Positions 1 through 37,331 of a stretch of 37,331 bases of DNA are shown here, piece by piece. A program made the position numbers and the translations under genes. Positions within the stretch are counted from its first letter, which is position 1. Each line of letters opens with the position of its first letter. The notes beneath the pieces are model-generated. The model saw nothing but the letters and a program-made list of their open reading frames with translations. It did not search any database and had not been told where the DNA came from. Origin of the DNA: Acidimicrobiales bacterium (GTDB taxonomy: Bacteria > Actinomycetota > Acidimicrobiia > Acidimicrobiales > JAHEJN01); assembly GCA_024638845.1 (NCBI GenBank), contig JAHEJN010000022.1:4878-42208 (forward strand). Direction: 5' to 3'.

Positions 1-2
1 CC

Positions 3-173
3 GTGACCACGCTTGCCGCCTTCCCCGGCTTCGCCGAGATGAAGCGCAGCCTGCGTGAGAAACCACAGCTCCGGGTGATCGGTGGCATCAGCGACGAGGT
101 CGTCCACGAAGACTGGACCGGCGGCCATCGGCGCGGCCATCTGGCCAGCGATCGGATCTCCGAGGCGCGGTGA
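3..173 (+). CDS. 3' end of an unidentified gene (truncated by window start)
   Basis: An open frame runs from the window edge to a TGA at 171-173, giving about 56 residues rich in charged amino acids (it contains FPGFAEMKRSLREKP). The stop overlaps the ATG of the TetR gene as TGATG, which suggests a coupled operon and supports this frame being coding. The Met-Lys-Arg-Ser-Leu-Arg stretch is vaguely like the C-terminal helix of crotonase-family enzymes, but the piece is too short to assign, and I give no function. Confidence 0.45.
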   Translation: MTTLAAFPGFAEMKRSLREKPQLRVIGGISDEVVHEDWTGGHRRGHLASDRISEAR

Positions 174-757
174 TGGACGCCCGTGAGCGGCTCCTCGACG
201 CGGCAGGTTCGCTCATGCACGAGCGGGGCTACGAGGCGGTCGGCGTGGCCGAGCTGTGTGCCCGTGCCGGGGTGAAGAAGGGGAGCTTCTACCACTTCTT
301 CCCGTCGAAGCAGGCCCTGGCCCTCGAGGTGATCGACCGAACCTGGTCGACGACGCGGGCCACTGTGTTCGCCGACACCTTCGACGTCGACGATCTCCCC
401 GCAGTCGACGCCATCGAACTGTACGGGCAGAGGCTCGCCGAACGACTCCGCACCGGCGCCGACGCCACCGGCCAGGTGAACGGTTGCCGCTTCGGCAACT
501 TCGCGGTCGAGCTGTCGACACGCGACGAGGTGATCCGCGCTCGGGTGGCTGAGGTGCTGGGCGAGATGGCGGCCGTCGTGGGCGACTCGCTGCACCGTGA
601 CGTCGAGGCCGGCCGGCTCCGCCGCGATCTCGACGTCGATGCCGTTGCCGCGGCGGTGATCGCCCACATGGAGGGGCTGATGGTCGTGGCCAAGGCCAAC
701 CGCGACCCCGACGTTCTCGCCGGCCTCGGGGCCACGGCCCGATGCCTCGTGGCCTGA
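173..757 (+). CDS. TetR/AcrR family transcriptional regulator
   Basis: A 194-residue protein of normal TetR length. Residues 1-50 form the helix-turn-helix domain, with the family signature AGVKKGSFYHFFPSKQAL around the recognition helix. The rest is a helical ligand-binding and dimerisation domain with no recognisable specificity. The ATG at 173 is preferred because it overlaps the previous stop (TGATG); a GTG at 170 would add one residue. The EamA exporter starts two bases after its stop, so the two are very likely co-transcribed and the regulator may control the exporter in response to an exported small molecule. That target is inferred. Confidence 0.9.
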   Translation: MDARERLLDAAGSLMHERGYEAVGVAELCARAGVKKGSFYHFFPSKQALALEVIDRTWSTTRATVFADTFDVDDLPAVDAIELYGQRLAERLRTGADATGQVNGCRFGNFAVELSTRDEVIRARVAEVLGEMAAVVGDSLHRDVEAGRLRRDLDVDAVAAAVIAHMEGLMVVAKANRDPDVLAGLGATARCLVA

Positions 758-758
758 G

Positions 759-1679
759 GTGGCAGCCACCGAGTCGGAGCCGGCCCGCGTGGTTCGCGCG
801 GCGAGTGCCGAGCCGCTGTCGGTACGGGCGATGCCCCTGCTCTTCGTGTTCCTGTGGAGCACCGGATTCATCGGCGCCAGGTACGGCCTTCCCGACGCGG
901 CTCCGATGTCGTTCCTCACCATCCGCTTCGTCATCGTCGTCGCCGGTCTGCTCCTCGCCTCGCTGGTCATGCGAGCGCCATGGCCCCAGGGCATCGACAT
1001 CGCCCACGCCGCAGTTGTCGGCGTGCTCCTCCACGGTGTGTACCTCGGTGGGGTGTTCGCGTCGATCGATGCCGGCGTCGACCTGGCCGTCGCCGCGATC
1101 ATCGTCGGGATCCAGCCGATCCTCACTGCGGTCGTATCGGGGCGCGTCCTCGGCGAGCACGTGACCCGCCGACAGTGGGGCGGTCTGGTCCTCGGTCTCG
1201 TCGGCGTGGCCCTCGTGGTCTGGGTGAAGCTCGACGACGGCGGCTCGGTCCGGGGCATGGCGTTCTCCTTCCTGGCGCTGTTCGGGGTGACCATCGGCAC
1301 GATCTGGCAGAAGCGCTACTGCGGGCGGCTCGACATCCGCACCAGTGGCGTGGTGCAGTTCTCCGCCGCGCTGGTTCCGGTGGCGATTCTGGCCCTGTTC
1401 GTGGAGGGGTGGGACGTCACCGTCACCCGCGACTTCGTGTTCGCGGTCGCATGGCTCGTGATCGTGTTGTCCTTCGGCGCCATCACCCTGCTCGCCCTGC
1501 TCCTGCGTCGAGGCACGGCCAGCCGCACGGCCAGCCTCTTCTACCTCGTGCCGGCATCGACCGCGGTCCTCGCGTGGCTCCTCTTCGACGAACAGCTCGG
1601 ATGGCTGACGGTTGTCGGGATGGGCGTGGCGATGGCGGGCGTGGCGCTGGTGAACGCCTCGCCGCGAGTGGCCGGGTGA
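759..1679 (+). CDS. DMT superfamily (EamA) transporter
   Basis: A 306-residue integral membrane protein with about ten hydrophobic segments arranged as two EamA repeats. The first begins at PLLFVFLWSTGFIGARYGLP, the classic first helix of drug/metabolite exporters; the second starts near residue 165. Proteins of this family mostly export amino acids, metabolites or drugs, and the substrate cannot be read from the sequence. The GTG start at 759 lies just after the TetR stop, giving an operon. The stop (1677-1679) directly abuts the stop of the convergent oxidoreductase gene at 1680, with no room for a separate terminator. Confidence 0.9.
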   Translation: MAATESEPARVVRAASAEPLSVRAMPLLFVFLWSTGFIGARYGLPDAAPMSFLTIRFVIVVAGLLLASLVMRAPWPQGIDIAHAAVVGVLLHGVYLGGVFASIDAGVDLAVAAIIVGIQPILTAVVSGRVLGEHVTRRQWGGLVLGLVGVALVVWVKLDDGGSVRGMAFSFLALFGVTIGTIWQKRYCGRLDIRTSGVVQFSAALVPVAILALFVEGWDVTVTRDFVFAVAWLVIVLSFGAITLLALLLRRGTASRTASLFYLVPASTAVLAWLLFDEQLGWLTVVGMGVAMAGVALVNASPRVAG

Positions 1680-4600
1680 TCAGCTCGTGCGAAAGCCCTC
1701 GAGCGCGGCGCTCAGCTTGTCGCGGTACTCGGCGGCTCGGCGCAGCTTGAGATCCTCGTAGCCCCGCACGAGGTCGGGGAGGTTCGCGATGGCGACCGCC
1801 TCGGCGTGGTTCTCGGTGGTGAGCGCCGGATAGACCTCGGCGAGGGCGGCTCGGAACTCGCCGGGCAGCTCGCGCTCGAGTCGACGCATCTCGGTGCGCC
1901 CGAAGGGATCGAGCCGGGTGCCCCGAAGCCGTTTACCCGCCCGGAGCGCCTTGATGGCCGGGGTGGCCCACGAGCCGATCGGGATCTTCTTGTCGAGGCC
2001 GAGCGCCTTCAGCATCGGGGGATGGAGGTGCCAATGGAAGGCGGCGCCGGTCCCGCCGACCGATTCGACGATCTCGTCGGCCTCGGGCGCCAACATGAGC
2101 CGCGCCACCTCGTACTCGTCCTTGTAGGCCATGAGCTTGTGCACCGATCGAGCCACCGTCTCGGTGAAGACCGTGGAGTCGGCCGACACCCGCTGCTCCG
2201 CGTCGCGCGCCCTGGCCACTTCGTCGAGGAAGGAGGACGCGTACTTCGCGTCCTGGTAGGCGACCAGGTCGGCGGTGAGCAGCGACAGCACGTCGCGCAG
2301 TGGTGTGTCGTCGGTGATCTCGTCGAGGCGTCGGGCCAGGTTGCGCGGCAGGTCGCTCGTCGTGGTCCCGACGCCCCGGCCGTCGCCCGGGGTGGCCAGC
2401 GCTTCGACGGCGGCCGCGTCGTGGGCCCAGCGCCGACCCCAGTCGAAGGCGGCCAGGTTGGCGTCGACGGCCACTCCGTTGAGGTCGATGGCCCGCTCGA
2501 TCGACTCGACCGACAGCGGCAGCCCGCCGGCCTGGACCGCAACGCCCAACAGGAACACGTTGGCCTGCGACGCGCTGCCGACGAGGGCATCGGCGAGCAC
2601 CGACGCCTCGACGTAGCGGTTCGAGTCGGCTCGACTGAACGCCGCGAAACGCTCGGCCAAGGAGCCCTGGTCGGGATAGGGCATCTCGGGGTGCGACACC
2701 ATCGCGCCGGTAGGCGTCGGGTGGCTGGAGGCGATCACGACGGTGCGTTGAGGATCGCCGGCGGCGATCGCCTTGTCGCCGGCGGCGGCCAACGCATCGA
2801 AGCCGAGGATCAGGTCGGCCTCTCCGACACCGATCAGGTTCGAGGCGCTCGCCTCCCCCCGTGAGAGGATCACATCGCTCACGACCGGACCGGCCTTCTG
2901 GCTCAGGCCGGTCTGGTCGAGGCCGTGCACCCCCCAGCCGTCGAACATCGCCGCGGTCGCCGCGATCTGGGCCACCGTGACGATGCCGGTTCCGCCGATT
3001 CCCGCCATGCGGACACGAACCAGGTCGACCGAGGGGTCGGTGACCGGATCGGGCACCTCGCCGCCGGGCGTGAGGGCCTCGGTCGATTCACGGGCGCCGC
3101 TCGGATCGACGGTCATGAACGCCGGGCAGTCGCCCTTGACGCAGGAGTAGTCGAAGTTGCACGATGCCTGATCGATCGTCGTCTTGCGCCCGAACGGCGT
3201 CTCGATCGGCTGCACCGAGAGGCAGTTGCTGACATCGCCGCAGTCGCCGCAGCCCTCACAGATCCGGTGGTTGATGACGATGCGCTGACCCGGCATCTGG
3301 AGCTTGCCCCGACGCCGGCTCCGTCGCAGCTCGGCGGCACAGTGCTGGTCGTGGATCAACACGGTGACACCCGGTTGGTCACGAAGGTCTTCCTGGACGG
3401 CCACGATGTCGTCGCGATCGTGGACCTGAACGCCGCTCGGCAGACCGACGCTCTCGTAGCGGTCAGGGTCTTCGGTGGTGATGGCCACCTTGGTCACCCC
3501 GTGGGTGAGCAGGAGCGTCACGAGATCGGGTACCGACATACTGCCCGGCGCATCCTGACCGCCGGTCATCGCCACGGTGCCGTTGTAGAGGATCTTGAAC
3601 GTCATGTGGGCGCCGGCGGCCACTGCGTACTGGAGAGAGAGCTGTCCCGAGTGGAAGAACGTGCCGTCGCCGAAGTTCTGGAAGTAGTGGTCGGTCCCGA
3701 CGAAGGGGGCCATGCCGATCCACACGGTTCCCTCGGTGCCCATCGCGCTCACGCCGGTGGTCTCGCCGACGCGCGCTTCGTCCATGAGCATCGTCATGCC
3801 GTGACATCCGATGCCTGCCCCCACCAGGGCGCCGTCGGGAACCTTCGTGCCCCAGTTGTGCGGGCAACCCGAGCAGAAGAACGGGCTGCGGCTCGTGGAC
3901 AGGGGTATCAGCCGGCGTGCCGCAACCGACTCGGGCTCGACGGGAGCCAGTCGGTCGGCGAGACGCACCGACAGGCGTTCACGCAGGGGCGAGATCATCG
4001 CGTCGGCGTCGAGCATGCCCCACGACGGCAGGAAGGTGCGACCGTCCTCGCTGTCCTTGCCGACGACGCTCGGACGGTCGGGAGTGCCATAGAGCGCATC
4101 GCGAACCAGGGTCTCGAGGGTCGGGTTCTTCTCCTCGACGACCACGATGTCGTCGAGACCCCGGGCGAACTCGCGGACGATGCTGCGATCGAAGGGGATG
4201 GGCATGCGCAAGTGCAACAGACGGATGCCGGCATCGGCGATCGAACGCTCGTCGGGCAACCCGAGACGACGCAACGCATCGAGCATCTGGTAGTAGGTGT
4301 AGCCGGTCGAGATCAGCCCGATCCACGCATCGGCGGGGTTCACTGCGATGCGGTTCAGTCCGTTTTCGACACCGTAGCGCTCGGCCAGGGGCAGCCGAAT
4401 CTCGCGGAACTCGCGTTCGAGCTCGAGCATGCGCGGCCCGAGCAGGACCGCCGACGGCTCACATGCGTAGGGCTTCCCGCCGACGTCGATGGTGGGGATG
4501 ATCGGCTCCTCGTCGATCACGGGCAGGTTCACCAGGCCCGAGCCGTCGGCGACGGCGGTGACGATCTTGAGCGCCGACCACACGCCTGCGGCACGGGAGA

Positions 4601-5171
4601 TGGCCACGGCGTGCAGCCCGAGCTCGAGGCACTCCTGGATCGTGCCGGGAAAGAGCACCGGCATGTGGAGGTCGACCATGGTGGCATCGGATGACGACGG
4701 CAACGTGGAGGACTTCGCGGCGGGATCGTCGCCGACGAGCGCCACGGCACCGCCCTTCGGGCTGGTGCCGGCGAACACGGCATGACGCAAGGCATCACCG
4801 GCACGATCGACTCCGGGGCCCTTGCCGTACCAGAAACCGACGACGCCTTCGTAGAGCGCGTCGGGGCGGCCGGGTGCGAGCTGGCTGCCCATCACCGCGG
4901 TTGCGCCGAGCTCCTCGTTCACCGCCGGCTGGAGCACGACCGCCAGATCGGGCACGAGCTTGACGGCGCGGGCGACTTCGAGGTCGTAGCCGCCGAGCGG
5001 CGAGCCCGGGTACCCCGACAGGAAGGCGGCGGTGTTGCGCCCGGCGGCACGATCGAGCCGCAACTGGTCGATGGGCAAACGGGCCAGCGCCTGGATCCCC
5101 GTGAGCAGAACCTGACCCTCGGTGCGCACGTAGCGGTCGCTCAGTGAGTAGCCGGCGGCGATATCGGTCAT
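1680..5171 (-). CDS. Indolepyruvate ferredoxin oxidoreductase, fused alpha and beta subunits
   Basis: A 1163-residue cytoplasmic enzyme of the long aerobic form that joins the IorA and IorB parts. Family reaction: 2-keto acid (aryl or branched) plus CoA plus oxidised ferredoxin gives acyl-CoA and CO2. The N-terminal pyrimidine-binding region has FLSGYPGSPLGGYD. The thiamine-pyrophosphate region spans about 430-560 with AGIGCHGM and NFGDGTFFHSG. Cysteine motifs near 640 (CEGCGDCG, followed by SCNFDYSC and CPAF) would bind Fe-S clusters. The IorB-type gamma domain begins near 727 with GIGGTGIVTV. The start is set by a strong GGAGGA site just upstream of ATG 5171; a longer open frame to 5315 has no such site and would be unusually long. 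It is monocistronic and divergent from the glycosidase gene, likely serving amino-acid or arylpyruvate catabolism. Confidence 0.93.
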   Translation of the reverse strand: MTDIAAGYSLSDRYVRTEGQVLLTGIQALARLPIDQLRLDRAAGRNTAAFLSGYPGSPLGGYDLEVARAVKLVPDLAVVLQPAVNEELGATAVMGSQLAPGRPDALYEGVVGFWYGKGPGVDRAGDALRHAVFAGTSPKGGAVALVGDDPAAKSSTLPSSSDATMVDLHMPVLFPGTIQECLELGLHAVAISRAAGVWSALKIVTAVADGSGLVNLPVIDEEPIIPTIDVGGKPYACEPSAVLLGPRMLELEREFREIRLPLAERYGVENGLNRIAVNPADAWIGLISTGYTYYQMLDALRRLGLPDERSIADAGIRLLHLRMPIPFDRSIVREFARGLDDIVVVEEKNPTLETLVRDALYGTPDRPSVVGKDSEDGRTFLPSWGMLDADAMISPLRERLSVRLADRLAPVEPESVAARRLIPLSTSRSPFFCSGCPHNWGTKVPDGALVGAGIGCHGMTMLMDEARVGETTGVSAMGTEGTVWIGMAPFVGTDHYFQNFGDGTFFHSGQLSLQYAVAAGAHMTFKILYNGTVAMTGGQDAPGSMSVPDLVTLLLTHGVTKVAITTEDPDRYESVGLPSGVQVHDRDDIVAVQEDLRDQPGVTVLIHDQHCAAELRRSRRRGKLQMPGQRIVINHRICEGCGDCGDVSNCLSVQPIETPFGRKTTIDQASCNFDYSCVKGDCPAFMTVDPSGARESTEALTPGGEVPDPVTDPSVDLVRVRMAGIGGTGIVTVAQIAATAAMFDGWGVHGLDQTGLSQKAGPVVSDVILSRGEASASNLIGVGEADLILGFDALAAAGDKAIAAGDPQRTVVIASSHPTPTGAMVSHPEMPYPDQGSLAERFAAFSRADSNRYVEASVLADALVGSASQANVFLLGVAVQAGGLPLSVESIERAIDLNGVAVDANLAAFDWGRRWAHDAAAVEALATPGDGRGVGTTTSDLPRNLARRLDEITDDTPLRDVLSLLTADLVAYQDAKYASSFLDEVARARDAEQRVSADSTVFTETVARSVHKLMAYKDEYEVARLMLAPEADEIVESVGGTGAAFHWHLHPPMLKALGLDKKIPIGSWATPAIKALRAGKRLRGTRLDPFGRTEMRRLERELPGEFRAALAEVYPALTTENHAEAVAIANLPDLVRGYEDLKLRRAAEYRDKLSAALEGFRTS

Positions 5172-5267
5172 GGTCGGTCTCCTCCTCTCCCCATCTTGGC
5201 GCCATTCGCCCGACGATGTCGGCCTGCCGCGCCGAAACGGGTGTTCAGAGCTTGCCCATCGCTCCTG

Positions 5268-5273
5268 TAACAT
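5268..5273 (+). promoter_or_regulatory. Possible -10 box for the glycosidase gene
   Basis: TAACAT lies 35 bases before the ATG at 5309, in a locally AT-richer stretch between two divergent genes. It fits the actinobacterial TANNNT -10 pattern. No convincing -35 hexamer is visible at 17-18 bp. The only other gene-like signal in the 137-base gap is the ribosome site of the oxidoreductase. Confidence 0.3.
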
Positions 5274-5308
5274 CTTCAATTCACCCGGGATCGTGCCGAA
5301 GGGTTCCC

Positions 5309-6277
5309 ATGTCACTCCGCCTCGACGACCACTGGGTGTGGGACTTCTGGCTGGTCACCGACGAGGACGAGCACCATGTGTTCTTCCTCAAGGCACCCAA
5401 GGCCATCGGCGATCCCGAGGACCGACACTGGAACGTGTCGATCGGACATGCCGTCTCGACCGATCTCGCCTCGTGGAGCGTCGTCGCCGATGCGTTGTCG
5501 CCGTCTTCGTCGACGGCGTGGGACGACAAGTCGACCTGGACCGGCAGCATCATCGGACATCACGGCGGGTGGGTGATGCTCTACACGGGCACCTCGCACG
5601 CCGACGAGGGCCTCGTCCAGCGCGTCGGGCTGGCTACCTCGCAGGACCTGCATGAGTGGCAACGGGTCGCCGATCCGGTGCTGCTGACCGATCCGGAGCT
5701 CTACGAGACGCTCGCCCACGACATGTGGCACGACGAGGCGTGGCGCGATCCATGGCTGTTCCGCGATCCCGACGACGAACACGTGCACGTGTTCCTCACC
5801 GCTCGGGCGAACACGGGCGATCGCTACGACCGCGGCGTGATCGGTCACGCCCGATCTCGCGATCTGCTGACGTGGGAGGTCCTCCCTCCGATCACCGCCC
5901 CGCCCGGCTTCGGCCAGCTCGAGGTGCCCCAGCTCCTCGAGATGAACGGCCGGTGGTATCTCCTGTTCGCAAGTGACCTCGAGACCCAGAGTGCCGAGCG
6001 TCGAGCAACCGGTCCGGGAACGGGCACGTACTACATGGTCGGCGACTCGCCCTATGGCCCCTTCACCATGCTCGGCGACGGTGTGCTCGAAGCCGATGCC
6101 ACCGGCACCACCTATGCCGGCAAGATCCACCACACCGTCGATGGCGTCCCCTGGTTCCTGGCCTGGAATCGCGTGGCCGTCAACGGAGACTTCGTCGGCG
6201 ATCTCGCAGCACCACGCCGGGTCGAGATCGCCTCCGACGGCTCCCTCAGCATCGCAGTTGCGGCGTTCTCTCGATGA
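5309..6277 (+). CDS. GH32-like glycoside hydrolase
   Basis: A 322-residue protein with the landmarks of the five-bladed beta-propeller GH32 family (fructan- and sucrose-cleaving enzymes). The nucleophile region is WVWDFW with Asp12, the RDP transition-state motif is Arg146-Asp147-Pro148, and the acid/base region is Glu205-Val206-Pro207. There is no signal peptide, so it should act inside the cell on an imported beta-fructoside or related sugar. It is shorter than typical GH32 enzymes because it lacks the C-terminal beta-sandwich. An AAGGG site precedes ATG 5309. The stop overlaps the ATG of a small downstream frame. No sugar transporter lies nearby, so the substrate is open. Confidence 0.8.
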   Translation: MSLRLDDHWVWDFWLVTDEDEHHVFFLKAPKAIGDPEDRHWNVSIGHAVSTDLASWSVVADALSPSSSTAWDDKSTWTGSIIGHHGGWVMLYTGTSHADEGLVQRVGLATSQDLHEWQRVADPVLLTDPELYETLAHDMWHDEAWRDPWLFRDPDDEHVHVFLTARANTGDRYDRGVIGHARSRDLLTWEVLPPITAPPGFGQLEVPQLLEMNGRWYLLFASDLETQSAERRATGPGTGTYYMVGDSPYGPFTMLGDGVLEADATGTTYAGKIHHTVDGVPWFLAWNRVAVNGDFVGDLAAPRRVEIASDGSLSIAVAAFSR

Positions 6278-6510
6278 CGGCGTCGACACGGCAACAGATC
6301 GGCGAACATCGGGCCGACGACGTCGACCGGCTTTCCCCGATCGACGATGCCGACGCACTGGCCCCGGCCGAGCTGTTCGACACGAGCCGCCGCAACTTCG
6401 GTGGCACCTTCTCTCCGACCGTGCCCATCGGCATCGACGGCGATCACGTGTGTCTGTCCGTGGTCGATACGGCTAGCCCGTCAGGTCGAGCTGGCCCTCG
6501 CGCTCGATGA
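6274..6510 (+). CDS. Small hypothetical protein coupled to the glycosidase
   Basis: A 78-codon frame starts with ATG inside the glycosidase stop (ATGA overlap). The first ~65 residues have a protein-like composition, including LFDTSRRNFGGTFSPTVPIG. The last part becomes Arg/Pro-rich where it overlaps, by 38 bases, the 3' end of the convergent lipoprotein gene (stop at 6473). I recognise no family. It may be a real coupled gene or the remnant of a longer one whose 3' part was lost when the lipoprotein gene arrived. Confidence 0.4.
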   Translation: MTASTRQQIGEHRADDVDRLSPIDDADALAPAELFDTSRRNFGGTFSPTVPIGIDGDHVCLSVVDTASPSGRAGPRAR

Positions 6511-9244
6511 GCTCGAGCAGGTACTGGTCGGGAGTCGCGTAGAGCACCGAGCGGGCACATTCGGTGTCGTCGGCTCGGCCGCCGTCGCCGACGACGAAGG
6601 GGTCGACGCCGAAGCCCATGTCAGGGAGTCGCAACGGATCGGTGAACACCTCGATGGTGATCACGGTGGCGCCGTCTCCGGTCGGACAGTCGACTCGCTC
6701 GACGAGCCGGGCCCGGGCGAGGACGTCGCGTGGGATCGGCTGATCGCGCAGCGACTGCGGCACGCCACGGAGGCCGGGATCGAGGCTGCGCGCCTGCTTC
6801 ACGACGAGCCGCCCGGGGGTCGCCTCGCCCGAGCGGAGGGCAGGCCAGCCGTCGTCGACGGTCTTGAACTCGAAGTCGAGGGTGACCGTGTCGATCTGCT
6901 GGAGTGGGGGAAGGTCGGCGTTGATCTGCGCCCTCCAGAGCAACGTCACCGACTGCAGTTGGGCGAACAGCTCGGCAACTGCGTCATCGTCGAGCACGGG
7001 CTGGCCCGGGCTCAGCGTCGACGTGGCCCGGCGATCGGTGCGCAGTGAACCATCGGGCAGCTGCGACACCTCGATCACCTCGGGGAGCGACACCTCGGCG
7101 GGATCGGGGTTGGTGACGCTCACCGCCCCGGCCTGCACGTTGATGATCGCCGTCGCGGTGGCGTCGTCGCTGACTCCTTCGAGGAGGGTGAAGGTGGCCA
7201 CGCCGTTGTTGGCTTCGAGCTCGTCGTCGAATCGGGCGTGGACGACCACCGCCATCGCCCCGCTCAGGTGGTCGACGTTCTCCAGTCGACGTTCCTCGAA
7301 CGCCTCGAACCCCCAGTACGAGGCCCAGGTCTTCTTCAATGCCCATTCGACGTCGTGGTCACGGTCGCCCGGATCGGCGGCGGCGGTCGGGTCGAGATAG
7401 CCGGTGTTCGAGTCGTACAGGCCGGCGCCGCTGAAGCCCTCGATGTCCTCGACCGAGCTCGATGACCGGAAGCGCAGACCTTGGCTGTCGGCGTAGTCGC
7501 CGAAGTTCTCCTCGAGAGCGTCGGTGATGGCGTCGAGGACCGCCCGGTCGACGGGTTGATCACGCAGGAGTCGTTTGAAGCCGCCGGAGGCGATGATGTC
7601 GGCCATCGGGGTGCCGAAGGAGTAGGTGTCGATGAAGTCCTGGGCGACGGCACGATCGACGTCGTCGGGGTAGAAGGCCTCGAAGTCACCGAGCCCTTCG
7701 AGCAGGAGGAAGCGGATGCGGGCGTCGGCGACGAAGGCCTCGTTGGCCAGCATGGCGTCGAGCTGGCTCCGCACCATCACGAGATGCTCGACGTAGGGCG
7801 CCACCGTTATCGCGAGCGGCCGGTCCGGAGCGGTGACCCGGTCGGCGGCAAGCAGGGTGAGGAACCCCGCCGCCTTGCCCCCTACGATCGGCCGCCACGG
7901 CTCGATCTCGGCCTCGGAGTCGATGGTGTCGGCCAACTCGTCGAGAGCGACCACCGTCGGGATGTCATCGACGTCGACGGGAGTGACCCCGATGGGCTCG
8001 AGGGCGACGAGCGCCTGCCACTCGTCGTACTCCTCCCGAGAGATCGGCACCACCTCGAGGTGGTCGTCACCGCTGGCTCGCACGACGACGTGGGCGCGAA
8101 TGCGGGCCGCCTGGCGGATGCCGGGATCGTCGAGCAAGCCGCTCTGCGATGCGTTGGGGATGCTGCGGTTGCGAGCCAACAGGTTCACGTGGGCCAGCGG
8201 CGTCTGAGGCTCGGAAGTGAGCAGAGCGCTGGCCGGAGGAAGGTAGTCGGGCACGTTCTCGACGATCACGATGTCGGTGGCGATCGCGTCGGTCAGCCGC
8301 GCTCCGCCTTCCTCCACCAGCAACAGCCGGCCGACCGCGATGCCCTCGTTGTACACCCCGACCTCGCCGGGGGCAACGATCTCGCTGTACCGCACGATCC
8401 GATCGGCATACGGGAGTGCCCCGGCTGCCATCTGCTGAGCCAGGCGTTCCTGGGCGGGGGAGCGCACCACCCATTCCAGCGCGTCGCCGATCTCGGGGGG
8501 AACCGTCGCCGCAAGGCGTTGCATGAAGGCGGCGACGTCGGCCGCGTCGGGCTCGTCGGTGTACTCGAGTTGCACGAGCCAACGCGGGTTCCCGTCGACG
8601 TCGCTCTGCAGATGTACCAGCGAGCCCACCAGGTAGTTGCGCTCGGCGACGTCGAGCGCCTCGTCGTAGTAGTTCTGGGAGAACAGTCGAGGCCGGTCGG
8701 TGTAGCGGCTGTCGGCGAAGTAGAGGTCCAGCGGCAACTCGACGGGGTCGAGGCGCTCGGCCCAGGCGTAGATCTCGTCGATCGAGGCGAAGCGGTTGCC
8801 CGGCACCGGTTCGACATCGATGTTCGGTGCTCGCTGGCCGTTGAGCAATCGGAACCAGTACCACTCGTCGTGCAGTTCGTAGAAACCGCTGTCGAACCAG
8901 TGGATGCGGCCGTCGGGGTCGCCGAGCAGGTCGGGTATCGAGAACTTCACCACCGACTGGCCGTTCACGCCCGACTCGGCGAGCGCGAAGAACTCCGGAA
9001 CGGAGTCGATGGTCGGCACGGTGTGATCGTCGAATCCGTTCTCGTCGACGAACACCGGCACGTCCACCGTGACGATGGGGGTGGGGGTGGATTCGGTGCC
9101 GGTTTCGGGCGTCACTGACGGCGTCGGATCGGCGGGGTCGACGGCCGGCGGAGCAGATCCGGGCGCACCCGTCGCGGCGCATGCGGTGGTCAACACCACC
9201 ACACAGAGCCATGGCACGAGTCGGCGCCCGAAGAGGAGATTCAT
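6473..9244 (-). CDS. Secreted lipoprotein with phosphohistidine-like and PEP/pyruvate-binding (ATP-grasp) domains
   Basis: A 923-residue protein. Residues 1-22 form a lipoprotein signal ending LTTAC with Cys22 as the likely lipidated residue (the -3 position is Thr, slightly atypical). A Pro/Thr-rich linker of about 35 residues follows, typical of surface anchoring. Residues ~285-365 resemble the phosphohistidine swivel domain of dikinases, with TPLAHVNLLARNRSIPN and His352 at the expected place. Residues ~450 to 880 resemble the PPDK/PEP synthase N-terminal domain, with VGGKAAGFLTLLA, a glycine/serine loop RFRSSSSVEDIEGFSGAG at 591-608, and a terminal VKQARS element. The domain order is the reverse of soluble dikinases. 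Similar lipoproteins exist in other bacteria but their reaction is unknown to me. ATP is normally absent outside the membrane, so a phosphotransfer role there is puzzling. Confidence 0.8.
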   Translation of the reverse strand: MNLLFGRRLVPWLCVVVLTTACAATGAPGSAPPAVDPADPTPSVTPETGTESTPTPIVTVDVPVFVDENGFDDHTVPTIDSVPEFFALAESGVNGQSVVKFSIPDLLGDPDGRIHWFDSGFYELHDEWYWFRLLNGQRAPNIDVEPVPGNRFASIDEIYAWAERLDPVELPLDLYFADSRYTDRPRLFSQNYYDEALDVAERNYLVGSLVHLQSDVDGNPRWLVQLEYTDEPDAADVAAFMQRLAATVPPEIGDALEWVVRSPAQERLAQQMAAGALPYADRIVRYSEIVAPGEVGVYNEGIAVGRLLLVEEGGARLTDAIATDIVIVENVPDYLPPASALLTSEPQTPLAHVNLLARNRSIPNASQSGLLDDPGIRQAARIRAHVVVRASGDDHLEVVPISREEYDEWQALVALEPIGVTPVDVDDIPTVVALDELADTIDSEAEIEPWRPIVGGKAAGFLTLLAADRVTAPDRPLAITVAPYVEHLVMVRSQLDAMLANEAFVADARIRFLLLEGLGDFEAFYPDDVDRAVAQDFIDTYSFGTPMADIIASGGFKRLLRDQPVDRAVLDAITDALEENFGDYADSQGLRFRSSSSVEDIEGFSGAGLYDSNTGYLDPTAAADPGDRDHDVEWALKKTWASYWGFEAFEERRLENVDHLSGAMAVVVHARFDDELEANNGVATFTLLEGVSDDATATAIINVQAGAVSVTNPDPAEVSLPEVIEVSQLPDGSLRTDRRATSTLSPGQPVLDDDAVAELFAQLQSVTLLWRAQINADLPPLQQIDTVTLDFEFKTVDDGWPALRSGEATPGRLVVKQARSLDPGLRGVPQSLRDQPIPRDVLARARLVERVDCPTGDGATVITIEVFTDPLRLPDMGFGVDPFVVGDGGRADDTECARSVLYATPDQYLLELIEREGQLDLTG

Positions 9245-9342
9245 CGGGTACTACGACGATCCGCCGGCCCCGATGGTTCCGTGATCTGACGCACACCGAC
9301 AACGGTAGGAGACGGCGCGGCCGGGCTCGCGCAGGGTGGGGT

Positions 9343-10248
9343 CTACGTGCCGATGAAGTCGATCAGAACCTGGGCCAGCTCGGGGCCGCGGTCTTCCTGG
9401 AGGAAGTGACCGCCTCCTTCGATGGTGGTGTGTGGTTGGCCCTGCGTGCCGGGAATGCGTGAGAGGAACGGCGCCTCACCCCCACGCGTGATGGGGTCCT
9501 CGTCGCTGAACGCGACCAGGAAGGGTTTGGTGAACCGGGCCAGTACCTCCCATGCCGCCTGGTTGGCCGCACTGGCCGGATCGTCGTTGCTCGTCGGCAC
9601 CAGCGAGGGCAGCACCCGTGCGCCTGCCTTGAACGTCTCGTCGGGAAACGGTGCGTCGTAGCCGGCGATCACCTCGTCGGTCAGCTCGGTCGTCGTCGCG
9701 CCGTCGACGATCTGTCCCACAGGAAACGTGGGCGTCTCCCTGGCGAACCTCTGCCAGGCCAGGAACGCGTCGGGCGGAGTGCCCGCTCCCGTCGGCAGGC
9801 CGGTGTTCCCGACCGCGACCCTCGCGAACCGGTCGGGTTCGGCCGCGACGAGGCGCAGGCCGATGAGACCGCCCCAGTCCTGGGCGAACAGCGTGATGTC
9901 GTGCAGGTCGAGGTGGTCGAAGAGGAGCTCGCGCGTCCACTCGACCTGTCGTGCGTAGGTGTGGTCGTCCGGTTCGGTGGGCTTGTCGCTGCGGCCGAAG
10001 CCCACGAGGTCAGGGGCGACCGCCCGATGGCCGGCGGCGACGAGCGGGGGGATCATATGGCGATACAGGAAGCTCCACGACGGCTCGCCGTGCATCAACA
10101 GCACCGGTGGGTGGTCGGGCGGCCCCTCGTCGAGGTAGTGCATCCGCAGGTCACCGCCCTCGCCGTCGGCCACCCGCTCGTAGTGCGGGGGGAACGGATG
10201 GCCGGGGAGATCGACGAAGCGGTCATCGGGTGTGCGCAGGACGTCCAT
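9343..10248 (-). CDS. Haloalkane dehalogenase (alpha/beta hydrolase, HLD-I type)
   Basis: A 301-residue alpha/beta-hydrolase close in length to DhlA (310). It would cleave carbon-halogen bonds hydrolytically, giving an alcohol and halide. The oxyanion region is HGEPSWSFLYR. The nucleophile elbow is AQDWGG, where Asp is the nucleophile and the next Trp is the first halide-binding residue. The cap-domain motif FLAWQRFARETP matches the second halide Trp of HLD-I enzymes. A late Asp in AFSDEDPIT and the final His in GGGHFLQED complete the triad. The start at ATG 10248 matches the family N-terminus. It is divergent from the SLC12-like gene with 118 bases between the two start codons. Epoxide hydrolases share the fold but lack this Trp pattern. 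Confidence 0.85.
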   Translation of the reverse strand: MDVLRTPDDRFVDLPGHPFPPHYERVADGEGGDLRMHYLDEGPPDHPPVLLMHGEPSWSFLYRHMIPPLVAAGHRAVAPDLVGFGRSDKPTEPDDHTYARQVEWTRELLFDHLDLHDITLFAQDWGGLIGLRLVAAEPDRFARVAVGNTGLPTGAGTPPDAFLAWQRFARETPTFPVGQIVDGATTTELTDEVIAGYDAPFPDETFKAGARVLPSLVPTSNDDPASAANQAAWEVLARFTKPFLVAFSDEDPITRGGEAPFLSRIPGTQGQPHTTIEGGGHFLQEDRGPELAQVLIDFIGT

Positions 10249-10366
10249 CCACCCGAGTCTGAGTTCGTTCGGGGCGCGGTGCAACTCGGGGTGCGGGTGG
10301 TGTCCTTGGTTACCTGGATGCTCGGTGCTACACATGAGCGCCGAACGCGTGCCGCCAGAGGAGACG

Positions 10367-12898
10367 ATGGCCGACAACCGAATCGCTGAGCCCTCCGCCA
10401 AGCTGACCACCTTCGGGGGCGTGTTCACACCGAGCCTGCTCACCATTCTCGGGCTGGTGCTCTTCCTGCGGGTGGGCTACGTGGCCGGCAACGTCGGCCT
10501 GACCCGGATGTTGCTGATCATCGGCCTGGCCACGTCGGTGTCGTTGCTCACCACCATCTCGCTGGCCGCCATCGCCACCAATCTGCGAGTCGGTGGCGGG
10601 GGCGTGTACTTCCTCATCTCCCGCACGTTGGGTCCGGCCTTCGGCGGCGCCATCGGGTTGGTGCTCTACGCCGCCATGTCGGTGTCGGTCGCCTTCTACG
10701 CCATCGGCCTCGGCGAAGCGGTGACCAGCATGGTCGGCTCGGACAACGAGAATCTGCCGCGACTGGTGGCCGCGGTGACGATCGTCGCCCTGCTCGGGTT
10801 GGCTTGGCTGGGCGCCGACATCGCCACGCGGCTCCAGTACGTCGTGATGGCGTGTCTGGCGGTGGCCATCGTCGGCTTCCTGGCCGGTGTTCTCCCCGAT
10901 CTCAGCGTTGATCAACTGGGCGACAACATGGGCCGACCCCTCGCCGGCGACGGCTTCTGGGTGGCGTTCGCGATCTTCTTCCCGGCCATCACCGGCTTCA
11001 CCCAGGGCGTGGCCATGTCGGGCGACCTGAAGACGCCCAGCCGCAGCATCACCGTCGGCACGTTCGCGGCGATCGGACTGTCGACGGTCGTCTACCTGGT
11101 CGTGGTGGTCATGCTCACGATGGCGGTTCCCCTCGTCGAGCTGCGCGAGGACACGGCGATCATGCGTCGTCTCGCCCTGGCCCCCGCACTCATCGACATC
11201 GGCGTGATCGCGGCGACCCTGTCGTCGGCGATCGCGTCGATTCTCGGCGCACCCCGCACGCTGCAACGACTGGCGGCCGACCGGTTGGTGAAGCCGCTCG
11301 AACCCTTCGCCATCGGCTCGGGGGCCGACAACAACCCGCGCCGTGGGGTCCTGCTCAGCGCCGCCATCGCGTTGGTCACCGTGGCGGTCGGCGATCTCAA
11401 CGTGGTGGCGCCGGTCATCTCGATGTTCTTCCTCGCCAGCTACGGCATGATCAACTTCGCGACCTACTCCGAGGCGCGATCGGCGAACACGTCGTTCCGA
11501 CCCCGGTTCCGCTTCTTCGACTGGCGACTCAGCCTGTTGGGCACCCTCGCGTGTGTCGGCGTCATCCTGGCCATCAGTCCGGTGGCCGGCGGTGTGGCTG
11601 CGCTGGCCGTGTTCGCGCTGTACCGCTATCTGCGGAAGTCGGTGCAGCAGGTGCGTTGGGCCGACAGCACTCGAGGCTTCCATGCCGCAACGGTGCGCTC
11701 GCATCTGCTCCAGATGACCGACCACGGTCACGTCGCCCGCGACTGGCGCCCGTGCACGGTCGCCTTCGTTCCCCGCGATCCGGTGCGTCGCCGTCGACTG
11801 ATGTCGGTGGCGGCGTGGTTCGAGGGCGGCGCGGGCTTCACCACCGTGGCCCGCATCGTGCCCGGCCGCGGGGCCATCGCCCGCAAGCACGCCGCCCGCG
11901 TGAACCTCGAGCTCCAACGGGAGATCGCCACCTCGGATCTGTCGGTGTACGGCCGGGTGCTGGTCGCCGAAGACCTCGAGGCCGGTGTGGCCGCGATGCT
12001 CCAAGCCCACGGCATCGGTGCGCTGCACACGAACCTGGCGTTGTTCAGCTGGTACGACCCGGATCAAGAGCACGACGGCTACTACGAGCGGATGGTGCAG
12101 ACCGGTGTGCGCTACGGCTGCAACGTCGGCGTGGTGCACACGCCGAATCACGCATGGGAGTCCGTGCCGGCATCGCCGCGGGACGCATCGAAGATCGCCG
12201 TGTGGTGGGACGACGACAGGTCGGGTCAGCTCCTCACCCTGTTGGCCTGGATGTGCACGCGTGGGTCGGTGTGGTCGGGGTCGAGCATCGAGGTGTGGGT
12301 GGCCAACGACGGCGACGATGGCGCAGCGGCGACGCGAGTGGCAGCTCTGCTCGACGAGGCCCGGCTCCCGGCGCAGGTTGCCGGTGCGGCACCGAAGGCC
12401 GCCTTCGCCGAGCGTGTCGCCGGCGCCGACCTGGTCTTGGCGCCGCTGCGGGTGCACAAGAAGAGGTCGCTCGGCCCCGGCGACGTGCCACTCGAGGAGC
12501 TGCTGCCCTTGTTGCCTCTTGTTGTCTTCGCCCGTGCCGTCGAGCCTGTCGCGCTCGACCTGCAACCCGACGAGGGCGATGCGGCCGCATTGGCCGAGGC
12601 CCACGATCGCGCCACGGCCGCCACGCGGCGTGCCGCCGAGCTCGACGAGAAGGCGAGTCAGCTCATGGTCGCGGCCGAGCTGGTTCGCCTCGAGAACGGC
12701 GAGGGCGCCGATCAGCGCGTTCTCGAAGCAGTCGAGACGGCGTCGGTGGCCCACCGGCAATACCTCGACGCCCGAGCCCGATCCGACGAGGCCTGGCGTC
12801 TCGTCCGGGAGATCGACCCCGCAGCGGCCACCGACAGCCTCGACCCTGCGCTCTGGCTCGAGGCCGATTCGTCGCGCCAACCCTTCGGTCAGGGCTGA
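10367..12898 (+). CDS. SLC12/APC-type permease (cation-chloride cotransporter-like)
   Basis: An 843-residue membrane protein. Residues ~15 to 425 carry about twelve hydrophobic helices. The first pair (FGGVFTPSLLTILGLVLFLRVGYVAGNVG) matches the start of SLC12 cation-chloride cotransporters and APC amino-acid permeases. The cytoplasmic C-terminal half (~430-843) resembles the SLC12 regulatory domain and ends in an Ala/Glu/Arg-rich helical stretch (about 735-810) likely to be a coiled coil. ATG 10367 is preferred because AGAGGAG lies five bases upstream; an ATG at 10334 would add eleven residues. Possible roles are ion/chloride homeostasis or amino-acid uptake. Substrate residues cannot be judged by eye. 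Confidence 0.85.
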   Translation: MADNRIAEPSAKLTTFGGVFTPSLLTILGLVLFLRVGYVAGNVGLTRMLLIIGLATSVSLLTTISLAAIATNLRVGGGGVYFLISRTLGPAFGGAIGLVLYAAMSVSVAFYAIGLGEAVTSMVGSDNENLPRLVAAVTIVALLGLAWLGADIATRLQYVVMACLAVAIVGFLAGVLPDLSVDQLGDNMGRPLAGDGFWVAFAIFFPAITGFTQGVAMSGDLKTPSRSITVGTFAAIGLSTVVYLVVVVMLTMAVPLVELREDTAIMRRLALAPALIDIGVIAATLSSAIASILGAPRTLQRLAADRLVKPLEPFAIGSGADNNPRRGVLLSAAIALVTVAVGDLNVVAPVISMFFLASYGMINFATYSEARSANTSFRPRFRFFDWRLSLLGTLACVGVILAISPVAGGVAALAVFALYRYLRKSVQQVRWADSTRGFHAATVRSHLLQMTDHGHVARDWRPCTVAFVPRDPVRRRRLMSVAAWFEGGAGFTTVARIVPGRGAIARKHAARVNLELQREIATSDLSVYGRVLVAEDLEAGVAAMLQAHGIGALHTNLALFSWYDPDQEHDGYYERMVQTGVRYGCNVGVVHTPNHAWESVPASPRDASKIAVWWDDDRSGQLLTLLAWMCTRGSVWSGSSIEVWVANDGDDGAAATRVAALLDEARLPAQVAGAAPKAAFAERVAGADLVLAPLRVHKKRSLGPGDVPLEELLPLLPLVVFARAVEPVALDLQPDEGDAAALAEAHDRATAATRRAAELDEKASQLMVAAELVRLENGEGADQRVLEAVETASVAHRQYLDARARSDEAWRLVREIDPAAATDSLDPALWLEADSSRQPFGQG

Positions 12899-12925
12899 GC
12901 GGCTCGCCGCCACGCGACAGGCCTC

Positions 12926-12954
12926 TGGTCATGGCCCTCGCGGAGGAGTAGGTT
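12926..12954 (+). promoter_or_regulatory. Predicted promoter of the FAD oxidase gene
   Basis: TGGTCA at 12926-12931 and TAGGTT at 12949-12954 are separated by 17 bp and form a plausible sigma-70-type promoter. Transcription would begin near 12962, leaving a leader of about 80 bases that ends in the AGGGAGGAAA ribosome site at 13031-13040. The 143-base gap holds nothing else gene-like. Confidence 0.5.
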
Positions 12955-13041
12955 CCGCGAAGAGGCAAACGTCAAGCCGATTCCCGCTTCTCCGGGAGTG
13001 TGCATTCCCGAAGAACTTGGGGTCGCACAAAGGGAGGAAAT

Positions 13042-14370
13042 GTGGAACTGATACGTAGTGACCATCCTCGGTACGACGAGGAGCGAAAAGTCTTCAACGC
13101 ACTGATCGACCGTCGGCCTGAGGTCATCGCGAAATGCACGAGCCCAGCTGACGTTCGCGAGGCGTTGGCATACGCCCGGACGCATGACCTCGAAGTGGCC
13201 GTCCGAGCCGGTGGGCATTCGGTTGCCGGGTTCTCGGTCAACGACGGAGGCATCGTCATAGACGTACGAGACATGGCCGCGATCGAGGTCGATCCGGACC
13301 GACGCACGGTACGTGCCGAAGCGGGCGCAACGTGGGGCGAGTTCGACGGTGCGACGCAAGCTCATGGTCTGGCGACCACGGGTGGACGCGTATCGACGAC
13401 GGGCGTGGCCGGGTTGACATTGGGAGGCGGGTCCGGATGGTTGGAACGCAAGTACGGCCTGACCTGTGACAACCTGATCTCGGTCGACCTCGTCACCGCC
13501 GACGGCCGGGAGGTGACCGCGAGCGAGGACGAAAACCCCGAACTGTTCTGGGCGCTGCATGGCGGCGGAGGGAACTTCGGCATCGCCACCAGCTTCGAAT
13601 TCGCCCTGCACGAAGTCGGCCCCGAGGTTCTCGCCGGGCTGCTCCTGTGGCCGGGTGACGCCGGTCATGAGCTGGCGAGGACCTACCGTGACATGGCCTA
13701 CACCGCTCCCGATGAATTCGGTTCCGGGCTCGTGTTCCTCACCGGCCCACCTGAGGAATTCGTGCCCGGCCACCTCCAGGGGCAAACCGTGGCGGCCGTG
13801 GCCTTCCTGTGGTCAGGAGACATCGCTGACGGCATGGACGTGGTCGCCCCGCTGCGAGCACTCCAGCCCCATGCCGACCTCGCCGGACCGATGCCATACA
13901 CCGAGTTCAACCGAATGATCGACGACCCGCCCGGTCTCGGGAACTACTGGACGGCGGATTACCACGACGAGTTCCCCGATGAGGCTCTCGACACGTTCGT
14001 GAAATACGGCTTCGAACGTCAGTCGCCGCACACGCAACAGATCCTTCTTCCGTGGGGTGGTGCCATCGCTCGGATCGAAGAGGACGCCACTCCGCTGACC
14101 CATCGCCAAGTGCACTGGATCACTCATCCCTTCGCGATGTGGGAGATCCACGAGGACGCCGAGCCCAACATCGAGTGGGCCAAAGGATTCCGCCGAGACA
14201 TCGCCGAATACACCAACGGCGGTACCTACCTGAACTTCATCGGCCGAGAAGGGGAGGCGAGAATCCGCGCCGCGTACGGAGACGAGAAGTACGAGCGGCT
14301 GCAACGGGTCAAGGCCGAATGGGATCCGACCAACGTCTTCAAGGGAAACCAGAACATCCGGCCTTCCTGA
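13042..14370 (+). CDS. FAD-binding oxidoreductase, berberine-bridge-enzyme type
   Basis: A 442-residue flavoprotein of the VAO/PCMH superfamily. The FAD-binding half (about 30-200) has RAGGHSVAG with His59 as the expected site of covalent FAD attachment. The segment where bicovalent members carry a flavin-linked Cys reads VSTTGVAG here, so single attachment is predicted. The C-terminal berberine-bridge element ends AEWDPTNVFKGNQNI. Such enzymes oxidise sugars, alcohols, alkaloids or polyketides with O2; the substrate is unknown. GTG 13042 is chosen because AGGGAGGAAA sits just upstream and the protein then matches the family N-terminus. Its codon use has visibly more A/T third positions (GAA, CGA, GGA) than its neighbours, which hints at more recent acquisition. 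Confidence 0.88.
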   Translation: MELIRSDHPRYDEERKVFNALIDRRPEVIAKCTSPADVREALAYARTHDLEVAVRAGGHSVAGFSVNDGGIVIDVRDMAAIEVDPDRRTVRAEAGATWGEFDGATQAHGLATTGGRVSTTGVAGLTLGGGSGWLERKYGLTCDNLISVDLVTADGREVTASEDENPELFWALHGGGGNFGIATSFEFALHEVGPEVLAGLLLWPGDAGHELARTYRDMAYTAPDEFGSGLVFLTGPPEEFVPGHLQGQTVAAVAFLWSGDIADGMDVVAPLRALQPHADLAGPMPYTEFNRMIDDPPGLGNYWTADYHDEFPDEALDTFVKYGFERQSPHTQQILLPWGGAIARIEEDATPLTHRQVHWITHPFAMWEIHEDAEPNIEWAKGFRRDIAEYTNGGTYLNFIGREGEARIRAAYGDEKYERLQRVKAEWDPTNVFKGNQNIRPS

Positions 14371-14376
14371 TCCTCA

Positions 14377-14397
14377 GGCTGGTCGCAGCGGCCAGTC
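14377..14397. terminator. Hairpin between convergent genes, possible terminator
   Basis: GGCTGGTC (14377-14384) can pair with GGCCAGTC (14390-14397), including two G-U type pairs, around a five-base loop. It lies in the 34-base gap between two convergent genes, where a bidirectional terminator is expected. There is no T-run, so intrinsic termination would be weak. Confidence 0.35.
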
Positions 14398-14404
14398 CGC
14401 GTGC

Positions 14405-15088
14405 TCAGAAGCGGGAGCTCGGTAGATCACCGGCTCCTTGTTCGAGCGCGTCGCAGATGGCCACGGCGACGGCGCGGGGATCGAGCCCGGTGGGCATCTT
14501 CGGCGCCGTGCCCTCGATGGCCCGGCCGGCCAGACCGGTCTCGGTGTGAGGCGGACGAGCATCGAGCACCCGGACCTTGGCTCGTCGGGCCTCACGCGCC
14601 AGCGCTTCGTCGAAGGACCGTACAGCGGCTTTGGACGCGCCGTACGCGGCCATGCCAGGCAGGTTCTGCTCGGCGATCACGCCGGAGATGTTCACGATCG
14701 CACCACCCTCCCCGAGCCGCCCGAGGGCCGCCTTGGCCAACATGATGGGAACGAAGGTGTTCGTGAGGAAGAGCTCTTCCATCGCATCGGGTGACAGATC
14801 GGCCACGGTGCCGAAGGCGACGACCCCGACCGCGTTGATCATGACGTCGATCTTTCCTGCGTGAGCAACGGTTGCATCGACGGCTGCCTCGCACGCCGAA
14901 GGGAGGCGGAGGTCGAGTGCGACCCGATGTCCGGGGGCGGCCACGGCGTCGAGTCGGCGTTCATCGCGGGCCACCAGCGTGAGGGTCGCTCCTCGCCGGT
15001 CGAGCTCGGTGGCCAGGGCGCGACCCAGCCCGCCGCTGGCGCCGGCCAACAGCACCGAGGCGCCGTCGAGAGGATGGGAGTCGTTCAT
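14405..15088 (-). CDS. Short-chain dehydrogenase/reductase
   Basis: A 227-residue classical SDR. The cofactor loop is AGASGGLGRALA near residue 15, and the catalytic Tyr-x3-Lys appears as YGASK with a Ser in NISG ahead of it. Arg in VARDERR after the second strand suggests NADP(H) over NAD(H). These enzymes interconvert alcohols and ketones; the substrate is unknown. It is divergent from the DUF2071 gene across 62 bases and convergent with the FAD oxidase, so it is its own transcription unit. Confidence 0.85.
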   Translation of the reverse strand: MNDSHPLDGASVLLAGASGGLGRALATELDRRGATLTLVARDERRLDAVAAPGHRVALDLRLPSACEAAVDATVAHAGKIDVMINAVGVVAFGTVADLSPDAMEELFLTNTFVPIMLAKAALGRLGEGGAIVNISGVIAEQNLPGMAAYGASKAAVRSFDEALAREARRAKVRVLDARPPHTETGLAGRAIEGTAPKMPTGLDPRAVAVAICDALEQGAGDLPSSRF

Positions 15089-15137
15089 GACAACGGGGAC
15101 TTCCGGGTCGGGTGTGGGGCTCGACGCCGTTCGAATC

Positions 15138-15143
15138 TAGCGT
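15138..15143 (+). promoter_or_regulatory. -10 box of a probable leaderless transcript
   Basis: TAGCGT ends seven bases before the GTG at 15151. Initiation about seven bases after the box would put the start codon at or next to the 5' end of the mRNA. The same arrangement recurs at 18279, 21575, 23388 and 33597. Confidence 0.5.
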
Positions 15144-15150
15144 TGTCGTC

Positions 15151-15951
15151 GTGCCCGTCGAGCCGGTCGTTCCACGCCTTCCCTCCCCCGTCGCCGAAAC
15201 AGTGCGCCGGCCGGTGATGACCCAGTTCTGGGCCGACGTGGTCTTCCTGCACTGGCGGTATGACCCTGGAGAGGTTCAGAGGCTCCTGCCCGCCGGCGTC
15301 ACCGTCGACACCTACGACGGTTCGGCCTGGGTTGCGCTGGTGCCGTTCCGCATGGAGCGACTCGGACTGCCGGGGCTGGGTCCACTTCCGTGGGTGAACA
15401 CGTTTCCCGAGGTGAACGTGCGCACCTACGTGCATTCCGGTGATCGGCGTGGCGTGTGGTTCTTCTCGCTCGACATCGACCTGCGGCTTCCCACCATGGT
15501 CGCCCGGACGGTTTACGGGCTGCCGTACTGCTACGGCACTGCGCATCACGAGCGGGTCGGCCCCATCGTCACCACCGGCGTCCGACGGCGGTGGCCGCGC
15601 GGCCACCGGGGGGCCGGCGCCGAAGTCGTGGTGGCCACCGGCGACCCGGTCGATCCGACCGACGAGCTCGTGCACTTCCTCACCGATCGATGGGGGCTGA
15701 TCGCTACGACCCGACGCGGGTCGTTGCGCTATGCGGCCGTCGATCATCCCACGTGGCCGCTGTACTCCGCTCGGGTGTTGCACCTCGACGAGACGTTGGT
15801 GGAAGCGGCCGGCCTGAGCCGACCGATGGCCGAGCCGCACGTGATGTGGTCACCCGGTGTCGATGTCCGGGTGGCGCTGCCCACCAGACGAGGAGTGGCG
15901 CACCAGCTCAACGGGCCCAGACCACGGGTGTCCAGTGCAGGATGTCGGTGA
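15151..15951 (+). CDS. DUF2071 (YqjF-like) family protein
   Basis: A 266-residue protein of the DUF2071 family, recognised from TQFWADVVFLHWRYDP, VTVDTYDGSAWVALVPFRM and the central WFFSLDID region followed by ARTVYGLPYCYG. The family adopts an acetoacetate-decarboxylase-like fold, but no reaction is firmly assigned, so I do not name one. GTG 15151 is chosen from the leaderless promoter; ATG 15217 would remove 22 residues that look like a poorly conserved leader. Its 3' end overlaps the convergent MaoC gene by 44 bases. Confidence 0.75.
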   Translation: MPVEPVVPRLPSPVAETVRRPVMTQFWADVVFLHWRYDPGEVQRLLPAGVTVDTYDGSAWVALVPFRMERLGLPGLGPLPWVNTFPEVNVRTYVHSGDRRGVWFFSLDIDLRLPTMVARTVYGLPYCYGTAHHERVGPIVTTGVRRRWPRGHRGAGAEVVVATGDPVDPTDELVHFLTDRWGLIATTRRGSLRYAAVDHPTWPLYSARVLHLDETLVEAAGLSRPMAEPHVMWSPGVDVRVALPTRRGVAHQLNGPRPRVSSAGCR

Positions 15952-16879
15952 GGGCTCCGTCGGCGTCGACGACGGCCCCTCGGCACTCGAACCGGAGCAG
16001 CTCGCCCGACCCTGCGGGCTCGCGTTCCACGAGCGTGTGGCGGAACTCGACGAGGTCGTCTTCGTGGGCGGGTCCGAGATGATCGCATCCGTCCCATGCC
16101 ACAACGGTGGCGAAACCCGGCACCAGGCGGGTGAGCGACGCCTGGGCCAGTGCCTGTACATGGCCGCCGTACACGAGTCGTCGGCTCGAGGGTGAGGCGT
16201 GGGCGTCACGGTGCACCGCCGCCTGGTTGAAGGTGAGCCGGGCCAGGGCCGGGGCGAGGTCGATGTGGTCGCGAAGGGGATCGAGCCGCTCCTCGGCGAC
16301 CGGCCACTCGGTGGGCTCGAGCGAGCTCAGGTCCCAATCGGGGACCAGCGGTGCCAGTTGCTCGAGAGGTGTCGGGGAGGTAGGACCCGGAATGTGGTTG
16401 TCGTGGCCGAGCGGCTCGAGCGACCGGGCGGGCAGCAGGGCGCACCGCTCGTAGGTGGCGACCGGTCCGTCGTCGGACTCGGAGAACACGCCGAGCCACA
16501 CCTTGCCTCGCTGCAGTGACCCCTTCGGCGAGGCGTCACGCAGGCCGAGGACGGTGGTCGAGGTGGTGAGGCGCTGCCCGACGAACACCGGGCGAAGGAT
16601 GCGGACCGACCGGTAGTACAGGTTGGCGATCACGCGGCGCGTGGCGTTGGTGGTCTGCCCGATGGAGTACTGCATGACGAGGCCCGGATTCACGAGGGCC
16701 GATCGGTGACTCACGTCGTAGAAGAGGGCGGCATCGGACGCCAGGCGATTCTGATCGCCGGTGATGGCGCGGTAGACGACGTTGTCGGCCTCGGTCACCG
16801 TGACCGCCGGCAGCGGCTCGATCACGTCGCCGACGGCGAAGTCGTCGAAGAACGGCCCGATCTCGTGAGCGGCAGCCAT
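15908..16879 (-). CDS. Double-hotdog MaoC-like dehydratase
   Basis: A 323-residue protein with two MaoC-type hotdog domains. The N-terminal one begins FDDFAVGDVIEPLPAVTVTEADN and has the region NPGLVMQYSIGQT. The C-terminal one is marked by RLVYGGHVQALAQASLTRL. The layout resembles mesaconyl-CoA hydratase-type proteins, which hydrate or dehydrate branched acyl-CoAs; the exact substrate is unknown. Its ATG overlaps the stop of the serine ammonia-lyase gene as TGATG, so it is translated from the same message. The start follows from that coupling; a longer upstream frame lies inside the neighbouring gene and was discarded. Confidence 0.8.
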   Translation of the reverse strand: MAAAHEIGPFFDDFAVGDVIEPLPAVTVTEADNVVYRAITGDQNRLASDAALFYDVSHRSALVNPGLVMQYSIGQTTNATRRVIANLYYRSVRILRPVFVGQRLTTSTTVLGLRDASPKGSLQRGKVWLGVFSESDDGPVATYERCALLPARSLEPLGHDNHIPGPTSPTPLEQLAPLVPDWDLSSLEPTEWPVAEERLDPLRDHIDLAPALARLTFNQAAVHRDAHASPSSRRLVYGGHVQALAQASLTRLVPGFATVVAWDGCDHLGPAHEDDLVEFRHTLVEREPAGSGELLRFECRGAVVDADGALTDILHWTPVVWAR

Positions 16880-18273
16880 CAGCACTGCGGATGATTGACT
16901 GCGAGGCCGCCGGTGGAGGTCTCCTTGTACTTCACGTGCATGTCGAGACCAGTCTGGCGCATGGTCTCGACGCAACGGTCGAGCGAGATCAGGTGGGTTC
17001 CGTCCCCGTGCAGGGCCAACGACGCGGCCGACACGGCCTTGACCGCACCCATGCCGTTGCGTTCGATGCACGGCACCTGCACGAGCCCGCCGACGGGGTC
17101 ACAGCTCAGGCCCAGATGATGCTCGAGGGCGATCTCGGCCGCGTTCTCGATCTGGGCGTTGGTGCCGCCGAGCGCGGCGCACAGACCCGCCGCGGCCATC
17201 GACGCCGCCGATCCGACTTCGCCCTGGCACCCGACCTCGGCACCGGAGATCGACGCGTTGTGCTTGATCAGGCCCCCGATGGCGGCCGCCACGAGCAGGA
17301 TCGAGCGGATGCCATCGGGGCTCGAACCGGTGCAGCGGTCGCGGTAATAACGGACCACCGCGGGGATGACGCCCGCCGCACCGTTGGTGGGGGCCGTGAC
17401 CACCCGACCCCCTGCGGCGTTCTCCTCGTTGACCGCCATGGCCCAGACCGACAGCCAGTCGGTCACGGTGTGGGGTTGCTCGGCGGGTGTGTCCCGTTGG
17501 GCAAGGAGACGCTCGTGCATGGCGTGGGCCCGGCGGGCGACGCCGATACCGCCGGGCAACAGGCCCGATTGGCGCATCCCGCGCTCGATGCAGGCGTTCA
17601 TGGCCGCCCAGATGGCGTCGAGATCGGTGTCGAGCTCGTCGGCCGACCGCTGGGTCAGCTCGTTCCTGCGCTTCATCTCGGCGATCGAGAGACCCGACTC
17701 GTCGCCCATGGCGAGCATCTGCGTGGCCGTGGCGAAGGGAAAGGGATGTCCGAGCTCCTCGTGCGCGGCTTCGATGACCGCGGGTCGGAAGGCGAGCTCT
17801 GCGAGCTCGTCGTCGGTGACGACGAAGCCACCACCGATCGAGTAGTACACCTGCTCGTAGAGCAGGTCGTCGCCCGGCCCGTAGGCAGCGAGGACCAGTC
17901 CGTTCGCATGATCGGGTAGGGGCGGGCCAAGGTCGAAGACCAGATCGGTGTCCGGGTCGAAGTGCACCGTGCCGAGCTGCTCCGGATGCACCGACTTCGA
18001 TCGACGGGTGGTGGCGACGAGGGCGGCCATGTGGTCGGGATCGATCGATTCCGGGCGGGTGCCGGAGAGTCCGGCCATCACCGCCAGATCGGTGTGGTGT
18101 CCCTCGCCGGTGTACGCGAGCGAGCCGTGCAGCCGACACGTGATGCGGAGCGGCTCTAACCCGGCGGCGGCCAACGCGTCGATGAAGTCCGCCGCAGCCG
18201 TCATCGGCCCCATGGTGTGGGAGCTCGACGGACCGATGCCGATCTTGAAGATGTCGAACACGCTGAGGAACAC
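16879..18273 (-). CDS. sdaA: L-serine ammonia-lyase, iron-sulfur dependent, single chain
   Basis: A 464-residue enzyme converting L-serine to pyruvate and ammonia. It combines the SDH beta-type N-terminal domain ([21 protein letters not shown], a signature of the family) with the alpha-type catalytic domain. Cysteines for the 4Fe-4S cluster are seen in GCQGEVGSA and in [13 protein letters not shown]. Length matches the one-chain bacterial form. The GTG start lies five bases after a TAGGAT box. It is followed by the MaoC-like gene with TGATG coupling, and lies downstream of the aldolase operon but with its own promoter. Both it and the meta pathway make pyruvate; a functional tie is only suggestive. 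Confidence 0.95.
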
Positions 18274-18278
18274 GCCGA

Positions 18279-18284
18279 ATCCTA
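18279..18284 (-). promoter_or_regulatory. -10 box upstream of sdaA, probable leaderless start
   Basis: On the minus strand TAGGAT is followed by five bases and then the GTG start of the serine ammonia-lyase gene. This suggests a promoter inside the 21-base gap after the tautomerase gene, so sdaA can be transcribed apart from the upstream operon. Confidence 0.45.
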
Positions 18285-18294
18285 CCCTTGTTCG

Positions 18295-18702
18295 TTAGCT
18301 GCGGCGGGCGTCGATCTCCGCTCTGCGCCGCGCGGCGGCGGGAACGCCGGCGATGCCCCAATCGGTGGGTGGTACTTCGTTGATGCGCAGCCGGGTGCGT
18401 TCGACGGGCACGCCGACGATCTCGGCCACCAAGGTCGAGACCTGTTCGATGAGTGCCGTGTGCTGTTCGACCGGCCGGCCTTCGAGGAGGTCGAGCGTGA
18501 TGAACGGGGCCTGCTCGCCCGAGTCGGCGATGGGCACGCCACCGACGGCGAAGCTGTCGGCGGGGAGCTCGTGGACCTGGGTGCGGATGCGATCGATGGG
18601 CGACTCGGTGAGCTCGGCGAACAACGCGGCGGTGCGGGTGAGCAGCTCGCGCTTGGTGGCAGCATCGACGGGGCCGGCGAGATCGACGCGTAGGAACGGC
18701 AT
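18295..18702 (-). CDS. Fused (double-length) tautomerase superfamily protein
   Basis: A 135-residue protein starting MPFLRVDL, so Pro2 becomes the N-terminal catalytic proline after Met removal. It is about twice the length of 4-oxalocrotonate tautomerase and contains two beta-alpha-beta units. The first ends in RIRTQVHELPADSFAVGGVP and the second repeats the pattern as RTRLRINEVPPTDWGIAGVP. Only the first unit has an N-terminal proline, as in the fused members of the superfamily (cis-CaaD and malonate semialdehyde decarboxylase groups). Its start overlaps the SDR stop (TGATG), placing it in the aldolase/dehydrogenase operon, where isomerising an unsaturated keto acid is the likely job. Confidence 0.8.
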   Translation of the reverse strand: MPFLRVDLAGPVDAATKRELLTRTAALFAELTESPIDRIRTQVHELPADSFAVGGVPIADSGEQAPFITLDLLEGRPVEQHTALIEQVSTLVAEIVGVPVERTRLRINEVPPTDWGIAGVPAAARRRAEIDARRS

Positions 18703-19457
18703 CAGCCGATTCCTCGTCGGCGGCCGAGGTCGAGCGAGAGGGTTGCGCCGTGGAGCCCGGAAGCTTCTGGTGCCAATAGCAGCTCGACGGCCCACGCCAC
18801 CTCGTCGACGGTGGTGAGCCGACCCAGGGGCGAACCGGCTCGGTACTCGTCGAGCACCTGGTCGGCTGTCGTCTCGCCGCCTCGCCGATCGGCGATGCGT
18901 TGCGCGATGGCGGTCATGCGCGGCGATTCGACCGGGCCCGGTGCGATCAGATGCACGGTCACGCCGTCGGGACCGTAGCGGTCCGACAACGAGCGAACGA
19001 GGTTTCCGAGGGCGGCGTTGGTCATGCCCGCCAGAGGAGCGTTCGGGGTGGGCTCGAAGCCGTAGTGCCCGCCGAGAACCACGAGCCGCGACCCAGGTTC
19101 GAGATGGTCCTGCACGCCCCGGATGAGACGGAGGAGGCCGCCGATCTTGCCGTTCATGCCGGCCTCGAGCTCGTCGCCGGTGAGGGTGTCGATCGTGCCG
19201 CTGCCGGGCAGGCCGGCCGCCTGGACGGCGATGCGAACCGGCGCATCGCACGCCGCCGCGATGGTGTCGATCGCGCCGTCGGACTGGAGATCGGCGGCCA
19301 GGGGCACGATCTGTTCGTCACCGTCGGCCAGCGCCGCGAGCGCATCGGCCGAACGAGCGACGGCGATCACGCGTAGGCCGGCTGAGCGAAGACGGGCAAC
19401 GATCGCCGACCCGAGCGCGCCGGTTGCCCCGACGACCACGCCCAGCCCGGCGGTCAT
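18702..19457 (-). CDS. SDR-fold protein lacking the usual catalytic residues
   Basis: A 251-residue Rossmann protein of the short-chain dehydrogenase superfamily. The cofactor loop [13 protein letters not shown] (8-20) is intact and VARSAD suggests NADP binding. At the active site, however, the Tyr-x3-Lys position reads Ala143-Gly-Met-Thr-Asn147, and the preceding Ser position reads LGGHYG. The usual acid-base machinery is therefore missing. It may act by another mechanism, bind a nucleotide only, or use a displaced residue such as Tyr132. The gene overlaps the aldolase by four bases (ATGA) and the tautomerase by one, so it is made with the meta-pathway enzymes. Confidence 0.8.
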
Positions 19458-20506
19458 CCCGTCGGAGCAGGTTGGGTGGCGGCGGCCTTCTCGGCGGCGA
19501 GCTCGGCGGCGATGGAGATGATCTGGTCCTCCTGGCCACCGACGAGCTTGTGCTCACCGCACCGCATGAGGATGTCGGCGCCACGCACGTCGTAGTCGGC
19601 GGCCGCCCGGTAGGCGTGCTTGAGGAAGCTCGAGTACACGCCGGCATACCCCATCACCAGCGCCAGCCGATCGATCACGCATTCGCCGTCCATCACGGGA
19701 CGCACGACGTCTTCCGCGGCGTCCATCAGGGCCAGCACGTCGATGCCGGTGCGAATGCCGAGCCGGTCACACACCGCGGCGAACACCTCGTTGCGGGTGT
19801 TGCCCGCACCGGCGCCGAAGCCACGGGTCGAGCCGTCGATCTGGACGGCACCGGCCCGAACGGCCAGCACCGAGTTGGCCACCGCGATGCCGAGGTTGTC
19901 GTGACCGTGGAACCCCACCTGAGCCTCGCCGCCCACTTCGGCAACGACCGCGGCGACGCGTTCGGTGACGTCGTCCATGATCATGGCACCGGCCGAGTCG
20001 ACCACGTACGGGCACTGGCAACCGGCGTCGACCATGATGCGGGCCTGTTCGGCGAGCTTCTCCGGCGAGACGGTGTGGGCCATCATCAAGAATCCCACCG
20101 TCTCGAGCCCGAGCTCGCGGGCCAGACCGAAGTGCTGGATCGACACGTCGGCCTCGGTGCAGTGGGTGGCGACCCGTACGAGACCGACCCCGATGTCGAC
20201 GCAGGCGCGGATGTCGTCCTTGGTGCCGATGCCCGGGACCATGAGCGCCGCGATCTTCGCTTGCGTCGCGGTCTCGACAGCGGCGGCCATGAGCTCACGT
20301 TCGTCGACGAGGGAGCGGCCGTAGTTGTAGCTCGAACCGCCGAGGCCATCACCGTGGGTCACCTCGATGACGGGCATGCCCGCCGCATCGAGGGCGCCGA
20401 CGATCGAACGCACGTGTTCGACGGTGAACTGATGGCCCTTGGCGTGTGAGCCGTCGCGCAGGGCAGAGTCGGTCATGCGGATGTCGAGGGAGTCGGAGTA
20501 CGGCAT
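19454..20506 (-). CDS. dmpG: 4-hydroxy-2-oxovalerate aldolase
   Basis: A 350-residue class II aldolase of the DmpG/MhpE/BphI family that splits 4-hydroxy-2-oxovalerate into pyruvate and acetaldehyde. The N-terminal [13 protein letters not shown] carries the catalytic Arg and metal-binding Asp, and [15 protein letters not shown] carries the two metal-binding histidines. Length and the C-terminal communication domain are standard. The acetaldehyde dehydrogenase gene lies immediately upstream and overlaps by one base. In this family the two proteins form a complex that channels acetaldehyde between active sites. It completes the meta-cleavage route whose hydratase and decarboxylase lie in the operon at 23401-32562. 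Confidence 0.96.
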
Positions 20507-21411
20507 CAGTTGGCTCCCACGGTGGTGGTGGAGACGGTGTCGAGGTGTCGGGCGATCTGGTTGCCGACCTGGGTGGCGGCGGCGGTCATGATGTCGAGGT
20601 TGCCCGCATACGGCGGGAAGAAGTCGCCGGCGCCCTCGACCTCGACGAAGATCGCCACGCGATGGCTGCCGTCGGCGGTGACCGAGAACTGCGGCTCGAC
20701 GGTGGGCCTGTAGCCGGGAACGTAGCCCTGCACGGTGGCGACCACGTCGGCGATGGACGTGCGGATCGCGTCATGATCGGCATCGTCGGGGATCTCGCAG
20801 AAGATGGTGTCGCGCATGATGAGGGGCGGGTCGGCCGGGTTGAGGATGATGATCGCCTTCCCCTTGGCGACACCGCCGCACACCTCGATGGCCCGGCTGG
20901 TGGTGCGGGTGAACTCGTCGATGTTGGCCCGCGTGCCCGGACCGGCCGACACCGACGACACGGTGGCGACGATCTCGGCGTAGGGCACCGAAACGACCCG
21001 GCTCACGGCATACACCATCGGGATGGTGGCCTGGCCGCCGCAGGTGACCATGTTGACGTTCATGAGGTCGAGGTGCTCGGTGAGATTCACCGGGGGCACC
21101 ACATAGGGCCCGAGCGCAGCCGGGGTCAGATCGATGGCGCGAATGCCCGCCTCTTCGTACCGGGGTGCATTCTCGCGATGCACGTAGGCGCTGGTGGCCT
21201 CGAACACGAAGTCGGGGAGCTCGGGTCGGGCGAGCAGCCAGTCGACGCCCTCGTGGCTGGCTTCGAGACCGTGGCTGCGGGCCCGGGCCAGGCCAACGCT
21301 CTCGGGATCGACACCGACCATGTAGCGCGGTTCGATGTCGGCCGAGCTCAACAGCTTGTGGAGCAGATCGGTGCCGATGTTGCCCGAGCCGACGATGGCG
21401 GCGGTGCGCAT
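20506..21411 (-). CDS. dmpF: Acetaldehyde dehydrogenase, acylating
   Basis: A 301-residue enzyme converting acetaldehyde, CoA and NAD+ to acetyl-CoA and NADH. The NAD-binding start is [13 protein letters not shown], the catalytic cysteine lies in [14 protein letters not shown], and the sequence matches the DmpF/MhpF/BphJ family throughout. It is the first gene of the minus-strand operon with the aldolase, a degenerate SDR and a fused tautomerase, all joined by start/stop overlaps. An AGAGGA ribosome site lies 10-11 bases before the ATG. Expression is probably governed by the twin palindromes at 21485-21521. Confidence 0.96.
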
Positions 21412-21471
21412 GATGGGTGAGTCCTCTCGTGAGGCGAGATGGGCCGGACGACGTTGGCCGGCACCGCCCCA

Positions 21472-21477
21472 GTCTGG
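21472..21477 (-). promoter_or_regulatory. Likely -10 box of the acetaldehyde dehydrogenase operon
   Basis: On the minus strand CAGACT lies seven bases after the proximal palindrome of the twin operator, the same position held by TAGCGT at the 23401 promoter (eight bases). No TTGACA-like -35 is present at the right distance, as expected for an activator-dependent promoter. The assignment rests on this positional match, since CAGACT is a weak box. Confidence 0.4.
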
Positions 21478-21484
21478 CCGCCAT

Positions 21485-21521
21485 GTTCCGCCGAGCGGAA
21501 CATCTTCCCGTACTGCGGGAC
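21485..21521 (-). promoter_or_regulatory. Twin-palindrome operator, copy A (dmpF operon)
   Basis: GTTCCGCCGAGCGGAAC (21485-21501) is a perfect palindrome with 7-bp arms. TTCCCGTACTGCGGGAC (21505-21521) is a second, with 5-bp core arms. The centres are 20 bp apart, about two helical turns, with a 3-bp spacer. The same architecture recurs at 23343-23379. On the minus strand it occupies the -35 region of the dehydrogenase operon. For the plus-strand peptidase promoter it lies about 30 bp upstream of the -35 box. An IclR-family activator of aromatic catabolism is a reasonable guess for the binding protein. Confidence 0.65.
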
Positions 21522-21550
21522 GACTGCCCGCCCGAAAAGGTCGACCTCAC

Positions 21551-21580
21551 TTGAGACGGCTCGACCGGCCCAGCTAGGGT
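21551..21580 (+). promoter_or_regulatory. Promoter of the M28 peptidase gene
   Basis: TTGAGA (21551-21556) and TAGGGT (21575-21580) are 18 bp apart, a good sigma-70-type match. Seven bases after the -10 box is a GTG (21588) in frame with the peptidase, so transcription starts at or beside it. Confidence 0.55.
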
Positions 21581-21647
21581 CGCCGCAGTGGGCAAGCCCA
21601 TGCTGCATCGGCCCGATCGGTGCACCCGTCAGAAAGGCCCGTCCCGA

Positions 21648-23267
21648 ATGAGAGTCTCCAACCGCCGAGGTCTGCTCGGCGTCTTCGTCGCCATCGTGCT
21701 CCTGGTCGGCTTCCTGCCGACCGTGGCATCGGCGGCACCATCGAGCAGTGGTTGCGTGAACCGCAACCTGAACCAGATCGACAAGCTCCTGGAATGCGTC
21801 GACGCCGAAGACGTCTTCGTCCACCTCGATGCGTTCCAGGACATCGCCGACGCCAACGGCGGGACGCGAGCCTCGGGCACTCCCGGCTACGACGCATCGG
21901 CCGACTACGTCGCCGAGCTGCTCGGGGAAGCCGGCTTCATCGTCGAGCGCCAGGAGTTCAGCTTCAGCGTCTACACCGAGAACTCGAGCTCGCTCGACAT
22001 CGACGGCACGCCGATCCCGACGCAGTCGATGCAGTACTCCGGCTCGGACACGGTCGCCGACGGCAACGTGATCGCGGTCGATCTCGACCTCGGGCTCGGC
22101 AACTCCTCGACCTCGGGATGTGAGGCAGCGGACTTCGTCGGACCGGACTGGTCGGGCAGCGACGACATCGCGCTGATCCAGCGCGGCGCATGTGCCTTCG
22201 GTCTCAAGGCGACGAACGCCCAGGCCGCCGGCGCAGAGGCCGTGGTCATCTTCAACCAGGGCAACACCGCCGACCCAGACCGTCAGGACATCATTGGCGG
22301 CACGCTCGGCGCCGGCGTGGTCGGCACGCTCACGATCCCCGTCGTCGACGTCTCCTACTCCGACGGGTTGGCGATCGACGCTGCGGCGCCGAACACGGTC
22401 AGCGTGTCGGTCGACGCGACGACGGTCACGAACACGACCGAGAACATCATCGGTGATCTGCCGGGCGTCAACCCCGACAACGTCGCCATGTTCGGCGCCC
22501 ACCTCGATTCGGTCCAGGCGGGCCCGGGCGTCCAGGACAACGGGACTGGCTCGTCGACGATTCTCACCGTGGCACTGGCGCTGGCCGACAACAAGAAGTA
22601 CGTGCCACAGAACACGCTGCGCTTCGCGTGGTGGGGCGCCGAGGAGTCGGGCCTGATCGGCTCGGACAACTACGTCTTCGACCCCGTGTTCGGTCTGACC
22701 CAGGAGGAGTACGACGCGCTGGCGCTGTACCTCAACTTCGACATGGTCGGCTCGCCGAACTTCATCTACGGCGTCTACGACGCCGACGAGTCCACGTTCC
22801 CGGCGCCGGTGTTCATCCCGCCGGGCTCCGCGGCGCTCGAGGACCTGTTCGAGGCGTACTACAGCATCGAGGGCATCCCCTACGAGGACACCGAGTTCTC
22901 GGGTCGCTCCGATTACGACGCGTTCATCAGCGTCGGCATCCCGGCGAGCGGCCTGTTCACCGGTGCCGAGGGCATAAAGTCGCCCGAGCAGGAAGCGATC
23001 TGGGGCGGCACGGCGGGCGACCAGTACGACCCGTGCTACCACCTGGCCTGCGACACGGTCGACAACGTGAGCGTCGAGGCGGTCGAGGTCAACGTCGATG
23101 CGATCGCCTACGCGATCTACAACGTGGCCGCCACGACCGAAGCGGTCAACGGCGTCGTCGGCGTCGAGCCGAAGGGCATCACGCCCGACGAGGTCGTCTT
23201 CGACGGCCCGCAGGGCACCTTCCTCGGCGGCGGTGGCTTCACCGCCGGTGACACCGTCGTCGACTGA
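21648..23267 (+). CDS. Secreted M28 family metallopeptidase with PA domain
   Basis: A 539-residue exported aminopeptidase-like protein. Residues 1-27 are a signal peptide (MRVSNRRG, a hydrophobic core, then VASAAP). A PA domain (about 130-240) includes IALIQRGACAFGLKATNAQAAGAEAVV. The M28 catalytic domain has the expected zinc ligands and base in order: AHLDSV, QDNGTGSS, WGAEESGL, NFDMVG and, near the end, CYHLACDT. It should remove N-terminal residues from peptides outside the cell. ATG 21648, with AAAGG ten bases upstream, gives a normal signal peptide. A GTG at 21588 seven bases after a -10 box could add 20 residues. It ends at a strong terminator, so it is not part of the catabolic operon. 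Confidence 0.9.
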   Translation: MRVSNRRGLLGVFVAIVLLVGFLPTVASAAPSSSGCVNRNLNQIDKLLECVDAEDVFVHLDAFQDIADANGGTRASGTPGYDASADYVAELLGEAGFIVERQEFSFSVYTENSSSLDIDGTPIPTQSMQYSGSDTVADGNVIAVDLDLGLGNSSTSGCEAADFVGPDWSGSDDIALIQRGACAFGLKATNAQAAGAEAVVIFNQGNTADPDRQDIIGGTLGAGVVGTLTIPVVDVSYSDGLAIDAAAPNTVSVSVDATTVTNTTENIIGDLPGVNPDNVAMFGAHLDSVQAGPGVQDNGTGSSTILTVALALADNKKYVPQNTLRFAWWGAEESGLIGSDNYVFDPVFGLTQEEYDALALYLNFDMVGSPNFIYGVYDADESTFPAPVFIPPGSAALEDLFEAYYSIEGIPYEDTEFSGRSDYDAFISVGIPASGLFTGAEGIKSPEQEAIWGGTAGDQYDPCYHLACDTVDNVSVEAVEVNVDAIAYAIYNVAATTEAVNGVVGVEPKGITPDEVVFDGPQGTFLGGGGFTAGDTVVD

Positions 23268-23287
23268 CCGAAGCGGTTGATTCGATT

Positions 23288-23322
23288 GAGGGGCGCCCGA
23301 TCGGGCGCCCCTCACCGCTTTT
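23288..23322 (+). terminator. Rho-independent terminator after the M28 peptidase
   Basis: A perfect 26-bp inverted repeat (23288-23313) of GC-rich 13-base arms beginning GAGGGGCGCCC is followed by ACCGCTTTT. It lies 21 bases after the peptidase stop and about 80 bases before the next start, separating the peptidase from the dioxygenase operon. Confidence 0.85.
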
Positions 23323-23342
23323 CATGGAGTTGGGCGGTATGC

Positions 23343-23379
23343 GTCCCGCTCGACGGGACAGCTTCCCATCTTGCGGGAC
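23343..23379 (+). promoter_or_regulatory. Twin-palindrome operator, copy B (dioxygenase operon)
   Basis: GTCCCGCTCGACGGGAC (23343-23359) and TTCCCATCTTGCGGGAC (23363-23379) are two inverted repeats with centres 20 bp apart and a 3-bp spacer, the same geometry as copy A. The block CTTCCC, five variable bases, then GCGGGACGACTG is shared with the plus strand at 21504-21526. The proximal repeat covers the -35 position of the operon promoter and no -35 consensus is present, which suggests activation by the bound protein. Confidence 0.7.
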
Positions 23380-23387
23380 GACTGACG

Positions 23388-23393
23388 TAGCGT
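23388..23393 (+). promoter_or_regulatory. -10 box of the catabolic operon, leaderless start
   Basis: TAGCGT is followed by seven bases and then ATG 23401. The spacer CGCCGCC is nearly identical to that at the M28 promoter (CGCCGCA). The first dioxygenase has no ribosome site, in keeping with a leaderless message. Confidence 0.6.
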
Positions 23394-23400
23394 CGCCGCC

Positions 23401-24309
23401 ATGGGAGTTCTCCGGCTTTCTCACGTCGACATCAGCGCCCCCGACCTCGATCTCGCGGCTGCGTACTACACGCAGGTGATGGGGCTCGACATCAGCGATC
23501 GCACCGATGACCGCATCTTCTTCAAGTGCTGGGACGAGCGCGACCACCACTGCCTGGCCGTCCGCTACGACCCCCGGGTCGGCATCGATCGCTTCGCGTT
23601 CAAGGTCGAACACGAGGACGATCTCGACCGGTTCGAGAACGCCGTACAGGCCTACGGCCACGCCGTCGAGCGCATCAGCAAGGGCGAGGAGGTCGGTCAG
23701 GGCGAGAGCATCCGCTTCGCCACCCCCTCGGGTCACGAGATGGAGCTCGTCCACGACATCACCAAGGTCGGCGGACGGCTTCCGTTGGTGAACCCGTGGC
23801 CGGTGCCGCAGGGCCTGGTCGGCATCGCCCCTCCCCGCATCGACCATCTGCTCATCCACGCCGAGGAAGTCGGCGAGATGGTGCACTTCATGCAGACCTG
23901 CTTCGGGTTCTTCCTCACCGAGCAGGTGCTCAGTGGCGAAGGGCACCAGATGGGGGCCTTCCTCCAGCGCTCGGGTCGACCCCACGACATCGCGATCATC
24001 CAGGGTCCGAACGGGGCACTGCACCACTTCTCGTTCTGGCTCGACGACTGGGACCACGTGCGTCGAGCTGCCGACATCCTGGCCTACAACGCCATCAGCA
24101 TCGACATCGGCCCCACCCGCCACGGCATCACCCGGGGCAACACCATCTACTTCTTCGACCCCATGGGCACCCGGAACGAGGTCTTCACCGGCGGGTACCG
24201 GCCCGACCCGGATTTTCCGACCATCACCTGGACGGAAGACAATCTGGGTCGGGCCATCTTCTACTACGAGGGCAAGGACAACGGTCGCTTCCTGACGGTG
24301 CACACGTGA
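23401..24309 (+). CDS. Extradiol (catechol 2,3-) dioxygenase, class I, first copy
   Basis: A 302-residue two-domain VOC protein close in length to XylE (307). It should cleave a catechol next to the hydroxyls with O2, giving a 2-hydroxymuconic semialdehyde-type product. Iron ligands appear as His149 (RIDHLLIH), His208/209 (LHHFSFW) and Glu260 (NEVFTGGY). Second-sphere residues match XylE too: His195 in RPHDIA, His241 in TRHGITRG and Tyr250 in IYFFDP. It is the first gene of an operon that continues through the dikinase, Rieske enzyme and meta-pathway genes. Substrate preference is not readable. A second, roughly half-identical copy follows. Confidence 0.93.
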   Translation: MGVLRLSHVDISAPDLDLAAAYYTQVMGLDISDRTDDRIFFKCWDERDHHCLAVRYDPRVGIDRFAFKVEHEDDLDRFENAVQAYGHAVERISKGEEVGQGESIRFATPSGHEMELVHDITKVGGRLPLVNPWPVPQGLVGIAPPRIDHLLIHAEEVGEMVHFMQTCFGFFLTEQVLSGEGHQMGAFLQRSGRPHDIAIIQGPNGALHHFSFWLDDWDHVRRAADILAYNAISIDIGPTRHGITRGNTIYFFDPMGTRNEVFTGGYRPDPDFPTITWTEDNLGRAIFYYEGKDNGRFLTVHT

Positions 24310-24364
24310 GCACGATCGAGATCCGGCGAGCGAAGGGACGCGGCCTGCGTGGCCGGGGAACGCA

Positions 24365-25279
24365 ATGAGCGGCATCTTGCGGCTCTCGCACGCTGAGGTG
24401 CGGGTGCCCGACCTCGAGCTGGCGCTGGCCTATTACACGGAGGTCGTCGGCCTCATCGAGACCACCCGTGACGGTGATCGGGCCTTCCTCAAGGGGTGGG
24501 ACGAGCACCAGCACCATTCGCTCATCCTGAAGTCGGCGCCCACCTACGGGCTCGAGTCGCTCGGCTTCAAGGTGCACGAGGCATCCGACCTCGACGACCT
24601 CGCGGCCAAGATCGAGCAGGCCGGCATCGAGACCACCCGCCACGCAGCCGGTGACCTCGGCCCCGGCTCGGGCGACACCGTCCGCTTCCGCGCACCGAGC
24701 GGGCACACGGTCGACCTCGTCCACGGCATGGACCAGGTCGGCAACGCGATGCCGCTGCTCAACCCGCCCATCGGCCCCGACAACCTCACCGGCATGGCTC
24801 CGCCCCGGCTCGACCACATCTTCTTGATGGCCGAAGACGTCGATGGCGTCACCGACTTCTTCCGCGACGTGCTCGGCTTCCGCCTCACCGAACAGATCAT
24901 GAGCGACGACGGCTACCAGCTCGCCACCTTCCTCGAACGGTGCCACAGCACCCACGACATCGCCTTCCTCACCGGCCCCGACGGCGGCTTCCACCACGTG
25001 GCCTTCTGGGTCGACGACTGGAACGAGCTGCGCATGGGCGCCGACAAGTGCGCCTATCACGGGGTCACCGTCGACGCCGGCCCCACCCGTCATGGTGCCA
25101 CCCGCGGCTGTGGCCTCTACTTCTTCGACCCGGCCGGCAACCGCAACGAGCTGTACACCGGCGGCTACTGGTTCGACCCCGACGACGAACCCACCACCTG
25201 GACCGAAGCCGAGATGGGTCGGGCCATCTTCTACTACCAGGGCCAGCTCAACCCGGCCTTCATGACGGTGCATTCATGA
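24365..25279 (+). CDS. Extradiol (catechol 2,3-) dioxygenase, class I, second copy
   Basis: A 304-residue paralogue of the preceding enzyme, with the complete iron site: His151 (RLDHIFLM), His210/211 (FHHVAFW) and Glu262 (NELYTGGY). The second-sphere His197, His243 and Tyr252 are also kept. By eye the two copies agree at about half their positions; the C-terminal FFDP...GGY region is best conserved and the substrate-contact region differs (KCWDERDHH versus KGWDEHQHH). A 55-base spacer separates them. The pair probably handles two differently substituted catechols, or an inhibitory product of one copy is handled by the other. Confidence 0.93.
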   Translation: MSGILRLSHAEVRVPDLELALAYYTEVVGLIETTRDGDRAFLKGWDEHQHHSLILKSAPTYGLESLGFKVHEASDLDDLAAKIEQAGIETTRHAAGDLGPGSGDTVRFRAPSGHTVDLVHGMDQVGNAMPLLNPPIGPDNLTGMAPPRLDHIFLMAEDVDGVTDFFRDVLGFRLTEQIMSDDGYQLATFLERCHSTHDIAFLTGPDGGFHHVAFWVDDWNELRMGADKCAYHGVTVDAGPTRHGATRGCGLYFFDPAGNRNELYTGGYWFDPDDEPTTWTEAEMGRAIFYYQGQLNPAFMTVHS

Positions 25280-25325
25280 GCCGCACGGAGCGAGTGACAA
25301 CGAGCCAGAAGGCGACGATCGACCG

Positions 25326-26399
25326 ATGAGTGCCTCGACCCCCACTCCCGGCAGCCGGCCCGAAGCCCGGGTCGACGCACCGCTCTATCTCGCCCGCTGG
25401 CGCGAGAAGGAGGCTGCGGCCCGCACCGGCGACGGCACCACCGATACCGACGACGATTCATCGCTGCCGCTCTACCTGCGTCAGTTCCGGGCCAAGGCCG
25501 CGGCCCCGGCGACCACGGCGCCCGAGACCGCGCTGTGGGAACGAGCGGGCCTGCCCACTCAGCGAGCGCTCACCGAAGACAGCCTCAACAAGGAGATCTC
25601 GGCCCCGCCCGAGGCCCGCCAGGTCCTGCACAACGACGTGTACCTCATCCGCCACGGCGAGACCCAGGGCTACTCCACCGACTCGGGCCTCACCCCGCAG
25701 GGTGCCTGGCAGGCTCACACCTACGGCCACACGATGGCCAAGCGCATCAAGAGCGGCGAGACCGTCGTGTTCCGCCATGCGGCCACGAACCGGGCCCGCG
25801 AGACGGCAGAGCACGTCCATCGTGGCCTGGTCGACGGGCTGGTGCAGTTCGAGAAGGACATCACCATCGTCGAGCCCGAGCCGATGCTCGAGTTCCGCAA
25901 CTTCCAGTTCGCCACGCCGGGCGGACTCAAGGACGTCACCGCGGCGTTCCGCGAGTTCTACGCCGTGCGCGAGGAGTACGAGCGCCGCCGCACCGGCGAT
26001 CGCCCGTTGTGGCTCGTGGAGATGGACCGGTTCTGGAGCACCCAACAGGGAGGTGGCGACCCGATTCGTCACTGGCTCACCATTCCCATGCTCCACTTCG
26101 AGCCGCCGAGCATGACGGTTCGCCGGTTCTGGGCCGGCATCAATCGTCTGGGCGACCAGTTCCCCGGCGCTCGCCTGGCCATCGCGACCCACTCGGGGTG
26201 CATCCGCGCCTTCGCCGTGGCCGCCCTCGGGTACGACCCGGGCGAGCCGTACAACACCGAGCACGTGCGGGTGAAGATCATGCAGGGTCGCGAGGAAGCG
26301 CTGGTCGGTTACCGAAATCGCATCCAGGAGACCCGCGTTCCCGACATCGACTGGCTGCCGCCATGGGCCATCGACGAGACTTGGGAGCCGACGAGCTGA
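25326..26399 (+). CDS. Histidine phosphatase superfamily protein with N-terminal repeat extension
   Basis: A 357-residue protein. The core (about 103-345) is a branch-1 histidine phosphatase: LIRHGETQG with His110 as the phospho-accepting residue, the downstream AATNRARETAEHV helix, and ATHSGCIRAF with His289. It carries a ~100-residue N-terminal extension, rich in Ala/Thr/Asp, with two copies of a short helix-like motif, PLYLARWREKEAAAR (19-33) and PLYLRQFRAKAAAPA (48-62). Placed directly before the dikinase genes, it is the best candidate to remove a phosphate from an aryl phosphate intermediate. It could instead clear phosphorylated side products. It has no signal peptide and is cytoplasmic. 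Confidence 0.85.
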   Translation: MSASTPTPGSRPEARVDAPLYLARWREKEAAARTGDGTTDTDDDSSLPLYLRQFRAKAAAPATTAPETALWERAGLPTQRALTEDSLNKEISAPPEARQVLHNDVYLIRHGETQGYSTDSGLTPQGAWQAHTYGHTMAKRIKSGETVVFRHAATNRARETAEHVHRGLVDGLVQFEKDITIVEPEPMLEFRNFQFATPGGLKDVTAAFREFYAVREEYERRRTGDRPLWLVEMDRFWSTQQGGGDPIRHWLTIPMLHFEPPSMTVRRFWAGINRLGDQFPGARLAIATHSGCIRAFAVAALGYDPGEPYNTEHVRVKIMQGREEALVGYRNRIQETRVPDIDWLPPWAIDETWEPTS

Positions 26400-26415
26400 T
26401 GGAAGGAGCGCGCGG

Positions 26416-27594
26416 ATGTGCAAACAGTGTCCCGTGGTCGATTGGGACGCCGCGTTCGCGACCATCGAGTCGTTCGGCGGAGTTCCCGCCGTTGGGGGAG
26501 TCATGAGTGATCTGATCGTCTGGTACGACCGGTACGACCGCGAGCAGAAACCACGGGTCGGCGGCAAGAACGCCAGCCTCGGCGAGCTGATGATGGCCGA
26601 CCTGCCGGTGCCACCGGGCTTCGCGGTGACCGTCGAGGCCTACCAGCAGATCTGGCGCAACAAGACCCTGGCCGACGCCGTGAACGCCGAGCTGCGGTCC
26701 ATCGACCACGGCGACGTCCGGGCCAATCGGGCCACCGCCGATCGCATCCGCGCCCTGATCGAGGCCGAGCCCATGGCGCCCGAGGTGGTCGAGGCGATCA
26801 CCGACAGCTACCAGGCGCTGTGCACGTTCTGCAATGTCGACGACCTTCCTGTTGCCGTCCGCTCCTCGGCCACCGCCGAAGACCTTCCCGACGCATCCTT
26901 CGCCGGTCAGCAGGACACGTACCTCTGGATCCACGGCGCCAACGCCGTGCTCGCCCACGTTCGCAAGTGCTGGTCGTCGCTGTTCACCGATCGGGCCATC
27001 GCCTATCGGCACCAGATGGGCTACCTGCACCACAACCTCTCCATGTCGGTCGGTGTGCAGAAGATGGTCGATCCGGTCTGCTCGGGGGTGGCGTTCACGC
27101 TGAACCCCACCAACGGTGATCGCAGCCAGGTGTGCATCGATGCGTCGTGGGGCCTGGGCGAGGCCGTGGTGTCGGGCGAGGTGACGCCCGACAACTTCCT
27201 GGTCGACAAGGTCATCAAGGAGATCGTGAGCCGCAAGATCTCCAACAAGCACATCGAGATGCGCCTCGGTGACGACGGGGAGGTCCACACCGTCGAGCTC
27301 GATCCCGTGCGGGCCAACCAGCCGTGCCTCTCCGACGACGACCTGCGCAACGTCGCCGCGCTCGCCCGTCGGGCCGAGAAGCACTACGGGTGTCCGCAGG
27401 ATGTCGAATGGGCCATCGACCGGCACCTGCCCGAAGGGTTCAACGTGCTGCTGTTGCAGAGCCGGCCCGAGACGGTGTGGTCACAGAAGCCCGTGTCGCC
27501 GATCGCCAGCGCCAAGGACCCGATGGCGTCGATCGTGTCGACGCTGTTGGCGCCGATGCACACCAAGTCCGAAGAGAAAACAGAAGAAACATGA
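26416..27594 (+). CDS. ATP-grasp subunit of a split dikinase (PPDK N-terminal type)
   Basis: A 392-residue protein made almost only of the PEP synthase/PPDK nucleotide-binding domain. Motifs are VGGKNASLGE (48-57), the Gly/Ser loop PVAVRSSATAEDLP followed by FAGQQDTYL (145-170), SGVAFTLNP (223-231), WGLGEAVVSG (245-254) and the closing LLLQSRPETVW (345-355). In such enzymes this domain binds ATP and passes its beta-phosphate to a histidine on another domain, releasing AMP and phosphate. That histidine is on the next gene's product. An AAGGAG site seven bases upstream favours ATG 26416; ATG 26506, with GGGGGAG close by, would give 362 residues. The N-terminal CKQC stretch is then an extra. Confidence 0.9.
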   Translation: MCKQCPVVDWDAAFATIESFGGVPAVGGVMSDLIVWYDRYDREQKPRVGGKNASLGELMMADLPVPPGFAVTVEAYQQIWRNKTLADAVNAELRSIDHGDVRANRATADRIRALIEAEPMAPEVVEAITDSYQALCTFCNVDDLPVAVRSSATAEDLPDASFAGQQDTYLWIHGANAVLAHVRKCWSSLFTDRAIAYRHQMGYLHHNLSMSVGVQKMVDPVCSGVAFTLNPTNGDRSQVCIDASWGLGEAVVSGEVTPDNFLVDKVIKEIVSRKISNKHIEMRLGDDGEVHTVELDPVRANQPCLSDDDLRNVAALARRAEKHYGCPQDVEWAIDRHLPEGFNVLLLQSRPETVWSQKPVSPIASAKDPMASIVSTLLAPMHTKSEEKTEET

Positions 27595-27613
27595 ATTCCA
27601 GGGGGAGAACCAC

Positions 27614-29428
27614 ATGACCGATCGCCGCTTTCCGAGCCCGTTCGAGGTCGAGCCGCCCGAGGGCGACATCGACGGGTGGGAAGAGCTCTACCCGTACTCG
27701 GTGACCTTCAGCGAGGGCCGCCGCGAGTACGAAGAGGCCCGTTTCTGGTTCCAGGACTCCATGCACTGGGGCTGGGCCATGACGCCGTGGGACTCGGCCC
27801 ACCTCGAGTACGCCATCGCGTCTCTCAGTCAGTTCAACAGTCGTCACTACCGCATTCCCCCGGCCGACGGCATCGACTTCCGCGTGCTCTACGGCTATCC
27901 CTACTTCTCACCGGTGGGCGTCGACCCCGAGAAGATCGAGGCCCGGGTGCCCGAGTTCATGGAGCGGGCGGGCCACTACTTCATGAACTGGGACGACCTC
28001 TACGCCAACTGGTTGGTGAAGGTGAAGGAGAACATCGACGCCATCGACGCCATCGACTTCTCGCCCCTCCCCGAGATGGAGGATCTCGAAGTCATCACCA
28101 GCGGACGAGGCATCGGGACGGGCTGGGACATCCAGCAGCAGTACCACCAGTTCAAAGACCTGTGTCTCAAGGTGTGGCAGTACCACTTCGAGTTCCTCAA
28201 CCTCGGCTACGCCGCCTACCTCGACTACTTCGGATTCTGCAAACAGGCGTGGCCGACCATTCCCGATCTGGCCATCGCCCGCATGGTGGCCGGCGTCGAG
28301 GTCGACCTGTTCAAGCCCAACGAGAAGCTGAAGGATCTCGCCCACCTGGCCGTCGACTCGGGCCTGGCACGTGTCTTCGACAGCCCCGACGACGTCGCGG
28401 GCATCGCGGCCGCGCTGGGCTCGAGTGACAAGGGCAAGGCGTGGCAGGCGGCGTGGGACGATGCCGCCGACCCCTGGTTCAACTTCAGCTCCGGTACCGG
28501 CTTCTACTACTTCGACAAGACCTGGCTCGACTACCCCGAGATCCCCTACGCGTTCGTGCGCGACTACATCACCAAGATCGAAGACGGCGTCGACATCAGC
28601 CGCCCCATCGAGCAGGTGATCGCCGAGCGCGACCGCATCGTCGCCGAGTACACCGACCTGTTGCTCACCGAGGAGGACAAGGAGACCTTCGCCGGCAAGC
28701 TCGGTCTGGCTCGCACGGTGTTCCCCTACGTCGAGAACCACAACTTCTACATCGAGCACTGGACCATGAGCCGCTTCTGGCGCAAGCTCCGCGAGCTCGG
28801 TGCGGTGTTGGCCAAGGAAGGCTTCGTCTCGGATCCACAGGATGTCGTCTACTTCCGCCGCGACGAGCTCGACGAGGTCCTGTGGGACATCTACTCGGCA
28901 TGGGCGGTCAACGCCCCGAGTGCCGGCACCACGTACTGGCCGCCCAAGATCGAACAGCGCAAGGCGTGGATCGACAGCTTCAGCAAGTGGAAGGCGCCCA
29001 AGGCGCTCGGTGAGCCACCCGAGGTCATCACCGAGCCGTTCACCATCATGTTGTGGGGCATCACCTCCGACTCGGTGAACATGTGGCTCGGCTCCGACGA
29101 CGAGGGCGCCGGCATCACCGGCATGTCGGCATCGCCGGGAGTGGCCGAGGGTCCGGCCCGGCTCGTGTTCAACGCCGACGACATCGGCGACGTGCTCGAC
29201 GGCGAGATCCTGGTGGCTCCGATCACCGCGCCCAGCTGGGCGCCGGTGTTCCCCAAGATCAAGGCCTGTGTCACCGACATCGGCGGGATGATGAGCCATG
29301 CGGCCATCGTCTGCCGTGAATACGGCGTGCCCGCGGTGACCGGCACCGGTTTCGGTACCGACAAGATCAGCAACGGCGACATGATCCGGGTCGACGGCTC
29401 GGCCGGCACCGTCGAGATCTTGAGCTGA
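27614..29428 (+). CDS. Acceptor and phosphohistidine subunit of a split dikinase (phenylphosphate synthase/Rph-like)
   Basis: A 604-residue protein with AGGGGGAG just upstream of its ATG. The last ~100 residues (about 505-604) are the swiveling phosphohistidine domain: GMSASPGVAEGPARLV, TDIGGMMSHAAIVCREYGVPAV with catalytic His562, and a closing GDMIRVDGSAGTVEIL. The first ~500 residues are rich in Trp, Tyr and Phe and do not resemble the PEP/pyruvate TIM barrel. They hold the place occupied by the acceptor domain in rifampin phosphotransferase and in the large subunit of phenylphosphate synthase. With the preceding ATP-grasp subunit it should phosphorylate a small molecule, giving AMP and phosphate. 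In this operon a phenolic acceptor is the simplest idea. It lacks the C-terminal barrel needed for PEP synthesis. Confidence 0.88.
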   Translation: MTDRRFPSPFEVEPPEGDIDGWEELYPYSVTFSEGRREYEEARFWFQDSMHWGWAMTPWDSAHLEYAIASLSQFNSRHYRIPPADGIDFRVLYGYPYFSPVGVDPEKIEARVPEFMERAGHYFMNWDDLYANWLVKVKENIDAIDAIDFSPLPEMEDLEVITSGRGIGTGWDIQQQYHQFKDLCLKVWQYHFEFLNLGYAAYLDYFGFCKQAWPTIPDLAIARMVAGVEVDLFKPNEKLKDLAHLAVDSGLARVFDSPDDVAGIAAALGSSDKGKAWQAAWDDAADPWFNFSSGTGFYYFDKTWLDYPEIPYAFVRDYITKIEDGVDISRPIEQVIAERDRIVAEYTDLLLTEEDKETFAGKLGLARTVFPYVENHNFYIEHWTMSRFWRKLRELGAVLAKEGFVSDPQDVVYFRRDELDEVLWDIYSAWAVNAPSAGTTYWPPKIEQRKAWIDSFSKWKAPKALGEPPEVITEPFTIMLWGITSDSVNMWLGSDDEGAGITGMSASPGVAEGPARLVFNADDIGDVLDGEILVAPITAPSWAPVFPKIKACVTDIGGMMSHAAIVCREYGVPAVTGTGFGTDKISNGDMIRVDGSAGTVEILS

Positions 29429-29457
29429 ACGAACGAGAACGACGAGGAGGTCCCCCG

Positions 29458-30732
29458 ATGATGACCCAGGAACAGAACGACGAGCTCACCCAGGTAGGCC
29501 CCGGTACACCGATGGGCGACGTCCTTCGTCACTACTGGTACCCGGTGTGCTTCGAGCGCGAGCTCGAGGAGTTCCCGGTGAGGGGCGTGCGCCTGCTCGG
29601 CGAGAACTTTGCCGTGTTCAAGACCCCCGACGGCCAGTACGGCATCGTCGACGAGCGGTGTCCGCACCGCGGCGCCTCGCTCGTGTACGGCATCGTCGAG
29701 GACGGTGGTCTGCGCTGTGGCTATCACGGCTGGAAGTTCGACAACGACGGCACCTGCGTGGAGATCCTCGCCGAGCCCGACTCGTCGCCCGCGTTCCGCG
29801 AGAAGGTGTGTGTCCGGGCCGGACGGGCCCAGGCGTTGGGCGGGTTGATCTTCGCCTACATCGGTGAGAGCCCGGCTCCTGAGCTGCCCCGGTACGACGG
29901 CTTCGTCATGGACGGCGTACGCGACATCGGCCATTCCATGCTGCCGTGCAGCTGGCTCCAGATCATGGAGAACGCCGTCGATCCGTATCACGTCGAGGCG
30001 TTGCACGGGAACTACTTCGCCTTCCTGGCCGAGTGGCAGGGCTTCGACATGCCCTCGTCGTTCAAGAACAAGCACGTGAAGGTGGCCTTCGACCCGTTCG
30101 AGCACGGCATCATCAAGCGTCGCCTCCTGGTGGGCCAGAGCGAGGATGACGACGACTGGAAGATCGGTCACCCGCTGGTCTTCCCGTACCAGATGTGGGT
30201 GGGCGGCAACGGGGTGTTCCAGATGCAGATCCGCGTTCCCGTCGACGACGAGACCACCTGGATGCTCTTCTACACCGTGCACGCACCCGATGGCGCCGAG
30301 CCGGCCGAGCAGATGTACCCGGTCGACTACGAGTACGAGTGGCTCGACGCCAAGGGCAACCACATCGTCGACTACATCGAGGGTCAGGACATCATGGCCT
30401 GGGTCACCCAGGGCAAGGTGGCCGATCGCACCACCGAGAACATCACCAAGAGCGACATGGGGGTGGTGGCCCTGCGCCGCATGTTCCGTGACTCGATCGA
30501 AGCCGTGAAGGAGGGCCGCGACCCGGTGGCGGTGGTACGCCAACCGCACGACATCATCACGTTGCCCCTCGAGCGGTTCAAGTTCGGGCGGGGCCCGGAG
30601 TTCGCGACCGACTGGATCAACCGCGGCTCGATGCGGTACTCGCCCCAGGCCGACGACTTGAAGAAACTGCACATCAACGCGGCCGCTGCGGTGGCCGGTC
30701 GCGGCATCGCCGAAACGGCGCCCGGTCAGTGA
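29458..30732 (+). CDS. Rieske non-heme iron oxygenase, alpha subunit
   Basis: A 424-residue oxygenase. The Rieske cluster site is CPHRG plus CGYHGW (Cys68, His70, Cys87, His90). The mononuclear iron site is NAVDPYHVEALHG with Asp175, His178 and His183. The sequence style (MTQEQNDELTQVGPGTPMGDVLRHYWYPV) is that of the phthalate 4,5-dioxygenase-like alpha-only branch, whose members hydroxylate rings or remove O-methyl groups. GAGGAGG lies upstream of ATG 29458. No beta subunit, ferredoxin or reductase is in the window, so electrons must come from elsewhere. The position after the dikinase suggests it acts on, or near, the phosphorylated aromatic. Confidence 0.93.
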   Translation: MMTQEQNDELTQVGPGTPMGDVLRHYWYPVCFERELEEFPVRGVRLLGENFAVFKTPDGQYGIVDERCPHRGASLVYGIVEDGGLRCGYHGWKFDNDGTCVEILAEPDSSPAFREKVCVRAGRAQALGGLIFAYIGESPAPELPRYDGFVMDGVRDIGHSMLPCSWLQIMENAVDPYHVEALHGNYFAFLAEWQGFDMPSSFKNKHVKVAFDPFEHGIIKRRLLVGQSEDDDDWKIGHPLVFPYQMWVGGNGVFQMQIRVPVDDETTWMLFYTVHAPDGAEPAEQMYPVDYEYEWLDAKGNHIVDYIEGQDIMAWVTQGKVADRTTENITKSDMGVVALRRMFRDSIEAVKEGRDPVAVVRQPHDIITLPLERFKFGRGPEFATDWINRGSMRYSPQADDLKKLHINAAAAVAGRGIAETAPGQ

Positions 30733-31508
30733 CCGTCGACCTGGCTGGCTGGGCCGGCTATCTGCAGGCCGCGGTCGACAACCGGCGCGAGGTACAGGGC
30801 ATCGAAGCCCAGATCGGGTCGCTCTCGATCGACGACGCGTATGCCATCCAGGCGGCGCTCATCGAGAATCGGTTGGCGGCGGGCGACTCGCTGGCCGGCG
30901 CCAAGCTCGGGCTGACCTCGAAGGCCAAGCAAGAACAGATGGGCGTCGATGAACCGGCCTACGGCTGGGTGCCCGCATCGACGGTGCTCGGTGACGACGC
31001 CGAGGTGGTGCTCGGAGAGCTGATCCATCCCCGGGTCGAGCCCGAGTTCGTGTTCCTGATGGGCCAGGCGTTGGCCGGCGCCGATGCGACCGCCGAGCAG
31101 GTGCTCGATGCAACCGAAAGCGTCGTCGGTGGCATCGAGGTGATCGATTCACGCTACGAGGCGTTCAAGTTCACGCTGCCCGATGTGATCGCCGACAACA
31201 CGTCGGCGGCGCGGGTTGCCATCGGCGCCTACGGCGTCGGTCCGCGCGAGGTCGACCTTCGCGCCGTCACCTGCACGTTCACGATCGACGATGAAGACGT
31301 CGGCTCGGCAACAGGGGAGGCGCTCCTCGGCGATCCGGCCGAATGCGTCGCCATGCTCGTGCGCCATCTCGCCAAGTACGACCGCGGGCTCGAAGCGGGC
31401 TGGCTGGTGATGGCGGGAGCACCGCTCGGCGCCCAACCCCTGTCGGTCGGTACGGTCGCCACGGCCAGCTACAGCCACTTCGGTTCGGTTACCGTGCGGG
31501 GCGTCTAG
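30729..31508 (+). CDS. dmpH: 4-oxalocrotonate decarboxylase (FAH/hydratase superfamily)
   Basis: A 259-residue protein. GAKLGLTSKAKQEQMGVDEPAYGWV and the metal-site region HPRVEPEFVF and GGIEVIDSRYEAF are characteristic of the decarboxylase branch (XylI/DmpH) more than the hydratase branch. It would convert 2-oxo-3-hexenedioate to 2-hydroxypenta-2,4-dienoate and CO2. The GTG start overlaps the Rieske stop (GTGA). In known pathways it forms a complex with the hydratase, here two genes downstream. The two are paralogues, so assignment to decarboxylase rather than hydratase rests on these motifs. Confidence 0.85.
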   Translation: MTVDLAGWAGYLQAAVDNRREVQGIEAQIGSLSIDDAYAIQAALIENRLAAGDSLAGAKLGLTSKAKQEQMGVDEPAYGWVPASTVLGDDAEVVLGELIHPRVEPEFVFLMGQALAGADATAEQVLDATESVVGGIEVIDSRYEAFKFTLPDVIADNTSAARVAIGAYGVGPREVDLRAVTCTFTIDDEDVGSATGEALLGDPAECVAMLVRHLAKYDRGLEAGWLVMAGAPLGAQPLSVGTVATASYSHFGSVTVRGV

Positions 31509-31537
31509 CCCTCCGACTCCAGCGAGACAGGAACGAC

Positions 31538-31771
31538 ATGCCACTGGTCAACGTGCACATGGGCAAAGGCCGCTCCGTCGACGACAAGCGGGCGATGATG
31601 GACGCGATCACCGAGGCGATCGTCGACTCGATCGGCGCGCCGCGCGACTCGGTGCGCGTGTGGATCACCGAGATGGACGACACCGACTTCATGGCCGGCG
31701 GAGAGCTGCTCGCCGACAAGCGGGTCCGGCTGGCGGCCGAAGCGCACGCCGCCCCCGAGGATCGGGTGTGA
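31538..31771 (+). CDS. dmpI: 4-oxalocrotonate tautomerase
   Basis: A 77-residue protein starting MPLVNVHMGKGRS. After Met removal, Pro1, Arg11, Arg39 and Phe50 fall exactly on the four key active-site positions of classical 4-oxalocrotonate tautomerase. A C-terminal tail of about 15 residues beyond the usual 62 is Ala-rich. It isomerises 2-hydroxymuconate to 2-oxo-3-hexenedioate. The ATG follows an ACAGGA ribosome site, and the stop overlaps the GTG of the hydratase gene. Its presence implies that ring-fission product passes through the dehydrogenase branch, though no such dehydrogenase gene is seen here. Confidence 0.94.
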   Translation: MPLVNVHMGKGRSVDDKRAMMDAITEAIVDSIGAPRDSVRVWITEMDDTDFMAGGELLADKRVRLAAEAHAAPEDRV

Positions 31772-32562
31772 CCGACGCCGCGCTGCTGCAGCAGGCGGCC
31801 GATGCGCTCTGGGAGGCCGAGTCGTCGGGGGTGCCGACCGGCCCGATCCGCGACGTCGTGGGAACCGCGACCGACATCGACACGGGCTACGCCGTGCAAC
31901 AGATCAACACCGATCGCCACGTCGTCGCCGGTCGCCGCATCAGCGGCCGCAAGATCGGGGTGACCTCCAAGGCGGTTCAGCAACAGATCGGCGTCGATCA
32001 GCCCGACTTCGGCACGCTGTTCGTCGACACCGAATACGGCGATGGCGTCGACATCGCAGCCTCACGCTTGATCCAGCCCAAGGCCGAGGCCGAAGTGGCT
32101 CTGGTGCTCGAACACGATCTCAATCGCGCGCCGCACGGCTTCGCCGAGATCGTTCGGGCTGTCGGCTTCGCCTTGCCGTCGATCGAGGTGGTCGACAGTC
32201 GGATCATCGACTGGGACATTCGCATCGTCGACACAGTGGCCGACAATGCCAGCTGTGGCCTGTACGTCGTGGGGTCGAAACCGGTGCCGTTGTCGGCTGT
32301 CGACCTCCGCACGGTCCCCATGTCGATGTCGGTGAACGGATCCGAGGTCTCCTCGGGCGTGGGTGCAGCTTGCCTCGGCAACCCGCTGCATGCGGCCCGC
32401 TGGCTGGCCGACACGTTGTGCGAGCGCGGTATTCCGCTCTGCGCCGGCGACGTGTTGATGACCGGAGCGCTCGGGCCCATGACCGTCCTCGAAACCGGCG
32501 ACGAGGTCGTCGCCACCTTCGGCGACCTCGGAACGGTGACCACCCGTCTTGTTGCGGAGTGA
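31768..32562 (+). CDS. dmpE: 2-oxopent-4-enoate hydratase
   Basis: A 264-residue protein of the DmpE/XylJ/MhpD branch. It has ISGRKIGVTSKAVQQQIGVDQPDFGTLF, the metal-binding KAEAEVALVLEHDL and PSIEVVDSRI segments, and DNASCGLYVVG. It adds water to 2-hydroxypenta-2,4-dienoate, giving 4-hydroxy-2-oxovalerate, the substrate of the aldolase encoded at 19454-20506. The GTG start overlaps the tautomerase stop (GTGA), showing tight coupling. It is the last clear catabolic gene of the operon. Confidence 0.93.
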   Translation: MTDAALLQQAADALWEAESSGVPTGPIRDVVGTATDIDTGYAVQQINTDRHVVAGRRISGRKIGVTSKAVQQQIGVDQPDFGTLFVDTEYGDGVDIAASRLIQPKAEAEVALVLEHDLNRAPHGFAEIVRAVGFALPSIEVVDSRIIDWDIRIVDTVADNASCGLYVVGSKPVPLSAVDLRTVPMSMSVNGSEVSSGVGAACLGNPLHAARWLADTLCERGIPLCAGDVLMTGALGPMTVLETGDEVVATFGDLGTVTTRLVAE

Positions 32563-32609
32563 TGTCCGTGTCCAGCCGCGAACTCGTCACCGGGTCGGGC
32601 GCCGGGTGA
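32562..32609 (+). CDS. Possible 15-codon coupling mini-ORF
   Basis: ATG 32562 overlaps the hydratase stop (TGATG), and the frame reads MSVSSRELVTGSGAG before a TGA that overlaps the GTG start of the next gene (GTGA). It exactly bridges the 43-base gap. It could keep ribosomes moving between the two genes, or be chance. There is no independent support. Confidence 0.2.
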   Translation: MSVSSRELVTGSGAG

Positions 32610-33559
32610 CGTCGGCCTTTGCGCTCGTTGCATGCATCGAGCCCGGCGCTCTCGAGCCACAGTCCCTTCTGCTGTTCGAGAGCGTTCGCCGATTCGGGGG
32701 TGCGGTGATCGGTGATGCCGAGCTCCATGCCTTCAGTCCCCGTCCCCATGGTGGGCTCCGGGCTTCCACCTGCGCCCGTCTCGAACAGCTCGGCGTCGTT
32801 CATCATTCGAGTCATCTGAATCGCACAGGGCTCACCTACGGTTCGGCCAATCGGGTGTACGCGGCTGCCTGGGCCGAGCGGCACCTCGAGGTCGATCTGT
32901 TGTGTGTCCTCGACAGTGACACGCTCTTCCTGGCCGAACCGACTGCGCTACTACTTGGGGCCGACGACTCCTTCGGCGCACGGCCGGTCGACACCAAAGG
33001 CTCCTGCTCTGTCGGCCCCGGTGATGTCTTCGAGCCGTACTGGTCCGAGCTCTCGCGGCTGGCGGGCGTCTCGGTCGAGGAGGTCGGATGGCTTCGCACC
33101 ACGGTCGACGATGTTCGCGTCCGGGCATCGTACAACGGTGGTCTCATGGTCTGCCGCCCCGAGCTGGGGGTCCTGGGCCGGGCCGCTGAGCTGTTCGGCA
33201 CGTCCGTCGAACGAGGACTGACCCCGCGGAAGGAGCCGATCGACTTCGTCACCGGCACGGGCCGGGTCGACCCGAATGCGAGCCTGTGGTGGGGGTCGAG
33301 CCAGGCGGTGATGTCGGTGGCTCTCGCGGCCCTCGGTCATGGCGTCGTCGAGCTGCCGTCGGCCTACAACGTGCCCATCCACCTCGCCGACCGACTCCCG
33401 GTTCCCGATCGGCCCGTTCACGTGCACTACCACTCGATCTGGGACGAGCTCGCCCAGGCCGACGCGCCTTCCATCGCGCCGTTGCACGCACGCGCCGAAG
33501 TCAGTGAGTGGCTCGTCGACGCGATCGATCGTTACGGCCATCTCCGAGTGACTGGCTGA
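32606..33559 (+). CDS. Glycosyltransferase-like hypothetical protein
   Basis: A 317-residue soluble protein. An early strand AFALVACIEPGAL, followed by VDLLCVLDSDTLFLAEP with a DxD motif at Asp103-Ser-Asp105, resembles the nucleotide-sugar-binding core of GT-A glycosyltransferases (GT8-like). A later HVHYHSIWDEL segment would fit a metal-binding histidine. The exact family is not recognised and the acceptor is unknown. GTG 32606 is chosen because the frame upstream lies inside the hydratase gene and the mini-ORF stop overlaps it. It may be the last gene of the catabolic operon, but no functional link to aromatics is evident. Confidence 0.65.
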   Translation: MTSAFALVACIEPGALEPQSLLLFESVRRFGGAVIGDAELHAFSPRPHGGLRASTCARLEQLGVVHHSSHLNRTGLTYGSANRVYAAAWAERHLEVDLLCVLDSDTLFLAEPTALLLGADDSFGARPVDTKGSCSVGPGDVFEPYWSELSRLAGVSVEEVGWLRTTVDDVRVRASYNGGLMVCRPELGVLGRAAELFGTSVERGLTPRKEPIDFVTGTGRVDPNASLWWGSSQAVMSVALAALGHGVVELPSAYNVPIHLADRLPVPDRPVHVHYHSIWDELAQADAPSIAPLHARAEVSEWLVDAIDRYGHLRVTG

Positions 33560-33596
33560 CTGCGTGCGAGAGCCACGCACATCGGGTGGTCGTCGC

Positions 33597-33602
33597 TAGG
33601 TT
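33597..33602 (+). promoter_or_regulatory. -10 box of a probable leaderless thioesterase transcript
   Basis: TAGGTT ends six bases before ATG 33609. No ribosome site is present, and the layout matches the other leaderless starts in the window. Confidence 0.5.
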
Positions 33603-33608
33603 CTTGCC

Positions 33609-34301
33609 ATGAACCCGACCCCCGAGATTGGTGGCGACGACCATGCCGATCTGCCGGCGCGCATCGACGCCGCGTCGGCGATGAACCGGCTGTCGCACGC
33701 CCTCGTGTCGCATCGGGCCGATGTCTCGACGCTGCGGATGATCGCGCACGAGGCCGACCGCCTGGCCGCCGAGATCGAGGCGCAACCGGAGCGGAGTCGC
33801 CGCCTCGAGTTGGCGGCGAGCCCGCGGTTCCTGGCCGCGGTGGCCGAGGGCTCGCTGGCACGGGCGATAGACGACGGAGCCTTCGTCGACCTGTTCGACG
33901 ACTCGCCGGCGTCGGGTTCGGCCAATCCGTTGAGCATGGGGTTGCGTCTTCGCCGCGACGGTGACACTGCGGTGGGCATGGTTTCGCTCGCTGCGGGATG
34001 GGAAGGGGCCCCTGGCCGCGGGCACGGCGGCATCGTGGCCGCATGTGTCGACGAGACGATGGGTGCGCTGCTGCCGATACTCGGCACCATGGCCTTCACC
34101 GGAGAGCTCACGCTGCGCTATCGGGCTCCCTGTCCGGTCGGGGTTCCGATCGAGTTCCGCGCCTGGGTTGCCCGGCGGCAGGGGCGCAAGCTGTTCATCG
34201 AGGGCACCGGCACCGGGCCCGACGGCCTGTTCATCGAGGCCGACGCGACCTTCATCACCGTCGACCTCTCTCAGTTCGCCGCGGCCGCCGACGAGCCGTG
34301 A
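33609..34301 (+). CDS. PaaI-type hotdog thioesterase
   Basis: A 230-residue protein. A helical N-terminal part (about 1-95) precedes a single hotdog domain. The motif GRGHGGIVAACVDETMG includes the conserved Gly-Gly and Asp used by PaaI/4HBT thioesterases, followed by TGELTLRYRAPCPVG. It should hydrolyse an acyl-CoA or similar thioester in the cytoplasm. The N-terminal extension is longer than in PaaI itself. Its own promoter separates it from the upstream operon, so a role with the meta pathway is not implied. Confidence 0.8.
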   Translation: MNPTPEIGGDDHADLPARIDAASAMNRLSHALVSHRADVSTLRMIAHEADRLAAEIEAQPERSRRLELAASPRFLAAVAEGSLARAIDDGAFVDLFDDSPASGSANPLSMGLRLRRDGDTAVGMVSLAAGWEGAPGRGHGGIVAACVDETMGALLPILGTMAFTGELTLRYRAPCPVGVPIEFRAWVARRQGRKLFIEGTGTGPDGLFIEADATFITVDLSQFAAAADEP

Positions 34302-34399
34302 GCAGCCGGCCCACGCTGCGACGAGCTCGGGCCCTTGTGCCGTTCCGATCGAGCTGACAGGGTGGGTCCATAGCCAAGACAATCCACGGGGGATCACAA

Positions 34400-36349
34400 A
34401 TGAGGACGTTCACGATACGGATGGTCGTCGCCGCACTCGCAGTGGTGGCGATGATCGCCACGACAGCCGCGGTCGGCGTGGCCCACGACAGCGACAACGA
34501 CGGCCATGTGCCGTCGAACGTCAACTACGGCTTCGAGGTCATCGGGCGCGACACCCTCGCGGGGGTACAGGACGGCCTGTACACCGACGTGTGGTCGCAC
34601 GACGGCTTTGCCTACATCGGCACCTTCCAGGAGCCCGACTGCAGCGACGCCGGAGTGTTCGTCATCGACATCGCCGCCGCGGTCGCCAACTACCCGAACA
34701 CCGAGGGTGCGACGGTCGCCGAGATCAAATCGGCCCCGAACACCCGCATCAACGATGTGAAGGTGCACACCGTCGGCGACACCGACGTGCTCATCACGAC
34801 CCAGGAGCCGTGCGGCAAGCCGATTCCCGGTGGTCCGGTCTCCGACGCCAACAGCAATCCCAACGGCAACGGCGCACCGTTCCAGGTGGGCCAGGGCGGC
34901 ATCAGCCTGTACGACGTGACCGACCCGACCAAGCCCAAGGCGCTCAAGAAGAACTTCCTGGAGTTCGGAGGCGTGCACAACACCTTCGCCTGGGACTGGA
35001 ACGGCAAGAGCTACCTGATCGGCACGGCCGACACGTTCGACTTCTTCGACACGTTCTTCGTCGACATCACCAAGCCGCAGTCGCCGGAGCTGCTCGGCAT
35101 CACCGGCGCGCTCGACTGGATCCCGCAAGGGCTGAACCTCGACCAGCTCGAGACCGGCTCGTCGGCGGGAATCTTCAACCACGACGTCTGGGTGAACCTC
35201 ATCGACGGCACACCGACCGCAGTGGTGTCCTACTGGGACCTCGGCTTCGTCACCCTCGACGTGACCGATCCGGCCAACCCCGTGTTCCTCGACGATTCCA
35301 CCTATGTCGATCCCGAGCCCATCCTCGGCCAGCCCTACGAGGGCAACGCCCACGCGGCCGTCTTCGGTGGCAACGGCGACTACATCTTCGGCGGCGACGA
35401 GGACTTCTCACCCGACAAGTTCGGCATCAGCTACGGCGGCGTCGAATACCCGGCGGGTATTGCGCTGTTCGGCGCCGACCCGGCCACTCTGGCGGGCAAT
35501 GTCGAGTACGTCGGCGGCGACGGCTGTGCAAGCGTTGCCGCACCGACGGTCGCCGAGCCGCAGGTTGCGCTGATCGATCGTGGCGGCTGCTTCTTCTCGA
35601 CGAAGGGCTTCAATGCCGAGGCAGCCGGTTACGAGGGCTACATCATCGCCAACAACGCCGGTGACGGCCTGATCAACATGTCGGCTGGCGATCCGCCCCT
35701 GCCCACGATCCCCGGTGTGTTCATCGGCCAGTCCGACGGCGACACGATCAAGGGCAACCCGGGCCTGCCGGTGTCGGCCAGCTCGATCTTCGACGGATGG
35801 GGCTACCTGCACATCATCAACAACACCGGTGGCGACGTCACCGTGCCCGTCGGCGGCCTCCCGAGCGGCAACACCGCCACGATCCCCCAGATGGGCGAGC
35901 TCGGGTACTACGCGCCGGCCGAAACCGTGGAAGCGGGTCTCGGGACCGAATTCGGCGACCTCACGATGCACAACATCGAGGCCGATCCGCTGACGCAGGA
36001 TGTCACGCCGTCCTTCGACGAGGGGCCGCGGATGTTCGTGTCGTGGTACTCGCTGGGCATGCGGGCGCTCGAGTACCGGCCCGGCCACTATCATGCCAAC
36101 CTCAACGACGAGGGCAGCTACTCCCAGAACGTCCACGAGGTGGGCCGCTTCATCGAACCTGACGGCGGCTCGAACTTCTGGGGCGTCCATGTCGACGAGC
36201 TCGACGACGGCACCCAGATCATCCTCGCGTCCGACCGCAACAACGGTCTGTACGTCTTCACCTTCAGCTGCGAGACCCGAATCGACGTCGGTGAGGGCGA
36301 GGTCAGCGTCTTCTACTGCGACCCCGAAAGCGACGGCAGCGGCGGCTGA
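34400..36349 (+). CDS. Secreted LVIVD-repeat protein with inserted PA domain
   Basis: A 649-residue exported protein. Residues 1-29 form a signal peptide (MRTFTIR followed by an Ala/Val core and VGVAHD). Propeller-type LVIVD repeats appear as GISLYDVTDPTKPKAL, FFVDITKPQSPELLG and FVTLDVTDPANPVFLD, and the C-terminal region returns to the pattern (WGVHVDELDDGTQIILASDRNNGLYVF). Between them a PA domain (about 370-455) has VALIDRGGCFFSTKGFNAEAAGYEGYIIANN. No catalytic site is evident; it may bind peptides or other proteins at the surface. A single Cys pair near the C-terminus (CETRI...FYC) could form a disulfide. The 98-base gap upstream shows no clear promoter. Confidence 0.75.
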   Translation: MRTFTIRMVVAALAVVAMIATTAAVGVAHDSDNDGHVPSNVNYGFEVIGRDTLAGVQDGLYTDVWSHDGFAYIGTFQEPDCSDAGVFVIDIAAAVANYPNTEGATVAEIKSAPNTRINDVKVHTVGDTDVLITTQEPCGKPIPGGPVSDANSNPNGNGAPFQVGQGGISLYDVTDPTKPKALKKNFLEFGGVHNTFAWDWNGKSYLIGTADTFDFFDTFFVDITKPQSPELLGITGALDWIPQGLNLDQLETGSSAGIFNHDVWVNLIDGTPTAVVSYWDLGFVTLDVTDPANPVFLDDSTYVDPEPILGQPYEGNAHAAVFGGNGDYIFGGDEDFSPDKFGISYGGVEYPAGIALFGADPATLAGNVEYVGGDGCASVAAPTVAEPQVALIDRGGCFFSTKGFNAEAAGYEGYIIANNAGDGLINMSAGDPPLPTIPGVFIGQSDGDTIKGNPGLPVSASSIFDGWGYLHIINNTGGDVTVPVGGLPSGNTATIPQMGELGYYAPAETVEAGLGTEFGDLTMHNIEADPLTQDVTPSFDEGPRMFVSWYSLGMRALEYRPGHYHANLNDEGSYSQNVHEVGRFIEPDGGSNFWGVHVDELDDGTQIILASDRNNGLYVFTFSCETRIDVGEGEVSVFYCDPESDGSGG

Positions 36350-36378
36350 CCTGATCGCTTCATGAGCTCAGGCATTCT

Positions 36379-36414
36379 CCGGGGGTGCGCGACCGCAAGG
36401 TCGATCACCCCCGG
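36379..36414 (+). terminator. Long hairpin with GCAA tetraloop after the LVIVD gene
   Basis: CCGGGGGTG (36379-36387) pairs with CACCCCCGG (36406-36414). Inside it CGACC (36390-36394) pairs with GGTCG (36399-36403), capped by a GCAA tetraloop of the GNRA class, with a 2x2 internal loop between the stems. It lies 29 bases after the stop. No T-run follows, so it may be a weak or Rho-assisted terminator or a 3' mRNA-stabilising structure. Confidence 0.5.
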
Positions 36415-36455
36415 GTGCCCGGTTCCGGCATCCGCCACCGAGATCTGACCTGCCG

Positions 36456-37331
36456 ATGCCGCAGGTCCACGACCAGCGAGCGCCGCGCCAGCACGGACCG
36501 GCCGCATGGCTCGGCTGCGATCTCATCCAGCGTCCCGACGACTGGACCTGGCGCCTCGATCCGACCGAGGTCGACGAGCTCGTCGACGTTTCGGCACCGT
36601 TCGCGAGCGGGCTCGACCCCCTCCCTCTCCTGACTCCAGCCGATGTTCCGTTGCCCCGCTTGGGGCGCCGGCTCGCCGAGCTCCGTCGGCAGCTCACCCA
36701 CGGCCTCGGGTTCGTGCTCCTGCGCGGGTTCCCGAGTACCGAGCTCCCCGTGCGCCAGGCGGCCGCTGCGTTTCTGGCGGTCGGAGCCCACCTCGGTTCG
36801 TTGCGATCCCAGAACGCGGCTGGTCATCTGCTCGGTCACGTGATCGACACGGGCGCCGATGCCGACGATCCGAACGTGCGCATCTACCAGACCGATCAGC
36901 GCCAGACCTTCCATGTCGACTCGGCCGACGTGGTCGGCCTGCTGTGTCTCGAGCCGGCAGCCGAGGGTGGGCTCTCGCTTCTGGCCAGCGCGGCCACGGT
37001 CTACAACACCATGCTCGACCGTCGGCCCGATCTCGCCGCGCGCTTGTTCGATCCGGTCGCCACCGATCGTCGGGGTGAGGTCCCCGACGGCGAGCTCCCG
37101 TGGTACGAGATCCCGGTGCTGTCCTGGTACAAGGGTGCGCTCACGGTCATGTACCAGAGGCAGTACATCGAGTCGGCGCAGCGTTTCCCGGACGCGCCCA
37201 GACTCCGTCGGGAGATGATCGCGGCCCTCGACCTCTTCGATCGGATCGCCGACGATCCCGACATCCACCTCCCGATGATGCTCGAACCGGGCGACATGCA
37301 GTTCGTGCACAATCACTCGCTGCTCCACGAT
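36456..37331 (+). CDS. TauD/TfdA-like Fe(II)/2-oxoglutarate dioxygenase (cut by window end)
   Basis: An open frame of 292 codons runs off the window without a stop. The first metal ligands are His153 and Asp155 in TFHVDSADVVGLLCLEPA, followed by GGLSLLASAATVYNTML. The distal region MLEPGDMQFVHNHSLLHD holds the second histidine (probably His291), after which a conserved Arg is expected beyond the edge. Members of this group hydroxylate diverse small acids using 2-oxoglutarate and O2. The ATG at 36456 has no strong ribosome site, so the start is less certain. The gene follows the LVIVD gene after a hairpin and is probably separately transcribed. Confidence 0.8.
   Translation, partial: MPQVHDQRAPRQHGPAAWLGCDLIQRPDDWTWRLDPTEVDELVDVSAPFASGLDPLPLLTPADVPLPRLGRRLAELRRQLTHGLGFVLLRGFPSTELPVRQAAAAFLAVGAHLGSLRSQNAAGHLLGHVIDTGADADDPNVRIYQTDQRQTFHVDSADVVGLLCLEPAAEGGLSLLASAATVYNTMLDRRPDLAARLFDPVATDRRGEVPDGELPWYEIPVLSWYKGALTVMYQRQYIESAQRFPDAPRLRREMIAALDLFDRIADDPDIHLPMMLEPGDMQFVHNHSLLHD

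Follow-up and report, generated by a model that had tools for sequence, protein, structure and literature searches.

The 37,331-nucleotide stretch of DNA analysed here (the window) carries the two halves of a catechol meta-cleavage pathway on opposite strands with a peptidase gene between them, and a twin palindrome (site A) before the leftward half raises the question of which genes it controls, through which regulator, and in which sense. We describe it as a real and conserved predicted operator of the IclR family, which very probably switches both halves of the catechol pathway together. Tandem IclR operators are a well-known kind of control, encountered here in a little-studied bacterial group. 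The result is a testable regulator-operator pair for the meta-cleavage cluster of several actinobacterial groups, with a regulon that has been split up, operators that have been kept nonetheless, and a pathway under control that is little studied. In the open-access literature, we found no description of catechol 2,3-dioxygenases coupled with a two-component aromatic kinase and a Rieske oxygenase. Since the operator survives gene rearrangement, it can be used for assigning scattered genes to the pathway and for seeking the inducer.

Genes of the window

Features of the window are listed in Table 1. The genes at 25326-30732 encode a histidine-phosphatase-family protein, a PEP-synthase-like kinase of two components and a Rieske oxygenase; the operon combines them with two catechol 2,3-dioxygenases, an arrangement kept in many relatives. 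This operon, behind the second twin palindrome (site B), appears to encode an aerobic route from a phenol to catechol that is initiated by a kinase. A strong hairpin after the peptidase gene probably keeps peptidase transcription apart from site B; it was not reported by a consensus terminator scan. At the left of the window, a large minus-strand gene (1680-5315) has POR, TPP_enzyme_C and DUF6537 domains, and we take it to be indolepyruvate-ferredoxin-oxidoreductase-like. By their domain make-up, the two kinase genes of the window resemble the aromatic two-component kinases HpeHI, CreHI and PpsAB (PMC12167813).

Table 1. Coordinates of predicted genes, operators and promoter elements in the window
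Feature	Position	Strand	Details
Short-chain dehydrogenase	18702..19457	-	overlaps aldolase end; probable operon member
4-hydroxy-2-oxovalerate aldolase	19454..20506	-	TIGR03217, 487 bits
Acetaldehyde dehydrogenase (acetylating), AcDH	20506..21411	-	first operon gene; TIGR03215, 432 bits
Predicted -10 box CAGACT, aldolase/dehydrogenase operon	21471..21476	-	8 bp from site A; box and gap same in sister genome G248
Site A, palindrome nearest AcDH promoter	21485..21501	-	GTTCCGC-CGA-GCGGAAC; extends to 21483-21503
Site A, distal palindrome	21505..21521	-	5/7 arm pairs
M28 peptidase, between the two halves	21588..23267	+	signal-peptide-like start near 21649
Strong 12-bp hairpin, after peptidase and before site B	23287..23314	+	-32.6 kcal/mol, z -4.6, weak T run
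Site B, distal palindrome, before dioxygenase operon	23343..23359	+
Site B, proximal palindrome	23363..23379	+
Predicted -10 box TAGCGT, dioxygenase operon	23388..23393	+	8 bp from site B; 7 nt before ATG
Catechol 2,3-dioxygenase 1 (C23O_1)	23401..24309	+	TIGR03211, 364 bits
Catechol 2,3-dioxygenase 2 (C23O_2)	24365..25279	+
Histidine-phosphatase-family protein	25326..26399	+	dioxygenase operon
ATP-grasp (PPDK_N) subunit	26416..27594	+	predicted two-component aromatic kinase
Open frame with PEP-utiliser swivel-domain subunit	27269..29428	+	real start inside frame
Rieske oxygenase	29458..30732	+
FAA-hydrolase-family decarboxylase/hydratase	30729..31508	+	meta pathway
2-keto-4-pentenoate hydratase-like protein	31660..32562	+

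Three operators in one genome

Site A (21485-21521) reads GTTCCGCCGAGCGGAAC-atc-TTCCCGTACTGCGGGAC in a 17+3+17 bp layout, which confirms the twin inverted repeats with centres 20 bp apart that an initial annotation had reported from the sequence. Its first palindrome pairs at 7/7 arm positions, or 9/9 when extended, and its second at 5/7. The window has 10 twin palindromes with at least 11/14 pairs, compared with an expectation of 5.6; for at least 12/14 the expectation is 0.63. On symmetry alone site A is thus marginal, and these statistics were not taken as proof of it. Its significance comes from its sequence: when all 37-mers of the window were compared on both strands, the closest to site A was site B, with 27/37 identical positions, and the runner-up had 22. 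Site B, GTCCCGCTCGACGGGAC-agc-TTCCCATCTTGCGGGAC, lies at 23343-23379 before the dioxygenase operon. Its spacer is as long as that of site A, and its -10 box is likewise 8 bp away. The initial annotation had likened the design of site A to that of the dioxygenase-operon site in repeat length, spacer and -10 distance, and the likeness stands.

In the whole genome of 3,698,026 bases in 220 contigs (3.7 Mb), two IUPAC scans allowing up to 3 mismatches found the 17+3+17 pattern at three places only: site A, site B, and a place on a different contig (C213:10319-10355) in an IclR-family gene's promoter, all with palindrome centres 20 bp apart. In the 247 other genomes of the order, a relaxed pattern allowing 2 mismatches at most matched 7 times, in 7 genomes. 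For cross-validation, a profile was built by sequence only from the dioxygenase promoters of 14 relatives and contained nothing from this genome; it took the 14 of 40 distinct C23O sites that have an 8-bp gap between operator and -10 box, leaving out L062 (7-bp gap) and keeping L091, though its hexamer TAGAAC is not TANNNT. With 150 of 1160 first-pass candidates scored, this profile recovered site B (E 6.3e-10), site A (2.1e-6) and the site of the IclR gene (5.5e-5), and its six matches with E up to 10 fell in these three places only, each on both strands. When applied to 20 further genomes, it gave strong matches (E 2.5e-5 or better) in the regulator carriers G213, G248, G249, G250, G251 and G252, and weak ones (E above 0.001) outside these six. 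Since all of the six but G250 supplied promoters to the profile, the matches of those five are expected by construction.

Regulator

Directly behind the third operator comes the best HTH_IclR match of the genome, a gene with a GTG start (C213:10376-11167; L016:10376) whose product, P0001, is an IclR-family protein. Both of its domains score above cut-off, HTH_IclR (PF09339) at the N-terminus with 64 bits and IclR_C (PF01614) at the C-terminus with 164 bits, and it is homologous to the solved IclR proteins 1mkm (E 7e-33) and TtgV (2xrn/2xro, E 2.6e-16). An IclR-family gene with the operator in its own promoter, as autoregulation would have it, is what the initial annotation had proposed to look for; P0001 is such a gene, and in G248, the closest genome examined, the operator likewise lies in the promoter of the regulator gene. 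The promoter of P0001 has a TAGGGT box, 7 bp from the operator (8 bp in G248), and the GTG start follows 7 nt after the box. Behind the IclR gene (L016:11170-12722) lie genes for a Rieske ferredoxin and a Meth_synt_2-like protein. The ferredoxin gene directly follows the IclR gene here and also comes after it in G248, and its product may be a partner of the Rieske oxygenase of the window.

Conservation in relatives

Matches to P0001 with E 1e-40 or better are present in 15/248 genomes of the order, this one included, and nine of them are orthologues with 57-68% identity. The upstream regions of orthologues contain palindromes of the same kind, in the stretch that separates the IclR gene from a divergently oriented one with a start matching that of the window's dioxygenase. 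We then widened the comparison to named genomes scanned with an alignment of eight IclR proteins, which yielded 227 confirmed relatives; the loci of the best 80 were used. In most of these best 80 of 227 loci, the IclR gene adjoins, and is divergent from, a C23O_1-C23O_2-phosphatase-kinase-Rieske series, and in many of them hydratase, AcDH and aldolase genes lie downstream of it. One IclR gene is thus central to both pathway halves elsewhere. Record titles place the gene cluster in Acidimicrobiia, Nitriliruptoraceae, Nanopelagicales and a Nocardioides.

A matrix made from the three sites of the present genome only gave 54 twin matches of at least 15 bits in the 991,711 bp of the best 80 of 227 loci. 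Fifty of the 54 lie at most 300 bp upstream of C23O_1 or the IclR gene, and 47 of the 80 loci have a twin match near one of these two genes. By coordinates, the remaining four are also within clusters: those of L059 and L062 at the hydratase, directly behind the IclR gene, that of L064 between C23O_1 and the IclR gene, and that of L110 near a contig end, upstream of the IclR gene. Spacing is equally constrained. In 72 C23O upstream regions, 45 site pairs are at distance 20, and every other distance occurs at most twice; loci with no C23O_1, or truncated by the end of a contig, were left out of this count. In a separate step, L127 was dropped as too short. A TANNNT hexamer starts 7-10 bp after the operator in 39/40 distinct C23O twins, compared with 3.7% in shuffled tails, with sites below 15 bits and exact operator repeats dropped and the gene-nearest twin kept where a locus had several. 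The gap is mostly 8 bp in acidimicrobial loci and 9-10 bp in Nanopelagicales-type loci. In the L063-L087 group (e.g. L072), the distal palindrome is nearly perfect and the proximal one has become a single half-site, TGTGAC, in the same place; by eye, TGTGAC stands 8 bp before the -10 box in ten loci (L065, L067, L070-L073, L076, L079, L085 and L087).

These comparisons bear on two alternatives. That site A consists of chance palindromes in G+C-rich DNA would agree with the marginal symmetry noted above; set against the rarity of the pattern genome-wide, its link to a regulator gene and its conservation across species, this reading was already very unlikely, and we give it next to no weight. 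Another IclR-type protein of the same genome might bind the operator in place of P0001, as there are 12 HTH_IclR matches in the genome, 11 of them above cut-off. P0001 is the only one of these with the operator in front of its own gene, most relatives among the best 80 of 227 loci have its orthologue next to the same operons, and at E 1e-40 or better the genome has a single match, so that a different binding protein is highly improbable. We therefore hold to P0001 as the predicted regulator. Sequence and comparison together establish that the predicted operator exists, is conserved, keeps a fixed distance from the -10 box and is linked to P0001, and we consider it highly probable that operator, P0001 as regulator and a single regulon hold jointly. 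The initial annotation had proposed that both halves of the meta pathway form one regulon although a peptidase gene separates them, and this is well supported by the operator in the present genome, in the clusters of relatives and in G248.

Gene served by site A

The position of site A between genes that point away from each other leaves two directions in which it could act. In G248, the AcDH is 85% identical to that of the window and is preceded by GTTCTCGGATGCGGGAC-gct-GTTCCCCAGCGTGGGAC, then 8 bp, CAGACT, 6 bp and ATG, and the 19-kb stretch around it contains no M28 match. The same operator and CAGACT box before AcDH, with no peptidase gene beside them, assign site A to the minus-strand aldolase/dehydrogenase operon; the M28 peptidase, absent beside AcDH in G248, is not needed for the regulon. 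The conserved box also corrects the initial annotation by one base: it had placed the -10 box at 21472-21477, 7 bases from the palindromes, and CAGACT as conserved in G248 is 8 bp away (Table 1).

Site A might instead serve the rightward peptidase gene, or both directions, rather than mainly the minus-strand operon. The relatives' profile scores it at 29.7 bits on the plus strand (profile positions 1-43) against 15.8 on the minus strand, and sites A and B have GCGGGACGACTG in common at their right edge. On the minus strand, however, site A is identical to the IclR gene's own site at 31/37 positions, and a -10 box at the conserved distance exists on that side only. The plus strand has no TANNNT 7-10 bp after site A, and by eye a TAGGGT preceded by TTGAGA appears only further right, outside the conserved geometry. 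With G248 keeping operator and CAGACT before AcDH in a locus lacking M28, we judge a peptidase operator unlikely, to a degree that leaves it little room, despite the opposing strand score.

Of 14 AcDH genes in 20 searched genomes, 10 lie behind FAA-hydrolase-family or Rieske genes of the pathway, on the same strand, and can do without a separate operator. The other four are apart from the cluster: the one in G248 has the twin operator, that in G213 one good palindrome (14.6 bits), that in G251 weak matches only, and that in G138 none. Counting the present genome, AcDH is thus apart from the cluster in five genomes; that it has no operator before it in G138 and only a weak one in G251 speaks against our reading.

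Promoter geometry and sign of regulation

No -35 consensus was found by the promoter scan at either the site A or the site B promoter, as the initial annotation had also noted. Among the relatives, the closest approach to a -35 element by eye is TTCCCA at a spacer of 19 bp, which occurs in the 8-bp group and does not recur consistently from group to group. CAGACT is itself a poor -10 box with no -35. Given the predicted -10 boxes at 8 bp, one palindrome would fall at about -21 to -37 and the other at about -41 to -57, and on positions reckoned from these boxes the -35 position lies inside the operator at each of the three promoters, that of the regulator included. The shared activator suggested in the initial annotation is not borne out by this overlap, which fits repression at least as well.

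We propose that two dimers of P0001, forming a tetramer, would occupy both palindromes on one face of the DNA, two helical turns apart. At site A, the protein would sit directly upstream of the minus-strand CAGACT; it would also bind site B, before the dioxygenase-Rieske-kinase operon, and its own promoter, which presumably drives the Rieske ferredoxin gene as well. With one protein on three operators, three operons would respond together to one aromatic metabolite. By occupying about -57 to -21, and with it the -35 region, P0001 is expected to act as a repressor, and it would release the DNA once an aromatic inducer binds its C-terminal domain. Leaderless starts are predicted at site B, where TAGCGT stands 7 nt before the ATG, and probably also apply to the regulator gene. 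We lean towards repression relieved by inducer as the sign of regulation, because the operator lies across the -35 region and the promoter of P0001 itself is laid out almost alike; a geometry common to the three promoters points to a single sign for all of them.

The main competing possibility retains the same operator and regulator and makes the inducer-bound IclR protein an activator that recruits RNA polymerase to promoters with no -35. Activators rarely sit over the -35 position; with exceptions, their usual place is upstream of it. Many actinobacterial promoters lack a -35 element, so that its absence here is weak evidence for activation. The palindromes at site A lie over the -35 position and not upstream of it, the proximal dimer would be centred near -29, and activation would imply strong positive feedback on the regulator gene, whose promoter has near-identical geometry. 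Pointing the other way are the lack of a -35 consensus, a CAGACT box that is weak and conserved as such in G248, a gap to the -10 box fixed at 7-10 bp, and the existence of activators in the IclR family (PMC8222616). On balance we regard activation as possible, and as the less probable of the two signs. A narrower version is rather doubtful: the tetramer would replace the -35 element, leaving promoters with a -10 box only at a fixed 7-10 bp from a protein covering -21 to -57, and the inducer would be a phosphorylated aromatic compound made by the operon's kinase. If this were true, the regulon would report on the kinase-initiated aerobic route into catechol.

Comparison with known systems

P0001 is a homologue of TtgV (E 2.6e-16), which in PDB 2xro is bound to its operator DNA as a tetramer (PMC8222616); unlike P0001, TtgV controls efflux pumps, and effector and operator sequence differ. 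In gene arrangement, the locus resembles the satellite loci of the ARO microcompartment system, in which an IclR-type gene heads late meta-pathway genes in actinobacteria, and whose co-regulation with the main locus was left open by the authors (PMC10470539). In contrast to the window, the ARO system has a two-subunit dioxygenase and shell proteins, and the portions of PMC10470539 used here describe no operator for the satellite loci. No shell domain was found among the window genes scanned with Pfam. Elsewhere in the genome there are three microcompartment shell-domain matches (C149:42965-45588; L170-L172), but the relatives' profile, with 150 of 1160 first-pass candidates scored, placed no operator at these shell genes, and a microcompartment link was dropped.

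Closer in function are CatR of Rhodococcus erythropolis and PcaR of Corynebacterium glutamicum, which like P0001 are actinobacterial IclR regulators associated with aromatic degradation and have related palindromes (PMC8222616). Their palindromes, SWWGTACGCAGAGCGTACARM for CatR and GTTCGC-N3-GCGAAC for PcaR (Table 1 of PMC8222616), differ in sequence from site A, and they govern the utilization of catechol and of 4-hydroxybenzoate/protocatechuate, respectively (PMC8222616).

The nearest likeness is to the tandem operators of IclR group 1, with the consensus GKTYCRY-W3-4-RYGRAMC (Suvorova and Gelfand, 2021; PMC8222616). By eye, the first palindrome of site A agrees with this consensus at 14/14 arm positions and the second at 11/14; the centres differ in not being W3, that of the first palindrome being CGA. 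No regulon with the present gene set is named in the sections of PMC8222616 drawn on here, which do count meta-cleavage genes among the IclR-regulated sets. Tandem IclR sites with centres 18-22 bp apart are reported there for 94 orthologous groups, and site A, with 17-bp palindromes in a 7+3+7 layout and centres 20 bp apart, falls within that range. As with the group 1 tandem operators, the regulator gene has the same site, and the genes concerned belong to aromatic catabolism, the meta pathway included (PMC8222616).

Follow-up and report, generated by a model that had tools for sequence, protein, structure and literature searches.

A conserved dikinase, Rieske oxygenase, phosphatase and extradiol gene cluster in an Acidimicrobiales bacterium as a candidate phosphate-tag route for aerobic phenol degradation

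A cluster of nine genes in an Acidimicrobiales bacterium (GCA_024638845.1) is best explained as an aerobic phosphate-tag route in which phenol itself or one of its simple derivatives, for instance a cresol, would be phosphorylated, hydroxylated by a Rieske oxygenase as the phosphate ester, dephosphorylated to catechol and meta-cleaved, a reading to which we assign a probability of about 0.6. The cluster lies in a 37,331-nucleotide stretch of contig JAHEJN010000022.1, hereafter the window. The analysis establishes which genes are present, that their catalytic motifs are intact, that they co-occur in a conserved manner and that the kinase branches apart from cre-, pps- and hpe-type kinases; the substrate, the order of the steps and the action of the Rieske enzyme on a phosphate ester are what we infer as best accounting for these findings.

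The nine genes (Table 1) all lie on the plus strand between positions 23401 and 32562 and are closely packed, with successive gaps of 55, 46, 16, 19, 29, -4, 29 and -4 bases. They correspond in full to the operon described in a sequence-only reading of this DNA, namely two extradiol dioxygenases, a histidine phosphatase, a split dikinase, a Rieske oxygenase and three lower meta-pathway enzymes. Both extradiol paralogues score above the TIGR03211 catechol 2,3-dioxygenase cut-off of 320 bits (364 and 350 bits for ED1 and ED2, respectively) and retain an intact extradiol signature. A minus-strand block (18295-21411) encoding an aldolase, an acetaldehyde dehydrogenase, an SDR and a second tautomerase rounds out the lower pathway, and the acetaldehyde dehydrogenase gene recurs at several related loci. 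The window's cluster contains no P450, no UbiD/UbiX-type carboxylase, no biotin-dependent carboxylase and no HAD phosphatase, and it has no conserved gene for a dedicated reductase or ferredoxin. A Fer2 protein of the same genome (L181) was considered as the Rieske reductase and set aside, its sequence and neighbour resembling PaaE/PaaD.

Table 1. Genes of the candidate phosphate-tag cluster and of the neighbouring minus-strand block, in window coordinates.
Feature	Coordinates	Strand	Basis
ED1, catechol 2,3-dioxygenase (type I extradiol)	23401..24309	+	TIGR03211 363.9 bits; extradiol signature
ED2, catechol 2,3-dioxygenase paralogue	24365..25279	+	TIGR03211 349.9 bits; extradiol signature
HPase, histidine phosphatase, candidate aryl-phosphate phosphatase	25326..26399	+	PF00300; RHGE 109, His 289
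DikB, ATP-grasp subunit of two-component dikinase (HpeI/CreI/PpsB type)	26416..27594	+	PF01326 1e-113
DikA, substrate-binding and swivel (phospho-His) subunit (HpeH/CreH/PpsA type)	27614..29428	+	PRK08296-type, PF00391
Rieske non-heme iron oxygenase, phthalate-dioxygenase-like single alpha subunit	29458..30732	+	PF00355 and LigXa_C
DmpH-like 2-oxo-3-hexenedioate decarboxylase	30729..31508	+	TIGR03218 top match, under cut-off
4-oxalocrotonate tautomerase	31538..31771	+	PF01361; PRK02220 above cut-off
DmpE-like 2-oxopent-4-enoate hydratase	31768..32562	+	PRK11342/TIGR03220 top matches, under cut-off
Acetaldehyde dehydrogenase (acylating), lower meta pathway	20506..21411	-	TIGR03215 above cut-off
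4-hydroxy-2-oxovalerate aldolase, lower meta pathway	19454..20506	-	TIGR03217 above cut-off
SDR dehydrogenase	18702..19457	-	PF13561
Two-domain (tandem) 4-OT-family tautomerase, start approximate	18295..18720	-	tautomerase stretches 7-66, 72-133

The kinase is split between two proteins, with the ATP-grasp domain (PF01326) in DikB and the swivel domain (PF00391) in DikA, whose C-terminus is a PEP-utilizers mobile domain. The kinase relatives known to phosphorylate phenolics are HpeHI, CreHI and PpsAB, and these two-component phenolic dikinases carry a swivel Met where PEP synthase has a regulatory Thr (PMC12167813). In DikA the swivel motif reads TDIGGMMSH at 554, and the pattern T/SxxGGxxxH was found in all 89 homologs (89/89). 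The window's kinase genes are 42-53% identical to cre-, pps- and hpe-type genes, the types being assigned by gene context; DikA shares 52.7% with the cre-type and 45.9% with the Pps-type subunit, and DikB 50% and 48% with the creI and PpsB types, which bears out the earlier assignment to a split dikinase of the phenylphosphate-synthase/cre type. PEP synthesis was rejected as a function, the kinase being split and devoid of the PEP synthase C-terminal domain. Judged by sequence, the pair is a member of the two-component phenolic dikinases and is predicted to phosphorylate a phenolic with release of AMP. An N-terminal CxxCP extension of DikB, present in 40 of 57 Rieske-context frames, favours a start at 26416 over one at 26503.

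In the DikA tree, the Rieske-context sequences form essentially a single clade of 55, separate from a P450 clade, which includes two cre-type clusters on Rhodococcus plasmids, and apart also from most carboxylase (pps, hpe) relatives. Two loci break the usual pairing of kinase and context. At L145, a sequence with possible frameshifts, the cluster is retained with a different, distant dikinase pair in A-B order, the reverse of the window's (46% identity to the window); such a swap inside a kept cluster argues for conservation of function beyond mere neighbourhood. At L163, a 15 kb contig, a dikinase nested in the Rieske clade is located with UbiD/UbiX/HAD genes as in phenylphosphate carboxylation, which points to a simple phenol as substrate. 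Haloarchaeal plasmids carry a dikinase together with an alpha-beta Rieske oxygenase, unrelated to the bacterial one, and a metallophosphoesterase, a set which is independent of the bacterial one.

Of 80 homologous loci found in other species, 52 have adjacent dikinase and Rieske genes, and most of these 52 also carry ED1-ED2-HPase-DikB upstream; the homologous loci are mostly MAG contigs, several of them doubtfully labelled. Nocardioides agariphilus (L017) is among the species with orthologs of DikA and DikB. Orthologs of HPase and Rieske occur in an identical set of 16 of the 296 genomes of the class (approximately 1e-26, uncorrected for kinship), and 15 of the 16 also hold a DikA match. A chance neighbourhood was rejected because the gene block recurs across dozens of species and because the phosphatase and oxygenase share these genomes; the gene association suspected from the single sequence thus extends to related genomes. 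It is very improbable that the parts serve separate functions, with an aryl phosphate made for some other use and the Rieske enzyme and extradiols acting on unphosphorylated aromatics: the strict co-occurrence, the L145 dikinase replacement and the independent haloarchaeal set all speak against it, although metabolic order is not provable from neighbourhood and the Kineosporia loci have the dikinase and Rieske genes with neither HPase nor extradiols adjacent. In L058 (Pseudonocardiaceae), the extradiols and HPase are found in another operon, alongside a second, highly divergent dikinase.

The Rieske oxygenase has an intact CPH...CGYH motif, iron ligands (H178, H183 and D311) and bridging Asp (D175), and its AF2 model agrees with the expected fold (pLDDT 88). 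Among proteins of known structure it is closest to the phthalate and isophthalate dioxygenases, which are ring dioxygenases, and its C-terminal domain gives a LigXa_C match and a weak VanA_C match. The closest of these, phthalate 4,5-dioxygenase (PDO), has the same iron ligands and belongs to the same class but holds phthalate through Ser182, Arg207 and Arg244 (PMC10511449); in the window's family these anchors are absent from all 33 aligned members, the corresponding positions being V179, M/A198 and I/V236. Phthalate degradation was therefore rejected. The similarity to PDO (about 29%) is too remote to separate ring hydroxylation from O-demethylation. A conserved alcohol/aldehyde branch is missing from the cluster, whose last stage is meta-cleavage of catechol, so oxidation should take place on either the ring or an O-methyl group.

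The latter defines the main rival explanation, which the sequence-only reading did not contain: the dikinase would turn guaiacol (2-methoxyphenol) into guaiacyl phosphate, the Rieske enzyme would take off the O-methyl group ortho to the phosphate, HPase would yield catechol and the extradiols would cleave it. Dicamba O-demethylase works in a comparable way ortho to a carboxylate, and the LigXa_C and VanA_C families include O-demethylases. This route would form catechol directly, with no dihydrodiol dehydrogenase required, and none is conserved among the neighbour genes of the homologous loci. The SDR of the minus-strand block was tried as the dihydrodiol dehydrogenase of a standard cis-diol route and rejected as a general solution, because only the window and three other loci (L008, L054 and L057) have it close to the dikinase. 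Vanillin and acetovanillone are, in addition, accepted by HpeHI (PMC12167813). The guaiacol route is nevertheless considered unlikely, as no formaldehyde-detoxification gene is conserved among the neighbours examined, the closest solved Rieske relatives are ring dioxygenases, and the L163 kinase stands beside UbiD carboxylase genes, a context known for phenol. Genes of the toluene-4-monooxygenase type, whose products generate phenols, are also commoner where the cluster is present (4 of 16 genomes, versus 5 of 280 others), an enrichment that rests on four genomes, three of them from one family. No PF02332-type phenol hydroxylase was found in the window's genome.

HPase belongs to branch 1 of the histidine phosphatase superfamily, with RHGE at 109 and the second catalytic His in HSG at 289; the catalytic His is invariant among 27 orthologs, and Foldseek matches are PhoE/CobC/RosC-like phosphatases. 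Its N-terminus bears two PxYLxxYxxR motifs, and these, together with the CxxCP of the kinase, may act as docking motifs that channel the tagged intermediate. With diaryl ethers, sulfonates and carbazole, Rieske enzymes are known to attack at an angular position and expel a leaving group. By analogy, the oxygenase could dioxygenate the phosphate-bearing carbon and its neighbour, with spontaneous loss of phosphate giving catechol directly and HPase only clearing surplus aryl phosphate or resetting the pool; this would also fit the lack of a conserved dihydrodiol dehydrogenase. We regard it as quite unlikely, since few members of the cluster are as well conserved as HPase, whose presence in the same 16 genomes as Rieske suggests an obligatory step.

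In the preferred route of tagging, ring hydroxylation and untagging, DikB would load ATP and the swivel His of DikA would move the beta-phosphate onto the phenolic hydroxyl, releasing AMP and leaving the phenol as an aryl phosphate. Drawing electrons from a partner whose gene lies outside the cluster, the Rieske enzyme would hydroxylate the tagged ring adjacent to the phosphate, and HPase would free a catechol from the oxidised ester. Alternatively, the first product may be a 2,3-dihydrodiol phosphate whose dephosphorylation could itself drive rearomatisation, which would make a dihydrodiol dehydrogenase unnecessary. ED1 and ED2 would then open the catechol ring, and the tautomerase, decarboxylase, hydratase, aldolase and acetaldehyde dehydrogenase would feed the cleavage product into central metabolism.

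The proposed route shares features with several known systems. The cre cluster for 4-cresol (CreHI, P450, ferredoxin and reductase, phosphohydrolase) has a split phenolic dikinase, the cre-type genes on Rhodococcus plasmids being approximately 50-53% identical to those of the window, and, as proposed here, oxidises an aryl phosphate aerobically and dephosphorylates it later. The suggestion that a Rieske enzyme takes the role of the P450 holds loosely: in cre clusters, which also hold ALDH, SDR and a ferredoxin, the P450 attacks a methyl group, whereas the window has no conserved alcohol/aldehyde branch, has extradiols in the place of ALDH and SDR, and its kinase falls in a separate clade. Similarly, the parallel drawn for phosphate removal stands as to the presence of a phosphatase but not its type, which is a histidine phosphatase in the window, an HD-domain protein in cre and the NagD-like HAD HpeD in hpe. 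PpsAB with PpcABCD has a homologous kinase pair (46-48%) and a probably similar phenol substrate but is anaerobic, has the A-B gene order and leads to UbiD-type carboxylation rather than oxygenation. In the aerobic aniline route, a glutamine synthetase-like enzyme forms gamma-glutamylanilide, which a Rieske oxygenase converts to catechol for extradiol cleavage; the sequence of tag activation, Rieske, catechol and extradiol is alike, whereas the tag is glutamyl rather than phosphate and the Rieske enzyme is of another class. The hydroxyphenylethanone (Hpe) pathway has the homologous kinase HpeHI, is aerobic and uses a phosphatase to strip the tag later, but differs in its biotin carboxylase, HpeD phosphatase and CoA steps (PMC9618137); a Rhizobium plasmid example of an hpe-type cluster contains both the biotin-dependent carboxylase and the HAD phosphatase.

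Aerobic aniline pathways follow the order of activation, Rieske dioxygenation and catechol cleavage. A phosphate analogue of the gamma-glutamylanilide route, in which the dikinase would form a phosphoramidate of aniline for Rieske conversion to catechol, has precedent in a PpsAB relative from Desulfatiglans anilini that phosphorylates aniline, and phenol too (PMC7500099). It is the least probable alternative weighed, however, as the alpha subunit of the D. anilini synthase is 27% identical to Pps-alpha (PMC7500099) compared with 46-53% for the window's DikA against Pps- and cre-type relatives, and phosphoramidates break down so fast that a dedicated phosphatase would hardly be needed.

Characterised phosphate-tag routes are few (pps, cre, hpe and the aniline variant), and what the tag is for has yet to be settled (PMC12167813). 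In agreement with the earlier supposition that no pathway with these parts had been described, no publication on the gene set was found among the open-access papers searched. It is conceivable, at somewhat less than even odds, that Rieske oxygenases requiring an aryl-phosphate handle constitute a new class of aromatic catabolism with at least two origins, each with its own phosphatase. The two origins would be a single-alpha PDO-like Rieske mainly in Actinomycetota and an alpha-beta Rieske in haloarchaea. If confirmed, the phenol route proposed here would be new chemistry among the few known phosphate-tag pathways, and a conserved Rieske version would show the tag serving oxygenase chemistry on the ring. 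Such a version would also mean that uncultured Acidimicrobiia can degrade phenol in the absence of a canonical phenol hydroxylase, and its kinase, oxygenase and phosphatase could serve together in converting lignin and phenol.

The cluster described in the sequence-only reading, with dikinase, Rieske oxygenase, phosphatase, extradiol dioxygenases and lower meta-pathway enzymes in one operon, is confirmed as nine genes separated by intergenic gaps of -4 to 55 bases. Both extradiol enzymes and the phosphatase have intact catalytic motifs, as do the swivel of the kinase and the Rieske enzyme at its Rieske and iron sites. Together with the genes at 18295-21411, the cluster covers catechol meta-cleavage via the 4-oxalocrotonate branch.

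Features of the cluster, the window and homologous loci (L-numbers)
Feature	Position	Strand	Observation
Main cluster	23401-32562	+	By family assignment, in order: extradiol dioxygenases ED1 and ED2, histidine phosphatase (HPase), DikB, DikA, Rieske oxygenase, DmpH-like decarboxylase, tautomerase, DmpE-like hydratase
Lower-pathway genes	18295-21411	-	Acetaldehyde dehydrogenase, 4-hydroxy-2-oxovalerate aldolase, SDR, tandem tautomerase
Tandem tautomerase	18295-18720	-	4-oxalocrotonate tautomerase-family protein, two domains in tandem
Large protein	6473-9244	-	Lipoprotein-like signal sequence, weak PPDK_N (ATP-grasp) match; PEP synthase-like domain odd on an apparently exported protein
HPase N-terminus	25326-25500		PxYLxxYxxR twice
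DikB N-terminal extension	26416-26502		CxxCP; 40/57 Rieske-context frames
CxxC-pair protein	L044:13158-13433 and equivalents		About 80 residues, conserved; no Pfam match
Divergent-strand protein	L050:4945-5742 and equivalents		Conserved; oriented divergently to ED1 within one cluster branch; no Pfam match
Second dikinase operon	L058:450-7026		Very divergent dikinase pair, both extradiols, histidine phosphatase, cobalamin-independent methionine synthase-like protein
Carboxylation-like locus	L163:3380-8620		Kinase with UbiD, UbiX and HAD genes
Exchanged-kinase locus	L145:7480-14660		Rieske-phosphatase-extradiol cluster, distant dikinase pair in A-B (reversed) order

The gene association is conserved. 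With DikA, the substrate-binding and swivel subunit, as query, 80 loci were recovered, all from other species, and the Rieske gene adjoins DikA in 52 of these; the order from ED1 to the Rieske gene is usually retained on contigs of sufficient length. A divergent IclR regulator is present in 35 loci and a HAD hydrolase in 28. HPase (E<=1e-40) occurs in 16/296 genomes of the window's class and Rieske orthologs (E<1e-130) in the identical 16, 15 of which also hold a DikA match. Carriers are chiefly Acidimicrobiia MAGs, together with Nocardioides agariphilus and two Kineosporia strains. The distribution is patchy and the cluster probably mobile, since it is nearly missing from the window's own order (a single truncated copy). 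In many relatives the CxxC-pair protein immediately follows the Rieske gene; the window lacks it. The second dikinase operon, from Pseudonocardiaceae, may represent a demethylation branch that relies on a methyltransferase.

The characterised two-component phenolic dikinases are HpeHI, CreHI and PpsAB (PMC12167813). DikA shares 52.7% identity with a cre-type relative (Rhodococcus plasmid), 45.9% with a pps-type (Azoarcus KH32C) and 42.1% with an hpe-type (Rhizobium), these types being assigned from gene context. In trees, P450-neighbouring kinases, the cre-type Rhodococcus genes among them, group in a single clade (support 100), and kinases adjoining the window-type Rieske form essentially one separate clade. 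On L163, a 15 kb contig from the window's class, the kinase nests within the Rieske clade, yet its neighbourhood resembles phenylphosphate carboxylation. Conversely, L145 retains the partner genes beside a distant kinase, although its DikB and ED2-HPase frames appear broken or fused, perhaps through assembly errors, and it has possible frameshifts; both loci are from draft MAGs. These two-way swaps suggest that what the partner genes have in common is the compound made by the kinase, probably a simple phenol in phosphorylated form. The CxxCP extension of DikB, the ATP-grasp subunit, was not seen among the relatives compared from carboxylase and P450 contexts.

The closest solved relatives of the Rieske oxygenase are phthalate and isophthalate dioxygenases, and every metal ligand is conserved across 33 orthologs. 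In these, the residues anchoring phthalate in phthalate 4,5-dioxygenase, Ser182, Arg207 and Arg244 (PMC10511449), are replaced by V179, M/A198 and I/V236, and the pocket, as judged from the alignment, is therefore shaped for something other than phthalate; H206, K220, R221, R222 and H238, which are basic and invariant within the catalytic domain, are candidate phosphate binders. Either ring hydroxylation next to the phosphate or removal of an ortho O-methyl group would give a catechol phosphate. Ring hydroxylation is our preferred reading on three grounds: the UbiD swap, the lack of a conserved formaldehyde gene in the cluster neighbours examined, and an enrichment in carriers of toluene-4-monooxygenase-type genes, makers of phenol or cresol (4/16 versus 5/280 others; Fisher p 6e-4, kinship ignored). 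Such a monooxygenase also adjoins Rhodococcus cre-type clusters.

HPase orthologs share 49-70% identity with the window protein, and 44/46 carry both PxYLxxYxxR copies, which sit in a variable N-terminal region with a variable linker and form short helices in the AF2 model at low-to-moderate confidence. Speculatively, these motifs and the CxxCP extension may be docking elements.

Haloarchaeal plasmids (L176/L180, L177 and L178) of Haladaptatus, Natrinema and Natribaculum combine a distant pair of dikinase genes with an alpha-beta (two-subunit) Rieske, an aldehyde dehydrogenase and a metallophosphoesterase. The Rieske alpha matches the window enzyme over only 121-191 residues (28-31% identity), and the set, found in three genera, is apparently an independent case of phosphate tag plus Rieske. 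Its aldehyde dehydrogenase suggests methyl oxidation, which would bring this set closer than the window to the proposal of a Rieske enzyme in the P450's place.

The claim that no described pathway has this set of parts holds for the open-access papers searched, where no description was found. The phosphate-tag reading is the best available, and within it we infer the substrate, the step order and the Rieske chemistry. The cluster is a variation on phosphate-tagged phenol catabolism and not a new kind.
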